From contig CANOMQ010000001.1 in NCBI GenBank assembly GCA_947567595.1, positions 141,613 to 205,612 of the forward strand: 64,000 bases of DNA, given 5' to 3'. Both the position numbers and the translations under genes were made by a program. How positions within the stretch are numbered: position 1 is the first letter of the stretch; every line of letters starts with the position of its first letter. The stretch is from an uncultured Lachnospiraceae bacterium (GTDB lineage: Bacteria > Bacillota > Clostridia > Lachnospirales > Lachnospiraceae). The notes below the pieces were generated by a model. The model made no database searches. It was not told the DNA's origin and saw only the letters and a program-made list of their open reading frames with translations. This document shows positions 1 to 64,000 of the stretch, piece after piece.

Positions 1-1196
1 TCACGCTGTTGTCCGTATATGAAATCAGACATGAAGTAGAGGCTTTGGGGATTGATGATTATATTGAAGAGGTACGCGAGAGTTCAACAATTCATGAGGA
101 TTATTATGTAATCCCGACGGAAAGCATAATGAAATTTCCGGATAAGAAACGGAATTTAATTTTTATTTATATGGAATCCATTGAAAATACCTATGCTTCT
201 GTTGAAGATGGCGGAGGCAAGCCGATCAATTATATTCCGGAACTGACGCAGTTAGCAAACGAACATGTCAGCATCTCCAATAAGGACAAAATCGGGGGAA
301 CTTACCCAAATGAAAGGTCGGGATGGACAATTGCGGCGCTTCTTGGTGCCACAGCAGGAGTTCCTTATAAAATTCCCGGAAATGAACTGTGGGGGGAAGC
401 TTCCGCAGGACAATACACGGAATTTTTGCCCGGTCTTACGACATTAGGGGACATCTTGGAAAAGCAGGGATATCAGAACTATTTCCTTTGCGGTTCAGAG
501 GGGGAATTTGCAGGCAGGGACTTATATTTCCAGAAGCATGGAAATTATAAAATACTGGATTACAATTACGCAGTGCAGAACAATTATATACCTGAGGATT
601 ATTTTGTCTTTTGGGGATATGAAGACCACAAAATGTATGATATTGCAAAACGGGAACTTACCAAAATAGCGCAGAATGAGGAGCCATTTAATTTTACGAT
701 GCTGACGGTTGATACGCATATGCCTGCCGGATATCTGTGTGAAGTGTGTGAAAATCAATATCCGGAGCAGTATGAAAATGTAGTGGCATGTGCAAGCAGG
801 CAGGCTGGTGCGTTTGTGGAGTGGATTAAAAAGCAGGATTGGTATGAGAATACAACAGTCATATTACTTGGAGATCATAACTCAATGGTAAATAACTTTT
901 GGGATGATATTGGTGATTTTCAAAGAAGGACCTATAATTGCTTTATCAATCTTCCAGAAACAGTCGATGTATCCAATGTGAAAAAGAGGGATGTCTGCAC
1001 ATTGGACATTTTTCCGACGACGCTTGCCGCAATAGGCGTTGAAATAGACGGCGACAGACTGGGGCTTGGAACGAATGCTTTTTCGCAGCGAAGTACGTTG
1101 GTTGAGGAAATGGGAGAGACGGAATTTGACATGCAGCTAAGCAGGTATTCAAAATATTATAATGAACAGTTTATTCAGGGCTTGAGGCTTTATTGA
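1..1196 (+). CDS. LtaS/OpgB-like phosphoglycerol transferase, 5' end outside window
   Basis: The reading frame is open from the first base, so this is the C-terminal part (about 395 residues visible) of a larger protein. The visible part is an alkaline-phosphatase/sulfatase-superfamily domain. A metal-site strand with FIYMESIENTY lies near visible residue 51. A GWTIAALLG segment near residue 106 resembles the nucleophile region of OpgB/MdoB phosphoglycerol transferase I. The metal-binding LLGDHNSM lies near residue 288. Family members act outside the membrane and move phosphoglycerol or phosphoethanolamine groups from phospholipids onto glycans; the expected N-terminal membrane helices would lie upstream of the window. 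A small membrane protein follows 15 bases after the stop, suggesting one operon. The exact group transferred cannot be read from the sequence. Confidence 0.85.
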   Translation, partial: TLLSVYEIRHEVEALGIDDYIEEVRESSTIHEDYYVIPTESIMKFPDKKRNLIFIYMESIENTYASVEDGGGKPINYIPELTQLANEHVSISNKDKIGGTYPNERSGWTIAALLGATAGVPYKIPGNELWGEASAGQYTEFLPGLTTLGDILEKQGYQNYFLCGSEGEFAGRDLYFQKHGNYKILDYNYAVQNNYIPEDYFVFWGYEDHKMYDIAKRELTKIAQNEEPFNFTMLTVDTHMPAGYLCEVCENQYPEQYENVVACASRQAGAFVEWIKKQDWYENTTVILLGDHNSMVNNFWDDIGDFQRRTYNCFINLPETVDVSNVKKRDVCTLDIFPTTLAAIGVEIDGDRLGLGTNAFSQRSTLVEEMGETEFDMQLSRYSKYYNEQFIQGLRLY

Positions 1197-1211
1197 TTGG
1201 AGGAAGAAAAA

Positions 1212-1547
1212 ATGTGGATGGAATTTATTGCTCTGTTTGCACCGGCAGTAATAACGCTGTCTGTAAGGTACAGAAAAAATAATGGAACAGCGTGGGAATG
1301 GTTCCGATATGTCAGGGAATATATAACGGCACTCCTTGTGAATGTCTGGTCAACACAGGCAGTCATTGTATATGTGCTTCGGGCAACAGGGGAAGAGAGC
1401 GGCGATTTTGTGCGGTTTGTTTTTATGATAAAATATCTTTTGATTGCATGTGTACTTGCGTTTATAACGGCTTATATATGGGAAGGTCTTGCGAAGGCGT
1501 TGTCTGTGTCTGCTCAGTTTGAGGAGCGCAGCAATCGCGATAAGTGA
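1212..1547 (+). CDS. small three-helix membrane protein, unknown function
   Basis: A 111-residue protein. I start it at the ATG at 1212 because GGAGG at 1199-1203 sits 8 bases ahead; a TTG at 1197 in the same frame has no such site. About three hydrophobic segments are visible (roughly residues 3-18, 38-58 and 68-92), ending in a charged tail. It does not look like GtrA or an SMR transporter. It lies between an LtaS/OpgB-like transferase and a GT-C-type glycosyltransferase with almost no spacing, so it may be an accessory subunit of one of them. I do not recognise the family. Confidence 0.7.
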   Translation: MWMEFIALFAPAVITLSVRYRKNNGTAWEWFRYVREYITALLVNVWSTQAVIVYVLRATGEESGDFVRFVFMIKYLLIACVLAFITAYIWEGLAKALSVSAQFEERSNRDK

Positions 1548-1559
1548 GGGGAATGGATG

Positions 1560-2996
1560 ATGCGTTTTATGAAAAAACTATTTTGTACTGTGCAGTGTGC
1601 TTTCTATTCGCGCAAAGCGCCGGGATATTTTGAATATTTGGCTCTTCTTTTTTTGTTTCTGGTTCCGTTTATGACAATGATGTATGGAGACACGCAGGCA
1701 TTTGTGCATTATGGCGTCAATTTTTGGAAATGTATGACGCAGGGAGGCGGGCTTCACAATTTTTATGAGTACGGAAATGAGATGCTTGCTTTTTATAGGG
1801 AAAACGGTATTCCCGGAGCATATGAGGTAATCTATGATTTTCCGGTATATATTGTACTTGGAATTTGGGGATTTCCGCTTTGGATTGTGTGTGGCAGATT
1901 TGGGATTGAGGAAACATCCAATATGTGGACAATGCTGTACTCCAAATCTATATATTTAGTAGCTTTAGCAATTGTTGCATATTTGATTTATAAAATCTGT
2001 AAAAACATTGGTGTGGAGGACCTTATGGGCAGGTGGGCGGCATTTTTGTTTTTGTCGTCTGTGCTTGTGTTTGTGGAAATCGGCATTGCAGGACAGCTTG
2101 ATGTGCTTGGAATGCCTTTTACACTGCTTGCCATATTCTTTTTTCAGAAAAAGCAACGATGGCGTTTTTTGCTGTTTTTTTCCATTGCCGTCAGCTTTAA
2201 GCAGTTTCCGCTGTTTATTTTCTTACCGTTAATCATGCTTATTGAGAAAAATGTCCTGAAAATCGTGCGGGATACTATCGCTGTCTTTGCGGTTACGGCT
2301 CTTTCCGGGCTCCCTTTTCCGAGGGGAACGGAAGCGATGCAGGTAAAAGATGAAGTGCGGGGACATTTTATGGAGGCATTTTTAGGGGTAAAGGCACCGC
2401 TCTATAACAGTGCTGTTCCGGTAATTGTACTATTGATTGGCGGAATTTGTGTGTGGTGCTATCTCAGACAAATAAAGGATGATAAGGAACTAGAGCAGTA
2501 TTCTGTTTTTATTCCTGTGCTTTCCATGTTTGTATTGCTTATCTCTTTTGACAGCAATCCGTACTGGTTCATTCATCTTGCACCGTTTATGGCAATTTTG
2601 ATGGTATATAATTCAAGCCGCTTTTCCCAGTTGATTTTGTTTGAAACGGTGGGAATGCTGTGTCTGATTTTGAATCAGTTTGGAGCAAATTACTGGGTGT
2701 ATGAGAGCTACTGGGCAAAAGGGATGCTGTTGGATAAGCTTTTGGGTTATCCTGAGAATCTCATTACACTGGAGCGTTTTTGTGCGTCAACAAATCTGGA
2801 TGAGTATTACGGCGTATTTTTTGCAGGATTTGTGCTGTGCATCGGGGCATGCCTTGCGATTAGCATTCCGGGAAAAATGAAAAAAAGTGAGACTGTTTTA
2901 GTGCGCCCGTATGTGTTGCTCCGGCTGGTTTTGAATGCGGGAATTTCATGGATTCCCGGATTTTTGTTTGTAATATCACATGTGATATCGCTGTAA
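1560..2996 (+). CDS. GT-C type membrane glycosyltransferase
   Basis: A 478-residue polytopic membrane protein with about ten hydrophobic segments. A first outer loop holds an acidic residue (YGDTQAFVHYG), and a later segment GQLDVLGMPF is followed by SFKQFPLFIFLPL, a layout typical of GT-C mannosyl/glucosyltransferases of the GT87-like kind. Such enzymes take a sugar from a polyprenyl-phosphate carrier on the outer face of the membrane. Two ATGs (1557, 1560) are adjacent; AGGGG at 1547-1551 favours 1560. It follows the small membrane protein closely. The sugar and acceptor are unknown; family assignment rests on topology and short motifs only. Confidence 0.75.
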   Translation: MRFMKKLFCTVQCAFYSRKAPGYFEYLALLFLFLVPFMTMMYGDTQAFVHYGVNFWKCMTQGGGLHNFYEYGNEMLAFYRENGIPGAYEVIYDFPVYIVLGIWGFPLWIVCGRFGIEETSNMWTMLYSKSIYLVALAIVAYLIYKICKNIGVEDLMGRWAAFLFLSSVLVFVEIGIAGQLDVLGMPFTLLAIFFFQKKQRWRFLLFFSIAVSFKQFPLFIFLPLIMLIEKNVLKIVRDTIAVFAVTALSGLPFPRGTEAMQVKDEVRGHFMEAFLGVKAPLYNSAVPVIVLLIGGICVWCYLRQIKDDKELEQYSVFIPVLSMFVLLISFDSNPYWFIHLAPFMAILMVYNSSRFSQLILFETVGMLCLILNQFGANYWVYESYWAKGMLLDKLLGYPENLITLERFCASTNLDEYYGVFFAGFVLCIGACLAISIPGKMKKSETVLVRPYVLLRLVLNAGISWIPGFLFVISHVISL

Positions 2997-3038
2997 AACG
3001 GGTGGATAAGTGAAACAGTTTACCTAGGAGGTCTATAG

Positions 3039-5168
3039 ATGCTGGAAGAGCGATTGGTTAAGTTGTGTCGTAATATTATCAATATCATCTTCGGAGGGAT
3101 AATAATTTATTTATGGTTGCTTTGTGGATTTAGTACATGTTATATGTCCGTATCAGAGCATACGTATTTTGTAAAGGATTATTTTGGATTTCATATGATG
3201 CTTGCGGGCATGTTCTGCATAATTCTTTTACTTGTTGCGAAAAAGGATTCTATTAAGAATAAACTATGCCTGAAAGAGAACGAGGATTTTTTGGTAAAAA
3301 TAGAGAAAATTCTGATACTTCTTATTTTACTGGAAGGGTTTATCATTGTTTTGTCTTTTCGAATAATTCCTAGAGCAGATCAGTCAGATGTCATGTACGC
3401 GGCATATGCATTAAAAAATGGAGATTACACACCGTTTCAAAAGGGAGGGTATATTTCTGAATGTTCAAACCAGATAGGGTTGCTTTGGTTTTGGTATATC
3501 CTGTCATTTGTTTTTGGAGATAATAACTTTCTTGCGTTCCAGATGATCAATGTATTTGCGGTTGCAATCCTGTATCGGCAGCTTTCTGATATATCTGAGA
3601 TATTGAATCTGCCCAAAATGTATCGAATAATTGTTTTGCTATTTGGCGCATTATATGTACCAGTACTTTTTTACACTACATTTGCATATGGAAATATCAT
3701 AGCACAGATGTTGGCGTTGGTAAGTCTGAAATATGAAATGACATTTATGAAACAGCCTAAAATCAGATACGCCTTGGCATCGGCAGCGGCTCTCATGCTG
3801 TCTGTTGCCATGAAGGAAAACAGTCTGATTTTCGTAATCGGAATGCTCATCTATGCGGTAATAAAGTTCATGGAAAAAAAAGAAGCAAAAATATGGGTAT
3901 TGATTGCATGTATGATTGTTGGAGTGTTCGCTCAGAAATGCTTTTTGAAAAATCTGCTTGAGGTTAAAACGGGAGAGCAGATTGAAGGCATGTCTATGTG
4001 GTCTTTTGTTGCAATGGGACTTCATGAAAATGAGGATTTTTGTGATGGATGGTATGATGGCAGTACGTTTGTCACGTATGAAGAATGCGGATATGACGTG
4101 GATGAACAGAAGAAAACAGCACTCACGGATATACAAAACAGATTAGAGGAATTTTATAAGGATAAGAGATATGCAGTTCGTTTTTTTTCCGGAAAAATAG
4201 CATCTCAGTGGAATAATCCTTCTTTTCAGAGTGTTTGGATTAATCAAACATGTGGAAGTGACGTTGGCCATGCAAAATGGATTCAAAAGTTATTAAGCGT
4301 GAAATATGCGGATAAGATGACAAGGGTATTGGATACTGTCCAATTTTTAGTTTTAACAGGTGTTATCTTATCTTTGTTGCTGCCAAAAGAGCGCACGGAT
4401 GATATTCTTTTAAAAGTGATATTTATAGGAGGATTTCTGTTTCATACGGTGTGGGAGGCGAAAGCACAATATGCATTACCGTATTTTATGCTGATGATAC
4501 CGATATCTTTTAAAGGATATCGGCAGTTAGTGCTGTGCGGGAAAGGATGCAGTTCTTTTCGAGATGTTGCTGATTTGATGGGAAAACGAAATCGGTTTGG
4601 AATATGCTTATTTGTAGGAATGCTTTTGTTTGTGGTGATTATCAATATCCGCTTTCCCAATAATCCGATTCAGCTGGACTTTGATGCAGAAATTTATGAA
4701 CAGTATTTGTATAATAACACATCTGATAAAATCAAGGATGGAAATTATAATATAAAAGTATATGAAGAACCACAGTTAATCATATCCTATAGCGTATCAG
4801 AAAATAATGCAGATGAAGGGATTGTTTTTGTAGATAATTTCAGGGAAGAGCTGCGGGGAAATGTCAGACTGCAGGATGTTGGAGAACGAGTGCACATACA
4901 GTTTACAGATTCAAAATACTATTTGGATCTTGATCAGAACGATGAGAGAAAAGGATTTATACATGTATCTACGACGAATACAGATAACACGTTGGACTGG
5001 TTTTTGAGAAGCGATTCTCAGGATTGGTTTTTGAAAAAGGCAGACGAGGGGCAGCATACGTATTATATTATTAAAGGAGACAGTGCACTGACTTATGATG
5101 AAGAAAACAGAACAGTCCGGCTTGAAAGGCGGGACTATGGTGATTTGCAAAGGTGGATTATTGAATAA
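3039..5168 (+). CDS. GT-C type membrane glycosyltransferase with soluble C-terminal domain, possibly ricin-like
   Basis: A 709-residue protein with AGGAGG at 3026-3031, 7 bases before the ATG. Residues 1 to about 535 are polytopic membrane sequence with an outer-loop motif RADQSDVMYAAYALKNGDY, as in PMT/ArnT-like GT-C enzymes. Residues from about 565 to the end are hydrophilic: DGNYNIKVYEEPQL opens the region and LQRWIIE closes it. The pattern (a DGxYxI opening, YLDLDQN, a final QxW) looks like a ricin-type beta-trefoil unit, so the enzyme may carry its own glycan-binding tail; this is inference. The next gene starts after 144 bases that hold a good promoter candidate, so this may end a transcription unit. 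Confidence 0.72.
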   Translation: MLEERLVKLCRNIINIIFGGIIIYLWLLCGFSTCYMSVSEHTYFVKDYFGFHMMLAGMFCIILLLVAKKDSIKNKLCLKENEDFLVKIEKILILLILLEGFIIVLSFRIIPRADQSDVMYAAYALKNGDYTPFQKGGYISECSNQIGLLWFWYILSFVFGDNNFLAFQMINVFAVAILYRQLSDISEILNLPKMYRIIVLLFGALYVPVLFYTTFAYGNIIAQMLALVSLKYEMTFMKQPKIRYALASAAALMLSVAMKENSLIFVIGMLIYAVIKFMEKKEAKIWVLIACMIVGVFAQKCFLKNLLEVKTGEQIEGMSMWSFVAMGLHENEDFCDGWYDGSTFVTYEECGYDVDEQKKTALTDIQNRLEEFYKDKRYAVRFFSGKIASQWNNPSFQSVWINQTCGSDVGHAKWIQKLLSVKYADKMTRVLDTVQFLVLTGVILSLLLPKERTDDILLKVIFIGGFLFHTVWEAKAQYALPYFMLMIPISFKGYRQLVLCGKGCSSFRDVADLMGKRNRFGICLFVGMLLFVVIINIRFPNNPIQLDFDAEIYEQYLYNNTSDKIKDGNYNIKVYEEPQLIISYSVSENNADEGIVFVDNFREELRGNVRLQDVGERVHIQFTDSKYYLDLDQNDERKGFIHVSTTNTDNTLDWFLRSDSQDWFLKKADEGQHTYYIIKGDSALTYDEENRTVRLERRDYGDLQRWIIE

Positions 5169-5239
5169 AGCAGTGGATTATGCACAATACATGTTTCCTT
5201 ACCGCATAAGTAGAAAATTATATATCAAATGAAAACTGC

Positions 5240-5268
5240 TTGTACATTTGAGGGGATTGTGCTACACT
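5240..5268 (+). promoter_or_regulatory. sigma-70/sigma-A type promoter candidate
   Basis: TTGTAC at 5240-5245 and TACACT at 5263-5268 are separated by exactly 17 bases. The site lies 45 bases ahead of the ATG at 5313 in one of the few real gaps of the left half, so it could start a new transcript for the GT-C/GT4/deacetylase/flippase group. No clear terminator for the preceding gene was found in the gap. Confidence 0.5.
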
Positions 5269-5312
5269 TATTTTGAAATTTTCCTTTTAGAAAAAGGACA
5301 GAAAGGATTCGG

Positions 5313-6902
5313 ATGACAAAAAGCAAGAGTGTAAATAATAATAGAATGCTTATAATAGTATTGATACTGCAAGTGCTGTATATGCTGTATTGGGGAAATG
5401 CTAAAGGTGGATTTTACGTGGATGAATTTTTCACTTTTGATAATGTGCATTATCTTTCAGATTCCACGCCCAAAAGAGTAAAGCTTTATGATGCGGAATT
5501 CATGGAATACAATAAATGGTTAAACATGGAAGATTTAAAGGATACGTTGACCGTATCAAACGAAAACGCCTTATATAACGACTCATTCACATCCAATGTG
5601 AAAAAGCTGTTTAAAAGCACTTATAACTGGCTTTTGAATTATGTAGAAGTTCTTTTTTTCCCGAAAGAAATCAATAAGTGGAGTGGTATTTCCATTAATG
5701 TGGTTTTGTTTGTTTTGTCTCAGGTATTTCTATATCTTATTTCGTATAAGACTTCAGGAAGCAGCAGCGCGGCGCTAATCGCCTGCGCAGTGTATGGATT
5801 TTCTGGCCTTGCGGTAAGCATGGTAATTTATGTACGGTTTTATGTGATTGTAAATTTGTGGATGCTGCTTTTTTTATATATGCATGTGCTGATGTGGGAG
5901 GAGCAGGGCTTCAAAAAAAATATACTGTATGAAATCATTGCAGTGTTTGTGCTATATTTGGGATATCTTAGATCACCGCTTGCCGTTATATTGGGTGTTG
6001 GAATCATCCTGTGTTTTTCGTTTGCGCTATGTATTCAGAAAAGATGGCATCAGCTTGCATATTATGCCGTGCCGATATTGTCAGGCGGAATCATTTTTGT
6101 GGCACTGTTTACAGATTATTTAACAATCTTGGCGGATCCGTCTGCAGCGGCGGGAGGTACATTTGGCGTTGCAAAGGCAAGTCTTATAAAAGGTTTTTTG
6201 GATCTGACGCCGAAGTCGTTTCTGACAAGGACAGGGAATTTGGCAGGAATTCTAAATGATTATCTGTTTAGTCACAGATATGTATTACTGTTGTTTATGG
6301 CTTTATGTATTTATGGTATAATAATCGGATTTAAGCAGAAATTAAAAAGACTGTTTGTATACATTGTTATTTTGGGGGAAGCATTTTTTTATTTTATAGC
6401 GTCCGTCTGCTTTAATCTTGGTACGATTCGATATAATTCTTTTTTGTATCCGATCATAGCCTTGATTGTGGCTGATATGATATCGGATACCTTTGAAAAG
6501 AAACGAGCGTGTACAGCAGTCATGGTATTGCTTGTGATTGGGCTTGCAGGAGAGTTGTATTATACAGCATCCATTCCAAGGATACAAAATCTTTATCCGG
6601 AAGAAAAAGCGCAGGTGGAGAACATAAAAAATAATAATGGAATTAATAATATTGTTATAGATTATCATTTTGATGACAGGGTGATGTATGAGTGCTTGGC
6701 TTACGGAGATGCAGATACAAAAGTTATGGCGATGTATTTTGACGAAGTTGATTTTACGGATAAAGGCAATGAACTTCTTGTGTGGCAGACCGTAAATGAA
6801 TCGGATGGGGTTCTTCCATATCTTGAAGAAGCCGGATATTCTTATATAGAACAAATTGCCGTCACACACGAATCAAAGGTTTTTTTGTGCATAAAGCAGT
6901 AG
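5313..6902 (+). CDS. GT-C type membrane glycosyltransferase
   Basis: A 529-residue polytopic membrane protein. After one N-terminal helix the outer loop carries GFYVDEFFTF; an Asp-Glu pair in the first outer loop is the usual catalytic feature of PMT-like GT-C enzymes. About ten more hydrophobic segments follow, then a soluble tail of roughly 100 residues (from about 425). It should use a polyprenyl-phosphate sugar on the outer face; sugar and acceptor are unknown. An AAAGGA site lies just ahead of the ATG. It is followed after 10 bases by a cytoplasmic GT4 enzyme, which suggests joint work on one glycan. Confidence 0.78.
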   Translation: MTKSKSVNNNRMLIIVLILQVLYMLYWGNAKGGFYVDEFFTFDNVHYLSDSTPKRVKLYDAEFMEYNKWLNMEDLKDTLTVSNENALYNDSFTSNVKKLFKSTYNWLLNYVEVLFFPKEINKWSGISINVVLFVLSQVFLYLISYKTSGSSSAALIACAVYGFSGLAVSMVIYVRFYVIVNLWMLLFLYMHVLMWEEQGFKKNILYEIIAVFVLYLGYLRSPLAVILGVGIILCFSFALCIQKRWHQLAYYAVPILSGGIIFVALFTDYLTILADPSAAAGGTFGVAKASLIKGFLDLTPKSFLTRTGNLAGILNDYLFSHRYVLLLFMALCIYGIIIGFKQKLKRLFVYIVILGEAFFYFIASVCFNLGTIRYNSFLYPIIALIVADMISDTFEKKRACTAVMVLLVIGLAGELYYTASIPRIQNLYPEEKAQVENIKNNNGINNIVIDYHFDDRVMYECLAYGDADTKVMAMYFDEVDFTDKGNELLVWQTVNESDGVLPYLEEAGYSYIEQIAVTHESKVFLCIKQ

Positions 6903-6912
6903 GGGGATTAAC

Positions 6913-8058
6913 ATGAAACTATTGATTATATCACATGAGTATCCGCCAATTGGCGGTGGCGGGGCAAATGCATGTTTTTTCTTGGCAAGGCAGTTTGCGC
7001 AAAGCGGAAATGCAATTGACATTCTTACTGCCATGTACGAAGCGCTTCCCGAAGTGGAGACGACGGAAAGCGGCGTTACGATCTATCGTGTTAAGTGTAA
7101 ACGGAAAAATAAAGAAAAGAGCAGCTTTGTGGAGATGTTGTCATTTTTGTGCAGTGCTTGGAAGCGTGCAGAACAAATGGAAAAGGAAAATAGGTATGAC
7201 AAATGTCTGGTGTTTTTTGGAATACCAAGCGGACCGATTGCGCTGCATCTGAAAAAAAAGTACGGACTGCCGTATGTGGTGCGTTTTGGCGGCGGAGATA
7301 TACCGGGCGCGCAAAAGCGGTTTAAGTATATCTACAAGGCGGTCTCACCGATTTTGCGGACTATATGGAAGGAAGCAGATGCGCTGATTGCAAACAGTGA
7401 AGGGTTAAAGAAACGCGCGCAGCGTTTTGAGAACCGGTATGAGATCAGCGTGATTGAAAACGGGGTGGATGACAGGTTTTTTTGCCCGTCAGACGGGAAT
7501 AAAGAGCAGGATGATACTCTTAAGATTCTTTTTGTGTCGAGACTGATAGAGGGGAAAGGGCTGCAATTTGTAATTCCGAAAATAAAGCAAGTCAACGAGG
7601 AAGTAACAAAAGAAAATAAAAAGGGGATAAAGCTTTTGATTGTGGGGGATGGACCTTACAGACAGACGTTGGAAAGCCTTGCAAAGGAGTATGGAGCTGA
7701 ACGGATTGTAAGCTTTGAGGGTAGAAAGAATAAGGACGAGGTGCGGGAATATTACCGCGGGGCGGACGTGTTTATCCTTCCGTCGCTGTCCGAGGGAATG
7801 CCGAATGTCGTGCTTGAGGCGATGGCAAGCGGACTGCCGATTGTGATGACGCCCTGTGAGGGGAGTAAAGAACTGATCAACGGGAACGGTATTGTAAGAA
7901 AGTCTGCTGATTTTTGTGAAGCGTTGACAAAAATATGTACGTCAGCAGAACAGAGAAAACGGATGGGCGTGAACAGCAGAACACTTGTGCAGGAGCGTTT
8001 TCAGTGGGAACAGATCGCCAAACGGTATCTTGCTTTGATTGTGAAAGGAACAGATTAA
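6913..8058 (+). CDS. GT4 family glycosyltransferase
   Basis: A 381-residue GT-B fold enzyme. The N-terminal Rossmann half begins HEYPPIGGGGANACFFL, the donor-side half includes LFVSRLIEGKGL and VGDGPYRQTLE, and the signature loop is PSLSEGMPNVVLEAMASGLP with the paired glutamates (Ex7E) seen in retaining GT4 enzymes. Length is normal for the family. It acts in the cytoplasm, adding a sugar from a nucleotide-sugar donor to a lipid-linked chain. Its stop overlaps the next start (TAATG at 8056-8060), so the two genes are translationally coupled. The donor sugar cannot be predicted. Confidence 0.9.
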   Translation: MKLLIISHEYPPIGGGGANACFFLARQFAQSGNAIDILTAMYEALPEVETTESGVTIYRVKCKRKNKEKSSFVEMLSFLCSAWKRAEQMEKENRYDKCLVFFGIPSGPIALHLKKKYGLPYVVRFGGGDIPGAQKRFKYIYKAVSPILRTIWKEADALIANSEGLKKRAQRFENRYEISVIENGVDDRFFCPSDGNKEQDDTLKILFVSRLIEGKGLQFVIPKIKQVNEEVTKENKKGIKLLIVGDGPYRQTLESLAKEYGAERIVSFEGRKNKDEVREYYRGADVFILPSLSEGMPNVVLEAMASGLPIVMTPCEGSKELINGNGIVRKSADFCEALTKICTSAEQRKRMGVNSRTLVQERFQWEQIAKRYLALIVKGTD

Positions 8059-8960
8059 TGGGAAAATTATATGTGACACTGGATACAGAGATGGATGCAG
8101 ATATACACTGGCACAAGTCCAATACGCCGTGTTTTTCGTCCGTTTTGGAAGGGATACCTAACTATTTACGTCCGATATGGGATCAGTATCAGGTCAATCC
8201 AATTTATTTTGTTTCTCCGGAAGTGGCGGAAAATGAACTGTGTTGTAATGTTTTAAAGAATGAAATAAAAAAAGGTGCCGTGATTGGGGCGCATTTACAT
8301 CCTGAATATATTGAACCTGAAAAAAAGGGATATCGGGAGGGAGTCCCATCTGAATTTCCGTGTTTTGCATATGAACGCGATATCGAAAAGGAAAAACTAA
8401 AAAATTTGGTTACACTGATAGAGAATAACCTTGGAGTAAAACCGATGTGGTACAGAGCAGCGCGTTTTGGGGCGGATGATGATACGATTGCCATTCTTAA
8501 GGAACTGGGGTTTCGGTATGATAGTTCTGTGACGCCGTGTATTGATTGGAGCAAAAAAGGCGGTCCGGATCACAGAAAGGGTATGATAAGGAGTTACTAT
8601 ATACGTGGTAATGAGATATACAGCAGTTCTGACAAAAAAGAAGGGATAAAAGAATATCCTGTTACAATTATGGGAAAGCGATGGGGAGTTTTGGGAAGGC
8701 TGTTGCCGGATAACTGGCTGTTTTATAAATGGATCAGACCGTCGCACATGACTTACGCAGAACAGAAAAAGATGCTGAAAACTGCAAAAAAGTCAGGGAT
8801 AAAGGATATTGTTATGATGTTTCATACGATGGAAGTAATGATTAATAAAACACCATATGTCCGCAATTCTTTTATGCAGAGTTATTTTTTATGGAGGCTT
8901 AGAAAAACGATAGGCTACGCAAAAAAAATGGGATATAGCGCTCAAATACAGGGATCATGA
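8058..8960 (+). CDS. polysaccharide deacetylase-like protein (WalW-like)
   Basis: A 300-residue protein without an obvious signal peptide, opening with a KLYVTLDTEMDADIHWH strand. IGAHLHPEY supplies histidines and RAARFGADDDTIAILKELGF is the arginine-containing segment that follows in NodB-type (CE4) deacetylase folds. The first acidic motif (LDTEMD) stands where classical enzymes have TxDD, so activity as a deacetylase is likely but not assured. I start it at 8058, overlapping the previous stop; an in-frame TTG at 7935 lies inside that gene and is not credible. It ends in an ATGA overlap with the flippase gene. A role in removing acetyl groups from a lipid-linked precursor is inference. Confidence 0.7.
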   Translation: MGKLYVTLDTEMDADIHWHKSNTPCFSSVLEGIPNYLRPIWDQYQVNPIYFVSPEVAENELCCNVLKNEIKKGAVIGAHLHPEYIEPEKKGYREGVPSEFPCFAYERDIEKEKLKNLVTLIENNLGVKPMWYRAARFGADDDTIAILKELGFRYDSSVTPCIDWSKKGGPDHRKGMIRSYYIRGNEIYSSSDKKEGIKEYPVTIMGKRWGVLGRLLPDNWLFYKWIRPSHMTYAEQKKMLKTAKKSGIKDIVMMFHTMEVMINKTPYVRNSFMQSYFLWRLRKTIGYAKKMGYSAQIQGS

Positions 8961-10465
8961 GAAAACGAAAATTAATTCAAAGCACAATTGCAGTTATGGT
9001 TAAATATGTTGTATTTATGATAATTGGGCTTGTAACGCCTAGATTAATCATACAATACTACGGATCTGCCGTAAACGGGCTGGTTAATTCGATAACACAG
9101 TTTTTAGGATATATTTCGCTTCTGGATATGGGGCTGAATGCCGTGGTGGCAAGTTCGCTGTATGCACCATTGGCAAAAAAGGATGATGCCGAAGTCAGCC
9201 GAATCGTTGTTTCCTGTGATCGGTTCTATAAGAGAGTTGCTTTGGCGCTGCTGGGATACAGTGTGATTATAATGGTTGTATATCCATTTGCGGTAAAAAG
9301 CGAATTTGATTTTGCCTATATTGCGGTTCTTGTATTGGCAATTGCCCTGAATTCATTTTTGCAGTATTTTTTGGGTGTTACATGGATGATCCTCTTAGAA
9401 GCAGACCAGAGAATCTATGTGAAACATTATATTGAAACATTTGTTGCGTTTATCAGTCTGTTGTGCAGTATTGCGCTGATTCGGGGAGGATTTTCGATAC
9501 AGGTGGTAAAAATGGCGGCGTCTGTTGTATTTATAATAAAACCACTGCTGTTATCCATCTATGTTAAGCGAAATTATCATATTGATAAAAAAATAAAATT
9601 AAATGGGGAACCGATTAAACAGAAGAAGAACGGTATTGCGCATCATTTGGCATATACTGTGTTTTCGGGCACCGATGTAACAATATTGACATTATTTTCT
9701 TCCTTGGAATCCGTTTCCGTATACTCTGTTTATTTTTTGGCAGTCAATGCAGTTTCGGAATTGGTGAGAACGCTATCCTACAGTGTGACATCGCTGATTG
9801 GGAATATGTTGTCTAAAGAGGAGTTTAAAAGATTAAAGGAGTTCTTTAAATGTTATGTTTTGGGAATGCACTTTATTACAGTAACGGCATTTTCCACAGC
9901 AGCGGTTTCAATACGGTCATTTGTACGTCTTTATACGAAAGGAGTAAATGATGCGAATTATGATGCACCGGTATTTGCGTTTGTATTGGTGCTTGCATAT
10001 GCCGTGTTTACGGTACGGATTCCGTACAAGCAATTGATAAACGCAGCGGGACATTACAAACAGACACAAAAAAGTGCAATTATTGAAATGGTGTTGAATT
10101 TAACGGTTTCCGTCGTTTTGGTGCTGAAATTTGACATGATTGGAGTTGCTTTGGGAACACTTGCCGCAATGCTGTACAGAACTGTATATTTTGTGAAATA
10201 TATTTCAAAAAACATTCTGTTTTTAGAAACGTCTTACTTCTTGAAGCTGTGCATGAGTGATTTGGTTTCCATTGTTGTTATACTGGTTGAAACGAGATTC
10301 ATGACATTTAAGGCGGGTAATTTTATGGAATGGGTAATCGCTTCGATTTGTTTTGGAATGGTATACATGACAACGTCTTTTGTCAGTACTGTTATTTTTA
10401 ACAGAAGGGAATTTATCGCAGGCTGTAGGATGATTATGAACAAAAATGTTTCAGGAAGGAATTGA
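8957..10465 (+). CDS. Wzx-like polysaccharide flippase (MOP superfamily)
   Basis: A 502-residue membrane protein with about 12-14 hydrophobic segments. The opening IVKYVVFMIIGLVTPRLIIQYYGSAVNGLVNS-type arrangement (charged N-terminus, then a helix leading into GSAVNGLVNSITQF) is typical of Wzx/RfbX-like O-unit flippases. These move undecaprenyl-diphosphate-linked oligosaccharides across the membrane. It overlaps the deacetylase stop by four bases and is followed by a GT4 gene two bases after its stop. No Wzy-like polymerase was recognised in the window, which matters because the right-hand part encodes an ABC-type exporter, the alternative route. Confidence 0.85.
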   Translation: MRKRKLIQSTIAVMVKYVVFMIIGLVTPRLIIQYYGSAVNGLVNSITQFLGYISLLDMGLNAVVASSLYAPLAKKDDAEVSRIVVSCDRFYKRVALALLGYSVIIMVVYPFAVKSEFDFAYIAVLVLAIALNSFLQYFLGVTWMILLEADQRIYVKHYIETFVAFISLLCSIALIRGGFSIQVVKMAASVVFIIKPLLLSIYVKRNYHIDKKIKLNGEPIKQKKNGIAHHLAYTVFSGTDVTILTLFSSLESVSVYSVYFLAVNAVSELVRTLSYSVTSLIGNMLSKEEFKRLKEFFKCYVLGMHFITVTAFSTAAVSIRSFVRLYTKGVNDANYDAPVFAFVLVLAYAVFTVRIPYKQLINAAGHYKQTQKSAIIEMVLNLTVSVVLVLKFDMIGVALGTLAAMLYRTVYFVKYISKNILFLETSYFLKLCMSDLVSIVVILVETRFMTFKAGNFMEWVIASICFGMVYMTTSFVSTVIFNRREFIAGCRMIMNKNVSGRN

Positions 10466-10467
10466 GC

Positions 10468-11679
10468 ATGAAAAAAATTCTTTTTGTGATTACAATGCTT
10501 GGCGGCGGCGGCGCCGAGAGGGCATTATGTAATTTAACATTTGCGATGCCTGCGGATATTGAATATGATATTTTGGTCAGTTATGAATCGGACTATGACT
10601 ATCCGCATAAAGGGAACGTGATTTCACTTGGAATGGAGCCAATAGGGAAACTGACTTTTCCCTTTCAGATAAAATCATTTTTTAAGAGGATTTTCGCGCT
10701 TAAGAAGCTAAAAAAGAGGAAACATTATGATGCTTGTATCAGTTTTATGGACAGCGCAAATATTGCGAATATTTTGACAGGAAAACGATACTGTAAAACA
10801 ATTGTATCTGTTAGAAATAACATTAAAGAGAACAAGTCACTGTCATATCAGGTTCTAATTGGAACATCTGTCAGGATGTTGTACAATAGGGCTGATACTG
10901 TGACGGCTGTTTCACAAGGGGTAAAAAACAGCTTAATTAAGGATTATGGAATAAGAAAGGATAAAATCAAAGTAATCACAAACGGTTTTGATACGGAATC
11001 CATAAAACAATTGAGCCGTAAAGAAATCGAAAGTGCAGCCATAAAAGAGTTTGTAGAGAATTCTTTTGTCTTTGTGGCAATGGGAAGATTGTGCGGACAA
11101 AAAGCACAGTGGCATTTAATCAGGGCTTTTTCTGAACTTTGCAAAAGAACAGATGCAGAAGATAAAAAGATAAAATTGCTTATCATGGGAAAGGGAAGCG
11201 ATAGGGAATATCTTGAAAAATTGACAGAATATTACGGACTTACGGATAAAATAATGATTGTACCTTTTCAGACAGAACCGTTCGGGATTTTAAGCCGATG
11301 CAGTGTATATGTTATGACATCGATGTTTGAAGGCTACAGTAATGCTCTGTGTGAAGCTGTTATATGTGGTCTTCCATGTATCACTACTGATTTTCAGACG
11401 AGTGCAAGGGAAATACTTGCACCCAATACGGCAGTTTCATATCGAAATGTGGATACTGTGGAATACGCGGAATATGGAATCATAGTTCCTGTATGTTCCG
11501 GAAAGAGGCATGATGGTGCACAACCATTGGAAAAAGCAGAGCTGCTTTTGGCTGAGGCTATGCAGGAACTTGTAGAAAACAAGGTATTGTATGAAGAATA
11601 TAAACAAAAGACAAAATATAGGAGCACGCAGCTTGATATAAGCGACAAGGTGAAAGAATGGATTGCACTGCTGCAGTAA
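10468..11679 (+). CDS. GT4 family glycosyltransferase
   Basis: A 403-residue GT-B glycosyltransferase. It begins KKILFVITMLGGGGAERALC, the glycine-rich acceptor-side loop usual for GT4 enzymes that extend surface polysaccharides. The donor half contains VAMGRLCGQKAQWHLIRAF and the signature TSMFEGYSNALCEAVICGLP. The ATG at 10468 has AGGAAGGA at 10453-10460 in front; an upstream TTG at 10462 in frame lacks correct spacing. Cytoplasmic, using a nucleotide sugar. It lies between the flippase and two ATP-grasp genes. Confidence 0.9.
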   Translation: MKKILFVITMLGGGGAERALCNLTFAMPADIEYDILVSYESDYDYPHKGNVISLGMEPIGKLTFPFQIKSFFKRIFALKKLKKRKHYDACISFMDSANIANILTGKRYCKTIVSVRNNIKENKSLSYQVLIGTSVRMLYNRADTVTAVSQGVKNSLIKDYGIRKDKIKVITNGFDTESIKQLSRKEIESAAIKEFVENSFVFVAMGRLCGQKAQWHLIRAFSELCKRTDAEDKKIKLLIMGKGSDREYLEKLTEYYGLTDKIMIVPFQTEPFGILSRCSVYVMTSMFEGYSNALCEAVICGLPCITTDFQTSAREILAPNTAVSYRNVDTVEYAEYGIIVPVCSGKRHDGAQPLEKAELLLAEAMQELVENKVLYEEYKQKTKYRSTQLDISDKVKEWIALLQ

Positions 11680-11697
11680 TTAAAGGGGAAATGTATC

Positions 11698-12600
11698 ATG
11701 AATAAAAAAGTCAAAAAAACATTGATTCATATAAAAGATTTTTTGGAGCAGCATGTATTAAAATATATGGATGACAAAACATTTTTAATGATATACTTTC
11801 GCATTTTTACCGGTAAAAGACTGAATTTAAAAAAACCGCGGACTTTTAATGAAAAAATTCAGTGGATGAAGCTTTACAATCGGAAACCGGAATATACGGT
11901 TATGGCTGATAAGTATTTGGCAAAGGAGTATGTGGCAAAAAAAATCGGGCAGCAGTATGTTATTCCGCTGCTTGGCGTATGGGACAGTCCGGATGAAATT
12001 TGTTTTGACGAACTGCCTGATCGGTTTGTATTAAAGTGTAATCACAATTCGGGAACGGGAATGTGTATATGTACGGATAAATCTGTATTGGATATTGAAC
12101 AGGTAAAAAAGAATCTTAGAAAAGGGCTGAATGAGAACTTTTTCCTGCATGGAAGAGAGTGGGTATATAAAAACATACCAAGAAAAATTATTGCGGAACA
12201 ATATATGACGGACGAATCCGGATATGAATTGAAAGATTATAAGATTTTTTGCTTTGACGGCGTTCCCAAACTGATTGAAGTAGATTTTGACAGATTTACA
12301 ACAGGGCATAAAAGAAACCTGTATACGACGGATTGGAAATTAATGAATGCGGAGATTAAATATAAACGAGTTTCAGACAAAAAGATTGAAAAACCGCAAT
12401 GTTTGGATGAACTGCTCAAGCTGGCGGCAAAATTATCGGAAGACATTCCGCATGTGCGGGTGGACTTTTATGTGATTAACGAAAAAATATATTTTGGTGA
12501 GCTTACATTTTATCACGGATCCGGTTTGGAGCAATTTCGTCCGGAATCGTTAGGGATTAAGATGGGAGCGTACATCAGACTGCCCAAGAATCCGATATAA
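11698..12600 (+). CDS. TupA-like ATP-grasp protein
   Basis: A 300-residue protein with the features of the TupA-like ATP-grasp family found in capsule and teichuronopeptide loci: PRTFNEKIQWMKLYNR near residue 42, MADKYLAKEYVAKKIG, then DRFVLKCNHNSGTGMCI as the nucleotide-binding segment, and a C-terminal DFYVINEKIYFGELTFYHGSG carrying metal-site residues. Family members are proposed to form amide or ester bonds between carboxylates and amino groups on surface polymers. An AAAGGGGA site precedes the ATG by about 8 bases. It is followed after 13 bases by a second, unrelated ATP-grasp gene, so an amino-acid or peptide decoration of the glycan is a reasonable inference. Confidence 0.82.
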   Translation: MNKKVKKTLIHIKDFLEQHVLKYMDDKTFLMIYFRIFTGKRLNLKKPRTFNEKIQWMKLYNRKPEYTVMADKYLAKEYVAKKIGQQYVIPLLGVWDSPDEICFDELPDRFVLKCNHNSGTGMCICTDKSVLDIEQVKKNLRKGLNENFFLHGREWVYKNIPRKIIAEQYMTDESGYELKDYKIFCFDGVPKLIEVDFDRFTTGHKRNLYTTDWKLMNAEIKYKRVSDKKIEKPQCLDELLKLAAKLSEDIPHVRVDFYVINEKIYFGELTFYHGSGLEQFRPESLGIKMGAYIRLPKNPI

Positions 12601-12613
12601 AGGAGAGAATATT

Positions 12614-13762
12614 ATGAAATGCAGGGCTGTAATCATAGGCTCGGATCATACAAACACATTGTCGCTAATCAGAGATATGGGGAGAAATAAAATCCCGTTT
12701 GTAGTGATTCTTCATTCAGAGGACAGGCACTTATGCGTGAATTCAAGGTATGTCAGAAAAAATTACGTATTTGTAGAGCAGACCAAAGAGGCGATTGTAG
12801 GAGCACTTAGAAAAATTCGCAATAAATCAGAGTGTAAACCCGTAATTTTGTGCGCTACGGATATTGCACAGTACACGGTGGATTTTTATTTGAATGAGCT
12901 GGAGAAGGGTTTTTATTGTTTTCAGTTTAACCATCAGGAAAAGAAAATTTGTACGATGATGGATAAGTACGAGCAGTATTTATTTGCGTGCAGTCATGGA
13001 ATTAAGATGGCAAAAACATGGAAGATAAAGTTGAAAGAACCTGTTTCGTTTCCTGATGATATTGAATATCCTGTGATAATTAAACCTGCCATAAGTGCAT
13101 TTGGACTCAAAAAAGATATTGAAAGCGCTAAGGATGAGGGCAGTCTGAGGAAGATTGTGCACAAGCTTGTTCAAAAGGGATATATGGAGGCAGTCATACA
13201 ACAATTTATCAATAAAGAGTTTGAAGTCACAACATTAGGGTGTATATTTTCCAAAAATATTGATAATTTTACATTTGTTCTGAAAAAAATTCATATGTTT
13301 CCGGCTTCTGGAGGGTCTACAAGTTATGCAAAGAATATGATGACGACACCAAAAGAAATTTCGCAAGTTATCCAAGTTCTTCAACAAGAGGGATATCAAG
13401 GATTATATGATATAGAATTTTTTTATATAGATGGACATTATATGTTAAATGAGATTAATTTTAGAAACAGCGCAGTTAATTATGCATTAAAACCGCATGG
13501 AATCAATGCGTCATATCAATGGTATTTATATTGCAATGGTAAGGATATTTCTGGGTTTGAAAAGAACGCATTAAAGGAAAAATATAATTTTACAATTTAT
13601 ATGCAGCTTTGTCTGCTTCAAAAAAAAGAAATTGGGTTTTTCACGTTTATAAAAGAAATATTTAGGGCATCGTCATACAGTATTTTTGCATGGGATGACT
13701 TAAGGCCATTGTTTAAAATGATGATGAATGTTGCATTCATTCGGGAACGGTTTTTGTCATAA
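12614..13762 (+). CDS. ATP-grasp ligase (carbamoyl-phosphate synthase L-like)
   Basis: A 382-residue ATP-grasp enzyme. Residues 1-120 form the pre-ATP-grasp Rossmann-like part (RAVIIGSDHTNTLSLIRDMG). MMDKYEQYLFACSHGI is the typical lead-in to the ATP-binding domain, YPVIIKPAISAFG holds the lysine of the ATP-grasp, and YDIEFFYIDGHYMLNEINFR holds the acidic metal ligands. Relatives include D-aspartate ligase-like and other carboxylate-amine ligases acting on cell-wall or surface molecules. An AGGAGA site precedes the ATG. Substrate unknown; close pairing with the TupA-like gene suggests both act on the same product. Confidence 0.82.
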   Translation: MKCRAVIIGSDHTNTLSLIRDMGRNKIPFVVILHSEDRHLCVNSRYVRKNYVFVEQTKEAIVGALRKIRNKSECKPVILCATDIAQYTVDFYLNELEKGFYCFQFNHQEKKICTMMDKYEQYLFACSHGIKMAKTWKIKLKEPVSFPDDIEYPVIIKPAISAFGLKKDIESAKDEGSLRKIVHKLVQKGYMEAVIQQFINKEFEVTTLGCIFSKNIDNFTFVLKKIHMFPASGGSTSYAKNMMTTPKEISQVIQVLQQEGYQGLYDIEFFYIDGHYMLNEINFRNSAVNYALKPHGINASYQWYLYCNGKDISGFEKNALKEKYNFTIYMQLCLLQKKEIGFFTFIKEIFRASSYSIFAWDDLRPLFKMMMNVAFIRERFLS

Positions 13763-13810
13763 AATTGCGGATGTACCGTGTTGGCTGATTTGAAAAATAA
13801 GGAGAAAAAC

Positions 13811-14752
13811 ATGTTCAAAGTATCAGTAGTCGTGCCTGTATATAATGAAGAAGGAAATGTGGCGGAGCTTCATAGGGAGATAAAGGAAGTCTGCGAGAAA
13901 AATCAATATGTATATGAGATTATTTTTATCAATGACGGATCATCTGACAGAACCGAGGAGATCTGCAGAACGCTGCGTCCTTTAAAATATATAAGACTTA
14001 GAAAAAATTTTGGACAGACAGCGGCAATGGATGCGGGAATCAAGGAAGCACAATATGATTATATTGTGACGATGGACGGGGACAGGCAGAATGATCCCGA
14101 GGATATCCCCAAAATGCTTGAATATATGGTCGAAAAAGATTTGGATGTCGTGTCCGGATGGAGAAAGCACCGTAAAGATTCTTTTATGAAAAAATTTACA
14201 TCAAGAGGCGCGAACCTGCTGCGCCATATTCTTGTGCATGACGGCATTCATGACAGCGGATGTTCGTTAAAGGTTTATAGAAAAGAATGTTTTGAGCACG
14301 TTAATTTGTACGGGGAGCAGCATCGTTTCATTCCCGCAATTTTAAAAATAAAAGGCTTTACGGTAGGGGAGGTGGTCGTCAATCACAGACCACGTACTGC
14401 GGGAGTGACAAAATATAATTGGAAGCGTACCATAAAAGGATTTGTGGATATGATATCCGTATGGTTTTGGAACAAATATTCTTCAAGACCGCTGCATTTA
14501 CTTGGAGGCATCGGATTTTTCTTTACGTTTCTTGGAGGATGTTGTGGGATATGGTCCGTTGTTCTGTTTGCGATGGGAAAGAAAATGTCAAACAATATCT
14601 TTCCGCCGCTTTTGACCATATTCTTTATCATAATAGGTCTGCTGATGTTTGTATTTGGACTTATGAGCGAGATCCTTGTAAAAACTTACTTTGGAACGGG
14701 CGTGGATGCCTCATACAGTGTTAAGGAAATAACGGAATATGGGGAAGAATGA
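13811..14752 (+). CDS. GT2 polyprenyl-phosphate glycosyltransferase (GtrB/DPM1-like)
   Basis: A 313-residue protein. Residues 1-225 are a GT2 domain: VSVVVPVYNEEGNVAE, FINDGSSDRTEEI, and VTMDGDRQNDPEDIPKML, the DxD-like metal motif of DPM1/GtrB enzymes. RPRTAGVTKYNW is the conserved loop before two C-terminal membrane helices (about 235-260 and 268-295). Such enzymes make polyprenyl-phosphate sugars for GT-C enzymes. The ATG at 13811 is preceded by AAGGAG; a GTG at 13778 in frame has no ribosome site. The adjacent GtrII-like gene should be the user of its product. Confidence 0.9.
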   Translation: MFKVSVVVPVYNEEGNVAELHREIKEVCEKNQYVYEIIFINDGSSDRTEEICRTLRPLKYIRLRKNFGQTAAMDAGIKEAQYDYIVTMDGDRQNDPEDIPKMLEYMVEKDLDVVSGWRKHRKDSFMKKFTSRGANLLRHILVHDGIHDSGCSLKVYRKECFEHVNLYGEQHRFIPAILKIKGFTVGEVVVNHRPRTAGVTKYNWKRTIKGFVDMISVWFWNKYSSRPLHLLGGIGFFFTFLGGCCGIWSVVLFAMGKKMSNNIFPPLLTIFFIIIGLLMFVFGLMSEILVKTYFGTGVDASYSVKEITEYGEE

Positions 14753-14766
14753 AGTATTGGTAGGGG

Positions 14767-16323
14767 ATGATAATCTTGGAACGAGTAGACAGTGTTATAA
14801 AGAATGCGAATAATAAACTGAGTCCTGCTTTTAAGACAGCATTTATTTCTGCATTGGCAGTGGGGATTTTTGCGCATATATATATGTTTACAAATAAGCT
14901 GCCTAATTTTGATGATTTGATAGGTATTGACAATTTTGGCGTGACTTTTAAAAATGGAAGGTGGTTTTTGTGGGTTGTGGGTGCCATAGCATATCATTTG
15001 GATCTCGTATTCAGCCTGCCTTGGATAAATGGAATGATCACGCTTGGACTTCTTGGCATTTCATCAGGAATGACCGCTGATTTACTCGATATCAGAAGCA
15101 AAACCGCAAATGCACTGCTTGGTGCGGCGTTTGTGGTATTTCCGAGTTGGACAGGAACATTTTTTTATATGTTTACAGCGCCGTATTATGCTTTGGCGGT
15201 ATTAATGTCCGTGGCTTCCGTATTCTTAATGGTTCGGTATCAGAAAGGGATTTTTGTTTCACCGATACTGCTTGCGTGTTCGTTAGGGATTTATCAGTCG
15301 TACCTTCCATTTACAGCTACGCTGTATGTGGTGCTTTTGTTTTTAATGCTTTTTGACGCCCAGTATGGTTATTTGGATATTTTAAAGAGATCCCTGTTGT
15401 ATTTATTTAATATGGCAGTCGGAACAGCGGCTTATTTTATTTGCATAAAGCTGTCATTGCTTCTTACAGGACAACAGTTAAATTCGTATAAAGGAATAAG
15501 CACAATGGGAAAGTTTGAACTGGCGCGGATTCCGGAGATTTTTCGTACGATTGCAGTGAACTTTTTTGGAATATTTCTTAATAATAATATGGAAATCAGT
15601 TATAGCTATATTATTAAGGGGATGTATTTGGTACTGTATGTGGCAAGCTTTGGGATGGTTCTTTATCTGTTTGCCGTCCATATCAGAAAGCGCGATGTCT
15701 TAAAGGCAGTGGAAACTGTTGTGCTGTTTGGTGTATACATTATTGCTATCAATTCTATTTATATTATGTGTGAGGATGGGATTTATTCTCTGATGTATTT
15801 TTCCTATGTATTCCTCATGATATTTCCGCTTGCGCTTTTGGACCGATGTATCAGAATGGAGGAAAAAAAGGTCTGGTTCTGTACGGAATATGTGATAACA
15901 ATTGTGACTGCAATCGGTGTGGCAGTTTATTGTCATTTTGCCAACGGTGAGTACTTAAGTATGCAGCTTAGTTATGAGCAGGCATCAAGCTATTATAATA
16001 CTATGATTACACAGATTAAAAGTGTTGACGGATATCAGGATGATATGAAAGTTGTGTTTAGCGGTTCAGATATTGTGGACAAAACACTGTACCATAATGA
16101 GGTGATGGATATATTCTCCATGAGCGGCAGGGATGATGCACTTGCAGATGCATACAGTAAACAGAATTTTATCCGTTATTATTGCGGGTTTGATGCGGAA
16201 ATTGCGGATATCAGCAGTTTGACCAAAGAATCCCATGCAAAGATTGCACAGATGCCGTTGTACCCAAATGCCGGTTCCATACAGGTTATGGATAATGCTG
16301 TAGTTGTTAAATTGTCTGATTGA
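14767..16323 (+). CDS. GtrII-like membrane glucosyltransferase (Glucos_trans_II type)
   Basis: A 518-residue polytopic protein of the glucosyl transferase GtrII type. An N-terminal helix leads to an outer loop with KLPNFDDLIGIDNFG and then GRWFLWVVGAIAYHLDL, the conserved early region of this family. About ten hydrophobic segments follow; the last 110 residues are soluble and end in a short basic-hydrophobic strand. It transfers a sugar from polyprenyl phosphate to a surface glycan outside the membrane. It follows its probable partner GtrB-like enzyme by 14 bases. ATG 14767 lies very close to AGGGG (14762-14766); the in-frame TTG at 14776 has better spacing, so the start is uncertain. A paralogue lies at 36620-38194. 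Confidence 0.85.
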   Translation: MIILERVDSVIKNANNKLSPAFKTAFISALAVGIFAHIYMFTNKLPNFDDLIGIDNFGVTFKNGRWFLWVVGAIAYHLDLVFSLPWINGMITLGLLGISSGMTADLLDIRSKTANALLGAAFVVFPSWTGTFFYMFTAPYYALAVLMSVASVFLMVRYQKGIFVSPILLACSLGIYQSYLPFTATLYVVLLFLMLFDAQYGYLDILKRSLLYLFNMAVGTAAYFICIKLSLLLTGQQLNSYKGISTMGKFELARIPEIFRTIAVNFFGIFLNNNMEISYSYIIKGMYLVLYVASFGMVLYLFAVHIRKRDVLKAVETVVLFGVYIIAINSIYIMCEDGIYSLMYFSYVFLMIFPLALLDRCIRMEEKKVWFCTEYVITIVTAIGVAVYCHFANGEYLSMQLSYEQASSYYNTMITQIKSVDGYQDDMKVVFSGSDIVDKTLYHNEVMDIFSMSGRDDALADAYSKQNFIRYYCGFDAEIADISSLTKESHAKIAQMPLYPNAGSIQVMDNAVVVKLSD

Positions 16324-16337
16324 CGGGAGTGAAAACA

Positions 16338-17354
16338 ATGGTGTCTAAAAAAAACTTCAACAGCATTGATTTATGGAAACTGTTCATGGCGGTAGCGGTC
16401 GTTGCAATCCATACGAACCCGATTGTGACATGGACAAATCCGGCAGCAGTGGGAATTGTGGTAATGATTGAGGAGTGGGCGGTGCCGTTTTTTTTTATAG
16501 CATCTGGTTTTTTCCTTTTTTATCATATGCAGAAACCATATAAGGAAAATATACGGCGTATCGACGGTTATTTATGGAAAATAATTAAAATGTATTGTGT
16601 GTGGACGCTGCTAAGCCTTCCGGTTACGATATATGGGTATAGGATATCCGGAAACGGTCTTGTAAGCTGTGTCCTTTCCTACATAAAATATTTTTTGTTT
16701 GTAGGAAAATTATATAATTCTTATCACCTTTGGTATTTATTGGCATTAATTTATGCTTTAGCTGCGATACGATTTTTGGTGAAAAGAGGTTTAAAGCCGA
16801 TGGCTGTCTCTGCTATAGCATTTGTTGTTTACGCAGTCAGTGAGATGATGGTTTGGCTTGAAAAAAATATTGATTTGATTGGGGGAGCTGCTCAAAAGCT
16901 TGTTTTCCTGTATCAATATGTATTTAATAGCGGAGGCGTATTTGCCGGAATGATTTATGTGTCCGCTGGAATGTTAATTGCATATTATGGGGTTCGAATT
17001 CCGAAGTGGATTGGGGTATGCGCTATAATTGCAATTAATTTTGGAAAGTTTTTTACGCAGGCGGAAATTTCACGCATAATAATGCCGGTGGAAGTATTTA
17101 TCTTATTTGCCTCGCTATTGACTGTAGAACTCAAGGACAGCGGGATTTGGAAAACATGCAGGGATATTAGTACCGTGGTTTACCTGTCGCATTTAATGAT
17201 TTTCTCGATTTATACGATTCTCATTCTTGGCAATCCGAACAAATTGGGGCTTGATTCGTTTCTTGTAACGCTGATTTTCAGTATTCTGAATGCGTTGTTA
17301 TTAATAAGGATACAAAAATGCAGAGGCTTTGAATGGATACGGCATATTTTATGA
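16338..17354 (+). CDS. acyltransferase-3 family membrane protein
   Basis: A 338-residue membrane protein with about ten helices. FNSIDLWKLFMAVAVVAIHTNP contains the first-helix histidine of acyltransferase-3 proteins, followed by EWAVPFFFIASGFFLF and, later, YHLWYLLALIYAL and VVYLSHLMIFSIY. These are hallmarks of OafA/WecH-like O-acetyltransferases that acylate surface sugars. The ATG at 16338 is preceded by GGGAG with 8 bases spacing; a TTG at 16320 overlapping the previous stop is a poorer start. No fused SGNH domain is present. Probably O-acetylates the glycan built by the neighbouring genes. Confidence 0.88.
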   Translation: MVSKKNFNSIDLWKLFMAVAVVAIHTNPIVTWTNPAAVGIVVMIEEWAVPFFFIASGFFLFYHMQKPYKENIRRIDGYLWKIIKMYCVWTLLSLPVTIYGYRISGNGLVSCVLSYIKYFLFVGKLYNSYHLWYLLALIYALAAIRFLVKRGLKPMAVSAIAFVVYAVSEMMVWLEKNIDLIGGAAQKLVFLYQYVFNSGGVFAGMIYVSAGMLIAYYGVRIPKWIGVCAIIAINFGKFFTQAEISRIIMPVEVFILFASLLTVELKDSGIWKTCRDISTVVYLSHLMIFSIYTILILGNPNKLGLDSFLVTLIFSILNALLLIRIQKCRGFEWIRHIL

Positions 17355-17414
17355 TGAATGCAATGGAAGAATAAAATGTAGCATTGTAAAAAGATAGGGG
17401 GAAAGAACTTTCGG

Positions 17415-18968
17415 ATGAATAGAAGACATTATTTGCTAATCATTATGTTTATCGCTGTGCTCAGCAGGATTATGTTGATTGATCAGTACCCCGGAGGTAT
17501 TCATGCGGATGAGGCATTTTCGGGTTATGAGGCGTGGTCATTGTTTCAATATGGGACGGATTCTGCCGGGTACACCAATCCTGTGTATTTGACCGTATGG
17601 GGCGGTGGTATGAGCGTCCTAAATTCACTGCTCATGATACCGGGGATTGCTTTGTTTGGACTGAACGCTGTTACGGTAAAGCTTCCGGTTGTTTTTATGG
17701 GAGTGATATCTGTTTTTGTTTTTTACCTGCTGTTGAAAGAAACGGTTGACGAGAAGACGGCTTTATGGGGAAGTCTGCTGCTTGCTATCAGTCCGTGGCA
17801 TATTATGATTAGCAGATATGGTATGGATGCAAACTTGTGCCCCGCCTTTTTGCTGCTTGCAATGTATCTGACGGTTCTTGGCATTAAGAATAACAGGTGG
17901 CTTATATGGGCAGCTGCAGCATGGGGAATTGCATTATATTCGTATGTAGTATTGTGGATTTTTGAACCGATTTTTTTGCTCCTGCTTTTAGGATATTGTG
18001 TGAAATATAAAAAAATTCGCGATCTTAAGCAGGCGTTTTTGGCGGCTGCTGTTCTAGCGGTGATTGCATTGCCGCTAATCGTATTTATCTGTGTGAATAT
18101 GGGAATCATTCCAGAAATAAAGACAGGCATTTTGTCGATTCCGAAACTTGAAGGATTCCGGTCCAAAGAGCTTGGAATCGGTGGATATTTGTTAAATATA
18201 AAGAGGATTGTACGGTGTTTTATATTGCAGAGTGACGGATATTTATGGAATAGTATTCCATTCTTTGGTGTCTACTATCTTTTTTCCACGCCGATTTCTG
18301 CTGTGGGGTTGATTGCAGTGGTAAAGAGAAGCATGGCGGATTTAAAAAATAAGGAATTTGGGTATGCATTTGTCCTGTTAATTTGGATTGCGTCTGCAGT
18401 TATTATGGCATTTACGCAGACTACGGGAACAAATCTGACGAGAATCAATCCAATGAATCCTGCAATGTTTATCTTAGTGGCAGTGGGGATTCAATGGATT
18501 ATCAGTAAAATCAGATTTTGCAGGGCAGAGGCGGCTGCGGTGGCAATTTATGCGATAAGTTTTGTGTGTTTTATGGTATATTATTTTACTGGTTACGGTG
18601 AGACAATTGCAAAACGGCAGCTTTCGGGAGCGGGAGAAGCGTTAGCATATGCTGATTCACAATATGAAACAGGTGTTTATGGAGATTATATTTATATAGA
18701 AGGTCCGCTTCGGCATTCACAAGTGCTTTTTTATACCCAATTTCCTACAGATGAATATATAGCGTCTGTGGAACAAGAGATTTCTGAGAATGGAACATAT
18801 GAAGTAAAAGGTTTTGGACGATTTCGATGGGGGGAACCGTCAAAACATGGGAATATCTGTCTGATACCTGTGGACGAACTCGAACTGTATACCAATAGGG
18901 GGTATGATGTGCAAGTGTTTGACACGTATGCAGTTGCACTGCCGCGCGTATCAGGTGAGTCAGGTTGA
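17415..18968 (+). CDS. PMT/ArnT-like GT-C glycosyltransferase
   Basis: A 517-residue polytopic membrane protein. The first outer loop carries YPGGIHADEAFSGYEAW, with the Asp-Glu pair of PMT_2/ArnT-type GT-C enzymes; ISPWHIMISRYGMDANLCP is another typical segment. About ten membrane helices end near residue 395, and a soluble domain of roughly 110 residues follows. It should transfer a sugar from polyprenyl phosphate outside the membrane. AGGGGGAAAG just ahead of the ATG is the ribosome site. Fourth full-length GT-C candidate in the first 19 kb other than the GtrII-like one. Confidence 0.85.
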   Translation: MNRRHYLLIIMFIAVLSRIMLIDQYPGGIHADEAFSGYEAWSLFQYGTDSAGYTNPVYLTVWGGGMSVLNSLLMIPGIALFGLNAVTVKLPVVFMGVISVFVFYLLLKETVDEKTALWGSLLLAISPWHIMISRYGMDANLCPAFLLLAMYLTVLGIKNNRWLIWAAAAWGIALYSYVVLWIFEPIFLLLLLGYCVKYKKIRDLKQAFLAAAVLAVIALPLIVFICVNMGIIPEIKTGILSIPKLEGFRSKELGIGGYLLNIKRIVRCFILQSDGYLWNSIPFFGVYYLFSTPISAVGLIAVVKRSMADLKNKEFGYAFVLLIWIASAVIMAFTQTTGTNLTRINPMNPAMFILVAVGIQWIISKIRFCRAEAAAVAIYAISFVCFMVYYFTGYGETIAKRQLSGAGEALAYADSQYETGVYGDYIYIEGPLRHSQVLFYTQFPTDEYIASVEQEISENGTYEVKGFGRFRWGEPSKHGNICLIPVDELELYTNRGYDVQVFDTYAVALPRVSGESG

Positions 18969-18998
18969 TGGTTATATGGAATTCATTTGGAGGTTTGT

Positions 18999-21119
18999 AT
19001 GGAACAGTATGCTGGTGTTATTGCTTTATGCATTGTACCGGGAATATTGGCGGCGTTTGTGCATAAAAAATGTGCGGAATATGATGAGTTTGATATAAAA
19101 AATATATACTATTATAGCATTATAAATTGTTGCGTAATGTCATTTTTGAAGATGGCGTTAGGTGATGGTGGACGTACGATCTTTTCCAGCTTTCATTTGA
19201 TAGAAGGAAAAACTTATCTGCATTATGGGGTACCGCTTGTTATTTTGGCATTAATTTTGCCAATGATGATAAGCAGAATTTTAGGGAACCATAAAAGAAA
19301 CGAGCTTTTGAAGCATTTTGGCTCCACATTTTCGTTTTTAGTGGGAATTGTTTTTTTGGGAATTGGAGAAATTACAAACATCCATTGTGTGATTATTGCT
19401 ATTTGTTCTTTGGTCTTTTCGGTGATTGTGCTTTTTTTCGGGAAGGAAGCTGTTAAGTTTTACGTACCGGAAACAAAAAAAGAACGGATCGGTTTTTTGC
19501 TTCCCATTATTTTACTGTGGACAATTACGGTTTTGATTTTTGAACCAAATCAACTGCTGCTCCACAATCTTGAGGAATTTACAATACCATATGTTGATTT
19601 TTTTTGCATTATGCTTGTGGAAAGTATAGTTTTGACAGTAATTTATATGCTGATGGGGGTTTTTATTTTATCAGATCGGCAGTTTAAGGCATTTGGAACA
19701 ATAATATTTGGCGTTTGCGTGGCGGGATATATTCAGGGAAATTTTTTAAATGGAGACATGTTGTTGATGGACGGAACCGTCCAGACATGGACGAATGTGC
19801 AGAAAATCATGAACAGTATCCTATGGATTGCGATGATTGCGGTGGCATTTTTTATAAATTATAATGGACGTCATAGAACAGTCTGCAAACGGATTGTACA
19901 GTGTGTATGTATTTATATCAGCTTAATGCAGGTGCTGTCGCTTATTTTTATGATTGTAACTACAGAGTTCCCAAAGAAGGAGAATGAATTTGTACTTACC
20001 ACAACCGGTATGTTGGAATTGAATCAGAAAAATAATGTTGTTGTGTTTGTGTTGGACTGGTTTGACCGACAGATTATGGACGATATTTTGGAACAGGATC
20101 CGCAGTTTACGGATAACCTTAAGGACTTTACGGACTATACGAATACAACAAGCTGTTATGCTTATACATCATTAGCAGTACCATATCTGCTTACAGGTGT
20201 GGAGTGGGAATATGGCATGGATGCAAAGACATATTGCGATTATGCATATGAAAACAGCAGCCTTTTGCATGATATTCAAAATGAAAATTATAGTATTGGG
20301 ATATATACAGGAAGTGAGTACGTAGGAACTTCTGTCAATAATATGATTTTGAACTATTCAAATGTTTTTACACAGACGCTCGGATATAAGAAGGCTTTTG
20401 ATGTGATGAATAATACTTCAAAATATAAGATGGCACCGTTTGCCGCGAAGCAACTTTATTTTTATACTACGGATGATATCCGTCAGATTGTAATTAACAG
20501 CGGTGAATATTCGATTGACAATGATATTATATTTCATGATGAGCTGAGTCGTAATAAACTGTCAGTGGATGACTCAGACGCGTATAATGGGGCGTTCCGT
20601 TTTTACCATCTGAAAGGTGCACATCCTTTGTTTACCATGAATGAGGCGTTTGAGGAGGTCAAAGAGAATGGGACGCAGTTGTCCCAATCAAGAGGAGCCA
20701 TAAAGCTGGTTTATCAGTATATTGAAGAAATGAAGAAGCTTGGAGTGTATGATTCGGCAACCATTATTATTACGGCGGACCATGGTCAGAACAGAAGTGT
20801 TATGAAGAAAACAGAAATTGCCGGTTCTTATGGCATGACGTCTACGCCGATTTTGTATGTGAAGCTTTCCGGGGAACATCACGAAAACGGACCAAAGACA
20901 TCCACTGCACCGGTATCACATACAGAGTTTATGGCTACTGTTGCGCAGGCAGTTGGCGCAGATGAGCGAAATTACGGAAGGACTTTTGCACAGGTACCGG
21001 AGAATGAGGAAAGAAACAGAGAGTTTACCTATGTTATGCTGCCTGATAAAAAATATAAAAAATATGTTATCAGGGGAGATGCAAATGATGCGGCTGATTG
21101 GATACTGGTTGAGGAATAA
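18999..21119 (+). CDS. membrane-anchored sulfatase-fold transferase (LtaS/phosphoethanolamine-transferase-like)
   Basis: A 706-residue protein. About eight or nine membrane helices (residues 1-325) precede an outer alkaline-phosphatase-superfamily domain starting NNVVVFVLDWFDRQ near residue 345. TSCYAYTSLAVPYLLTG likely holds the nucleophile and IITADHGQN (Asp594-His595) the metal ligands. GGAGG at 18989-18993 selects ATG 18999 over an in-frame TTG at 18987. Unlike the 5'-truncated homologue at the window start, it lacks the GWTIA motif, so the two probably transfer different groups or act on different acceptors. It immediately precedes the aminoethylphosphonate module, although an operator-like repeat separates them. 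Confidence 0.8.
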   Translation: MEQYAGVIALCIVPGILAAFVHKKCAEYDEFDIKNIYYYSIINCCVMSFLKMALGDGGRTIFSSFHLIEGKTYLHYGVPLVILALILPMMISRILGNHKRNELLKHFGSTFSFLVGIVFLGIGEITNIHCVIIAICSLVFSVIVLFFGKEAVKFYVPETKKERIGFLLPIILLWTITVLIFEPNQLLLHNLEEFTIPYVDFFCIMLVESIVLTVIYMLMGVFILSDRQFKAFGTIIFGVCVAGYIQGNFLNGDMLLMDGTVQTWTNVQKIMNSILWIAMIAVAFFINYNGRHRTVCKRIVQCVCIYISLMQVLSLIFMIVTTEFPKKENEFVLTTTGMLELNQKNNVVVFVLDWFDRQIMDDILEQDPQFTDNLKDFTDYTNTTSCYAYTSLAVPYLLTGVEWEYGMDAKTYCDYAYENSSLLHDIQNENYSIGIYTGSEYVGTSVNNMILNYSNVFTQTLGYKKAFDVMNNTSKYKMAPFAAKQLYFYTTDDIRQIVINSGEYSIDNDIIFHDELSRNKLSVDDSDAYNGAFRFYHLKGAHPLFTMNEAFEEVKENGTQLSQSRGAIKLVYQYIEEMKKLGVYDSATIIITADHGQNRSVMKKTEIAGSYGMTSTPILYVKLSGEHHENGPKTSTAPVSHTEFMATVAQAVGADERNYGRTFAQVPENEERNREFTYVMLPDKKYKKYVIRGDANDAADWILVEE

Positions 21120-21165
21120 TAGGGCATGACGGCTATGGTCTTTGAATTATGGGAAAATCGGTAAT

Positions 21166-21205
21166 TTGACATTTTGCGCATGAAAGCAAAATGTGAAAAT
21201 ATAAA
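21166..21205 (+). promoter_or_regulatory. inverted repeat and promoter-like boxes ahead of the phosphonate operon
   Basis: ACATTTTGC (21169-21177) and GCAAAATGT (21186-21194) form a perfect 9-bp inverted repeat with an 8-base gap. A consensus TTGACA at 21166-21171 overlaps its left arm, and TATAAA lies at 21200-21205. The two boxes are 28 bases apart, too far for a standard promoter, so I read this as a regulator-binding site or hairpin near a promoter rather than a complete promoter. It is the only gap over 100 bases at the head of the phosphonate genes. Confidence 0.35.
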
Positions 21206-21231
21206 TTGTAAAAGTGGTATGGAGGGTTAAA

Positions 21232-22527
21232 ATGAAAAAAGTATACACTTGTTTTTGCACGGATGTGATACATGAAGGGCATCTGAATATTCTGAAAGAA
21301 GCGAAAAAATACGGTGCTGTGACAGTAGGTATTTTGAGTGACGCGGCAATGATTAAGTTTAACAGATACCCGACGATTACAATCGAAGAACGAAGGAAGC
21401 TTGTGGAAGATACAAAGCTTGCGGATGAGGTTGTTATTCAGGATGAAATCATGTATGATGAAACGATAGCACGAATGGAGCCGGATTATGTCATTCACGG
21501 TGACAACTGGTGTACGGGACCGGAGCGGGCGATTCGCCAAAACGTAATTGATAATCTTGCAAAATACGGCGGTGAATTGATTGAGGTCGGCTATACGTAT
21601 AATGAAAACGTGAAAAAGATTGACGCAAACATGAAGGAAAAGCTTGCGATGCCGGAGTACAGAAGAAAGCGTCTGCGCCAGCTGTTAAAGCTTTGTCCTG
21701 TTGTGAAAACGATAGAAGTTCACAGCGGCTTGACGGGGCTGATTGCAGAAAAGACAATTGTTGAGCATAACGGTGAATTAAATCAGTTTGATGCGATGTG
21801 GCTTTCAAGCCTGTGTGATTCGACGGCGAAGGGGAAACCTGATATTGAGCTTGTGGATATGTCATCCAGAATGCGTACGATTGATGACGTTATGGAGGTG
21901 ACGACAAAGCCGATTATTTTGGATGGGGATACGGGTGGACTGATTGAGCATTTTGTGTACAATGTACGTACGCTGGAGCGTATGGGCGTGTCAGCGGTGA
22001 TTATTGAGGATAAGACGGGATTAAAGAAAAATTCCCTGTTTGGGACAGAGGTGGAACAGACACAGGATTCGATTGAGAATTTCTGTAATAAGATTCGGGC
22101 AGGCAAGAATGCGCAGCGGACAGAAGAATTTATGATTATTGCGCGGATTGAGAGCCTGATTTTGGAGAAGGGACAGGAGGATGCATTAAAACGTGCATTC
22201 GCATATGTTGATGCAGGGACGGATGCCATCATGATTCATTCCAGAAAGAAATCGCCGGATGAGATTTTTGCGTTTTGTGATGCATTCCGCAAACAGGACA
22301 GCGATACACCGATTGTCGTGGTGCCGACTTCGTTTAACAGTGTCACGGAAGCAGAACTTGCGGCGCATGGCGTCAAGATTGTCATTTATGCAAATCAGCT
22401 TACAAGAAGCGCGTTTCCTGCAATGCAGAGTACGGCGATGGAGATTCTTAAGAATCACAGGGCATTGGAGGTTGATGAGAAGCTGATGCCGTTTAAGGAG
22501 ATTATTACATTGATTGATGAAATGTAA
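21232..22527 (+). CDS. aepX: bifunctional cytidylyltransferase / phosphoenolpyruvate phosphomutase
   Basis: A 431-residue two-domain protein. Residues 1-130 are a nucleotidyltransferase of the HxGH type (His14-Glu-Gly-His17, YVIHGDNW later). Residues 145-431 are PEP phosphomutase, which converts PEP to phosphonopyruvate and forms the C-P bond: LDGDTGG (Asp231, Asp233) and the signature EDKTGLKKNS at 259-268 fit the EDKxxxKxNS motif that separates PEP mutase from isocitrate-lyase relatives. The fused order matches Fom1-like enzymes, whose extra domain activates a phosphonate with CTP. GGAGG precedes ATG 21232. First gene of the aminoethylphosphonate module; later steps are at 25631 and 26774. 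Confidence 0.93.
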   Translation: MKKVYTCFCTDVIHEGHLNILKEAKKYGAVTVGILSDAAMIKFNRYPTITIEERRKLVEDTKLADEVVIQDEIMYDETIARMEPDYVIHGDNWCTGPERAIRQNVIDNLAKYGGELIEVGYTYNENVKKIDANMKEKLAMPEYRRKRLRQLLKLCPVVKTIEVHSGLTGLIAEKTIVEHNGELNQFDAMWLSSLCDSTAKGKPDIELVDMSSRMRTIDDVMEVTTKPIILDGDTGGLIEHFVYNVRTLERMGVSAVIIEDKTGLKKNSLFGTEVEQTQDSIENFCNKIRAGKNAQRTEEFMIIARIESLILEKGQEDALKRAFAYVDAGTDAIMIHSRKKSPDEIFAFCDAFRKQDSDTPIVVVPTSFNSVTEAELAAHGVKIVIYANQLTRSAFPAMQSTAMEILKNHRALEVDEKLMPFKEIITLIDEM

Positions 22528-22564
22528 AGCGCAGCGTTTTACTTTAGAAAATAAAGGGGAAATA

Positions 22565-23275
22565 ATGAACAGAGAAATTGGAATTATTATGGCGGCAGGG
22601 CTTGGGACGAGAATGCATCCGTTGACGGAAAAAAAACCGAAGCCGCTTTTAAAGGTATTTGGAAAACCACTGATTGAAACGGTAATTGAGGGATTGCGGA
22701 GAAGAGATATTGCGGATATTTATATTGTTGTAGGATACTTGAAGGAGCAGTTTTCTTATCTTACTGAAAAATATAATGAAGTGCATCTTGTAGAAAATCC
22801 GGATTATCTGGTCAAAAATAACATTTCATCAGTCTATGCGGTAAAAGATGTTTTGGGAACTGCAGATTGTTTTATTTGCGAGGCGGATTTGTTGATATCC
22901 GACCTTTCCGTTTTTGAGAAAGATTTGCCCTGTTCAGGATATTATGGAAAGTTGGTAAAGGGGTATTCTGACGACTGGGTGTTTGATTTGCAGGATGGTT
23001 TTATTTCCCGAGTGGGGACAGGCGGGACGGATACTTATAATATGGTTGGTATTTCGTTTTTTAAGAAAGAGGACGCCGAAATTTTGGCAGATGCAATTAT
23101 CGAAGCTTATGGATGTGAAGAAAATGCAAATCTTTACTGGGATGAAGTCGTGGACCAAAATCTTGAGAAGCTTCGCCTTAAAGTCTGGGAGGTTGAGGAG
23201 CATCAGATTGTTGAGATTGACACGGTGGAAGAACTGACGGCGATTGATGCCGCGGCTTTGGCTGAGAATGCCTGA
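22565..23275 (+). CDS. LicC/PntC-like nucleotidyltransferase
   Basis: A 236-residue sugar-phosphate nucleotidyltransferase-fold protein. It opens IGIIMAAGLGTRMHPLTEKK, the nucleotide-binding loop, followed by KPLLKVFGKPLIE, and includes LVENPDYLVKNNISSVYAV and FICEADLLISD. This pattern resembles LicC (choline-phosphate cytidylyltransferase) and PntC (aminoethylphosphonate cytidylyltransferase) more than hexose-1-phosphate enzymes. In this setting the likely reaction is CTP plus 2-aminoethylphosphonate to CMP-aminoethylphosphonate. I start at ATG 22565 behind AAAGGGGA. The gene upstream already carries a separate HxGH cytidylyltransferase domain, so which enzyme activates the phosphonate is open. 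Confidence 0.82.
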   Translation: MNREIGIIMAAGLGTRMHPLTEKKPKPLLKVFGKPLIETVIEGLRRRDIADIYIVVGYLKEQFSYLTEKYNEVHLVENPDYLVKNNISSVYAVKDVLGTADCFICEADLLISDLSVFEKDLPCSGYYGKLVKGYSDDWVFDLQDGFISRVGTGGTDTYNMVGISFFKKEDAEILADAIIEAYGCEENANLYWDEVVDQNLEKLRLKVWEVEEHQIVEIDTVEELTAIDAAALAENA

Positions 23276-23292
23276 AAGAGGAAAGACTGAAA

Positions 23293-25194
23293 ATGGAAAT
23301 TTTATATAATGTTTTTGAAGCAGTCATGAATGGCTGTTATACACTTTGCAGAAATTACGGAGCAGCAATTCTGCTTTTTACTCTGATTAGTAAAATCGTA
23401 CTGCTTCCCGTTTCTGTTTGGGTACAGAAAAACTCAATTAAAATGGTAAAGATGCAGCCGGAAATTAATTTTATCATGGTGAAGCACTTTGGGGATAAGG
23501 ATACGATCGCGGAGGAGCAGGCAGCCGTTTATAAGCGGGAAAAATATCATCCGATGGCATCGATTTTTCCGCTGATCATACAGCTTGTCTTGCTGATGTG
23601 CGTGATAGAGGTCATCAAAAGGGGAATGAATAATCCCTCCATAAGCATGGATTTTTGCGGCATTGATTTAAGCCTTGTTCCGAGTTTGGAAGGAATCGGC
23701 TTAATCTGGTCGCCGATTGTGGCAGGCTTTTCCGCATGGCTGTTGTGCGTGGCGCAGAACGCAAGCAATGTATTGCAGTCCGAGCAGTCAAAGCTCAACA
23801 AATACGGGTTGATGGCGTTTTCCGTAGGGCTTTCACTATATCTTGGCTGGTTTGTGTCCGTTGGCGTGGCGCTTTACTGGACGGCAAGCAACGTGTTTGC
23901 CATTATACAGCTTTACATTCTCAACTGGCTGATTAATCCGAAAAAATATGTGGATTATGAGGCGCTGGAAGCGAGCAAAAAGGAGTTGGAACAGCTTGGC
24001 AACATAGGCGGCAGGAAGCGCAGACGTTTTGGGGATCCTGAGGCAAAGAGGGAGCGTCAGGATTATAAACGCTTTTTTTCCATTGTCAATAAGCATCTGG
24101 TATTTTACTCGGAGAGCAGCGGATTTTATAAATATTATAAAGGCTTTATTGAGTATCTGATACAAAATACAAATCTGGCAATTCACTATATCACAAGCGA
24201 TCCTGATGATGTGATTTTTGAGATTGCAAAGGAGAAAACACAGATTAAGCCTTATTATATCGGGGAAAAACGATTGATAACGCTGATGATGAAGCTTGAG
24301 GCGGACATGATGGTGATGACGATGCCTGACCTTGAAAATTATCACATCAAGCGCAGCTATATAGATAAGAATATCGAATACGTAAACGTGCGTCATGAGA
24401 TGGACAGCCTGAATCTCACATACCGTACGGGTGCACTGGACCATTACGATACGGTTTTTTGCACCGGAAAGCATCATAAGGAAGAGGTTGAAAAGCTGGA
24501 AGCGGCGTATGGACTGCCAAAAAAGAAGATTGTCGAGTGCGGCTATCCCCTGCTTGATGAGATGCGCGCGGATTATGAAAAACGCACTGATTTGGCGCAT
24601 GACAAAAAACGTATTTTGATCGCACCTTCGTGGCAGGAAGGCAATATTGTCGACAGCTGTCTTGAAAAAATACTTGATAATTTAAAAGGAGAGGGTTATT
24701 ATATAACGGTACGACCGCATCCGCAGCATGTACGCCATAGAGGCGAATTTATGGAGCAGTTGAAAAAACGGTATGAACAGGATGACGACATTGCAATACA
24801 GACGGATTTTTCTTCGAACAGTACGGTGTTTGAGGCGGATCTTGTGATTACGGACTGGTCAAGCATCGCCTATGAATATGCGTATACGACAAGGAAGCCG
24901 GTACTTTTTATCAATACACCGATGAAAGTGATGAATCCGGAATATCAGAAAATTGATACGGTTCCCATTAACATCCTGATACGGGAGGAGCTTGGCTGTT
25001 CTCTTGATACGGATAAACTGGACAGGCTTTCCGAACGTGTGAGTATGCTGCTTGCGCATAGCAAAGAATATTATGATAAGATTGGTTCTTTTGTGGATGA
25101 ATATGTATATCATTTAGGAACAAGCGCGGAGGTTGGCGCAAAATATATGATCGAACAGATACAGAAAAAGATTCAGGAAAAGAAAAAAGGATAA
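23293..25194 (+). CDS. YidC/Oxa1-like membrane domain fused to a TagF/CDP-glycerol glycerophosphotransferase-like domain
   Basis: A 633-residue fusion. Residues 1 to about 220 look like a YidC/Oxa1 insertase: GAAILLFTLISKIVLLPVSV then KMVKMQPEI, four further hydrophobic stretches, and ALYWTASNVFAIIQLYIL at the end. Lys34 stands where Bacillus-type YidC has its groove arginine. Residues 265-620 look like the TagB/TagF CDP-alcohol phosphotransferase fold: VRHEMDSL (His368), TVRPHPQHV (His476) and VITDWSSIAYEYAY (518-531), corresponding to the catalytic histidines and DYSS-type motif. The obvious substrate here is CMP-aminoethylphosphonate made by the neighbours, with a lipid-linked or surface glycan as acceptor. 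That job is inferred from position; the domain calls rest on motifs. Confidence 0.83.
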   Translation: MEILYNVFEAVMNGCYTLCRNYGAAILLFTLISKIVLLPVSVWVQKNSIKMVKMQPEINFIMVKHFGDKDTIAEEQAAVYKREKYHPMASIFPLIIQLVLLMCVIEVIKRGMNNPSISMDFCGIDLSLVPSLEGIGLIWSPIVAGFSAWLLCVAQNASNVLQSEQSKLNKYGLMAFSVGLSLYLGWFVSVGVALYWTASNVFAIIQLYILNWLINPKKYVDYEALEASKKELEQLGNIGGRKRRRFGDPEAKRERQDYKRFFSIVNKHLVFYSESSGFYKYYKGFIEYLIQNTNLAIHYITSDPDDVIFEIAKEKTQIKPYYIGEKRLITLMMKLEADMMVMTMPDLENYHIKRSYIDKNIEYVNVRHEMDSLNLTYRTGALDHYDTVFCTGKHHKEEVEKLEAAYGLPKKKIVECGYPLLDEMRADYEKRTDLAHDKKRILIAPSWQEGNIVDSCLEKILDNLKGEGYYITVRPHPQHVRHRGEFMEQLKKRYEQDDDIAIQTDFSSNSTVFEADLVITDWSSIAYEYAYTTRKPVLFINTPMKVMNPEYQKIDTVPINILIREELGCSLDTDKLDRLSERVSMLLAHSKEYYDKIGSFVDEYVYHLGTSAEVGAKYMIEQIQKKIQEKKKG

Positions 25195-25212
25195 AAGAGT
25201 GGAGGAAAAGCG

Positions 25213-25473
25213 ATGAAAAAAGGAATTTTGAAATTGTTGGGGTTTGGATATGTGGGATTATGCGGAATGCTTTTGTTTGGAGCAAATGCGAAAGCGTATA
25301 TTGATCCATCCGTGGCAACCTATGCGATTCAGGCGGTTGCAGGTATTGTGATTGCAATCGGTGCGGCTGTCGGTATTTATTTCAGAAGGGCAAAGAAAAA
25401 GCTGAACGATAAGCTTGGCATTGACGAGAACAAAAATAAGGAAGTGGAATCAGACGATATTATTGTGAAATAG
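25213..25473 (+). CDS. small single-pass membrane protein with YIDP motif
   Basis: An 86-residue protein. Residues 1-28 form a signal-like helix ending AKA, immediately followed by YIDPSVATYAIQ, a second helix (about 38-58) and a basic-then-acidic cytoplasmic tail. Small proteins with a signal sequence followed by AYIDP occur beside surface-glycan genes in Firmicutes, but I know of no defined function. A GGAGG site lies ahead of the ATG, and it starts 18 bases after the YidC-TagF-like fusion, so it is probably a partner of that protein at the membrane. It ends the first half of the phosphonate operon, just before a terminator-like hairpin. Confidence 0.75.
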   Translation: MKKGILKLLGFGYVGLCGMLLFGANAKAYIDPSVATYAIQAVAGIVIAIGAAVGIYFRRAKKKLNDKLGIDENKNKEVESDDIIVK

Positions 25474-25481
25474 TTACGGCG

Positions 25482-25516
25482 GGGCGGGTTTGATATAGAC
25501 CGCCCTATCCTGTTTT
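25482..25516 (+). terminator. possible intrinsic terminator or attenuator
   Basis: GGGCGG (25482-25487) pairs with CCGCCC (25500-25505) across a 12-base loop, followed by TATCCTGTTTT. The stem is short but all G-C; the T-rich tail is interrupted. It sits between the small membrane protein and the transaminase gene, so it may reduce rather than stop transcription into the second half of the phosphonate module. Confidence 0.4.
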
Positions 25517-25543
25517 ATGCACACGGGCATCCAAAGGAAGGAT

Positions 25544-25573
25544 GTCATCAAACCGATAAACCGGTTTGACGAC
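25544..25573 (+). other. strong RNA hairpin ahead of the transaminase gene
   Basis: GTC-a-TCAAACCG (25544-25555) pairs with CGGTTTGA-c-GAC (25562-25573), giving 11 of 12 pairs around a six-base loop. No T run follows, so it is not a terminator. Flanking CGGGC (25534-25538) and GCCCG (25578-25582) could extend it into a longer folded leader. It may be a processing or stability element within the phosphonate operon. Confidence 0.4.
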
Positions 25574-25630
25574 GGACGCCCGGCGCATGCGTAGGGAAAA
25601 TGAAGTTTGTGGAAGGAGTTGGCAATACAA

Positions 25631-26758
25631 ATGGAAATTAAGAGAAATATTTTATTGAATCCCGGACCGGCAACGACGACGGATACCGTAAAAATGGCAC
25701 AGGTGGTTCCTGATATCTGTCCGCGTGAGAAAGAGTTTGCATCCATGATGAAAAAAATGCGTGAGGATTTGGTGCGCATTGTGCATGGCGATTTGAATCG
25801 ATATACGTCGGTACTGTTTTGCGGGTCCGGAACGCTGAATATTGATGTATGCATCAATTCGCTTTTACCGGAAGGGAAAAAGGTTCTTATTATTAACAAT
25901 GGCGCTTACAGTGCGAGGGCGGCGGAGATTTGCGCGTATTACAATCTGCCCTTTATTGACTTGCAGTTTCCGGTAGATGAATTGCCGGATTTGGATAAGG
26001 TGGAACAGGTTTTAAAAGAAAATCGAGATATTGCGTTAGTCCATACAACACATAATGAGACGGGAACAGGAATCTTAAATCCGATACGGGAGATTGGTGC
26101 GCTTGTACACAAATATGGTGCGGTGTTTACGGTAGATACGACCTCTACGTATGCCATGCGCCCCATAGACATTGAGAGGGACAACATTGATTTTTGTATG
26201 GCGTCTGCACAAAAGGGACTTATGGCAATGACAGGGCTGTCCTTTATTGTCGGAAATACACAGCTTATAAAAGAATCGGCAGCGTATCCGAAGCGTTCTT
26301 ATTATTGTAATTTATACTTACAGTATCATTTTTTTGAAACGACGGGAGAAATGCATTTTACACCGCCCGTTCAGACAATTTATGCGGCACGGCAGGCGCT
26401 TGACGAGTATTTTGCGGAGGGTGAGGAAGCAAAATGGAAGAGGCATCTGAGCGTGTTTGAGGCGATTCATGCAGGACTTGAAAAGCTTGGTTTTCAGGAT
26501 ATCATTAAGAGAGAACTGCAGGCAGGGCTTGTCGTATCGGTAAAATATCCGGATGACGAGAACTGGGATTTTGAAAAGGTACATGATTACTGTTACGAGC
26601 GCGGGTTTACAATCTATCCCGGTAAAGTATCGACACAAAATACGTTTCGTCTTTGTGCACTCGGGGCGATTACACCAAAGGACATTGAAGATTTTTTTGT
26701 GGTCTTGGAGGATGCGCTTAGGACATATCATATTCAGGTACCGGTTCGGTATGCATAG
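25631..26758 (+). CDS. phnW: 2-aminoethylphosphonate aminotransferase (class V, PLP)
   Basis: A 375-residue class V aminotransferase. ILLNPGPATTTDTVKMAQ at the N-terminus is the family opening, LFCGSGTLNIDVCINSLL is the cofactor phosphate-binding region, VDTTSTYAMRPI contains the aspartate that contacts the pyridine ring, and MASAQKGLMAMTG holds Lys195, the expected PLP lysine. In this operon it should turn phosphonoacetaldehyde into 2-aminoethylphosphonate using alanine or another amino donor, the reverse of the catabolic PhnW reaction. ATG 25631 is preceded by AAGGAG at 12 bases; a nearer TTG at 25619 overlaps the ribosome site. The gene for the preceding step follows directly. Confidence 0.88.
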   Translation: MEIKRNILLNPGPATTTDTVKMAQVVPDICPREKEFASMMKKMREDLVRIVHGDLNRYTSVLFCGSGTLNIDVCINSLLPEGKKVLIINNGAYSARAAEICAYYNLPFIDLQFPVDELPDLDKVEQVLKENRDIALVHTTHNETGTGILNPIREIGALVHKYGAVFTVDTTSTYAMRPIDIERDNIDFCMASAQKGLMAMTGLSFIVGNTQLIKESAAYPKRSYYCNLYLQYHFFETTGEMHFTPPVQTIYAARQALDEYFAEGEEAKWKRHLSVFEAIHAGLEKLGFQDIIKRELQAGLVVSVKYPDDENWDFEKVHDYCYERGFTIYPGKVSTQNTFRLCALGAITPKDIEDFFVVLEDALRTYHIQVPVRYA

Positions 26759-26773
26759 GATGAGGGGGATAAG

Positions 26774-27904
26774 ATGAAAGCAGGTTTTTTCTTACAGGAA
26801 ATTCAAAATATTGGTATCCGCACGATTACGGGGGTTCCGGATTCCACTTTAAAACAGTTTTGTGATGCAGTCAGGTTGGATGACGGAAAAACATTTCACC
26901 ATTATGTGACGGCGAATGAGGGAGCGGCTGTCGGACTTGCTACAGGGGAGTATTTGGCATCAGAACGTCCTTGTCTGGTATATTTGCAAAATTCCGGACT
27001 TGGAAATATTATCAATCCGCTTGCATCCATTGCAAACCGGGAGGTATACGGAATTCCCATGCTGTTTGTGATTGGCTGGCGCGGCGAACCGGGAAAGAAG
27101 GATGAACCGCAGCACGTTTATCAGGGCAAAGTGACGTGCGCGCTTTTAGAGGTTATGGATGTGCCTTACTGCGTGATTGACGATACAACGAAGGAAGCGC
27201 AGATGACAAAAATGCTGTCAGAGGCAAAAGCGCTTATGGCTGAGGGCAGGCAGTATGCGGTAATTGTGAAAAAAGGTACCTTTGAAAAGGGGCAGGGAGC
27301 GGTTTGGGAGAATGGCTACAGCCTTGTGCGCGAACAGGCGCTGAGGGTGATTTTGGAGAATCTTTTTCAGGAGTCGTTTCTTGTTTCCACTACAGGGAAG
27401 ATATCGAGGGAGCTTTATGAGCAAAGTGACGCATTGTATGGAAATCATGAACGGATTTTTATGACCGTCGGAGGAATGGGGCATGCGTCGATGATTGCAT
27501 ATGGCATGGCGCAGGCGGATGCGTCCAGGCAGATTGTCTGCGTTGACGGTGACGGAGCGGTGATGATGCATATGGGGGCATTGGCGTTTCTTGCGAAGCA
27601 GTCGCCAAAAAATTTACTGCATATCGTAATCAACAATGCGGCGCACGAGTCTGTCGGTGCGATGCCTACAGGCTTTAGCGGTAAGACATATGCACAGGTT
27701 GCGGCGGCATGTGGATATCAAAATGTATGCACGGTTCGAACAGAGGAGGAATTAAAAGAGGCTGTTTTAAAGGCAAAAGAGAAACAGGAGCTTTCGCTGA
27801 TTGAAGTTTTGGTATCGCTTGAATCGAGAGCGGATTTGGGCAGGCCAAAGGAGACTGCAAGGGAAAACAGGATACAGTTTATGGATGCGGTTTTGCGGCA
27901 TTAA
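26774..27904 (+). CDS. aepY: phosphonopyruvate decarboxylase (thiamine diphosphate)
   Basis: A 376-residue thiamine-diphosphate enzyme. TITGVPDSTLKQFCDAV and YVTANEGAAVGLATG (Glu49 is the expected cofactor-activating glutamate) mark the pyrimidine-binding half; CVDGDGAVMMHMGALAF (Gly-Asp-Gly at 259-261) with IVINNAAHESVGAMPTGF is the diphosphate- and magnesium-binding motif. Length and motifs match phosphonopyruvate decarboxylases such as those of bialaphos and AEP pathways. The reaction makes phosphonoacetaldehyde and pulls the unfavourable PEP mutase step forward. A GGGGGA site precedes the ATG, 15 bases after the transaminase. It is the last gene of the operon, ending 29 bases before a strong terminator. 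Confidence 0.93.
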   Translation: MKAGFFLQEIQNIGIRTITGVPDSTLKQFCDAVRLDDGKTFHHYVTANEGAAVGLATGEYLASERPCLVYLQNSGLGNIINPLASIANREVYGIPMLFVIGWRGEPGKKDEPQHVYQGKVTCALLEVMDVPYCVIDDTTKEAQMTKMLSEAKALMAEGRQYAVIVKKGTFEKGQGAVWENGYSLVREQALRVILENLFQESFLVSTTGKISRELYEQSDALYGNHERIFMTVGGMGHASMIAYGMAQADASRQIVCVDGDGAVMMHMGALAFLAKQSPKNLLHIVINNAAHESVGAMPTGFSGKTYAQVAAACGYQNVCTVRTEEELKEAVLKAKEKQELSLIEVLVSLESRADLGRPKETARENRIQFMDAVLRH

Positions 27905-27933
27905 TAAAATTGTTTTCAAACAGGATGGGTAAC

Positions 27934-27970
27934 AAAAGCCGGACAGATGTGCGTTCTGTCCGGCTTTTCT
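27934..27970. terminator. bidirectional intrinsic terminator
   Basis: AAAAGCCGGACAGA (27934-27947) and TCTGTCCGGCTTTT (27955-27968) form a perfect 14-bp stem with a 7-base loop. The A run on the left and T run on the right let it work on both strands. It lies between convergent genes: the phosphonate operon (+) and the signal peptidase operon (-). Confidence 0.92.
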
Positions 27971-27973
27971 AAT

Positions 27974-28489
27974 TCATAGCAATACAACATTTTGCCCACT
28001 ATTATTTCCATGACGGATAGAGCGGTTCGGAATAAGCAGTCCAAGAATATGTTCCAGATGTATACATCCAATCTCTTCATATCTGCTGTCCTTACTTGGG
28101 GCATAGTTATCACCCATTACAAAAAATTGGTTATCGCCAAGAATTAGTTCTTTAGAAGCAGTGCCAGCAAAATTAACGGTTCCGCATATATACGGACTCT
28201 TAACTCCGTTTACCAGCACATCGCCATTGGTGATTAAAATGCTGTCACCCGAAACGGCAATGATGCGTTTTATCATGATGCAATCAAGTGCAGGGCAATA
28301 AAAGGCAATAACATCGCCGCATTGAAAAGTTTTAGCACGTTTGTCAATGATGGCTAGCTGCATATTTTTGTAAGATGGGACCATTGAGTTACCTTGAACC
28401 AAGGTAACTTGATATAAATTTGCTGATATAAACAGAGTGATGAGTAGCACCGCTATATAAATAATAAAGGTTTTGTTGTATTGTTTCAT
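27974..28489 (-). CDS. lepB: signal peptidase I
   Basis: A 171-residue type I signal peptidase (S26). One N-terminal membrane helix (about 8-27) precedes VQGNSMVPSYKN with the catalytic serine, CIMIKRIIAVSGDSIL with the catalytic lysine, and FVMGDNYAPSKDSRY, the conserved box D/E. It cleaves secretory signal peptides outside the membrane. AAAGGAG lies ahead of the start. It is the third gene of a minus-strand group with an MBOAT acyltransferase and an SGNH protein; whether it serves those proteins or is a general enzyme cannot be told. Confidence 0.93.
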   Translation of the reverse strand: MKQYNKTFIIYIAVLLITLFISANLYQVTLVQGNSMVPSYKNMQLAIIDKRAKTFQCGDVIAFYCPALDCIMIKRIIAVSGDSILITNGDVLVNGVKSPYICGTVNFAGTASKELILGDNQFFVMGDNYAPSKDSRYEEIGCIHLEHILGLLIPNRSIRHGNNSGQNVVLL

Positions 28490-28552
28490 AGAATGATAAT
28501 GCTCCTTTTATTGTATGCGTGCAGCAAAAAATTTTTGTATTACTGTGAGGGA

Positions 28553-30037
28553 TTATCTGAGAGAAGGGATACCGATGGAGGCGGTGTCAAATGAAACACT
28601 GTCAATTACGTCTTTTGTCATATTATCGTATACAACAATGTTTAATCCCTTGTAGTTTTTCGCATATTCCTTTTCATCAAGCTGTATTGAGCATGAAGGG
28701 CGCTTCTTTTCATTTATGACAGAAGTGATCTGATACTGGACGATACCGCTGCGTATTGTTCCCTTGGCTTCCAATGATATATTGCTGACATTCTCATAAA
28801 TATTTTCAGGAGTAATTATTGCAATATAAGTTGTACTATCTCCTTTGTTTAAGTTAAAGGATAATCCAAGATCGTTAAACCCTTGGCTGACTGTTTCATC
28901 GAGGCAGTCTATTCCATCGTTTTTTAAGGTGATAAAGATGGAATATTGTTCTTTCATTAATTTCAGACAGTCCAAATAGGTGTTAATATCGGGAACGTGT
29001 TTTAGGTTTGAACTGAGCTGTAGGCAGGAATATGCATAACGTGTGTCTTCCCATGCATCATTTATCTGCGGCGCAATATCATAATCGGTTTGGAGAATTT
29101 TGCCGAGATAATTTGTGATTTTTATTGCGCCTTTCAGGGAGGGGTGTCCGGTATCAATCATATCTTCCTCGAAAGAAAAGGCAATGTCATTGTAGAGTTG
29201 CATTGTGTTAAAATCATAAAATGGAACGTTTAATGTGTCTGCAAGTTGCTGGGTAGCATTATGCTCATTTATTTTCTGGGAAGTGGTAGGATTCTTAACA
29301 AGAATAAGCGTGATTCCGTTTTCGTTGCAAAGTGCATTTATTTTTTCCATATACTGTTGCATTAGTTCCGGAATATCGGCTGTTTCAGAAGATTCACCAA
29401 TTAATAAAGGTACATAATCGTTTTCGTTAATCTGGTTGAACATTGTGCTAAATCCCTTCATCTCATAATGACCACTCATTTGGGAATAAGAGAAATCGTC
29501 CTCTGACAATTCACTCCATCTTGTGTGGAAACGCTGGTTTGTGAAATAATAGCTGCTTTTGCTTTGATTTGTGTCAATTGTGCAGATATCGTCCACCGCC
29601 TGCCGTTTCACGTTGCCCCATTTCATATAATCAATGGCTTTTCTGATATATGGTTCGGAGGAGTCGAACTGGTTGTTAAATAAATAGAACGTTTCCAATA
29701 CGACGGCTTTTGGTTTTTGAAAACGCAGCGCTTCTTTTAACCAATAATAAGATGTTACAAGATTTTGCTGTTCGCAGCATAAATTGTAACTTGTAATGCC
29801 ATAGTTGTTATAAAGTTCCTGGGGGATAAAAGCGGTTGCCCCATGGCTACTTCCTAAAAACAAAACATTGACGGAGTTTTCGGGCATTTCATAAAATCCG
29901 AGGTAGGTAGATGTCGTTGGCCATGAAGTATTAATAAAATACTTTGGAACAAGCGTTCGATTGATTATAAAAAGTATGATACCCAAAAGAAAGAGAAAAA
30001 GGCTGCCCTTTATGGCAAAAACAATGTTTTTTTTCAT
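28553..30037 (-). CDS. SGNH-fold acylation partner protein (DltD/AlgX-like)
   Basis: A 494-residue protein with one N-terminal membrane helix and a large outer domain. NVLFLGSSHGATAF supplies the serine block of an SGNH hydrolase/acyltransferase fold and DTGHPSLKGA gives the Asp-x-x-His block. About 130 C-terminal residues (from about 365) look like a separate beta-rich domain. With the upstream MBOAT gene this forms a DltB/DltD- or AlgI/AlgX-like pair that moves acyl groups across the membrane onto a surface polymer. I start at the ATG at 30037: GGAGG lies in the last codons of the MBOAT gene, whose stop is only 4 bases away. Longer starts would overlap that gene. Confidence 0.82.
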   Translation of the reverse strand: MKKNIVFAIKGSLFLFLLGIILFIINRTLVPKYFINTSWPTTSTYLGFYEMPENSVNVLFLGSSHGATAFIPQELYNNYGITSYNLCCEQQNLVTSYYWLKEALRFQKPKAVVLETFYLFNNQFDSSEPYIRKAIDYMKWGNVKRQAVDDICTIDTNQSKSSYYFTNQRFHTRWSELSEDDFSYSQMSGHYEMKGFSTMFNQINENDYVPLLIGESSETADIPELMQQYMEKINALCNENGITLILVKNPTTSQKINEHNATQQLADTLNVPFYDFNTMQLYNDIAFSFEEDMIDTGHPSLKGAIKITNYLGKILQTDYDIAPQINDAWEDTRYAYSCLQLSSNLKHVPDINTYLDCLKLMKEQYSIFITLKNDGIDCLDETVSQGFNDLGLSFNLNKGDSTTYIAIITPENIYENVSNISLEAKGTIRSGIVQYQITSVINEKKRPSCSIQLDEKEYAKNYKGLNIVVYDNMTKDVIDSVSFDTASIGIPSLR

Positions 30038-30041
30038 AAGC

Positions 30042-31460
30042 TTAAAATCCTCCATATATAAAATCTTGTGTATGAAATTCAAAACCATATGTTCCGAAGA
30101 CATAAACTGCGGTGATTGCGGCGATATAGATAGACCATCGGATAATCATAGGCTGCGCGATAATGATATCCCGGATGCATATTTTTTCCTGCAGTGTACT
30201 GCTGACAGATAAAATTCCGACGGAAGCGAAGAGGATTAAAAGCTCTTTCCACGAAAGACCTAAGGTGAAGAGGGAATCGTCAAAAAAGATCCATGGATTG
30301 TGAACCGTAAAAACAGAGCCAATCATCGAAAACGCAGTATTAAGGTTGTCTGCTCGGAAGATGATCCATGCCAGTGTCACGAGAAAGAAGGTAAAAACTC
30401 TCCGAATGTGTTTCTTGAAAAAGTTGTCAGGAGCAAATCCAAGCAGTTTATAAAGGGATTCCCGGAAATTCAGCGTAAATGCACCAATTATCTGATAAAA
30501 TGCGTGAAAGAGTCCCCACGCAATATATTGAAAGCCGTTTCCATGCCACATGCCGCTTACAAGAAACGTGATAATAAGGTTGACGTATTTACGAAGCGTT
30601 CCCTTTCTGTTTCCTCCAAGCGGTATATATACGTAATCCTTTAACCATGTGCTTAAAGAAATGTGCCATCGCCGCCAGAAGTCATGGATTGAGGATGCAA
30701 AATAGGGATGATTAAAATTGTCAGTCAGATAAATCCCGAATAATGCGGCAGCTCCCTGAGCCAAAGTCACACATGCGAGGAAGTCCGCATAAAGTTGTAT
30801 GCTGTATAGGCTTCCTCCCAAAATAACATAACAGCCTCGATATAGTTCATGGTTATCGAAAACAGTGTTGACAATTACCGCCGCTTTGTCGGCAACCATC
30901 AGTTTGAGAAAAAATCCCCATAAGATAAGCTGCAGCGCTTTGACAAAATTTTTTTCTTGAAATGGATGTCCTGTAAACAGTTGTATGCCAAGCTGTTCGT
31001 ATCTAGGAATTGGTCCTTGAAGGATTTGCGGGAAAAAGGAAACAAATAAAGCATATCTAAAAAAATTAGTTTGCGGGTATATTTTTCCGGTGTAAATATC
31101 CGACAAATATGCAAGGATTTGCAGTGTAAAAAAGGACAGTCCAAGAGGGGCGGTCAATGTATCCGGCGAAAAAACGGTTTTATAAAAAAATAATGGGAGC
31201 GTGACGAGTATGATAAATAGAATAAAAATATATTTCCGATAACGAACCGTCCGTGTACACGCGCAAGAAATAATACGGGAGCCGCAATAAGAAAGAATAA
31301 TCATTGCAATGAATGGAACAACTGCCTCTTTTGCAGCGATGAAATAAAATAAAAAACTGCCAGCAAGCAGGGAATACCATCTGATGTTCTTTGGAAGAAT
31401 ATAGTATAATATAACAATACAGAGCAAAAAAAGATTGTAATTCAGCGATACAAAATTCAT
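30042..31460 (-). CDS. MBOAT family O-acyltransferase (DltB/AlgI-like)
   Basis: A 472-residue membrane-bound O-acyltransferase. MNFVSLNYNLFLLCIVILYY at the start, SFFPQILQGPIPRYEQL in the middle, FWRRWHISLSTWLKDYVYIPLGG and the conserved SGMWHGN with the family histidine are all present. These proteins take acyl groups from the cytoplasm and hand them to an outer SGNH partner, here the next gene. AGGAGGT lies 11 bases before the ATG on the minus strand. The acyl donor and target polymer are unknown; the surrounding locus suggests a surface glycan. Confidence 0.95.
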   Translation of the reverse strand: MNFVSLNYNLFLLCIVILYYILPKNIRWYSLLAGSFLFYFIAAKEAVVPFIAMIILSYCGSRIISCACTRTVRYRKYIFILFIILVTLPLFFYKTVFSPDTLTAPLGLSFFTLQILAYLSDIYTGKIYPQTNFFRYALFVSFFPQILQGPIPRYEQLGIQLFTGHPFQEKNFVKALQLILWGFFLKLMVADKAAVIVNTVFDNHELYRGCYVILGGSLYSIQLYADFLACVTLAQGAAALFGIYLTDNFNHPYFASSIHDFWRRWHISLSTWLKDYVYIPLGGNRKGTLRKYVNLIITFLVSGMWHGNGFQYIAWGLFHAFYQIIGAFTLNFRESLYKLLGFAPDNFFKKHIRRVFTFFLVTLAWIIFRADNLNTAFSMIGSVFTVHNPWIFFDDSLFTLGLSWKELLILFASVGILSVSSTLQEKICIRDIIIAQPMIIRWSIYIAAITAVYVFGTYGFEFHTQDFIYGGF

Positions 31461-31500
31461 TTTGAATTGGACCTCCTATTATCGATCGTGAAAAATCCAA

Positions 31501-31521
31501 CTTTATTATAGCATAATAAAG
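31501..31521. promoter_or_regulatory. palindrome overlapping a minus-strand -10 box
   Basis: CTTTATTAT (31501-31509) and ATAATAAAG (31513-31521) are perfect inverted repeats three bases apart. On the minus strand TATAAT covers 31510-31505, 45 bases ahead of the MBOAT start, but no good -35 box lies at the usual distance. A regulator site or an activator-dependent promoter is plausible. Confidence 0.4.
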
Positions 31522-31579
31522 GGAAAGATGATATAATATTTGGAAAATAATGTCGATACGGGATATGAAATGAGCCGGT

Positions 31580-31603
31580 GAATTTTTTGTTCCCAAAAAA
31601 TTC
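31580..31603. repeat. perfect 9-bp A/T inverted repeat
   Basis: GAATTTTTT (31580-31588) and AAAAAATTC (31595-31603) are separated by GTTCCC. The stem is nearly all A-T, and no adjacent gene end would need a terminator on the plus strand. Its role is unknown. Confidence 0.4.
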
Positions 31604-31959
31604 AGAGATCTATGGCTTTGGATTGTAAATTATTATTTTTATACGAGCTGATATTCCCAATTACCCCGATTGATTAAGACGCCGTTTCGGATAAATGGGA
31701 GAATGCCCTGCAGGATTTTTCGGAGAATAAGGAAAGATAACGCTGTCAAAAGACGAAAAAGGGGTACTGAGTATTATATGGTGCTTGAAAGAGGAGCTGA
31801 AACAAGTGACAACAGTTGAAGTTGTTTGTTAAAGCTTCGTGTATACTGAAAGATAAAATGAATCAGAATAAAGGGAGGAAATCCATATGCCATTATTTCG
31901 GAAAGGTGTCTTTTGGCATACTGATCATTTTAAGATATTAAGGGTAATGGAGTATTTTT

Positions 31960-33810
31960 ATGAAGGCGATTGCGAGAAAGCTAATCATCAGGATTGCCGT
32001 TTTGATGGTGGCAATACTTACAACAATAGCGCTTTTTGCGGATGTGGAGTCTACCGGAAATCTGTCAATGGCGCTAAACGGCGACGGCATACCGCAGCTT
32101 ATTGCGGTTGTGGCGATTTGGACAGTCTATCACAAGTGGATTATCGAACACAAGTTCTTTATCCATACAGGAACCCGGGAAAAGCGGTGCAGTCTGATAA
32201 CGGCGTTTCTATTTACCATCTTTATGATAATCGGAAAAGCGCAGGCTGCGGAGCCGGATTTAAAATATGCGTTATTTGCTGTCATACTGTTTTTCGGATA
32301 TTTGCCGTTATTTTACCTTGTGACGGTATTTCTGATGAATATCATCGATTTTGACTGCCAAAAACAGTCAGGCTGCAAGATGGGAACGCTGACAAACTGG
32401 CTGTTTGAAAAGCATGTGACAACAGGCGCAATGCTTGTGGTCATTTTATGCCGTCTGCCCTATCTGATAGCATTCTACCCATGTTCCATGTCATGGGACG
32501 GCGGGGCGCAGATTTGCTGCTTTTTCGGGACGGAGCCGTTTACGAACCATCATCCGCCGCTAATCAGCTATCTGTACGGTGCGATTGCGTGGTATTCGCA
32601 GGAGTGGGGCATTCCAAATATCGGTATGTTTTTCATTCCGGTGATACAGACGCTGCTGTCGGCGTTTGCGGTTTCGCAGGTCTGTGTGCTGTTTAAGCGT
32701 TTGGGGACGCCTTACTGGGTGCGGTGGGGGAGTCTTATTTACTATGCGGCGTTTACGGTGTGGTGTATTTTTGACTGTACGGTGATTAAGGATACGCTCT
32801 ATTATCCGCTGACGCTCTTATTTGCGCTGCAGCTTACTGCCTGTGTGATTGACAGTGACTGGTTTTGGGCAAGGAAGCGCAATTTTGTACTGCTGATTGT
32901 TTATACAATACTGATGATACAGACGCGCAACAACGGCGTGTTTGTGGTGCTGTTTGCGGTTCCGTTTGCTTTGTTTTTTGTGAAGGGGAAGCGGGTGCTT
33001 TTGCTTGCGGGCACATGTGTCATACTCTTTGTCAATGCGGCGTTAAACAATGGTTTATATCCTGCGCTTGGCGTAATCAGCCTTGAGACGAAGGAGGATA
33101 CGTACTGCATTTTGTTTCAGCAGACGGCAAAATACGGGCAGGATTATCCCGAGGACGTGACGGACGAGGAGCGGGCGCTCTTAGACACGGTTTTTGACTA
33201 TGACGAGATGGTAAAGGTGTATAATCCGCAGCTTGCGGACTGGGTGAAGAACTGCTTAAGGCTTTCGGAATATCACTCGGCGGATCACACAAACAAGGAA
33301 TTTTCCGCGATTAAGGGGGAATATTTCAATGTGTGGTTTGCGCAGTTTTTGCGGCACCCGATGTCTTATGTGAAGACGTTTTTGGAATGCTCGTATGGCT
33401 ATTATTATCCGGAGGCGAAGCCTTATAAGGAGGGGACAGGCTTTTATGAGGCGCAGCGCCACATGCTGACGAGCGGCATGCATGCGTACCGGCAGGTGAA
33501 GGGGCTTGGTTTTGCGCGGTTTTTACTGCAGCAGGTAAGCAAGGCGGAGTATCTGCCGGGTATCGGGCTTTTGTACCGCTGCGGCTTCTATACGTGGTGC
33601 GTGTTGTTTGCGGTGATGTATCTGATTGCAAAAGGAAGGTACAGGCTTCTTGTCGCGGCGGTTCCTGCGGCGGTCAATATTTTGGTGTGTCTGGTTTCGC
33701 CTGTCAATACGTGTATCCGTTATGCCATGCCGACCATGTGCGTGGTGCCTGTGCTGCTTGGGCTGTTGTATTATAAGGACGGCGCGAAGCGGCGTGAGAT
33801 GAAGGAGTAA
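31960..33810 (+). CDS. DUF6020-like polytopic membrane protein (probable GT-C)
   Basis: A 616-residue membrane protein with about twelve hydrophobic segments. The outer loop FYPCSMSWDGGAQICCFFG followed by FTNHHPPLISYLYGAIAW is the hallmark of DUF6020 proteins, which resemble GT-C glycosyltransferases in layout. A soluble loop lies around residues 365-470 before the last helices. A GGAG at 31948-31951 supports the ATG at 31960, whose product begins with basic residues and a helix. It is the first gene of the GC-richer right half. Function as a lipid-linked-sugar transferase is inference. Confidence 0.78.
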   Translation: MKAIARKLIIRIAVLMVAILTTIALFADVESTGNLSMALNGDGIPQLIAVVAIWTVYHKWIIEHKFFIHTGTREKRCSLITAFLFTIFMIIGKAQAAEPDLKYALFAVILFFGYLPLFYLVTVFLMNIIDFDCQKQSGCKMGTLTNWLFEKHVTTGAMLVVILCRLPYLIAFYPCSMSWDGGAQICCFFGTEPFTNHHPPLISYLYGAIAWYSQEWGIPNIGMFFIPVIQTLLSAFAVSQVCVLFKRLGTPYWVRWGSLIYYAAFTVWCIFDCTVIKDTLYYPLTLLFALQLTACVIDSDWFWARKRNFVLLIVYTILMIQTRNNGVFVVLFAVPFALFFVKGKRVLLLAGTCVILFVNAALNNGLYPALGVISLETKEDTYCILFQQTAKYGQDYPEDVTDEERALLDTVFDYDEMVKVYNPQLADWVKNCLRLSEYHSADHTNKEFSAIKGEYFNVWFAQFLRHPMSYVKTFLECSYGYYYPEAKPYKEGTGFYEAQRHMLTSGMHAYRQVKGLGFARFLLQQVSKAEYLPGIGLLYRCGFYTWCVLFAVMYLIAKGRYRLLVAAVPAAVNILVCLVSPVNTCIRYAMPTMCVVPVLLGLLYYKDGAKRREMKE

Positions 33811-33828
33811 ACGAAGGAAAGGTTCGTT

Positions 33829-35499
33829 ATGGAAGATAAATGGAAATCAAAAATTGTATATGCCGCCGCCACACTCCTAGGCGCGCTCTGCTTTTTCGCT
33901 GTCTACGGCGTACGTGTCCTAAATCCGCTGTACGACGACTGGCTTTTGGGGCGCGGGGATTTGACGCAGCATTATCTTGGCTGGTGCTTTTATCGTCAGG
34001 GCGCATGGACGTTTCCGCTTGGGCTGACGGACAGGTTAGCGTATCCTGACTATAGTTCGGTCATCTTTACGGACTCCATCCCGCTGCTTGCCATTGTTTT
34101 TAAGCTGCTGTCGCCTGTTTTGCCAGAGACGTTTCAGTACTTCGGGTGGTGGGGGCTTGGCTGCTTTATGCTGCAAGGTTTTTTTGCGGCGAAGCTTTTG
34201 GACAGGCTTCGTGTGGGCAGCTTGCAGGTGCTTGCGGGGAGTGTGCTTTTTATTCTGTCCCCGGTTGTTATCGAAAAGATGTTCCGCCATACGGCGCTTG
34301 GCGGGCACTGGATTATCCTTGCGGCAATTTATCTGTTTGTGTGCCACAAGGAGCTTTATACGGACGTGAAAAAAACGGCGCTGTACTGGGGGCTGATTGG
34401 CGCGTATGTCGGCTCGGTGCATATGTATTTTCTGCCGATGTGCGGCGCGTTTCTGGGCGGATTTGTGCTGTGCAGCCTGCTGCAGAAGGGGGCGCTTCGG
34501 ACAAAAATCCGTTATCTGCTGCCGGGTGTGACGTTTCTTTTGGGCTTGTTTGTCTGTACGTATCTGTTTGGCGGCTTTTCCACAAGGGCGGAGGCTGGAA
34601 GCAGTGATTTGGGGGAATTTAGCTTTAACCTGAACGGGTTTTTTAATGCAAAGGGGTATTCGCGCTTTTTTCCGGCGCTTGCGACGTATCATGACGGGCA
34701 GTATGAGGGCTTTGCGTATTTAGGGCTTGGGGTGTTTGTGCTGCTTGCTGTAGCGCTTGTATTTCTTGCGCGTTTTGTCCTTCAAGGCATTTTTTCTGCA
34801 AAACGGGGCAATGGTGCAAGGCAGGGCGGACTTGACCGGGATTTTATCTTATATGGCGTGATGTATGTGCTGATGTCGGTGGGGCTCATTTTGTTTGCGG
34901 CGTCGCCGGAGGTGACCTTTGGTGATAAGCTGTTGTTTGTACTGACGGACAGCAGCACGCTTACGCATTACTGGGGAATGTTCCGTTCTTCTGGAAGAAT
35001 TGTTTGGCCGGTGTGCTATCTGATGATACTGGGAGCGATTGTCTGCAATGACAGGCTGTTTCAAAAAAAGCGTATCGCCACGGCGGTGCTGGTGGTCTGT
35101 GTATGTTTGCAGATTTTTGACATCAGTGGGAAACTGCAGTCGCAAAGACGAACCTTTGCACAGGAAATAACTTATGAGTCGCCGCTAGAAAGCGATGTGT
35201 GGGAGCGGCTTTTGGAGCATGGCGGTTTTGCGCATATTGTGTGGGTGTCGCATAATATTGACAACAATGGTATAATGCATATAGCAAAGTACGCATATGA
35301 TAATGGGCTTACGATGAATAATTTTTACTTTGCGCGGGGGATTAATGTCAATGAGAACACGAAACAAAGCCTTGAAAATCCAAAGCAGGACTGTATTTTC
35401 ATCTTCCGCAGCGACGAGACGCAGGGGATAGACGAATATGGGCTTAGGCTCTATGAGGCAGACGGATATATCATCGGGACGGTTGACGAGATTGACTAA
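33829..35499 (+). CDS. DUF6311-like polytopic membrane protein (probable GT-C)
   Basis: A 556-residue protein with about eleven hydrophobic segments. GRGDLTQHYLGWCFYRQ with the following FPLGLTDRLAYPDYSSVIFTDSIPL is the conserved early region of DUF6311 proteins; the GRGD aspartate is in the position of the GT-C outer-loop catalytic acid. The final 120 residues are soluble. It follows the DUF6020-like gene by 18 bases and its stop abuts a GT4 gene, so the three are probably one operon. Probable polyprenyl-phosphate-sugar-dependent transferase; donor and acceptor unknown. Confidence 0.78.
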   Translation: MEDKWKSKIVYAAATLLGALCFFAVYGVRVLNPLYDDWLLGRGDLTQHYLGWCFYRQGAWTFPLGLTDRLAYPDYSSVIFTDSIPLLAIVFKLLSPVLPETFQYFGWWGLGCFMLQGFFAAKLLDRLRVGSLQVLAGSVLFILSPVVIEKMFRHTALGGHWIILAAIYLFVCHKELYTDVKKTALYWGLIGAYVGSVHMYFLPMCGAFLGGFVLCSLLQKGALRTKIRYLLPGVTFLLGLFVCTYLFGGFSTRAEAGSSDLGEFSFNLNGFFNAKGYSRFFPALATYHDGQYEGFAYLGLGVFVLLAVALVFLARFVLQGIFSAKRGNGARQGGLDRDFILYGVMYVLMSVGLILFAASPEVTFGDKLLFVLTDSSTLTHYWGMFRSSGRIVWPVCYLMILGAIVCNDRLFQKKRIATAVLVVCVCLQIFDISGKLQSQRRTFAQEITYESPLESDVWERLLEHGGFAHIVWVSHNIDNNGIMHIAKYAYDNGLTMNNFYFARGINVNENTKQSLENPKQDCIFIFRSDETQGIDEYGLRLYEADGYIIGTVDEID

Positions 35500-35523
35500 A
35501 TGGGTCAAAAGACGGAGGCAAAA

Positions 35524-36630
35524 ATGAAGCTTGTGATAGATTGCTTTAAGCAGGTAAAGGGAGCGGGAAAGAGTATCGGAATTTATAATCTTGCGCGCCA
35601 TCTGGTGTGGGAGCTTGCCACAGACCATGCTTCCCGGGGCAATGCCCAAAATGAGATAATTGTGCTTGGGAATGCTTATAATAGAAAGGATTTTGACGTT
35701 GCGGGCGTGACCTTTATTGAAATCAGGAAAAATCCGCTCAATAAGCTGACCTGTATCTGGTGGGAGCTGTTTGACGTGTCTGTGCTTGCAAAAAAGCTGA
35801 GGGCAGACAAGGTGCTGTTTCCAAGGGGCTATGCGTCCATGCTGCATTTGACGAGGGAATATGTGATTATCCATGATATGATACCATTTTTCTATAACGA
35901 GCAGTTCAAGGGGTATTTTAACCGCTTGGAAAATTTTTACATCATGTGGCGGCTTAAGGCGTCTGCAAGGCACGCGGACAGGGTGATTACCATTTCGGAG
36001 GCGTCAAAGCATGACATTTTAAAGTACGCCCGTACGGACGAAAAGCGGATTACGGTGATTTATAACGGTTATACTCCTATTAAGGAGCAGGTGTATGAGG
36101 AGGCGGACGGTGATTATCTTGTGGCAATGACCTCCAAGCTGCCCCATAAAAACGCGGCGGGGATTGTCAGGGCGTATGCGGCGTACCGAAGGCTGGCAGA
36201 AAATCCGCTGCCGCTTACAATCATCGGGACGCAGTGCGAGCCCTCGTATGTGCCGCAGGGGGAGCCGGAGGGGATTACGTGGATTGGCTATGTGGAGAAG
36301 GACGAGGAGCTGCACCGGCTGGTGCACAACGCAAAGGCATTTTTGTTTCTTTCGCTTGCTGAGGGGTTTGGCTTTCCGCCGGTTGAGGCAATGCAGCTTG
36401 AGACGCCCGTGGTGTGCTCGAATGTAAGTTCACTGCCGGAGGTGGTAAAGGACGCGGCGGTCTTGGTCAATCCGCATGATGAAAACGAGGTGGCGCGGGC
36501 GCTCATACGGGTTACGACGGACGACGCCTATGCAGGGCAGCTTGTGGAGCGGGGGCTTAAGAACGCGCAGCGGTTCTGCTGGAAGACAACGGGAGACAAA
36601 TACAGAGAGGTGCTGTTCGATGAAGTTTGA
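35524..36630 (+). CDS. GT4 family glycosyltransferase
   Basis: A 368-residue GT-B enzyme. [20 protein letters not shown] opens the acceptor half. [16 protein letters not shown] and TVIYNGY mark the domain linker, [20 protein letters not shown] the donor half, and [20 protein letters not shown] the Ex7E signature of the mannosyltransferase-like GT4 subgroup. GGAGG at 35514-35518 selects ATG 35524 over the in-frame ATG at 35500. Cytoplasmic; donor unknown. Its last 11 bases overlap the start of the GtrII-like gene. Confidence 0.92.
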
Positions 36631-38194
36631 TTTACTGTCAGTCCTGAATAAGAAAATCCCAAGGCGTACGAAAATCTGTTTTCTGACCGGGGTTATCATG
36701 GGCTGGATTACACATTTTTATATGCTGACGCACAAGCTTGTAAACTGGGACGACGCGAACAATATGAGCGCATATGGCAGCGGCGATTATCTTGGGCGGT
36801 GGTTTTTAAAGTACATTCACCCGCTTGGCGGCGTGCACAGCATTCCGGCGGTGCATGGCTTTTTGTTTATCCTTTTTGTTGCGGTGTCGGCGTGCCTTAT
36901 CCTTGAGATTGCGGGGATTCGCAGCACGACCGGGGCGGTGCTTGTGCCGCTTGTGCTGGTGACGTTTCCGAGTATGGCGAGCACGATGACGTTCATGTTT
37001 ATGGCGCACACGTCAGGCATGGGGATTTTCATGGTCTGCCTTGCGGTGTATCTGCTGCGCAAATACCGGCTTGGCAGTATTGCTTGCGGCGTACTGCTTT
37101 TGTGCGTGCTTGGGACGTATCAGAGCTATATCAGCTTTGCGATTACGTTAATGCTGCTCGGCATGATAAACGACCTGATTAATCAGGAGAAAAAGGTTGG
37201 TGCGGTTTTTAAGGAGGGTTTGCTCTGTGTTGCCGTGCTTGTCGTGAGTGTGGTGGTTTATATCTGGCTGTCGCATGTGATTTACCCCAATCTGGACAAT
37301 GAGACGTACGGCGGCGTGGGCAGCATGGGACAGATTGCGCCTGCGCAGGTGCCTGTGCTGATTGGGCGCTGCTATAAGCGCTTTTTGGAGTTTTTCCTGT
37401 GGAAGCCGTTTGCGTTCATGACGGGGACAAAGCAGGCGGCGAATATCGGTGTCTGTGTATTGGGCGTTGTCCTGTTTATAACAGTTGTTATGAAAAGGGG
37501 CTTATACAAGGATTACCGGAAGCTTGCACTGCTGCTTGTGGTGTGCGGCTTTGTGCCGCTTGCGGCGGCGTTTGTCTATTTCATGGCGCCCGAGGTGGAT
37601 TATTCCATGCTCATGCTCTATTCGTATGCGCTTGTTTACGTGCTTGTGCTTGCGCTTTTGGACAATTGCCTGCGGGACTGGAGCAGTGCGCTTTCGATGG
37701 ACAAAATAAAAAAATACATGTGTTATGGTTTGTCGGCGGCGACGGTCGCGGTGATGTTCCTAAGCTGTTATACGGATTATCTGCTGACAAACAAGGCGTA
37801 TCTGCGCACAGACCTTGCCACGCAGCGCGTTTCGTCCTATTTTAACCGCGTAATCGGCTTTGCGGAAGCGACGCAGGATTTTGCCGCAGGAGATGAGCTG
37901 ACCATTCTTGGGGAATTTTACTATAAGGACAATCCCAGCAGTGTCGAGCTTGATGTGCTTGACGCGGAGGATTTGCGGACGCTTGACGGCGTGGCGCTGG
38001 AAAACGGCTTGCTTACGTCGGGTGTCCGGGATAATTTCATAAAAATCTTTGTGGGCTATGAGACGGCGCGGCTAAGCGATGGGGAAAAGAAGGAAATCAT
38101 GGAGACGGACGCGTACAAAAAAATGCCTGTTTATCCGTCGCATGGCAGCGTTCAGAGGATAAACGGGGTGTGGGTTGTGAAAATGTGCGATTAA
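36620..38194 (+). CDS. GtrII-like membrane glucosyltransferase (second copy)
   Basis: A 524-residue polytopic protein, a paralogue of the one at 14767. After the first helix come KLVNWDDANNMSAYGSGDY and LGRWFLKYIHPLGG, matching the family's NxDD...GRWF layout. About ten hydrophobic segments and a soluble tail of about 110 residues ending in PSHGSVQRINGVWVVKM complete it; the tail ends like that of the other copy. ATG 36620 overlaps the GT4 gene and has AGAGAGG 9 bases ahead; longer in-frame starts lie inside that gene. Its partner GtrB-like enzyme follows at 38286. Confidence 0.87.
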   Translation: MKFDLLSVLNKKIPRRTKICFLTGVIMGWITHFYMLTHKLVNWDDANNMSAYGSGDYLGRWFLKYIHPLGGVHSIPAVHGFLFILFVAVSACLILEIAGIRSTTGAVLVPLVLVTFPSMASTMTFMFMAHTSGMGIFMVCLAVYLLRKYRLGSIACGVLLLCVLGTYQSYISFAITLMLLGMINDLINQEKKVGAVFKEGLLCVAVLVVSVVVYIWLSHVIYPNLDNETYGGVGSMGQIAPAQVPVLIGRCYKRFLEFFLWKPFAFMTGTKQAANIGVCVLGVVLFITVVMKRGLYKDYRKLALLLVVCGFVPLAAAFVYFMAPEVDYSMLMLYSYALVYVLVLALLDNCLRDWSSALSMDKIKKYMCYGLSAATVAVMFLSCYTDYLLTNKAYLRTDLATQRVSSYFNRVIGFAEATQDFAAGDELTILGEFYYKDNPSSVELDVLDAEDLRTLDGVALENGLLTSGVRDNFIKIFVGYETARLSDGEKKEIMETDAYKKMPVYPSHGSVQRINGVWVVKMCD

Positions 38195-38208
38195 TTTGCA
38201 TAACGCGG

Positions 38209-38238
38209 TTGTCATTTGGGAGTGGCTTGTATTATGAT
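38209..38238 (+). promoter_or_regulatory. promoter candidate ahead of the second GtrB-like gene
   Basis: TTGTCA (38209-38214) and TATGAT (38233-38238) are 18 bases apart, in the 91-base gap before the ATG at 38286. It could give the GT2-SDR-phosphoglycosyl-transferase group its own transcript. Confidence 0.4.
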
Positions 38239-38285
38239 AAGGATAGACGCAAAGGGTTGGAATAGAGAACGGAAAGGGTGGGACA

Positions 38286-39293
38286 ATGGAAGAAAACAGG
38301 AAAAAGGGAACCCTTTACATTGTAGTACCCTGTTACAATGAGGAGGAAGCGCTTTTGCCGTCGGCAAATACGCTGCTAGAGACGCTTGGCGGATTGCGGG
38401 AGCGCGGGATTGTGTCAGGGAAAAGCCGGATTGTCTTTGTGGACGACGGCTCGAGGGACAGGACGTGGGAGCTGCTTGTGCAGCTTTACAATGCGCATGA
38501 GGAGATTGTGGGACTGCGGTTTGCGCACAACAGGGGACATCAGAACGCCATTCTTGCGGGAATGATGTACGCAAAGGCGTACTGTGACTATACGATTACG
38601 ATTGACGCGGATTTGCAGCAGGACGTGGGCGCCATCGAGCGGTTTATCGAGGCGTATGAAAACGGCAGCGAGGTTGTTTACGGCGTGCGCAATTCACGGG
38701 ATACGGACGGCTTTTTTAAGAAGCTTTCCGCGACCATGTTTTACAAAATCATGCGGTTTATGGGGGCGAATATTTATGAAAATTCGGCGGATTACCGTCT
38801 GATGAGTGCAAAGGCGCTTGCGGCGCTTTCCGAGTATGATGAGGTCAACCTGTTTTTGCGGGGGATTATACCGGATATTGGACTGGCGTCGAGCGTTGTG
38901 CATTTTGATGTATTCCCGCGAATGCAGGGGACTTCAAAGTATTCGCTTTCCAAGATGGCGACGCTTGCGGCGGACGGTGTTACGTCGTTTAGCATTAAGC
39001 CAATCCGAATGGTGTTTGGCATGGGGATTTTGGCGCTGCTTGTGGGCTTTGGCATGATTATCCATATCGTGTACGAGCACTATTTCGGCTATACGATTGA
39101 CGGCTGGTCATCGATTTTAATGTCCATCTGGGTGCTTGGCGGGGCGATTTTGCTGTCGCTTGGCATTATCGGAGAGTATGTGGGAAGAAACTATATGGAG
39201 ACGAAGCACAGACCGCGTTATTATTTTTGGGACGTGCTTTCGCATGACGGGCAATGTCATGCTCAGGCAAAGAAGGAGGAGGAAGTATTATGA
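38286..39293 (+). CDS. GT2 polyprenyl-phosphate glycosyltransferase (GtrB-like)
   Basis: A 335-residue protein. The GT2 domain has YIVVPCYNEEEALLPSA, FVDDGSRDRTWELL and ITIDADLQQDVGAIE, the acidic metal motif; GTSKYSLSKM is the loop before two membrane helices (about 238-260 and 275-300). It should charge polyprenyl phosphate with a hexose for the GtrII-like enzyme just upstream. A 30-residue hydrophilic tail follows the last helix. AAAGGGTGGG precedes the ATG. It overlaps the epimerase-like gene in an ATGA. Confidence 0.92.
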   Translation: MEENRKKGTLYIVVPCYNEEEALLPSANTLLETLGGLRERGIVSGKSRIVFVDDGSRDRTWELLVQLYNAHEEIVGLRFAHNRGHQNAILAGMMYAKAYCDYTITIDADLQQDVGAIERFIEAYENGSEVVYGVRNSRDTDGFFKKLSATMFYKIMRFMGANIYENSADYRLMSAKALAALSEYDEVNLFLRGIIPDIGLASSVVHFDVFPRMQGTSKYSLSKMATLAADGVTSFSIKPIRMVFGMGILALLVGFGMIIHIVYEHYFGYTIDGWSSILMSIWVLGGAILLSLGIIGEYVGRNYMETKHRPRYYFWDVLSHDGQCHAQAKKEEEVL

Positions 39294-40096
39294 TCGCATT
39301 GGCAGGGTATACGGGATTTATCGGCAGCAACATTTTTGCTAGGGCAAGCAACCGCATTGACGGTATTTTCAACACGCAGAATATTGAGAAGGCATACGGC
39401 TTGGAGCCGGACGTGCTGATTTACGCGGGGTTAAAGCCGGACAGGGAGCTTGCGGAGCGGGCGCCGTACCAGCATTTGGAAAAGGTGCTTGAGGCGCAGG
39501 AGACCATCAGGAAAATCAACCCGTACAAGATTGTGCTGATTTCGAGCACCGATGTATACAAAAATCCGGTGGGCGTGGACGAGGAAAATTCCGTGTTTGC
39601 GGTTGGAAGCGACAAGGCGGACAAAAAAGGCATTTCGCCGTACAACCTGAACCGTTACTATTTGGAGGAGTGGGTGCGCAAATACTATCCGGAATCGCTG
39701 ATTATGCGGCTTGCGGTTCCGTATGGATTAAACTACAAGCATAATTACATCAGACGCTTTGCGGACGAGAAGGAGATGAAGTGGGTAGACAGCAATAGCA
39801 AGTATCAGTTTTATCCGCTCAGCCGTATCTGGGAGGACATTCAGACCGCACTTGCGGAAAAGCTGACGCTTCTGAACCTGACCTCGGAACCGATTACGGC
39901 AGGGGAGCTGTTTAAGGAGCTGACCGGAAGGGAGCTTCCGCAAAAGGCGGATAAGGACGCAAGGAAAAAGCTGGTACAGACTTATGATGTCATGTCGATT
40001 CACGCAGGTCTGTTTGGCGGCAGCGAGCATTACATATGCAAAAAGAGTGAAATTATGGGAAGTATCAGGCAGTTTTTACAGGACGCGCCGGAGTGA
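39290..40096 (+). CDS. NAD-dependent epimerase/dehydratase-like SDR protein
   Basis: A 268-residue extended short-chain dehydrogenase-like protein. ALAGYTGFIGSNIFARA is the dinucleotide loop and VLISSTDVYKNP the active-site strand. The expected YxxxK is replaced by YNLNR, with arginine for lysine, so catalysis may be weak or altered. It is shorter than typical sugar epimerases. AAGGAGGAGG at 39272-39281 drives ATG 39290. Placed between a GtrB-like enzyme and the initiating phosphoglycosyl transferase, it probably modifies or binds a nucleotide sugar; the substrate cannot be named. Confidence 0.75.
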   Translation: MIALAGYTGFIGSNIFARASNRIDGIFNTQNIEKAYGLEPDVLIYAGLKPDRELAERAPYQHLEKVLEAQETIRKINPYKIVLISSTDVYKNPVGVDEENSVFAVGSDKADKKGISPYNLNRYYLEEWVRKYYPESLIMRLAVPYGLNYKHNYIRRFADEKEMKWVDSNSKYQFYPLSRIWEDIQTALAEKLTLLNLTSEPITAGELFKELTGRELPQKADKDARKKLVQTYDVMSIHAGLFGGSEHYICKKSEIMGSIRQFLQDAPE

Positions 40097-40148
40097 TAAG
40101 TGCGGGGCTGTGACGCGGGGATACTGAGAAAAGGACACGGTTAGGGCG

Positions 40149-41573
40149 ATGGAAAATGTCAGAAGAAAAAACAAAATGATAGAGACATACAGTATCTTAA
40201 TCATGGATTTGCTCTGTGTGCTTGTTTCCTATGCGCTTTCCGTGTATATCCGGTTCCATATCATTCATGTGGAGGCGTATCCGCGGGATTTTCATATAAC
40301 GGTGGGCGCCTATATTGTGGCGCTCTGCCTTTTGTATAGCCTGTTCCTTGACGCAAACAGCAATTTTTTTTACCGTGGCTGGCTGCGCGAGCTGTATTAT
40401 ACCGTGCGTTATACGCTGATTTTGGTGGTGGGGCTTGTGGTCGTGCTCTACCTTACGCAGCAGTCATATGCATTTTCACGACTGATATACGGCATTTTCC
40501 TGATTTTGAACATTGCCATCACGTATTTTGTCCATATGGCATTTAAAAAGGTAATGTGGAAATACTATAGGGAGAGCGAGAGCAGCACGAAAATGCTTGT
40601 GGTAACGCTGGACATTACGGCGAATGAGGTGATTGAGAGCCTTATCCGGGGAAAGGAATGGTATTATGACATCACGGCGGTGGCGGTTTACGACGCCGAC
40701 CGGGTGGGCGGCAGCATTCAGGGCGTGCCTGTGGTTGCGTCGAAGGAGCGGCTTTATGAGGTCGTGGTGCAGATGCTGGTTGATGAGGTGTTCATCTGCC
40801 TTCCCGGTGTGCCGACGCTTGAGATACGCGACATGATACAGCGGTTTGAGGAGATGGGGCTTGTCTGCCACTACAATGTGGATATTTTCAGCCGCTCGAA
40901 CCCGAATACGTATGTACAGAAGATGGCAGGCTACAGCGTGATTTCGTTTGCGCTAAAGACAATGGATTCGCGAAGGCTTTTGGTGAAGCGTCTGATTGAT
41001 ATTGCGGGGGCAGTGGCAGGACTTGCGGTAACGGGTGTTATCACACCGTTTGTCGCACTTGCAATCAAGCTTGACTCGCCGGGGCCGGTGTTTTTTTCAC
41101 AGACGCGCGTCGGGAAAAACGGCAGGCGTTTTCAGATATGGAAATTCCGTTCCATGTATCTTGACGCGGAGGAGCGCAAGAAGGAGCTTGAGGAACAAAA
41201 CGAGGTCAAGGGGCTGATGTTCAAGATGGAGGACGACCCGCGCATTACGCGTGTGGGAAGGTTTATCCGTAAGACGAGCATTGATGAAACGCCGCAGTTT
41301 TGGAATATACTCATCGGGGATATGAGCCTTGTGGGGACGCGCCCGCCCACGGAGGACGAGTTTGAGCAGTATAACGGCTATTACAGGCGGCGCATGAGCA
41401 TTACGCCGGGACTGACCGGAATGTGGCAGGTGAGCGGCAGGAGCGATATCCGCGACTTTGAGGAGATTGTGAAGCTGGATTTGGAGTATATCGACAACTG
41501 GTCGCTGGGGCTTGATGTGAAAATCCTGTTTCTGACTGTGTTTGCGGTGCTTGGCAGAAAGGGTTCGAAGTGA
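40149..41573 (+). CDS. polyprenyl-phosphate phosphoglycosyl transferase (WbaP/CpsE-like)
   Basis: A 474-residue initiating enzyme. Four membrane helices (residues 10-125) are followed by a Rossmann-like central part (about 145-265), a re-entrant helix (GAVAGLAVTGVITPFVALAI) and the catalytic sugar-transferase domain with KLDSPGPVFFSQTRVGKNG, WKFRSMYLDAEERKKELE, DETPQFWNILIGDMSLVGTR and the closing GLTGMWQVSGRSD. It transfers sugar-1-phosphate (galactose, glucose or an amino sugar) to undecaprenyl phosphate, starting the repeat unit. The next gene, a GT26 enzyme, overlaps its stop (TGATG) and probably adds the second sugar. Confidence 0.95.
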   Translation: MENVRRKNKMIETYSILIMDLLCVLVSYALSVYIRFHIIHVEAYPRDFHITVGAYIVALCLLYSLFLDANSNFFYRGWLRELYYTVRYTLILVVGLVVVLYLTQQSYAFSRLIYGIFLILNIAITYFVHMAFKKVMWKYYRESESSTKMLVVTLDITANEVIESLIRGKEWYYDITAVAVYDADRVGGSIQGVPVVASKERLYEVVVQMLVDEVFICLPGVPTLEIRDMIQRFEEMGLVCHYNVDIFSRSNPNTYVQKMAGYSVISFALKTMDSRRLLVKRLIDIAGAVAGLAVTGVITPFVALAIKLDSPGPVFFSQTRVGKNGRRFQIWKFRSMYLDAEERKKELEEQNEVKGLMFKMEDDPRITRVGRFIRKTSIDETPQFWNILIGDMSLVGTRPPTEDEFEQYNGYYRRRMSITPGLTGMWQVSGRSDIRDFEEIVKLDLEYIDNWSLGLDVKILFLTVFAVLGRKGSK

Positions 41574-42328
41574 TGGAAGGATTGCAGTATTGTGAAATTC
41601 TGGGGACAAGAATTGCTGTCACAAGCATGGAGCGCACGCTTGCTTACCTGAAAACGCATTTGGAGGCGCTGCGGGGCAATTATATCTGTGTGTCCAATGT
41701 GCATACGACGGTGATGGCATACGAGAACGAGGCTTACCGCAGGATACAGAATGGCGGCGCGATGGCGCTTCCGGACGGCGCGCCGCTTTCGGTCTACAGC
41801 AGAAAGCATGGCTTTTTGGACGCGCAGCGCGTGACGGGACCGGATTTGATGGTGGAGCTGCTCAAAATCTCAAGGCAGGAGGGATACCGTCACTTTTTTT
41901 ACGGGGCGACGGATAAGACGCTTGAGGCAATGCGGGCGGCGATGGAACGCGATTACCCCGGCGCGCGGATTGCGGGAATGTACGCGCCGCCGTTTCGTGC
42001 GCTTCGCCCGGAGGAGGACGAGGAAGTTGTCAGGCTCATCAATCAGGCGAATCCGGATTTTATATGGGTAGGGCTTGGCGCGCCAAAGCAGGAGCAGTGG
42101 ATGTATGACCATAGGGGGCTTCTTTGCGGGGTGTCGGTCGGTGTCGGGGCAGGCTTTGATTACCTTGCGGGGGACATTAAACGGGCGCCCAAAATCATGC
42201 AGAAGCTTTGCATGGAATGGCTGTACCGGCTTTTGCAGGATCCAAGGAGGCTGTGGAAGCGGTATGTGACGACGAATTTTAAGTTTATGAAATATCTTTG
42301 GAAAGAGCGAAAGGAGGTTGAAAATTAA
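41573..42328 (+). CDS. WecG/TagA/CpsF family glycosyltransferase (GT26)
   Basis: A 251-residue GT26 enzyme. VSNVHTTVMAYEN, LPDGAPLSVYSRKHG and VTGPDLMVELL form the conserved first half, and PDFIWVGLGAPKQEQWMYDH is the family signature; VGAGFDYLAGDIKRAP lies in the C-terminal half. Members add N-acetylmannosamine, ManNAcA or glucose to a lipid-linked first sugar. Translationally coupled to the initiating transferase. In Gram-positive bacteria TagA makes the teichoic-acid linkage unit, so a wall-linked polymer is possible. Confidence 0.93.
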   Translation: MEGLQYCEILGTRIAVTSMERTLAYLKTHLEALRGNYICVSNVHTTVMAYENEAYRRIQNGGAMALPDGAPLSVYSRKHGFLDAQRVTGPDLMVELLKISRQEGYRHFFYGATDKTLEAMRAAMERDYPGARIAGMYAPPFRALRPEEDEEVVRLINQANPDFIWVGLGAPKQEQWMYDHRGLLCGVSVGVGAGFDYLAGDIKRAPKIMQKLCMEWLYRLLQDPRRLWKRYVTTNFKFMKYLWKERKEVEN

Positions 42329-42337
42329 AATTTTCAA
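42318..42337. repeat. 9-bp inverted repeat at gene junction
   Basis: TTGAAAATT (42318-42326) and AATTTTCAA (42329-42337) are perfect inverted repeats two bases apart, directly after AAGGAGG at 42311-42317. A second imperfect pair, GCAAGTTTG with CAAACTCGC, lies at about 42341-42370. The AAGGAGG is followed by an in-frame TTG, ATT and AAA rather than a clear start, so this looks like a folded leader between two genes. Confidence 0.35.
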
Positions 42338-42386
42338 CCCGCAAGTTTGTGCTTTGCAGCCCAAACTCGCAGACTGGGAAAGGAGT

Positions 42387-43361
42387 ATGGCTGTAAAAAT
42401 GGAAGAGAAGGCAGCTTGGGATAAAGGACGTTTTGAGAAAGGGTTTGCGGACAAGGTTACGTGGTATCATGCGGACGATTACGGTGTCAGCTTGGAGCAG
42501 TGTGAGCGGATTTTGTCCTGCTATCAGAACGGCGTTTTAAATAGTGTCAGTATCCTTCCCAATGTCCCTGATTTGGACGGTGCGCTCGGGCTTTTGGAGC
42601 AGGCGGACAAAAAGCATGTCCTGCGGCGTGTGCTGCATTTGAATTTTGTGGAGGGAAAGCCGCTTGCGGGTGCAAAGGAGGTTTCGCTTCTGGTGGATAA
42701 GGAGGGGTATTTTGACAAATCCTTTATTCAGTATTTTATATGGAACTACACGGCAGCCGGAAAGCAGCGCGTGAATTTAAAAAAGCAGCTTTGCGCGGAA
42801 ATCAGGGCACAGCTCCGCGCGGTGGCAGTCAAACGGGACTTTCATATTACGGCGGTTGACTCGCACCAGCATTACCATATGATACCGATTGTCTTTGACT
42901 GCCTGATGGCGGTTCTTGGGGAGGCGGAGTTTGCGCATGTGACAATCCGGCAGGTGCGGATACCCGTAGACCCGCTCAAACCAGCCTTTACGGTAAAAAA
43001 GCCCAAGCGGATACCGGCGGTCAATCTTGTGAAATGGCTGATTTTAAAAACCGCGTCCAAGAGAAATCGTAAGATATTATTGCAAAAAGGGATTGAAGTT
43101 CCTGCGTTTTTTGGTATATTGTATACTTGTGAGATGCGATGGGAGATTGTCAGGGCACTGTTTCCTTCCTATAAGAAATATGCGAACGCAAAGGAAACAT
43201 CACTCGAACTGATGTTCCACCCCGGCAACCTTACGGCGGATTACGAGCTTCTTGACAGACGGCGCGGGGAGCTTCGGGAATTTTATCTGTCGGACAACCG
43301 CTTTTTTGAGGCGGAATGTCTGAAAATGCTGAAAAACCAGTGTGCCAGCCGGGCATACTAG
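42387..43361 (+). CDS. YdjC/ChbG-like carbohydrate deacetylase
   Basis: A 324-residue YdjC-family protein. TWYHADDYGVSLEQCERIL carries the Asp-Asp of the metal site, LHLNFVEGKPL the next conserved block, and TAVDSHQHYHMIPIVF the histidines; MFHPGN lies in the C-terminal part. These enzymes remove N-acetyl groups from small chitooligosaccharides or lipid-linked amino sugars, and such genes occur in glycan loci. The start is uncertain: ATG 42387 is 1 base after AAAGGAG, ATG 42399 is 13 bases after it, and TTG 42318 abuts AAGGAGG. The motif normally lies near the N-terminus, which supports the later starts. Confidence 0.85.
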   Translation: MAVKMEEKAAWDKGRFEKGFADKVTWYHADDYGVSLEQCERILSCYQNGVLNSVSILPNVPDLDGALGLLEQADKKHVLRRVLHLNFVEGKPLAGAKEVSLLVDKEGYFDKSFIQYFIWNYTAAGKQRVNLKKQLCAEIRAQLRAVAVKRDFHITAVDSHQHYHMIPIVFDCLMAVLGEAEFAHVTIRQVRIPVDPLKPAFTVKKPKRIPAVNLVKWLILKTASKRNRKILLQKGIEVPAFFGILYTCEMRWEIVRALFPSYKKYANAKETSLELMFHPGNLTADYELLDRRRGELREFYLSDNRFFEAECLKMLKNQCASRAY

Positions 43362-43390
43362 GCTTTCAGGGAGAATAAGAGGAGAATATT

Positions 43391-44560
43391 ATGAAAAGAA
43401 AATCAGTAACAGCAGTTGTTACGGCGCTTGCAATGGCGCTGTCTCTTTCGGCGTGCGGAAATGGTGCGCAGAATGGGAAGGAAGAGGAGGTCATCGTGCG
43501 GGAGAGCGAGCCTTTGACGAATGTCGTCTGCGGGTGCTCCTGTGGGTGCGGTGATTGTATTTGCAGCGGCGTGGCAGGAAGCGTGGCGTCACAGCCTGCT
43601 CCTGTGGAAACACAGTCCGCTTCGGAAACCGTGACGCAGACGGACACACAGAGCGAGACGCAGCCGCAGACTGAGTCGCAGTCGTCGGGCGAGACGCAGC
43701 CGCAGGGCGCGGGAATGCTGGTGGAGCTTTCGGAGGGCGAGCTTGCGGCAAGACGGGAGCAGCAGGAGAATTTTGCGGAGGTGCGTGAGTCCCTCTATGA
43801 CTTGAACGACTCGCCTGACAAGACGAAGAAAATCAATCAGATGGATAAGCAGATTTTGGCAAACAATGCATATGACTTTAGCGACAAGACTGTCGTCTTT
43901 ATCGGTGACAGTATCACGGAGGGAATTACAAGCTCGGTTGACCAGAATGGAAATTATGTAAGTTACGTTACATACGTCAATTCGTATCTCCATTTTGGCA
44001 ATGTGCTCAACCACGGCATGGGCGGCAGAATGTTTGCGCAGTACGGCGGCGATGAGCTTTCCCTTGCCATGAATTTTGAAAATGTGACGAACGTCAATTC
44101 GGATATTATTGTGGTGTTTGCGGGCGTGAACGATTATCTGTGCACACCGCCCAACAAGCATTTCGGAAACGTGAAGGATACCATGACGACGGGAAATTTC
44201 TGCGGTGCGGTGCGCTATTTCATGAAGCAGTTAAAGGAGTATTACGGGGACAGGGAGATTTTCTTTGTCACGATGTACGACATTAACAAAAAACCCAACT
44301 GCACCTACGTGGACTTTAACGGACAGCCGACGCTTGGCGATTTCATGGCGGCGGAGCGCCAGCTTGCCGAGGAATTTGGGTTCAACGTGATTGAATTATA
44401 TGATACAGGCTTTATGGACTGCTCCACAAAGGAGGCTTCCGACTATTATCTGAGTGACGGGCTTCACCCGAAGGATAACGGAAGCATTGTTTTAGGGGAG
44501 CATATCGCGGCAGAGCTGTCGCTTTACTTTGGACAAAAGGAAGGAAACTCAGGAAATTAA
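43391..44560 (+). CDS. SGNH/GDSL-type lipoprotein with cysteine cluster
   Basis: A 389-residue exported lipoprotein. The signal peptide ends in a lipobox LSAC (cysteine near residue 20). A short VVCGCSCGCGDCIC cluster (about residues 47-59) holds six cysteines. A Ser/Thr/Gln/Glu-rich linker of about 45 residues follows, then an SGNH domain with VVFIGDSITEG (nucleophile serine), VVFAGVNDYL and YYLSDGLHPKDNG (catalytic Asp-x-x-His). It likely removes or transfers acyl groups on the surface glycan. GGAG precedes the ATG. The cysteine cluster is unusual for this family and may bind metal or form disulfides. Confidence 0.88.
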   Translation: MKRKSVTAVVTALAMALSLSACGNGAQNGKEEEVIVRESEPLTNVVCGCSCGCGDCICSGVAGSVASQPAPVETQSASETVTQTDTQSETQPQTESQSSGETQPQGAGMLVELSEGELAARREQQENFAEVRESLYDLNDSPDKTKKINQMDKQILANNAYDFSDKTVVFIGDSITEGITSSVDQNGNYVSYVTYVNSYLHFGNVLNHGMGGRMFAQYGGDELSLAMNFENVTNVNSDIIVVFAGVNDYLCTPPNKHFGNVKDTMTTGNFCGAVRYFMKQLKEYYGDREIFFVTMYDINKKPNCTYVDFNGQPTLGDFMAAERQLAEEFGFNVIELYDTGFMDCSTKEASDYYLSDGLHPKDNGSIVLGEHIAAELSLYFGQKEGNSGN

Positions 44561-45123
44561 TGGAAGGGCTGAATTTGTTTGAGTCAGACATACTTCTTTG
44601 GATACAGGACAATCTAAGAACAGATGCGTTTGATGTTCTCATGCCGTTTGTATCGGCTCTGAACAATGCGGGACTGTTGTCCATTCTGACAGTTCTTCTG
44701 CTGCTCGCGCTGACAAGGTACAGAAGGGTTGGAATAACGGCGTTTTTTTCACTTGCTTTTGAGTTTGTGATTGTAAACCTGTTTTTGAAAAACTGTACGG
44801 CAAGAATAAGACCATATATCGTGAATGAGAAGCTGATTTTGCTTGGGCAGGTGCCGACTGATTTTTCGTTCCCGTCAGGGCATACGGGCGCTGCGTTTGC
44901 GGTGTCAATGGCAATGCTTTTTTGCGCAAGGGACGGGGAACTGCCCAAGCCATGCGCGTATGCGGCGGTGGCGGCTTCCGTGCTGATTGCGCTTTCCCGG
45001 CTGTATAACGCGGCGCATTACCCGACGGACGTGCTTGTGGGTATGCTGGCCGGGCTTGTGACAGGAATGCTCGCGCACAAAATCATCTATGGGAATGGTC
45101 TTAAAAAGAAATTAGGAGATTGA
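44560..45123 (+). CDS. PAP2-family membrane phosphatase (undecaprenyl-diphosphatase-like)
   Basis: A 187-residue membrane protein with the three lipid-phosphatase motifs: KNCTARIRP (KX6RP), FPSGHTG (PSGH) and SRLYNAAHYPTD (SRX5HX3D). About five or six helices. It is of the BcrC/PgpB type that dephosphorylates undecaprenyl diphosphate outside the membrane, recycling the carrier released when glycan is transferred. It is coupled to the lipoprotein gene by a TAATG overlap. Confidence 0.94.
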   Translation: MEGLNLFESDILLWIQDNLRTDAFDVLMPFVSALNNAGLLSILTVLLLLALTRYRRVGITAFFSLAFEFVIVNLFLKNCTARIRPYIVNEKLILLGQVPTDFSFPSGHTGAAFAVSMAMLFCARDGELPKPCAYAAVAASVLIALSRLYNAAHYPTDVLVGMLAGLVTGMLAHKIIYGNGLKKKLGD

Positions 45124-45125
45124 CA

Positions 45126-46190
45126 GTGGAAATAATACAATGGTGCATTTTGCTTACGCTTGTGCTTCCTGTTCCGTTTTTTTTGGGAATGATACCAGTA
45201 AAATATATGACCAGCTTGCAAAGAACACCCGCAATGACGTATGTCTGCGGGTGGTTTGTGAGCTTTTTTCTATTTGAGCTGACGGCGGTTCCGTTTATTC
45301 TGCTGGAAAAAAGCTTTACGTCGCTTGTTGTCACCTACACCGTGATTATCGGAGTGGCTTTGGTGTGCTCTGTGTGGGCGTCGCGTCCTGTGTGGGGCGA
45401 TTTTGCCAGAAATATCAGGGGCGCGTTTTCCTTGCCGCTTTTGGTGAAGCTTGGGTGGCTTGCGGCGTTTTTTCTGATTGGCGTACAGCTTTATATGGCG
45501 GTCTCCTATGACCATTATGATGGCGATGACGCTTACTATATTGCGGTTTCTGTTTTGACGGACACGTTTGACACGATGTATCTTCGGGACGCGTATACGG
45601 GGTATCTCTATCCGCTTGACGCAAGACATGCCCTTTCGCCGACGCCGGTCTATCAGGCGTGGCTTTCAAGGCTTAGCGGTATTCACCCTGCGGTGATTGC
45701 CCACAGCGTGCTTTCGGTGGTATGGCTTGTCTTTATGTACTGCATTTACGGGCAGATTGGCAACCGGCTGTTTCCGATTACCAAAAAGGGCGGCAGGGAA
45801 AAGAGCAATTACCGCCCGCTGTTTCTGATTTTGATTGCGGTGTGGTTTGCGTTTGGGAATGTCTCGCTTTACACGACGGAGACGTTTGCCATGACAAGGA
45901 CGTGGCAGGGAAAAGGCATGATGGCAGGAATGGTGCTTCCGGCGCTCTTTTTGTGCCTGCTTTTTCTGGCGCTGGACAAAGTGCCGTCTGGCGCGTGGCT
46001 TTTGTTTGAGTGCGTGCTGGTGTCGGCGGTGTTTGCGACAAGCATTTCGTTTATGCTTGTGCCGACGGTCGTGGGGGTATCGGCGGTGCTGATTGGCATG
46101 AAAAAGAAAAGCGTGCGTGCGGCGGCGTGTATTTTTGCCTGCTGCGTGCCGTGTCTGCTTCTTGCCGTGTGCTACGTCGTCGTGAAATGA
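45126..46190 (+). CDS. DUF6077-like membrane protein, probable N-terminal part of a GT-C enzyme
   Basis: A 354-residue polytopic protein with about nine hydrophobic segments. DHYDGDDAYYIAVSVLTDT followed by the YTGYLYPLDARHALSPTPVY segment resembles DUF6077 proteins; the acidic outer-loop motif would be the catalytic site of a GT-C enzyme. It starts at GTG 45126, seven bases after AGGAG. It ends right after a helix, without the soluble tail seen in the other GT-C proteins here; the following gene begins with helices and has such a tail. The two may be halves of one enzyme. Confidence 0.72.
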   Translation: MEIIQWCILLTLVLPVPFFLGMIPVKYMTSLQRTPAMTYVCGWFVSFFLFELTAVPFILLEKSFTSLVVTYTVIIGVALVCSVWASRPVWGDFARNIRGAFSLPLLVKLGWLAAFFLIGVQLYMAVSYDHYDGDDAYYIAVSVLTDTFDTMYLRDAYTGYLYPLDARHALSPTPVYQAWLSRLSGIHPAVIAHSVLSVVWLVFMYCIYGQIGNRLFPITKKGGREKSNYRPLFLILIAVWFAFGNVSLYTTETFAMTRTWQGKGMMAGMVLPALFLCLLFLALDKVPSGAWLLFECVLVSAVFATSISFMLVPTVVGVSAVLIGMKKKSVRAAACIFACCVPCLLLAVCYVVVK

Positions 46191-46218
46191 GCTTTGGGAT
46201 ACGACAGGAGGGTATGGT

Positions 46219-47085
46219 ATGCTTGCGGCGTTAAAAACAGCGCTCGGGACAGTGCTTGAGGATTTGATTTTATATAATAGCAAAAGTGCTTTGGTGCCGC
46301 TTTTTTTCATTGCGCTGTTGTTTTTGTGGGTGACGGAGAAGCAAAAGCGGCTGCGGGTGGTGCTTGTGTATCTTGTGACGGCGCTTTTTGTGGTGTTTGT
46401 GTGCCCGCTGTATGTGTGGATTGGCATGCAGATTGACGCACAGATTTATTATCGCGTGCTGTGGGCGCTTCCGATGGGCATTCTTGTGTGCTACAGCGCG
46501 GTCAGGGTGGTTATGCGGTTTCGGGGGGGTATCAGCAGGGGGCTTGTATTTTTGCTCGCAGTGCTTATCATCTGTATCAACGGGGATTTGGTCTACACAA
46601 AGACGCTGCATTTTAAGTCGGTGAACGCTTACCATATGCCGCAGCAGGTCATTGATGTGGCGGAGGCGCTAAAGCTTGACAATTATATGCCGATTGCGGT
46701 GCTTCCGGCGGAGCTTCTGCCGTTTTTCAGGCAATACACGGCAGATGTGTACACACCGTATGGAAGAAACATTTTAGAGCCTGCGTGGAGCTTCTCTAAC
46801 GAGCTTTACGACGCGATGGAGGGCAACAAGACAAGCTATGACGCGGTGGAAATCGCGCGCTGTGCAAGGCAGGAGCACTGTGCGTTTGTGGTGCTTTCGT
46901 GTGCGAAGCAAATCCGCGGCGGCATGGAGGAGCAGAATTATTTCCTGCTGGATTTTGTGCAGGGGTATTATATTTATATGGATTACCATTATTATGACGT
47001 ATACAAGGAGCAGGGGCTGTTAGATGAGGACGTGCTTTTGGTCGGGGAAGCGAAACGGGGGGATTTTGATGAAGGCAAAAATTAA
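46219..47085 (+). CDS. membrane protein, probable C-terminal part of a two-gene GT-C enzyme
   Basis: A 288-residue protein. Three or four helices (residues 18-125) are followed by a soluble region of about 150 residues. That architecture matches the C-terminal third of the full-length GT-C proteins in this window. It has its own good ribosome site (AGGAGGG, 46205-46211) 28 bases after the preceding stop, so it is translated separately, whether by gene fission or an old frameshift. It overlaps the start of the small transporter gene by 17 bases. Confidence 0.65.
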   Translation: MLAALKTALGTVLEDLILYNSKSALVPLFFIALLFLWVTEKQKRLRVVLVYLVTALFVVFVCPLYVWIGMQIDAQIYYRVLWALPMGILVCYSAVRVVMRFRGGISRGLVFLLAVLIICINGDLVYTKTLHFKSVNAYHMPQQVIDVAEALKLDNYMPIAVLPAELLPFFRQYTADVYTPYGRNILEPAWSFSNELYDAMEGNKTSYDAVEIARCARQEHCAFVVLSCAKQIRGGMEEQNYFLLDFVQGYYIYMDYHYYDVYKEQGLLDEDVLLVGEAKRGDFDEGKN

Positions 47086-47443
47086 AAATATTATCCTGCT
47101 GCAGGGTGTTGTCGTGATTTACACGCTTTCCGGAATCATGTCAAAAAACGCGTCGGCAAACGGCGGCAATCCTGTGAAATTTCTGGTGTTCTTTGGGCTG
47201 GAATTTCTGCTGCTTGCGGTTTATGCGGTTTTGTGGCAGCAGATGATTAAGCGGTTTGAGCTTTCGGTGGCGTATGCGAACCGTTCGATGGCGGTGCTCT
47301 GGTCAATGCTTTGGGCAGTTTTGTTTTTCCACGATACGGTTACCGTGAAAAACATCATCGGCGTGCTGCTTGTGACGGCGGGTACCGTGATTATCAACAC
47401 GGATTTGAAGAAGGAAGAGGAAGAAGGGGCGCAAAATGATTAG
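47069..47443 (+). CDS. SMR/EamA-like small transporter, ArnE/ArnF-like subunit
   Basis: A 124-residue protein with four helices and the small-multidrug-resistance/EamA layout: KNIILLQGVVVIYTLSGIMSK, then LSVAYANRSMAVLWSMLWAVLFF and VKNIIGVLLVTAGTVIIN. An acidic cytoplasmic tail ends it. The ATG at 47069 follows GGGGGGA. It overlaps a second gene of the same kind (ATGATTAG), as with the ArnE/ArnF heterodimer that flips undecaprenyl-phosphate aminoarabinose. Here the pair would flip a polyprenyl-phosphate sugar for the adjoining GT-C protein; this is inference from position. Confidence 0.8.
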   Translation: MKAKIKNIILLQGVVVIYTLSGIMSKNASANGGNPVKFLVFFGLEFLLLAVYAVLWQQMIKRFELSVAYANRSMAVLWSMLWAVLFFHDTVTVKNIIGVLLVTAGTVIINTDLKKEEEEGAQND

Positions 47444-47774
47444 TCCGTTTATCGTATGTATGTTTGTGTCCGTGGGCGTTGCCTCCGTGTCGCAGATTTT
47501 GTTGAAAAAGAGCGCGATGAAGACGTATTCATCGGTGGTAAGGGAATATCTCAATCCGTTTGTGATTGGGGGCTATGGGCTTTTGTTTTTGTCAATGCTT
47601 TTGACGATTTATGCCTACAGCGGAATGGATTACAAGAACGGCCCGGTGATTGAGTCGTTTGGAAATGTGCTTGTGCTTTTGCTTGGCTGTGTTTTTTTAA
47701 ATGAGCACATCAGCCTGCGCAAAATTGCGGGGATTGGCTGTATTATGCTTGGCATGGCAGTATTTTACATGTAG
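47436..47774 (+). CDS. SMR/EamA-like small transporter, second subunit
   Basis: A 112-residue four-helix protein: FIVCMFVSVGVASVSQILLKKS is the typical first helix with the KKSA motif, FVIGGYGLLFLSMLLTIYAY follows, and ISLRKIAGIGCIMLGMAVF ends it. Paired with the previous gene as a probable heterodimer. No terminator was seen after it, but a good promoter for the next gene lies at 47793-47821. Confidence 0.8.
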   Translation: MISPFIVCMFVSVGVASVSQILLKKSAMKTYSSVVREYLNPFVIGGYGLLFLSMLLTIYAYSGMDYKNGPVIESFGNVLVLLLGCVFLNEHISLRKIAGIGCIMLGMAVFYM

Positions 47775-47792
47775 GAATTTGGCGTAAAGTAG

Positions 47793-47821
47793 TTGCCATA
47801 ACGTTCAAACTTTGGTATTAT
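47793..47821 (+). promoter_or_regulatory. promoter of the large GH25 protein
   Basis: TTGCCA (47793-47798) and TATTAT (47816-47821) are exactly 17 bases apart, in the 123-base gap before the GH25 gene. It suggests the lysozyme gene is transcribed independently of the transporter pair. Confidence 0.6.
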
Positions 47822-47897
47822 TGTTGCGTAATCGTTAAAAATGTTACAAAATTGTTAAATATAACAAGAAGGAGGAAGTCTGAAAGACAATACTGGA

Positions 47898-50800
47898 ATG
47901 AAAAATAAAAAGGCATTTGGATTGTATGGGACGAATAAGAGAAAAACAGCCGGCAGAAGAAAGAAATATCAGGCTGATGAATATACAGAGGAGATGTATG
48001 AGGAGTTTGGTCAGGACGACGACGCGTATTATGAGGACGATGACAGCGAGGAGTATGACGATGACAGCGAGGAGTATGACGATGACAGCGAGGAGTATGA
48101 CGATGACAGCGAGGAGTATGACGATGATGATGCGTACATAGTCGGGTATCACGACGCGGCACAGTATTATGAAGAGGAGGCGACTGGTCAGGAGTCCGAG
48201 GAGGACAGCTACGAGCCGCAGGAGGATTATTACGGGGAGGCGGATTATTACGCGCAGGAGCTTGATGAGCGTGATGATGTGCAGGAGGATTATTACGAGG
48301 AGGAAGCGTTTTTTGAGGAGGAGGCTTCCGAATATTATGCCGAGGAGCTGTCCGGGCAGGAGCCGGAGTATGAAGCGGAGGAGGACGCACAGGAGTCGGA
48401 ATACTATGCGGACGATTACGCGGAGGATACGGAGAGCTATTATGAGGAGGACGGCGCGTATTACGACGAGGAGGGGGAATACTACGAATCGGAGGAGTAC
48501 GGCGACGAGTATGATGAGGACTATGAGGACTATGATGAGGACAGCTTTGACACGGCGTATGACGGCGTAAACAACAGCTACAGTGCGTCCTTTGACGGCG
48601 GATATGAGGAGGCGTATGGGGAGCCGCAGGATACGGTTTCGTTTGGGACGGATTTTTCGGGAAAAATGCAGGCGCTGCTGCACAACCTGAAAAAGCACGC
48701 GGCAGACATGACGCCGCTTGACGCGGTGATTGCGACGACAGGGATTGTGGTTTTGGTGGCAATCCTTGTGCTGGTGAGCATGTTCTTTTCCAATAGGCGC
48801 GTGAACGAGCACATTGAGGCAATTGCGCCAATCGGGACGGAGCTTGCGGGTATCGGCATTGTGGGCGAGGGCGGTCTTTCCTCTATCACAGACGCGGCGC
48901 TTTCGGGCGGCTTTGGCAGTGAGCAGGAGAGCAGCTCGGAAATCATGTCGGAGACAGGTGTTGCAGGCGGTAAGGTCAGCGTCAGCTTTGTTTCCGTGGA
49001 GAAGGATTTAAAAATCCGCTTTACGGACGTAAACAGCGGTGAGCTGATTACCGGAACGAAATTCGAGGTAAAGCTTGTCAACACATCAAGCAAGAAGGAG
49101 CTTGTCCTGACGGACGACGATATGGACGGTATTATCTATGCGGATAATATCAAGGCAGGCACCTTTGACGCGGTGATTACGTCAACGGACAAATACCAGT
49201 TCCCCTCCGTTGCGCAGCAGGTGACGGTCAAGGATAAGGTGGAGTATGTGGTCATCAATGTGCAGGACGAGGTAAAGAGCGAGAAGCAGGTCAATGTGGC
49301 GGCGGAGGATACGCAGAAAAAGGACGCGGCGGCAGAGGAGGTCAAGCTGACGGATACGGTCGAGTGGGTGGAGTCAACCAAGACGCCAATCGGCGGCACG
49401 GAGAGCTATCTTCCGGTTGACAAGAATACGATACCCGATCCCTCGAAGGTATCCCGGGCAGCGGCGAGAATGCTGTTTGACACGATAAACGTTTCCCTTG
49501 ACAAATCAAGTCTTTCCTTAAAGACCGGCTCGACGGCAAAGCTCTCGGGGACGTCTTTTAGCGACAAGACGGAAGGGGATACGGAGTACAAATACACGAC
49601 GGAGTGGAAGTCCTCCGACGAAGCCGTGGCAACGGTGGACAGCGGCATGGTGACGGCAAAGGCGGAAGGCAAGGCTACCATTACGTATACGGTTACAAGG
49701 AAAACGATTACGACGACGTATGAGCCGGAAAATCCGGTCGAGGAGACGGTGCAGATTGACCTTGAGGACTATGAGAAGCTTTCCGACGCGGAGAAGGGAA
49801 AGTGCACGCCGATAAAGGACGACGCGGATCAGACGATTGCCTATGACTACAAGCGCACAATCGAGCCGGAGAAGAAGACAAGCGAGACGACGGATACGGC
49901 GAGTGCTTCGTGCGAGGTGACGGTGGAGGCGGCGAAGCTGTCCTCGGCGAAGCTGGAGCTTTCGGCGGACAAGACGAGCTGTAGTGTGAATGAGACGCTT
50001 ACGGTGAAGCCGTCAAAGCTTGTCTACACCAAGGACGACAACAGCACGGAGACGGTTACGCAGAATTTCCCGGCGGTTACGTGGTCAAGCAGTGACAAGG
50101 CGGTTGCGGAGGTGGACGCTTCCGGCGTCGTGACCGGAAAAAAGGCGGGTACAGCCGTTATTACAGGACAGATGAAGGGCATTCAGGGCGCTGACGGTAA
50201 GGAGCTTGACATCAAGGCGCAGATTAATATCACGATAAATGCCGATAATACGCTTGTGGTGGCACTTGACCGGACGGACGGCGTTTATATCGCGTTGGGT
50301 GGTACGACGACGCTTACGGCGACGGTGAGCGGTTATATCAGCGACGCGGGCGTGACATGGGAGACCTCCGACGCAAAGGTGGCGACGGTGGACGAGAAGG
50401 GCGTTGTGACAGGCGTATCAGCGGGTAGTGCGGTGATTTCGGCGGTCACAAAGGAAAAGGACGGAAAAAACAATCCGGCAAAGGCGTCCTGCACGGTGAC
50501 GGTCAACTCGAATGCGTCTGGCGACACGGTCACGAAATTAAAGGACGCAAACGGAAACCAGATTTATTTAAAGAACAACGACGGCAGCTACAAGGAGGCA
50601 GTTTACGCGGATTATTACGCGGCGTCGGAATTTTATATCAAAACTGCGGCACAATATAAATACACGGGCTGGCAGACCATAGATGGCAAGACTTATTTTT
50701 ACGACAAAAACGGCAATCCGGTCACGGGGGCGCAGGTCATTCAGGGCGTTACCTACAATTTCGGCACTGACGGGGCGATTGCGACGACGGTGAACGGCTC

Positions 50801-51395
50801 GAAATTCGGTATCGATGTGTCAAGGCATAACGGCGAGATTAACTGGAACGCGGTGAAGGCGTCGGGTGTTGACTATGTGATTATCCGCTGCGGCTACAGA
50901 GGCTCGGCGACGGGGGCGCTCATTCAGGATCAGAGCTTTACGAAGAATATCCAAGGTGCGACGGCGGCAGGTCTTAAGGTTGGTATTTATGTGTTCTCGC
51001 AGGCGGTCAACGAGGTGGAGGCAGTCAAGGAGGCTTCGCTTGCGGTGGCGTGTGCGAAGGGGTATAACCTGACATATCCGATTTTCATTGACACGGAGTC
51101 GAGCGGCGGACGTGCGGATAAGATTGACAAGGCGACACGGACTGCCGTGGTGAATGCGTTTTGTCAGACGGTGGCAAACTCTGGCTACAAGGCGGGAATT
51201 TACGCGTCGAAGACATGGTTTGAGGACAGGCTGAACATGAGCGCCATTCCGGGTGGCTACCGTATATGGCTTGCGCAGTATGCGGCGGCGCCGACCTATA
51301 AGGGGAAATATGATATGTGGCAGTATTCAAGCAAGGGTAAAATCAGCGGGATTAAAGGGAATGTTGATTTGAATTTAAGCTATATGGGATATTAA
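47898..51395 (+). CDS. type-II membrane GH25 lysozyme with acidic cytoplasmic region, SpaA-like and Ig-like domains
   Basis: A 1165-residue protein. Residues 1-265 are cytoplasmic, very rich in Asp, Glu and Tyr, with four perfect DDDSEEY repeats (47-74). One helix (about 275-298) follows. The outer part has a SpaA-like domain (about 361-455), three Ig-like BIG2 domains (about 534-600, 680-760, 785-860), a cell-wall-binding-type repeat (YTGWQTIDGKTYFYDKNG, from 918) and a GH25 muramidase domain (970-1165) with FGIDVSRHNGE and FIDTESSGG as active-site segments. It cleaves peptidoglycan outside the membrane. The ribosome site (AAGGAGGAAG, 47869-47878) is 20 or more bases ahead of ATG 47898; an in-frame CTG at 47880 is nearer. 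Confidence 0.9.
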   Translation: MKNKKAFGLYGTNKRKTAGRRKKYQADEYTEEMYEEFGQDDDAYYEDDDSEEYDDDSEEYDDDSEEYDDDSEEYDDDDAYIVGYHDAAQYYEEEATGQESEEDSYEPQEDYYGEADYYAQELDERDDVQEDYYEEEAFFEEEASEYYAEELSGQEPEYEAEEDAQESEYYADDYAEDTESYYEEDGAYYDEEGEYYESEEYGDEYDEDYEDYDEDSFDTAYDGVNNSYSASFDGGYEEAYGEPQDTVSFGTDFSGKMQALLHNLKKHAADMTPLDAVIATTGIVVLVAILVLVSMFFSNRRVNEHIEAIAPIGTELAGIGIVGEGGLSSITDAALSGGFGSEQESSSEIMSETGVAGGKVSVSFVSVEKDLKIRFTDVNSGELITGTKFEVKLVNTSSKKELVLTDDDMDGIIYADNIKAGTFDAVITSTDKYQFPSVAQQVTVKDKVEYVVINVQDEVKSEKQVNVAAEDTQKKDAAAEEVKLTDTVEWVESTKTPIGGTESYLPVDKNTIPDPSKVSRAAARMLFDTINVSLDKSSLSLKTGSTAKLSGTSFSDKTEGDTEYKYTTEWKSSDEAVATVDSGMVTAKAEGKATITYTVTRKTITTTYEPENPVEETVQIDLEDYEKLSDAEKGKCTPIKDDADQTIAYDYKRTIEPEKKTSETTDTASASCEVTVEAAKLSSAKLELSADKTSCSVNETLTVKPSKLVYTKDDNSTETVTQNFPAVTWSSSDKAVAEVDASGVVTGKKAGTAVITGQMKGIQGADGKELDIKAQINITINADNTLVVALDRTDGVYIALGGTTTLTATVSGYISDAGVTWETSDAKVATVDEKGVVTGVSAGSAVISAVTKEKDGKNNPAKASCTVTVNSNASGDTVTKLKDANGNQIYLKNNDGSYKEAVYADYYAASEFYIKTAAQYKYTGWQTIDGKTYFYDKNGNPVTGAQVIQGVTYNFGTDGAIATTVNGSKFGIDVSRHNGEINWNAVKASGVDYVIIRCGYRGSATGALIQDQSFTKNIQGATAAGLKVGIYVFSQAVNEVEAVKEASLAVACAKGYNLTYPIFIDTESSGGRADKIDKATRTAVVNAFCQTVANSGYKAGIYASKTWFEDRLNMSAIPGGYRIWLAQYAAAPTYKGKYDMWQYSSKGKISGIKGNVDLNLSYMGY
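48036..48119 (+). repeat. four perfect 21-bp tandem repeats in coding sequence
   Basis: The unit GACGATGACAGCGAGGAGTAT occurs four times without a mismatch and encodes DDDSEEY. The length is in frame, so copy number can change without breaking the gene. Identical copies suggest recent expansion. It is a coding microsatellite, not a CRISPR array. Confidence 0.97.
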
Positions 51396-51407
51396 GGCAT
51401 GAGGAAG

Positions 51408-51455
51408 CTCTAAGGCTGCAAGAAATTGCAGTCTAAGAGTTTCTATGCGTTTTGG
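51408..51455 (+). terminator. probable intrinsic terminator after the large GH25 gene
   Basis: Arms at 51408-51421 and 51426-51439 pair at 13 of 14 positions (one A-A mismatch, one G-T) around a GAAA tetraloop. The following TTTCTATGCGTTTT is only moderately T-rich, so termination may be partial. Confidence 0.6.
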
Positions 51456-51474
51456 AATTTGATAAGAGATTTGC

Positions 51475-51503
51475 TTGCAATATTTGCCAAGATACGATAA
51501 AAT
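51475..51503 (+). promoter_or_regulatory. promoter of the rhamnose/export operon
   Basis: TTGCAA (51475-51480) and TAAAAT (51498-51503) are 17 bases apart, between the terminator above and rmlB. It probably drives rmlB and the genes that follow. Confidence 0.5.
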
Positions 51504-51568
51504 TAGGCGAGATAGCAAAACATTAAAATTGGAATAAAATGGAAGAACAATTTGGAGGTATCTTTTTC

Positions 51569-52648
51569 ATGAGAACTTATTTGGTAACAGGCGGTGCGGG
51601 CTTTATCGGTTCAAACTACATTCATTACATGTTCAAAAAATATGACAATGAAATCCGCATCATCAATGTGGACGCGCTCACATACGCGGGCAACCTTGAA
51701 AATTTGAAGGACATTGAGGAACGGGAGAATTATACGTTTGTAAAGGCGGACATCACGGACAAGGCGGCGATTGAAAAAATCTTTGCGGAAAACGACATTG
51801 ACCGGGTGGTGCACTTTGCGGCGGAGAGCCATGTTGACCGCAGCATTGTCAATCCCGAGGTGTTTGTGCAAACGAACGTTCTTGGCACCGCAGTTATGTT
51901 AAACTGCGCAAAGGCGGCATGGGAAAACGCGGACGGCACCTTCAAGGAGGGAAAGAAATTCCTGCACGTATCCACGGACGAGGTTTACGGCTCGCTCGAA
52001 AACGATGGGGAATATTTTTACGAGACAACCCCTTATGCGCCGCACAGCCCGTACTCGGCAAGCAAGGCGTCTTCGGACATGCTTGTAAAGGCTTATATGG
52101 ATACCTACAAGTTTCCGGCAAATATCACAAACTGCTCAAACAACTACGGACCGTACCAGTTCCCTGAGAAATTAATTCCGCTGATTATCAACAACGCGTT
52201 ACAGGGAAAGAAGCTTCCGGTTTACGGCGACGGCAAGAATGTGCGCGACTGGCTTTATGTGGAGGATCACGCAAAGGCAATCGACATGGTACAGGAGCAG
52301 GGCAGGCTGTTTGAGACTTACAATATCGGCGGACACAACGAGAAGCAGAATATTGAGATTATTAACATTATCATCGAGACGCTTCAGGAGCAGCTTGCGG
52401 ACGACGATCCGAGAAAAGCGCTTGTCTCAAAGGATTTAATCACGTATGTCGAGGACCGCAAGGGACATGACAGGCGTTATGCCATTGCGCCTGACAAAAT
52501 CAAGGCGGAGATTGGCTGGGAGCCGGAGACGATGTTTAAGGACGGGATTAAGCAGACCATTCAATGGTACTTTGAGCATGCGGACTGGATGAAGAATGTC
52601 ACAAGCGGCGATTATCAGAAATATTACGCGCAGATGTATCGGGTATAA
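51569..52648 (+). CDS. rfbB: dTDP-glucose 4,6-dehydratase
   Basis: A 359-residue RmlB. TYLVTGGAGFIGSNYIHYM is the NAD loop, VVHFAAESHVDRSI a hallmark strand, FLHVSTDEVYGSL holds the Thr-Asp-Glu active-site triplet and YSASKASSDMLV the YxxxK pair. It makes dTDP-4-keto-6-deoxyglucose, the second step of dTDP-L-rhamnose synthesis. GGAGGT with 9 bases spacing supports ATG 51569; an in-frame ATG at 51539 has no ribosome site. rmlA and rmlC follow; rmlD was not found in the window. Confidence 0.97.
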   Translation: MRTYLVTGGAGFIGSNYIHYMFKKYDNEIRIINVDALTYAGNLENLKDIEERENYTFVKADITDKAAIEKIFAENDIDRVVHFAAESHVDRSIVNPEVFVQTNVLGTAVMLNCAKAAWENADGTFKEGKKFLHVSTDEVYGSLENDGEYFYETTPYAPHSPYSASKASSDMLVKAYMDTYKFPANITNCSNNYGPYQFPEKLIPLIINNALQGKKLPVYGDGKNVRDWLYVEDHAKAIDMVQEQGRLFETYNIGGHNEKQNIEIINIIIETLQEQLADDDPRKALVSKDLITYVEDRKGHDRRYAIAPDKIKAEIGWEPETMFKDGIKQTIQWYFEHADWMKNVTSGDYQKYYAQMYRV

Positions 52649-52657
52649 AAAATAAGA

Positions 52658-52693
52658 GCAGAAAGAATGTCTGAAGGCGGCATTCTTTTCTGC
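52658..52693 (+). other. hairpin between rmlB and rmlA
   Basis: GCAGAAAGAATG (52658-52669) pairs with CATTCTTTTCTGC (52681-52693) with one bulged base and an 11-base loop. No T run follows. Just downstream, AGACTTTGGAA occurs twice (52701-52711 and 52716-52726). The hairpin may separate or stabilise the rmlB and rmlA messages. Confidence 0.4.
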
Positions 52694-52742
52694 GTGTTAG
52701 AGACTTTGGAAAAAAAGACTTTGGAAGAATTGGAGGTTCACT

Positions 52743-53612
52743 ATGAAAGGAATTATTTTGGCAGGCGGTTCCGGCACACGCCTTTATCCGCTCACGAAGG
52801 CAATCTCAAAGCAGATTATGCCGGTTTACGATAAACCGATGATTTATTACCCGCTTTCCACCTTAATGCTTGCGGGTATCCGGGATATTTTGATTATTTC
52901 CACACCGCGGGATTTGCCCGTGTTTGAGGAGCTGTTCGGGACGGGAGAGCAGCTTGGGCTGAACATGCAGTATGCGGTACAGGAGCAGCCGCGCGGACTT
53001 GCGGACGCGTTTATTATCGGCGCGGAGTTTATCGGAACGGACTGCGTTGCGCTTGTGCTTGGCGACAATATTTTCTATGGGCAGAGCTTTTCGAAGCTGT
53101 TGCAGCGCGTGGCGGCAAAGGAGAGCGGCGCGACGATTTTCGGCTACTATGTGCGTGACCCGAGGGAGTACGGCGTGGTGGAGTTTGACGAGAACGGCAA
53201 GGCGATTTCGATTGAGGAAAAGCCTGAGCACCCCAAGAGCAATTACGCGGTTCCGGGACTGTATTTCTATGACAACGACGTGGTGGAGATTGCAAGGAAC
53301 GTAAAGCCGTCGGCGCGCGGGGAAATTGAGATTACAAGCATTAACAACGAATACCTGCGGCGCGGGACGCTCTCGGTTGAGACGATGGGGCGCGGGTTTG
53401 CATGGCTTGATACGGGAAATCATGATTCGCTTTTGGACGCGTCTGATTTTGTGTGCGCGTTCCAAAAACGACAGGGCTTGTATATTTCCTGTATTGAGGA
53501 GATTGCCTACAAGCGGGGCTTTATTACGAAGGAGCAGCTTTTGAAGCTCGCAGAGCCGCTGATGAAGACAGAATACGGAAAATATTTGGTTGAGGTTGCA
53601 AATGGACTCTAA
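52743..53612 (+). CDS. rfbA: glucose-1-phosphate thymidylyltransferase
   Basis: A 289-residue Rml[21 protein letters not shown] is the nucleotide loop, [20 protein letters not shown] the conserved second block, and [10 protein letters not shown] and [16 protein letters not shown] further signatures. It forms dTDP-glucose from dTTP and glucose-1-phosphate, the first step to dTDP-rhamnose. GGAGG precedes the ATG. Its final codons contain the ribosome site and start of the following GH25 gene. Confidence 0.97.
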
Positions 53613-54900
53613 AGCAAAACGAATTGCCATTTTTATCGTGCTTTGCGCAATGGTTGCCGTGATGGCGGCGGTTGTGGCGGTGAATTACCAGTCGTTTGTC
53701 GGCGGGGGCGATAAAAAGGGCAGCAGTGATACGAACGCTTCCTCCCTGCCGCAGCTTGAGGAGGACGGGAAGGTAAGCGGTGCTGATTTGTCAGCATTTC
53801 TAAGGGACGATGATTTTTTTGACAAGGACGTTCCCCAAAAGGAAGAGAACGAGACACAGACGGACGAAAACGGCAATCCGGTCAGGGCATTGACATTGCT
53901 TGCAAGCTCCGTGGAGCGCGATATTCGTGTGAAGATTGTGGATGACAAGGGCGATGTGGTCGCAGGACAGGAATTTACGGTGACGGTGGAGGATACGGGC
54001 GCGTATGTCGATGAGGACAGGGACGGCGTTATCCGCATTTCGGACATGAAGCCGGGCGAATATCAGGTGTCGCTCAATGCGGCGGAGGGCTATGACGTGC
54101 CGACCAATCCGGTCAATGTGCGTGTGAAGTCGATTGTGTCCTACACGGTCATTGATGATATTGAGTTTTTCGTGCATTCCGAGGACGAGGTTGACGTGGC
54201 GAAGGACGATACGGAGAATGACGAGCTTGACAGCACGGACGAGGACGACACGCAGTACACGGCTTTGCTTGACATCGAGGAGGAGCGCGAGAACGCGGTG
54301 CAGCTTGGCATTGACGTGTCGAAGTGGAATAAGGAGATTGACTGGGAGATTGTGAAGGCGGAGGGCGTGGATTTTGCCATTATCCGCTGTGGATACCGCG
54401 GTTCGACTTCGGGCTGGCTGGTGGAGGACCCGTATTTTTATAAGAACCTTGAGGGCGCGAAAAAGGCGGGCATTAAGGTCGGCGTGTACTTCTTTACGCA
54501 GGCGGTTGACTTGGTTGAGGCGGTGGAGGAGGCGAGTATGGTCGTTTCCCTTCTTGGCGATACGAAGCTTGACTATCCGGTGTTTATTGATACGGAGGGC
54601 GCAGGCGGAAACGGACGGGCGGATAATCTGGACCCGGGCACGCGTACGGCAGTCGTCAATGCGTTTTGTAAAACAATTGAGAATGCGCAGATGACGGCGG
54701 GCGTGTATGCGAGCCGCAACTGGATTTTGAACAATCTAAATCGCGACGAATTAAATGACCAAAAGGTGTGGCTTGCGGAGTACCGTCAGACGCCGGAGTA
54801 CGACGGGCATTATGATATGTGGCAGTATACCTCAAGCGGCGCGGTTGCGGGCATTGAGGGACGTGTGGATTTGAACATAAGTTATTTGGGGATTGATTAA
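53602..54900 (+). CDS. type-II membrane GH25 lysozyme, shorter paralogue
   Basis: A 432-residue protein: a short cytoplasmic start, one helix (about 5-27), an acidic linker, a SpaA/prealbumin-like domain (about 98-185: [20 protein letters not shown] to [11 protein letters not shown]), a second acidic linker and a GH25 muramidase domain (about 234-432) with [15 protein letters not shown] and [15 protein letters not shown]. It is the small version of the 1165-residue protein, without Ig-like or repeat domains. ATG 53602 lies inside the end of rmlA (overlap to 53612), with GAGG ahead, so production is coupled to rhamnose synthesis genes. Confidence 0.92.
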
Positions 54901-54925
54901 AAAATCGGAAAGGAATTATAAAAAA

Positions 54926-55504
54926 ATGGGAAAGATTACGGTAGAGGAATGTGTTGCGGGCGGCAGCGCAGGTGGTATGGTCATTGAGGGCTTAAAGGTG
55001 ATTACGCCGCAGGTGTTTGGAGATAACAGGGGTTATTTTATGGAAACCTACAATTACAATGACTTTAAGGCGGCGGGGATTGATCAGGTGTTTGTGCAGG
55101 ACAACCAGTCGGCGTCAAAAAAGGGCGTGCTGCGCGGTCTCCATTTTCAGAAGGAATTTCCGCAGGACAAGCTGGTGCGCGTGGTGCGCGGCGAGGTGTT
55201 TGACGTGGCGGTGGATTTAAGGGAAGGCTCTGCGACATACGGTAAGTGGTTTGGCGTGCGGCTGTCGGAGGAGAACAAAAAACAGTTCTTTATCCCGAAG
55301 AATTTCGCGCACGGCTTTTTGGTGCTGTCGGATTACGCGGAGTTCTGCTACAAGTGCACGGACTTTTATCACCCGAACGACGAGGGCGGGCTTTTGTGGA
55401 GTGACCCTGAGATTGGCGTGGAGTGGGGAATCCCTGCGGGCATGGAGCTGATTTTATCCGAAAAAGACCAAAAATGGGGAACGATAAAGGATTTTAAGAG
55501 ATGA
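54926..55504 (+). CDS. rfbC: dTDP-4-dehydrorhamnose 3,5-epimerase
   Basis: A 192-residue RmlC. EGLKVITPQVFGDNRGYFMETYN opens the cupin domain; FVQDNQSASKKGVLRGLHFQ contains the active-site histidine (GLHFQ) and VAVDLREGSATYGKW and FIPKNFAHGFLVLSD are the standard blocks. The ATG at 54926 follows GGAAAGGAA; an in-frame ATG at 54893 lies inside the lysozyme gene. It converts dTDP-4-keto-6-deoxyglucose to its L-lyxo form. An ATGA-type overlap couples it to the exporter genes. Confidence 0.97.
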   Translation: MGKITVEECVAGGSAGGMVIEGLKVITPQVFGDNRGYFMETYNYNDFKAAGIDQVFVQDNQSASKKGVLRGLHFQKEFPQDKLVRVVRGEVFDVAVDLREGSATYGKWFGVRLSEENKKQFFIPKNFAHGFLVLSDYAEFCYKCTDFYHPNDEGGLLWSDPEIGVEWGIPAGMELILSEKDQKWGTIKDFKR

Positions 55505-56328
55505 TGAAAAAGCTGTTACTTCTTCCGGCGGAGCTTTGGCAGTCGAGAAGGCTTATTTGGAAGCTTGCAAAAAATGACTTCAAGAACCGGTACGCAGGCT
55601 CGTATTTCGGGCGGATTTGGGCGTTTACGCAGCCTGTCGTCACGGTTCTGCTCTACTGGTTCGTGTTCGGGCACATCATGATGGCGGACAAAAAGGAAAT
55701 CCTGACGGCGGGCGTGGAGGCGCCGTATGTGCTTTGGCTGACGGCGGGCTTGGTGCCGTGGTTTTATTTCAGCGAGGCGATTAACAACGGCACGACTTCT
55801 TTGATAGAGTATAGCTATCTTGTGAAAAAGGTTGTGTTTAAGATTAGCATTATTCCGATTGTCAAGCTGATTGCGGCATTGTTCACGCACCTCTTTTTTG
55901 TGTGCTTTATGCTGCTTTTGTATTTCCTTTACGGGTACAAGCCGGAGGTCTATCTCATTCAGCTTTTGTATTATACGTTTTGCATGTTTATGCTGGTGCT
56001 TGCGCTAAGCTACAGTACGTGCGCGGTTGTTATTTTTTTCAGGGATTTGCTGCAAATCATCAACATTGGGCTGCAGGTCGGAATGTGGGCGACGCCGATT
56101 TTGTGGAATATTTCCTATCTTGACGGGAACCCGCTGCTGCAGAGCATTTTAAGGTGCAATCCGATTTTTTATATTGTGAACGGGTACCGCAATGCCATGT
56201 TCGGGCGGACGTGGTTTTGGGAGGAGCCGGGTGCGACGGCTGGCTTTTGGGTGTTTACGGTGGTGCTTTTTATGGTCGGGGCGCATATTTTCCGCAGGTT
56301 GAAGGTGCATTTTGCGGACGTTTTGTAA
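55501..56328 (+). CDS. wzm: ABC-2 polysaccharide exporter permease (Wzm/TagG-like)
   Basis: A 275-residue ABC-2 membrane protein with six helices. LIWKLAKNDFKNRYAGSYFGRIWAF-type N-terminal amphipathic region (FKNRYAGSYFGRIWAF) and PVVTVLLYWFVFG, then GLVPWFYFSEAINNGTTSLIEYSYLVKK are typical of Wzm/TagG/RfbA exporters. It exports complete polysaccharide chains linked to undecaprenyl diphosphate. Overlaps rmlC; the ATPase follows. Confidence 0.95.
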   Translation: MMKKLLLLPAELWQSRRLIWKLAKNDFKNRYAGSYFGRIWAFTQPVVTVLLYWFVFGHIMMADKKEILTAGVEAPYVLWLTAGLVPWFYFSEAINNGTTSLIEYSYLVKKVVFKISIIPIVKLIAALFTHLFFVCFMLLLYFLYGYKPEVYLIQLLYYTFCMFMLVLALSYSTCAVVIFFRDLLQIINIGLQVGMWATPILWNISYLDGNPLLQSILRCNPIFYIVNGYRNAMFGRTWFWEEPGATAGFWVFTVVLFMVGAHIFRRLKVHFADVL

Positions 56329-56367
56329 ATGCGTGATAGAATTGGATTAGAGGGAAAGAATAAGGGC

Positions 56368-57666
56368 ATGGGAGAAATTGCGATTGCAGTCGAAAAGGTC
56401 TGCAAGGTATACAGGCTTTACGATAAGCCAAAGGACAGAATGCTTGAGGCGCTTGGGCTTACGAAAAAGAAGAAATACACGGAGCACTTTGCGCTGTCTG
56501 ATGTGAGCTTTAATGTAAAACAGGGCGAGTGCGTCGGGATTATCGGCACGAACGGCTCGGGGAAATCGACGATATTAAAAATAATAACAGGTGTTCTTAA
56601 TTCGACAAGCGGGAATGTGCGCGTGGACGGCAGGATTTCGGCGCTTTTGGAGCTTGGGGCGGGCTTTAATCAGGAATATTCGGGCATGGAGAATATTTAT
56701 CTGAACGGGACAATGAACGGCTTTACGGAGCAGGAAATTGAGGCGAGAATGAAGGATATTCTCGACTTTGCGGATATTGGGGATTATGTGTACCAGCCGG
56801 TCAAGACGTATTCGAGCGGAATGTTTGTGCGGCTTGCGTTTTCGGTGGCAATCAACATTGATCCGGAGATTTTGATTGTGGACGAGGCGCTTTCCGTGGG
56901 GGACGTGTTTTTTCAGGCGAAGTGCTATCATAAATTTGAGGAATTTAAGAAGATGGGCAAGACCATCATGATTGTAAGCCACGATTTGAGCAGTATTGCG
57001 AAGTACTGCGACCGGGTGATTTTGCTCAATCAGGGCATTAAGCTTGGCGAGGGTGCGCCAAAGGAGATGATTGACGACTTTAAGCGCGTTCTTGTGGGGC
57101 AGTATGAGCTGCCTGCGTCCAAATCGGAGCAGAGTCTGTTAAATGACGCGCAGGTGCAGGAGGCGGTGGAGAAGGATATTGCCGCCAAAAAGGGCGCTGC
57201 GGACGCGGCGAAGGTGTTGGAGTATGGCACGAAAGAGGCTGTGATTGAGGAATTTTACCTTACGGACGACAATGGTACGCGCACCAACGCAATCATCAAG
57301 GGCGCGGAATTTGGCATTCATATGCGGGTTCGTTTTCTTGCCGATTTGCCGGCGCCGATTTTTGCGTTTTCGGTCAAGACGGCGAAGGGCACGGAGATTA
57401 CGGGCACGAACACGATGTTTGAGAAGGCGTTTTTGGAGTCTGTCGGCGCAGGGGCTGTCAAGGAGATTTGCTTTACACAGAAAATGTCGTTACAGGGCGG
57501 CTCTTACCTCATTTCCTTTGGCGTTACGGGATATAACGGGAATGATTTTCAGGTGTACCACAGGCTGTACGACGCGCTTGACGTGACGGTGATTTCGGAC
57601 AAGGATACGGTTGGGTATTATGACATGGATTCGACGGTGACGGTGACGGACGCGAAGCCGGAATAG
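56368..57666 (+). CDS. wzt: ABC polysaccharide exporter ATPase with C-terminal glycan-recognition domain (Wzt-like)
   Basis: A 432-residue ATPase. IAVEKVCKVYRLYDKPKDR is the family start, GIIGTNGSGKSTILK the P-loop, YSSGMFVRLAFSVA the signature, ILIVDEALSVGD Walker B with the catalytic glutamate and IMIVSHDLSS the switch histidine. Residues from about 285 to the end form an extra beta-rich Wzt C-terminal domain (VIEEFYLTDDNGTRTNAI onward), which in E. coli O9a binds the chemically capped chain end. ATG 56368 is preferred because homologues begin there; ATG 56329 directly after the permease stop is the alternative. A capping enzyme candidate follows. Confidence 0.94.
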   Translation: MGEIAIAVEKVCKVYRLYDKPKDRMLEALGLTKKKKYTEHFALSDVSFNVKQGECVGIIGTNGSGKSTILKIITGVLNSTSGNVRVDGRISALLELGAGFNQEYSGMENIYLNGTMNGFTEQEIEARMKDILDFADIGDYVYQPVKTYSSGMFVRLAFSVAINIDPEILIVDEALSVGDVFFQAKCYHKFEEFKKMGKTIMIVSHDLSSIAKYCDRVILLNQGIKLGEGAPKEMIDDFKRVLVGQYELPASKSEQSLLNDAQVQEAVEKDIAAKKGAADAAKVLEYGTKEAVIEEFYLTDDNGTRTNAIIKGAEFGIHMRVRFLADLPAPIFAFSVKTAKGTEITGTNTMFEKAFLESVGAGAVKEICFTQKMSLQGGSYLISFGVTGYNGNDFQVYHRLYDALDVTVISDKDTVGYYDMDSTVTVTDAKPE

Positions 57667-57687
57667 GCGGCAGGCTGGGAAAGGAGC

Positions 57688-59820
57688 ATGGTTAGGGATA
57701 TGGCAAAAAGCGAAAAAGTGGGCAATGTGGTACTGGATTTGACGTATTACAGCGGTGAGGACGTTTATTCGGACGGCGCGATTGAGGACGTGCTGCTCGA
57801 CATTGCGCAGAACAATCCGCCTTCCGCGTTTCCACGGATTATCGCGGAGCAGAAAAGCTGGCCTGTTTTTTATCACCTCTCGCCGTTTCGCTCCAATATC
57901 ATTGACTGGCTTCCAATCAAAAAGACGGATAAGGTGCTTGAGATTGGTTCTGGCTGCGGCGCGATTACGGGGGCGCTTGCAAGGTGTGCGGGGAGCGTGA
58001 CCTGCATTGACTTGTCAAAAAAACGCAGTCTTGTCAACGCGCACCGCAATCAGGCGTATGAAAATATCACGATTATGGTCGGCAATTTCAAGGATATTGA
58101 GCCGCATTTGGACGAGGATTTTGACTATGTGCTGCTGATTGGCGTGTTTGAGTACGGGCAGGCGTATATCGGCGGGGACACGCCGTATGAGGATTTTATG
58201 CGGATTTGCAACCGCCACCGCAGGCTGGACGGCAGGCTGATTATTGCAATCGAAAATAAGTTTGGGTTAAAATACTGGGCAGGCTGTCGGGAAGACCACT
58301 TGGGAACGTATTTTTCGGGGCTTGAGGGATACCATGAGGGTGGCTCGGCGAGAACCTTTACAAGGCATGGACTGGAACAGATTTTGGAGCGCGTGGGCAT
58401 TCATGAGTATTCGTTTTATTACCCGTATCCCGATTATAAATTTATGACGACGGTTTATTCGGACCGTTATCTGCCCAAAAGGGGCGAGCTTTCCAACAAT
58501 CTTCGGAATTTTGACCGCGAGCGGGTGCTTTTGTTTGACGAGAAGCAGGTGTTTGATGAAATTATCGCGGAGCAGGAGTTTGCGCTTTTTTCCAATTCGT
58601 ACCTGCTGGTCGTGGGCGGTGCGCCGGACGTGATTTACGCGAAGTTTTCAAACGACAGGGCGCCAAAGTGGGCAATTCAGACAAGAATGGTGCGCAGTGC
58701 GCCTAGTCAGGCAGTGGGCGCGCCGATTACGGTGTGCGTGGAGAAAATTCCGGACACGGAGGCTGCGTATGGGCATATGCACAGCACAAAGCGGGCGTAT
58801 GCGCTTTTGACAAAGCGGTATGAAGGGACTAAAATAGAGATAAACCAGTGCAGTGAAAAGGACGGCAGCGCCGAAAACGGGCTTGTGTTTGAATACTGTA
58901 AAGGCGTGACGTTGGAGGCAATGCTTGATTCGTGCTTGGACAGGGCGGACGTGGAGGGCTTTAAGGCGCTTGTCGCGGAATATATGGAATGGCTGCGCTA
59001 TGGCGAGGCTCCTCACGGGGAAGGGGCGGTTTCCAATATTGATTTCATTTTCCCGAATATCCTTGTGGACGGGGACAAATGGCATGTGATTGATTACGAG
59101 TGGACGTTTGAAAAATATGTCCCGGCGCGGGATATTGCGTTTCGGGCGTTTTATAATTACACGCTTGGCGGTGAGCGCAGGGAGGCGTGCAGGGAGCTTT
59201 TATTAAAGGATATTTTGGGGCTTTCGGGCGAGGAGATTGAACAGGCAAGGCTTGCGGAGCAGGAGTTTCAGCGTTTTATTAGCGGGGAGCGTGTTTCGGT
59301 GGACGGAATGCGCGAGCTGATTGGCAACCGTGCGTACGAGCTGGACGGAATGCTCAGCCATTGCCATTATGCGGACGAGCGGCTTGTGGCGCAGCTTTAT
59401 TTTGATTATGGCGAGGGCTTTAGCGAGGCGCAGTCGGTGCGGCTTAGGGATTGTTTTTTGGCGCAGAAGGATTTGCGCATTGTGTATGACATTCCGCAGG
59501 ACGTGGTACGGGTGCGGATTGACCCATGTTCGTACATGTGTACGGTGAGCATTCGCAGCATTATGGTCGATGATAGGCTTTATGTGGGGGAGGATATGGA
59601 GACGAACGGCGTATGGCATGCGTGCGGTGCGCTTGTGTTTGACAATGCGGATCCCAACATTGCGATTGCGGTCAGCGGCGGGGGACGGCTTGTGGCGGAC
59701 ATGGAGGTCATGGAGCTTCCCGCGGTGCTTGCGCACGCGCTTGTGAGTGAGGCGGCGCAGGAAAACATTATGGATAAAACAAAGCATTTTATAAAGCAGA
59801 AACTAAGGGGAAAAGATTAA
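57688..59820 (+). CDS. methyltransferase-kinase-like fusion, probable chain terminator (WbdD-like)
   Basis: A 710-residue protein. Residues 50-250 are a class I SAM methyltransferase (KVLEIGSGCGAITGAL, 82-97; CIDLSKKR). Residues about 310-560 look kinase-like: ITVCVEKIPDTEAAYGH (possible beta-3 lysine), LVFEYCKGVTLEAML (hinge), NIDFIFPN (Asp452 and Asn457 spaced as in HxDxxxxN, first His lost) and VIDYEW (Asp469). The last 120 residues may be a beta-rich binding domain. In E. coli O9a WbdD, a methyltransferase-kinase caps the glycan and sets its length with a Wzt C-terminal domain; the same pair stands here. ATG 57688 is 1 base and ATG 57700 13 bases after AAAGGAG, so the start is uncertain. 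Confidence 0.8.
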   Translation: MVRDMAKSEKVGNVVLDLTYYSGEDVYSDGAIEDVLLDIAQNNPPSAFPRIIAEQKSWPVFYHLSPFRSNIIDWLPIKKTDKVLEIGSGCGAITGALARCAGSVTCIDLSKKRSLVNAHRNQAYENITIMVGNFKDIEPHLDEDFDYVLLIGVFEYGQAYIGGDTPYEDFMRICNRHRRLDGRLIIAIENKFGLKYWAGCREDHLGTYFSGLEGYHEGGSARTFTRHGLEQILERVGIHEYSFYYPYPDYKFMTTVYSDRYLPKRGELSNNLRNFDRERVLLFDEKQVFDEIIAEQEFALFSNSYLLVVGGAPDVIYAKFSNDRAPKWAIQTRMVRSAPSQAVGAPITVCVEKIPDTEAAYGHMHSTKRAYALLTKRYEGTKIEINQCSEKDGSAENGLVFEYCKGVTLEAMLDSCLDRADVEGFKALVAEYMEWLRYGEAPHGEGAVSNIDFIFPNILVDGDKWHVIDYEWTFEKYVPARDIAFRAFYNYTLGGERREACRELLLKDILGLSGEEIEQARLAEQEFQRFISGERVSVDGMRELIGNRAYELDGMLSHCHYADERLVAQLYFDYGEGFSEAQSVRLRDCFLAQKDLRIVYDIPQDVVRVRIDPCSYMCTVSIRSIMVDDRLYVGEDMETNGVWHACGALVFDNADPNIAIAVSGGGRLVADMEVMELPAVLAHALVSEAAQENIMDKTKHFIKQKLRGKD

Positions 59821-59830
59821 GGTAGAACTC

Positions 59831-61915
59831 ATGTTTGGTAAAATCAAGGGCATTTTACAGCAGAAACTTTATAAAAAGTGCAAGGCGGCGTACGACGACG
59901 CGCTGCGCTATCAGACAGATCCGTATCTTTTGTGGATTAAGGAGAACGAGGCGGCAAAGGACAAGGGGCGGGAGGAGGCAGGCTCTTCTCTTGGTGTTGT
60001 TTTGATGGAGCACTGCGGAAGGGATTTTTCGATTGCGGCGCTTGGCGAGACGTTTTTGCTTTTTGTGTCCGAAAACGGGAGGCTTGCGGACAATGCCTTT
60101 ACGGAGATTTCGCGCTATTTTGACACCCATCAGGACGTGAATGTGGTGTATGCGGACGAGGACGTATGGCAGCTTTGCGACAGCGACAATGCCAAGGAAG
60201 CAGACAACGGGGACGCGCACCGCATTTTTCCGTGGACAAAGCCGATGTGGTCGCCGGACACGCTGTTTTCCTTTTTTTACTTTGGCAGTATTTTTGCCGT
60301 AAGACGGGCGGCGCTTGCGGACTTGGAATGGCTTGGGGACGAGGATTACCAGAGAAACATTTATGATTTTGCGCTAAAGGCGACGGAGGACGGCAGGCGT
60401 GTGGGGCATATCGAGAAGGTGCTGTTCCACGCGTACCGAAAGGGAGAGAGCCGCGCGGCAATAGAGCGGGAGCTTATGCATACGGTGGACTTGATTGGTG
60501 CGGGCAGCCGCTATGACGATATTCGGCTGGCGGCGATGGCGCGGCGTGGGCTGAATGGTATCATGGCTGTGGACGAAAGGACAGGGCTTTCCTATCCGGT
60601 CTATGCGCTTGACAAGGAGCCGCTTGTCAGTATCGTTATCCCGTCAAAGGACAACGAGGAAGTGCTAAAGCAGTGTATCCGTTCGATTTATGCGCATACG
60701 GCGTACAGGCAGTTTGAGATTATCGTGGTGGATAACGGCAGCACGGCGCGGGTGCGTATGGGGCTTGAGAACTTCCGGCAGGAGTGCCCGTTTACGTATC
60801 TTTATCTGCCGATGGCGTTTAACTTTTCAAAAATGTGCAATATCGGCGTTGAAAAGGCAAAGGGGGAGTATGTCCTTTTGCTCAATGACGATATGGAGGC
60901 GGTGGAGGATAGCTGGCTTTCTCGCATGGCGGGGCAGGCGTCCTTAAAGCATGTCGGCGCGGTGGGGGCGAAGCTGTTGTATCCAAATTCCACGCTTATT
61001 CAGCACGCGGGCATTACGAATACGGTGTCGGGACCGGGGCATAAGCTCAAAAAGCTTGACGATACGGTTTCCTATTATTATGGGCGAAACCGCTTTATCT
61101 ATGACATGCTTGGCGTGACGGCGGCGTGCCTGATGATACGCAGGGAGTGTTATATGGCGCTTGGCGGTCTGTATGAGGGGCTTGCGGTGGCGTACAATGA
61201 TGTGGATTTTTGTTTCCGGCTCTGCGAGAAGGGGCTTTACAATGTGCAGCGCAACGATGTCGTGCTTTATCACCATGAGTCATTAAGCCGTGGGGACGAT
61301 ATGCAGGACGAGCAGAAATTAAAGCGTCTGATGGCAGAGAAGAATGTGCTTTATCAGCGTCACAGGCGGTTTTACAGGCAGGACCCGTTTATCGGGACGC
61401 TGATGAACGACGGCGAGCCGGCGTATGGCTGCCGCTGGCTGGAGGGGTATGAGCTTGTCAATCTCTCGGACTGCGACGATATGCTGCAGGAGGGGAAGCG
61501 CCTGCCCGATTTTCGCACCATGAACAACGCGATTATGGTCGTGGTGGAGGACTGCGGGAAGGAGCTTTTTGTGAAAGCCGTGACAAAGAACGGCGCGCGC
61601 AGGAAAGCCTATTATCTGATTAAGGGCTGGGCGTACGTGCCGGGTGCAGATAACGCGCGTTATACGTTTAAAATACTGCTGAAAAACGGCGAGGGACGCG
61701 TTTGGGAGCTTCCGGTGCAGAAGCGCTACCGCAAGGACGTGGCGGCGATTTTGCCGGACGAGGTCAATGTGGAGCTTACGGGCTTTTGCAACTGGATTTT
61801 TGAGGGCATGCTTCCGGCGGGGACGTACCGGCTGTGGATGACCGCAAAGGACGGGTGTTCGAGACAGCGGCTGTACCGGGATATGGAGCGGGAGCTGGTG
61901 ATTGAAGAGGAATAG
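59831..61915 (+). CDS. large GT2 family glycosyltransferase
   Basis: A 694-residue protein. Residues about 65-230 look like a degenerate GT2-like half (VNVVYADEDVWQL with a DED motif). Residues 255-480 are a full GT2 domain: VSIVIPSKDNEEVLKQCI, IIVVDNGSTARVR, LLLNDDMEAVEDSW (DDM as the DxD-like motif), VGAKLLYPNSTLIQHAGI and AYNDVDFCFRLCEKG. The final 170 residues are a beta-rich tail. It resembles the O-antigen/rhamnan GT2 enzymes that extend a chain in the cytoplasm. It starts 10 bases after the WbdD-like gene and is paralogous to the next gene. Confidence 0.9.
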   Translation: MFGKIKGILQQKLYKKCKAAYDDALRYQTDPYLLWIKENEAAKDKGREEAGSSLGVVLMEHCGRDFSIAALGETFLLFVSENGRLADNAFTEISRYFDTHQDVNVVYADEDVWQLCDSDNAKEADNGDAHRIFPWTKPMWSPDTLFSFFYFGSIFAVRRAALADLEWLGDEDYQRNIYDFALKATEDGRRVGHIEKVLFHAYRKGESRAAIERELMHTVDLIGAGSRYDDIRLAAMARRGLNGIMAVDERTGLSYPVYALDKEPLVSIVIPSKDNEEVLKQCIRSIYAHTAYRQFEIIVVDNGSTARVRMGLENFRQECPFTYLYLPMAFNFSKMCNIGVEKAKGEYVLLLNDDMEAVEDSWLSRMAGQASLKHVGAVGAKLLYPNSTLIQHAGITNTVSGPGHKLKKLDDTVSYYYGRNRFIYDMLGVTAACLMIRRECYMALGGLYEGLAVAYNDVDFCFRLCEKGLYNVQRNDVVLYHHESLSRGDDMQDEQKLKRLMAEKNVLYQRHRRFYRQDPFIGTLMNDGEPAYGCRWLEGYELVNLSDCDDMLQEGKRLPDFRTMNNAIMVVVEDCGKELFVKAVTKNGARRKAYYLIKGWAYVPGADNARYTFKILLKNGEGRVWELPVQKRYRKDVAAILPDEVNVELTGFCNWIFEGMLPAGTYRLWMTAKDGCSRQRLYRDMERELVIEEE

Positions 61916-61918
61916 CAG

Positions 61919-63997
61919 ATGGACTATCAAAAAGAACTTTTCGCCCAACATACGCCGTACCTGCAATGGCTTAGGGAGCGGGAGCCTGTAACGGGCGGCG
62001 ACGGAACGGATACGGGGAAACCGATTGACGTGTTTCCCTTTTCTTCGTGTGAGGACAGTGTAAAGGACATTTTGGGCGGCAGTGCGGACAGGGAGCGGAT
62101 TTATCTGTTTGTGAATGCGGACGGCGTGCTGCGCGAGGGGGCTTGTGCGCGGATTGCACAGGCGTTTTCGGTGCATGGGGACGCGGCGGTCGTGTATGCG
62201 GACGAGGATTATTTCGGGACGCTTGCGGAATTGTATCAGATAGAAGAACGAATGTTTGATAAAGAGGTGCTGGAAGCGTTTCGGGAGCCTTCCAATGGTC
62301 TGTTTCGGGGAGACGCATGGTTTAAGCCTGATTTTTCACCGGATACACTGAACACGTTTTTTTATATCGGAAACATTTTTGCCATAGATGGACGCTATCT
62401 TAAGGAAATAACGGACGCATATGGTATGGAACTGCCGCTTTGCGCGCTTGTGCGGGAGCTTTCGCGCAGAGCAGTTGCACAGGACGGGGATTTTTGCGCA
62501 GGACATTTGCACGGTTCAGGGGTGTTTGTGCATATTCCTGAGGTGCTTTATACGAACAACAGGCTTTCCGCGAAGGAGGAGCTGGGCGGCTTTGTGCAGG
62601 ACAGGATTGAAAACGGTGAAGCACAGCGTATCGGCGGTAAGACGGCGAAGCTTGGGAAGTTGTCTGTCATTATCCCGTCTAAGGATAACTTTGAATTGCT
62701 TCGGCGGTGTGTCGAAAGCTTTGTCGCGTGTGCAAAAGAGGTTGATTATGAGCTGATTGTCGTGGATAACGGCAGTACGGACGAAAACCGCGCGCGGACT
62801 GCATCTTTTTTGACGGCGTATCATGCGCAGTATCTATATGAGAAAATGGAGTTTCATTTTTCCAAAATGTGCAATCTCGGTGCAAGGGCGTCAACCGGCG
62901 CGTTTTTGCTGTTTTTGAACGACGACATCGAGGTCGGGGAGGCGCAGCAGGACGGGCGGTGGCTGCATCAAATGATGTGCTACGCCGCAATGGCGCATGT
63001 AGGTGCAGTCGGGATTAAGCTGCATTATCCGAATGGTAATTTGATACAGCACGCGGGCATTACCAATATGGGAATTGGCCCGGCGCACAAGCTTGGCGGT
63101 ATGCCCGACGAGGGGAACCTTTATCATGGGCACAACCTTGTAGATTGCGACATGCTTGCGGTGACGGCGGCGTGTCTGATGGTTTCACGCGAGAAGTTTG
63201 AACAGGCAGGTCTTTTCGACGAGGGCTTTGCGGTGGCGTATAATGACGTGGAGCTTTGCTTCCGGCTTTATCAGATGGGATTGTACAATGTGCAGGTAAA
63301 CAGTGCCTTTTTAATCCATCACGAGTCGGTCAGCCGCGGGGCGGACACTGCGCCCGAAAAGCAGGAGCGGCTGTTGCGGGAAAAGCGGAAATTGTACGAA
63401 AAACACGCATGGGCAATGACAAAAACAGGCGGTTTTGACCCGTTTTACAGCCCGAATCTTGTGCAGTGGGAAAAGGACGCGGCATATCATGTGAATTACC
63501 AGTATCCGTGCGACGCAGTGGTAGAATTAGAGCCGCTTACAGGCGAGGCGTATCAAGGTTTTTTGACATGCCTTCGGCGGGAGGAAAGGCGGCTGAAAAT
63601 AAAACAAACAAATGTTTGCATTGCAAAGTTTTATAATAAGCTGACGGGGGCGGACTGTCATATGTACAATCTTGACAGTATCGCGCAGGAGAACGGCATT
63701 GTGACGGTTACGGGCTGGCATGTTTTGCGCAGACAGGACAATGCAGGGCTTGTGAAAATGCTTTGCATTTATGACCAAAACAGCGCATATGGGGCTTCAT
63801 TATCGCCAAAGCTGCGCCGTGATGTGGAGGCTTTATTTGCGGACGGGGCGGACTGTACGAAAAACACGGCGCTTTCGGGAATTTGCCTGAAATTTGACGC
63901 GCGTCTGCTGCCAAGCGGGCATTATCATATCGGTATTGTCGTGGGGCAGGGGCGTAAAAAACGGCTTGTGTGCCTTGACGGGAAGCTGATATTATAG
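61919..63997 (+). CDS. large GT2 family glycosyltransferase (tandem paralogue)
   Basis: A 692-residue protein with the same layout as its neighbour: an N-terminal half containing AAVVYADEDYFGTL, a GT2 domain (LSVIIPSKDNFELLRRCV, LIVVDNGSTDENRAR, LLFLNDDIEVGEAQ, VGIKLHYPNGNLIQHAGI, AYNDVELCFRLYQMG) and a beta-rich C-terminal tail. It begins 3 bases after the previous stop, with GAGGAA ahead. The gene is complete: it stops three bases before the window end. The pair probably adds two linkages of one repeat unit; rhamnose is the likely sugar given rmlABC nearby, but this is inference. Confidence 0.9.
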   Translation: MDYQKELFAQHTPYLQWLREREPVTGGDGTDTGKPIDVFPFSSCEDSVKDILGGSADRERIYLFVNADGVLREGACARIAQAFSVHGDAAVVYADEDYFGTLAELYQIEERMFDKEVLEAFREPSNGLFRGDAWFKPDFSPDTLNTFFYIGNIFAIDGRYLKEITDAYGMELPLCALVRELSRRAVAQDGDFCAGHLHGSGVFVHIPEVLYTNNRLSAKEELGGFVQDRIENGEAQRIGGKTAKLGKLSVIIPSKDNFELLRRCVESFVACAKEVDYELIVVDNGSTDENRARTASFLTAYHAQYLYEKMEFHFSKMCNLGARASTGAFLLFLNDDIEVGEAQQDGRWLHQMMCYAAMAHVGAVGIKLHYPNGNLIQHAGITNMGIGPAHKLGGMPDEGNLYHGHNLVDCDMLAVTAACLMVSREKFEQAGLFDEGFAVAYNDVELCFRLYQMGLYNVQVNSAFLIHHESVSRGADTAPEKQERLLREKRKLYEKHAWAMTKTGGFDPFYSPNLVQWEKDAAYHVNYQYPCDAVVELEPLTGEAYQGFLTCLRREERRLKIKQTNVCIAKFYNKLTGADCHMYNLDSIAQENGIVTVTGWHVLRRQDNAGLVKMLCIYDQNSAYGASLSPKLRRDVEALFADGADCTKNTALSGICLKFDARLLPSGHYHIGIVVGQGRKKRLVCLDGKLIL

Positions 63998-64000
63998 GCA

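What the first reader, a model, noticed from the sequence alone, without database searches (positions are those of the whole stretch)
23293..25194. YidC-like insertase domain fused to a TagF-like phosphotransferase inside a phosphonate operon
One gene joins a YidC/Oxa1-like membrane domain (residues 1-220) to a TagB/TagF-type domain with the expected histidines (His368, His476) and the ITDWSS motif. Neighbours make and probably CMP-activate 2-aminoethylphosphonate. TagF-type enzymes use CDP-alcohols, so this may be the missing transferase that puts aminoethylphosphonate on a surface glycan. The YidC part may anchor the enzyme or present a lipid-linked acceptor in its groove, where Lys34 replaces the usual arginine. 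I know of no described function for this fusion.
Basis: partly seen in the sequence, partly recalled or inferred. Interest (0 to 1): 0.88.

Follow-up and report, generated by a model that had tools for sequence, protein, structure and literature searches.

The report
YidC-containing surface-tailoring membrane module
In gut bacteria of the Clostridium group, a membrane domain of the protein-inserting kind is built into a set of enzymes that lie on both faces of the membrane and may carry a small amine-bearing phosphorus group, here aminoethylphosphonate, from inside the cell to a sugar polymer outside; I found no description of such a set.

Summary
The fusion is real: 633 aa, 60KD_IMP (22-211) plus Glyphos_transf (267-605), both over Pfam cut-off, modelled at pLDDT 88.8, with YidC and TagF/TarL among the fold matches. 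It lies in a complete CMP-aminoethylphosphonate operon. It is not phosphonate-specific: of 80 related loci, 80 carry YidC and 11 carry PEP mutase in the DNA held; the phosphonate label changes at least 10 times on the tree. The fusion is one part of a four-part module: YidC-like domain, TagF-like domain, a tiny 'YIDPS' membrane protein (window 25213-25473) and an LtaS-like enzyme (18987-21119). The parts are permuted: YidC-TagF + YIDP + LtaS-like; LtaS-like-YidC-TagF in one chain (3 loci); YIDP-LtaS-like (11 loci); YidC-LtaS-like + YIDP-TagF (class B). The tiny protein occurs in exactly the same 16 of 299 genomes as the fusion. Best reading: a two-sided machine in which TagF loads a lipid from a CMP donor, YidC passes it across, and the LtaS-like enzyme transfers the group to surface glycan. 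The module is well supported; the relay is inference.

The parts
18987..21119 (+). 710-aa membrane enzyme, alkaline-phosphatase/sulfatase fold, LtaS-like; proposed outer-face phospho(no)transferase
   Evidence: Matches the N-terminal domain of the L046 triple fusion, E 7.5e-50; profile of the family best matches LtaS 2w5q among solved structures, E 3.1e-8; D357 65/65, T394 61/65, H546 65/65, D598-H599 65/65 in class A rows and triple fusions, 13/13 each in class B. Against: Pfam Sulfatase is below cut-off for this copy (21.7 against 25), and phmmer with this copy alone found no solved match up to E 1.
21214..22527 (+). cytidylyltransferase-like domain fused to phosphoenolpyruvate mutase (makes the C-P bond)
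   Evidence: TIGR02320 410.9 bits, cut-off 319.55; PF01467 residues 17-107
22514..23275 (+). LicC/PntC-like nucleotidyltransferase, probable CTP:AEP cytidylyltransferase
   Evidence: PF00483 and PF12804; best solved match LicC 1jyk, E 5.7e-38
23293..23949 (+). YidC/Oxa1-like domain of the fusion (about residues 1-219)
   Evidence: PF02096 E 1.8e-28; Foldseek match to B. halodurans YidC 3wo6, TM by target 0.76, rmsd 3.2, 215 columns
24082..25107 (+). TagF-like CDP-alcohol phosphotransferase domain (about residues 264-605)
25213..25473 (+). 86-aa 'YIDPS' small membrane protein: N-terminal signal-like stretch ending AKA, conserved YIDPS, one further hydrophobic segment, charged tail
   Evidence: Sequence and hydropathy; its profile A4 rings in exactly the 16 of 299 family genomes that have the fusion; no Pfam family over cut-off, best Phage_Coat_B 20.7 bits against 23.5
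25607..26758 (+). 2-aminoethylphosphonate aminotransferase (PhnW/AepZ)
   Evidence: TIGR03301 463.4 bits, cut-off 360.8
26774..27904 (+). phosphonopyruvate decarboxylase
   Evidence: TIGR03297 446 bits, cut-off 312.5
27974..28489 (-). type I signal peptidase, proposed to trim the YIDPS protein before its Tyr
   Evidence: TIGR02227 over cut-off; such a gene is in 35 of 42 loci whose YIDPS protein was scored as having a signal and in 2 of 23 scored without one, p 3.5e-9

Best explanation
The fusion is the membrane-and-cytoplasm half of a four-part, two-sided envelope-tailoring machine. Inside, PEP mutase, decarboxylase and aminotransferase make 2-aminoethylphosphonate and the LicC/PntC-like enzyme makes CMP-AEP (shown at the level of family membership only). 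The TagF-like domain moves the AEP group from CMP to a lipid in the inner leaflet (inferred). The YidC-like domain, placed between an inner and an outer catalytic domain, lets that lipid cross the membrane (inferred). The LtaS-like enzyme outside, with a conserved threonine as likely nucleophile, takes the group off the lipid and puts it on the surface glycopolymer built by the neighbouring glycosyltransferases (inferred). The YIDPS protein is a dedicated membrane partner whose mature N-terminus faces outward after signal-peptide removal (inferred). In relatives the same machine is fed by a different cytidylyltransferase-PLP-enzyme module, probably giving CDP-ethanolamine or a close relative (inferred); AEP is its phosphonate analogue.
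For: Four domains permuted among chains: YidC-TagF (80/80 class A loci); LtaS-like-YidC-TagF in one ORF in L042, L046, L089, all three Pfam domains over cut-off in L046; YIDP-LtaS-like in 11 loci; YidC-LtaS-like, 60KD_IMP plus Sulfatase both over cut-off in L105, L106 and L117, beside YIDPGTG-TagF in class B. The small protein and the fusion occupy the identical 16 of 299 genomes. Catalytic-type residues of both enzymes are kept in classes A and B. Hydropathy of L046 fits a two-sided layout: five hydrophobic segments, the sulfatase domain, the YidC segments, then TagF; that the YidC end is cytoplasmic and LtaS-type domains lie outside is recalled. Signal and signal peptidase go together. PEP mutase and the NTP-transferase/PLP-enzyme protein share none of the 80 loci (11 and 25, p 0.011). 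In the one example checked (L026) that protein's first part is closest to LicC and PntC-AEPT and its PLP part to a threonine-phosphate-decarboxylase-like enzyme. E. coli YidC scrambled lipids in vitro (PMC10491306, passages). 2-AEP was found on a Clostridioides difficile flagellin glycan (PMC8861647, passages).
Against: No biochemistry: donor, lipid acceptor and direction are inferred. 20 of 80 class A loci and 2 of 16 class B loci show no LtaS-like gene in the DNA held, 11 of the 20 with over 14 kb held; the profile used was built from rows of these same loci. Class C (L148) has an unfused TagF-like protein in a phosphonate operon with two sulfatase-fold proteins and no YidC in the 14 kb held, so YidC is not always needed. 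One class B locus, L108, holds a 151-aa cytidylyltransferase-like protein without PEP mutase, which could serve a glycerol-type donor. TagF/TarL use polyprenyl-linked acceptors (recalled), which could make a lipid donor unnecessary. The YIDP link between classes A and B rests on a short motif (hhalign 77.6%, at most 1.45% in 30 column shuffles). The AlphaFold output does not test how the two domains sit together, and the triple fusion could not be folded.
Confidence: 0.42

Rival explanations
1. The TagF-like domain adds the aminoalkyl-phospho(no) group directly, in the cytoplasm, to a polyprenyl-linked glycan, as TagB/TagF do with glycerol phosphate; an ordinary exporter flips the finished glycan. 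The YidC domain is a membrane dock, and the LtaS-like enzyme adds another group to the same polymer.
For: TagF and TarL are the top structural matches and use polyprenyl-linked acceptors (recalled). Class C has no YidC in the DNA held. A cluster with a TagH-like exporter ATPase (one member checked) lies in 7 loci. C. difficile cd0241-cd0244 add phospho-N-methylthreonine to a flagellin GlcNAc (PMC8861647, passages); that CD0244 is TagF-like is recalled.
Against: Does not explain why YidC and the YIDP element change places between the TagF-like and the LtaS-like enzymes, nor the one-chain triple fusions.
Confidence: 0.33
2. The YidC domain is a private insertase or assembly factor for the machine's own membrane parts (the YIDPS protein, the LtaS-like enzyme), fused to keep them together.
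For: It is a clear YidC relative; YIDPS proteins are small, the kind of client YidC inserts (recalled).
Against: All 10 genomes tested also hold a separate YidC of housekeeping size; the groove residue is K in class A (25 of 25 rows) but N or Q in class B (19 of 19 rows, four of them duplicates), so no common charge requirement.
Confidence: 0.1
3. A conventional glycerol- or ribitol-phosphate teichoic-acid polymerase that happens to carry a YidC anchor and to lie beside phosphonate genes.
For: PF04464 membership and TagF/TarL fold; a 151-aa cytidylyltransferase-like protein without PEP mutase in L108.
Against: PEP-mutase link p 2.5e-7 and 3.3e-7; LicC/PntC-type cytidylyltransferases as neighbours; none of the cluster representatives scanned was a glycerol-phosphate cytidylyltransferase, but most single neighbours were not scanned.
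Confidence: 0.08

Closest known systems
TagF / TarL wall teichoic acid polymerases (PF04464)
YidC/Oxa1 insertases (PF02096)
   Same: Sequence and fold
   Different: Own group, apart from housekeeping YidC; fused to a phosphotransferase; a housekeeping-size YidC is also present in 10 of 10 genomes
LtaS lipoteichoic acid synthase / EptA-type phosphotransferases
   Same: Family profile best matches LtaS among solved structures; D, T, H, D-H pattern kept; hydrophobic segments before the catalytic domain
   Different: Fused or linked to YidC, TagF-like or YIDP parts; not a member of a named NCBIfam family; donor lipid unknown
PntC / Lic phosphonyl-tailoring pathway (Rice 2019, PMC6697681; abstract, two sections and passages read)
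   Same: PEP mutase fused to a cytidylyltransferase plus a LicC-like enzyme, for CMP-AEP
   Different: That paper points to LicD-like phosphotransferases or glycosyltransferases nearby and its main text holds neither 'YidC' nor 'TagF'; here a TagF-YidC-LtaS-like module takes that place
C. difficile flagellin type A cluster cd0240-cd0244 (PMC8861647, passages read)
   Same: Phospho-amino group on a sugar in a clostridium, with 2-AEP also found on the glycan
   Different: Three of its genes, cd0244 among them, have no defined function in that paper; the passages seen name no YidC or LtaS-like part

Membership tests
Glyphos_transf / TagF-like (PF04464) | profile match over curated cut-off | tested here: met
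   60.6 bits against 22.1
Glyphos_transf / TagF-like (PF04464) | two catalytic histidines | tested here: met
   His368, His476 invariant in 74/74 class A; 14/14 class B and L148. Their identity with the catalytic histidines of TagF is recalled, not aligned here
Glyphos_transf / TagF-like (PF04464) | transfer from a CDP-alcohol | not testable with these tools
   neighbourhood only
YidC/Oxa1 (PF02096) | profile and fold | tested here: met
   E 1.8e-28; 3wo6 TM by target 0.76
YidC/Oxa1 (PF02096) | positive residue in the groove | tested here: met
   Lys34 in 74/74; but class B has N/Q in 19 of 19 rows and 8 of 10 housekeeping YidCs have Y or N, so the feature is not diagnostic here
YidC/Oxa1 (PF02096) | membrane-protein insertase activity | not testable with these tools
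   -
LtaS/EptA-type transferases (gene 18987-21119) | threonine nucleophile and metal ligands | tested here: met
   T394 61/65 class A and 13/13 B; D357, H546, D598, H599 65/65 and 13/13; which residues are catalytic is by analogy, recalled
LtaS itself | profile membership as LtaS | tested here: not met
   no NCBIfam hit for the window protein; only a distant family-profile match to solved LtaS
AEP biosynthesis | PEP mutase, phosphonopyruvate decarboxylase, AEP aminotransferase | tested here: met
   three equivalog cut-offs passed
PntC (AEP cytidylyltransferase) | LicC-type fold and AEP preference | tested here: inconclusive
   closest solved match LicC; substrate not testable
One functional unit (module) | co-occurrence of fusion and YIDPS protein | tested here: met
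   identical sets, 16 of 299 genomes, on one contig in 14 of 16

The most novel reading that the evidence does not exclude
An Oxa1/YidC-superfamily domain has been turned from protein insertion into the trans-membrane step of an envelope-tailoring machine: it hands a lipid loaded with aminoethylphosphonate (or ethanolamine phosphate in relatives) from a TagF-like enzyme inside to an LtaS-like enzyme outside, with a signal-peptidase-trimmed YIDPS subunit. This would be a dedicated lipid-scrambling use of a YidC fold and the missing route from CMP-AEP to the bacterial surface.
Probability: 0.35. Interest if true: 0.95.

Novelty: categorically new. Interest (0 to 1): 0.86.

Why it matters
The paper that defined PntC says that most bacterial phosphonate capacity serves cell-surface tailoring and that the later tailoring steps remain enigmatic (PMC6697681, abstract). 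This module gives a concrete set of genes for those steps. It also suggests a physiological use for the lipid scrambling that YidC-type insertases show in vitro. The module is carried by gut Clostridia (Roseburia inulinivorans DSM 16841 among them, L067), so phospho(no)-amine surface groups of gut commensals become open to genetic test. The parts are separable: each can be deleted and the surface read by 31P NMR or mass spectrometry.

Tried and rejected
Phosphonate-specific transferase: rejected as the general role, since 69 of 80 loci lack PEP mutase in the DNA held and 7 of 26 fusion genomes of the relatives set show no PEP mutase over cut-off. Recent copy of the housekeeping YidC: rejected; class A, class B and housekeeping domains are three supported groups, though the unrooted tree cannot say whether A and B share one origin. 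Simple anchor: weakened by class B. A literature precedent for the fusion: searches listed none in the held open-access library; most subscription papers are not in it, so absence there is weak. A paper on the archaeal kinase/decarboxylase was sought for the PLP part and the passages seen decided nothing. Alignment A6 for the triple fusion looked worse than A5 and was dropped. The phylum-wide search shows the family is rare: 6 of 398 genomes at E 1e-20.

Full report

2. The operon. Upstream lie a cytidylyltransferase-like/PEP mutase fusion and a LicC-like nucleotidyltransferase; downstream an AEP aminotransferase and a phosphonopyruvate decarboxylase. The LicC-like enzyme's best solved match is LicC. 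This is a full set for CMP-AEP, as described for PntC pathways (PMC6697681; abstract, two sections and passages read). Its main text holds neither 'TagF' nor 'YidC'.

3. Distribution. A profile of the TagF domain found 399 relatives in genome contigs; the best 80 loci were kept (L025-L104, 3-21 kb each). YidC-type sequence lies before the TagF domain in 80 of 80. 76 were read as single ORFs with both domains; 73 of these plus the window make alignment A2 (L027, L035 and L081 were left out), in which Lys34, His368, His476, Asp521, Trp522 and Ser523 are invariant. In a sample of 299 genomes of the family, about one per genus, 16 have a fusion-type match. I drew the line at E 1e-60 after seeing a gap between 3.5e-69 and 9.3e-52; the YidC part was checked directly in 6 of these 16 genomes, in the others only by open-frame length. 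In a phylum sample any match at E 1e-20 is rare: 6 of 398 genomes.

4. Phosphonate link: real but not exclusive. Family sample: PEP mutase in 32 of 299; 10 of the 16 fusion genomes have it (p 2.5e-7), 8 of them within 5 kb. Relatives set: 26 of 60 have the fusion-type match (a 27th, G013, is weak and was dropped), 22 have PEP mutase over cut-off, 19 have both, 18 of these within 4 kb; 7 have the fusion alone and 3 PEP mutase alone. In the 80 loci, 11 hold PEP mutase. On a tree of 74 TagF domains the phosphonate label (13 rows, two of them truncated loci with only the aminotransferase or decarboxylase) needs 12 changes, at least 10 forced by supported branches; 278 of 500 label shuffles do as well. 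Truncated contigs hide some labels, so these counts are rough. 25 of the 80 loci instead carry a 500-900 aa protein that holds a LicC/PntC-like domain and clusters with class I PLP enzymes; none of the 25 is among the 11 PEP-mutase loci (p 0.011). Only one of the 25 (L026) was checked by Pfam. Its PLP part best matches a threonine-phosphate-decarboxylase-like structure (6oux) and its other part LicC and the PntC-AEPT-type fusion 6pd1. A DUF2284 cluster (4 loci, one member checked) and a methyltransferase cluster (6 loci, two checked) are further neighbours. I read this as a swap of cargo: AEP in some, probably ethanolamine phosphate or a relative in others. Against it, L108 of class B holds a 151-aa cytidylyltransferase-like protein without PEP mutase, which could mean a glycerol-type donor.

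5. A missed gene. Behind the fusion, at 25213-25473, lies an 86-aa protein with a signal-like start ending AKA, then YIDPS, a hydrophobic segment and a charged tail. A profile (window and loci among its seeds) finds it within 1.2 kb downstream in 68 of 80 loci and somewhere in the held DNA in 77 of 80 (not in L047, L048, L084). In the 299-genome sample it is in exactly the 16 genomes that have the fusion and in none of the other 283, on the same contig in 14 of 16 (not G194, G309); one genome (G341) has four of each. No Pfam family passes its cut-off.

6. A third part. The most frequent neighbour cluster (63 of the loci, but it also swept in the small YIDPS proteins) is a membrane protein of the sulfatase/alkaline-phosphatase fold. 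A profile built from it finds it in 60 of 80 loci, within 2 kb or fused in 53 of 76. The window's 710-aa protein at 18987-21119 belongs to it. The family profile matches LtaS best among solved structures, though the window copy alone matches none. Thr394 and the D/H/D/H set are conserved, as in LtaS/EptA transferases (recalled).

7. The parts look like one machine. In L042, L046 and L089 the sulfatase-fold part, YidC and TagF are one ORF of 1180, 1200 and 1466 aa; all three Pfam domains pass in L046, while in L089 the Sulfatase model itself is not listed and L042 was not scanned; the motif residues are present in all three. In 11 loci the YIDP protein is the N-terminal part of the sulfatase-fold enzyme. 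A second class, found by the same TagF profile at E 7e-40 to 9e-52 in 14 genomes (16 loci fetched), lacks YidC on TagF: the 14 TagF ORFs read (those of L111 and L119 were not called) all have YIDPGTG near their start, and beside most of them lies a YidC-plus-sulfatase protein. BLAST with class A enzymes finds the sulfatase fold in 13 of 16 loci; a profile that includes class B rows finds it in 14 of 16, not in L107 and L108. A YidC domain on that protein was confirmed in 12 of 16 loci. The YIDP elements of the two classes match by profile comparison at 77.6%, against at most 1.45% in 30 column-shuffled controls. Class B keeps both TagF histidines in 14 of 14. It has the same kinds of donor genes: PEP mutase in L105, L107 and L109 (and L149), and LicC-like proteins of about 590-600 aa in L110, L113, L114 and L117, of which only L117 also matched the class I PLP part.

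8. Signal peptidase. A type I signal peptidase gene is in 38 of 80 class A loci and 0 of 16 class B loci (p 1.5e-4). Within class A it goes with YIDPS proteins that have a signal: 35 of 42, against 2 of 23 scored without one (p 3.5e-9). Of those two, L072 has a signal-like stretch in the printed frame and was miscalled by my first-Met rule; L046 is probably the same. Of 12 loci scored as fused (L066 among them, whose 305-residue frame is too short for the enzyme), 1 has a peptidase; the 3 loci without the small protein have none. This predicts that the mature small protein starts at Tyr29.

9. YidC domain. In a tree of 54 rows (49 different) the class A, class B and housekeeping YidC domains are three groups (99/96, 100/100, 100/96). 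10 of 10 genomes examined also hold a separate YidC ORF of 408-465 aa. So the fused domain is a specialised lineage, and it is found on either of the two enzymes. That is hard to square with a mere anchor for TagF.

10. Mechanism. The cheapest reading that uses all parts is a relay: CMP-AEP to a lipid by TagF, crossing through YidC, transfer to glycan by the LtaS-like enzyme. The layout fits: in L046 five hydrophobic segments precede the sulfatase domain, YidC follows, TagF comes last. E. coli YidC and yeast Oxa1 and Get1 scrambled lipids in vitro in PMC10491306 (preprint, passages). A clostridial glycan carrying 2-AEP is known (PMC8861647, passages). None of the transfer steps is shown. The main rival is direct action of TagF on a polyprenyl-linked glycan, with YidC as dock; class C (L148), an unfused TagF-like protein in a phosphonate operon with two sulfatase-fold proteins, keeps that rival alive.

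11. Verdict. Observation confirmed; interpretation partly supported. The module, as a unit of four linked parts with exchangeable donors, is well supported by independent lines; its chemistry is not. The parts are of known families, but I found no described system that puts a YidC domain between an inner and an outer phosphotransferase (searches; open-access library only).

Noticed in passing
window 47898-51395 (+): 1165-aa protein with a GH25 lysozyme domain, Big_2 and a choline-binding repeat; such a repeat may read phospho-amine groups on the envelope, so it could bind this machine's product.
   Followed up: no
window 28553-31460 (-): DltB-like MBOAT acyltransferase (472 aa) with an unannotated 516-aa neighbour on the opposite strand, looking like a further glycan O-acylation pair.
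   Followed up: no
L050 and L051 (two contigs of one record set, CAMWXD01): One genome holds two copies of the fusion, one near PEP mutase, the other near the cytidylyltransferase-PLP-enzyme gene: perhaps two cargoes in one cell.
   Followed up: partly
L148 8298-12721: Unfused TagF-like protein (36% identical) inside a full phosphonate operon, followed by two sulfatase-fold proteins of 478 and 484 aa and no YidC in the 14 kb held.
   Followed up: partly
L069, L080, L101, L039: A DUF2284-type protein (checked in L101) between a PLP enzyme and the LicC-like gene beside the fusion; perhaps a step of the alternative donor's synthesis.
   Followed up: no
L028, L051, L088, L095, L099, L102: A small methyltransferase (checked in L028 and L095) near the fusion, hinting at methylated cargo.
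   Followed up: no
L108, 151-aa ORF: A cytidylyltransferase-like protein without PEP mutase in a class B locus; a different donor is possible there.
   Followed up: no
L055 17514-18422 and five more loci: A protein distantly matching a cholinephosphotransferase model (NF045866, 69.8 bits, cut-off 225) is in a cluster of 6 loci; a second transferase may share the donor.
   Followed up: no
housekeeping YidC of related genomes, e.g. L122 (own genome): The groove arginine of textbook YidC is Tyr or Asn in 8 of 10 housekeeping-size YidCs of these genomes.
   Followed up: partly
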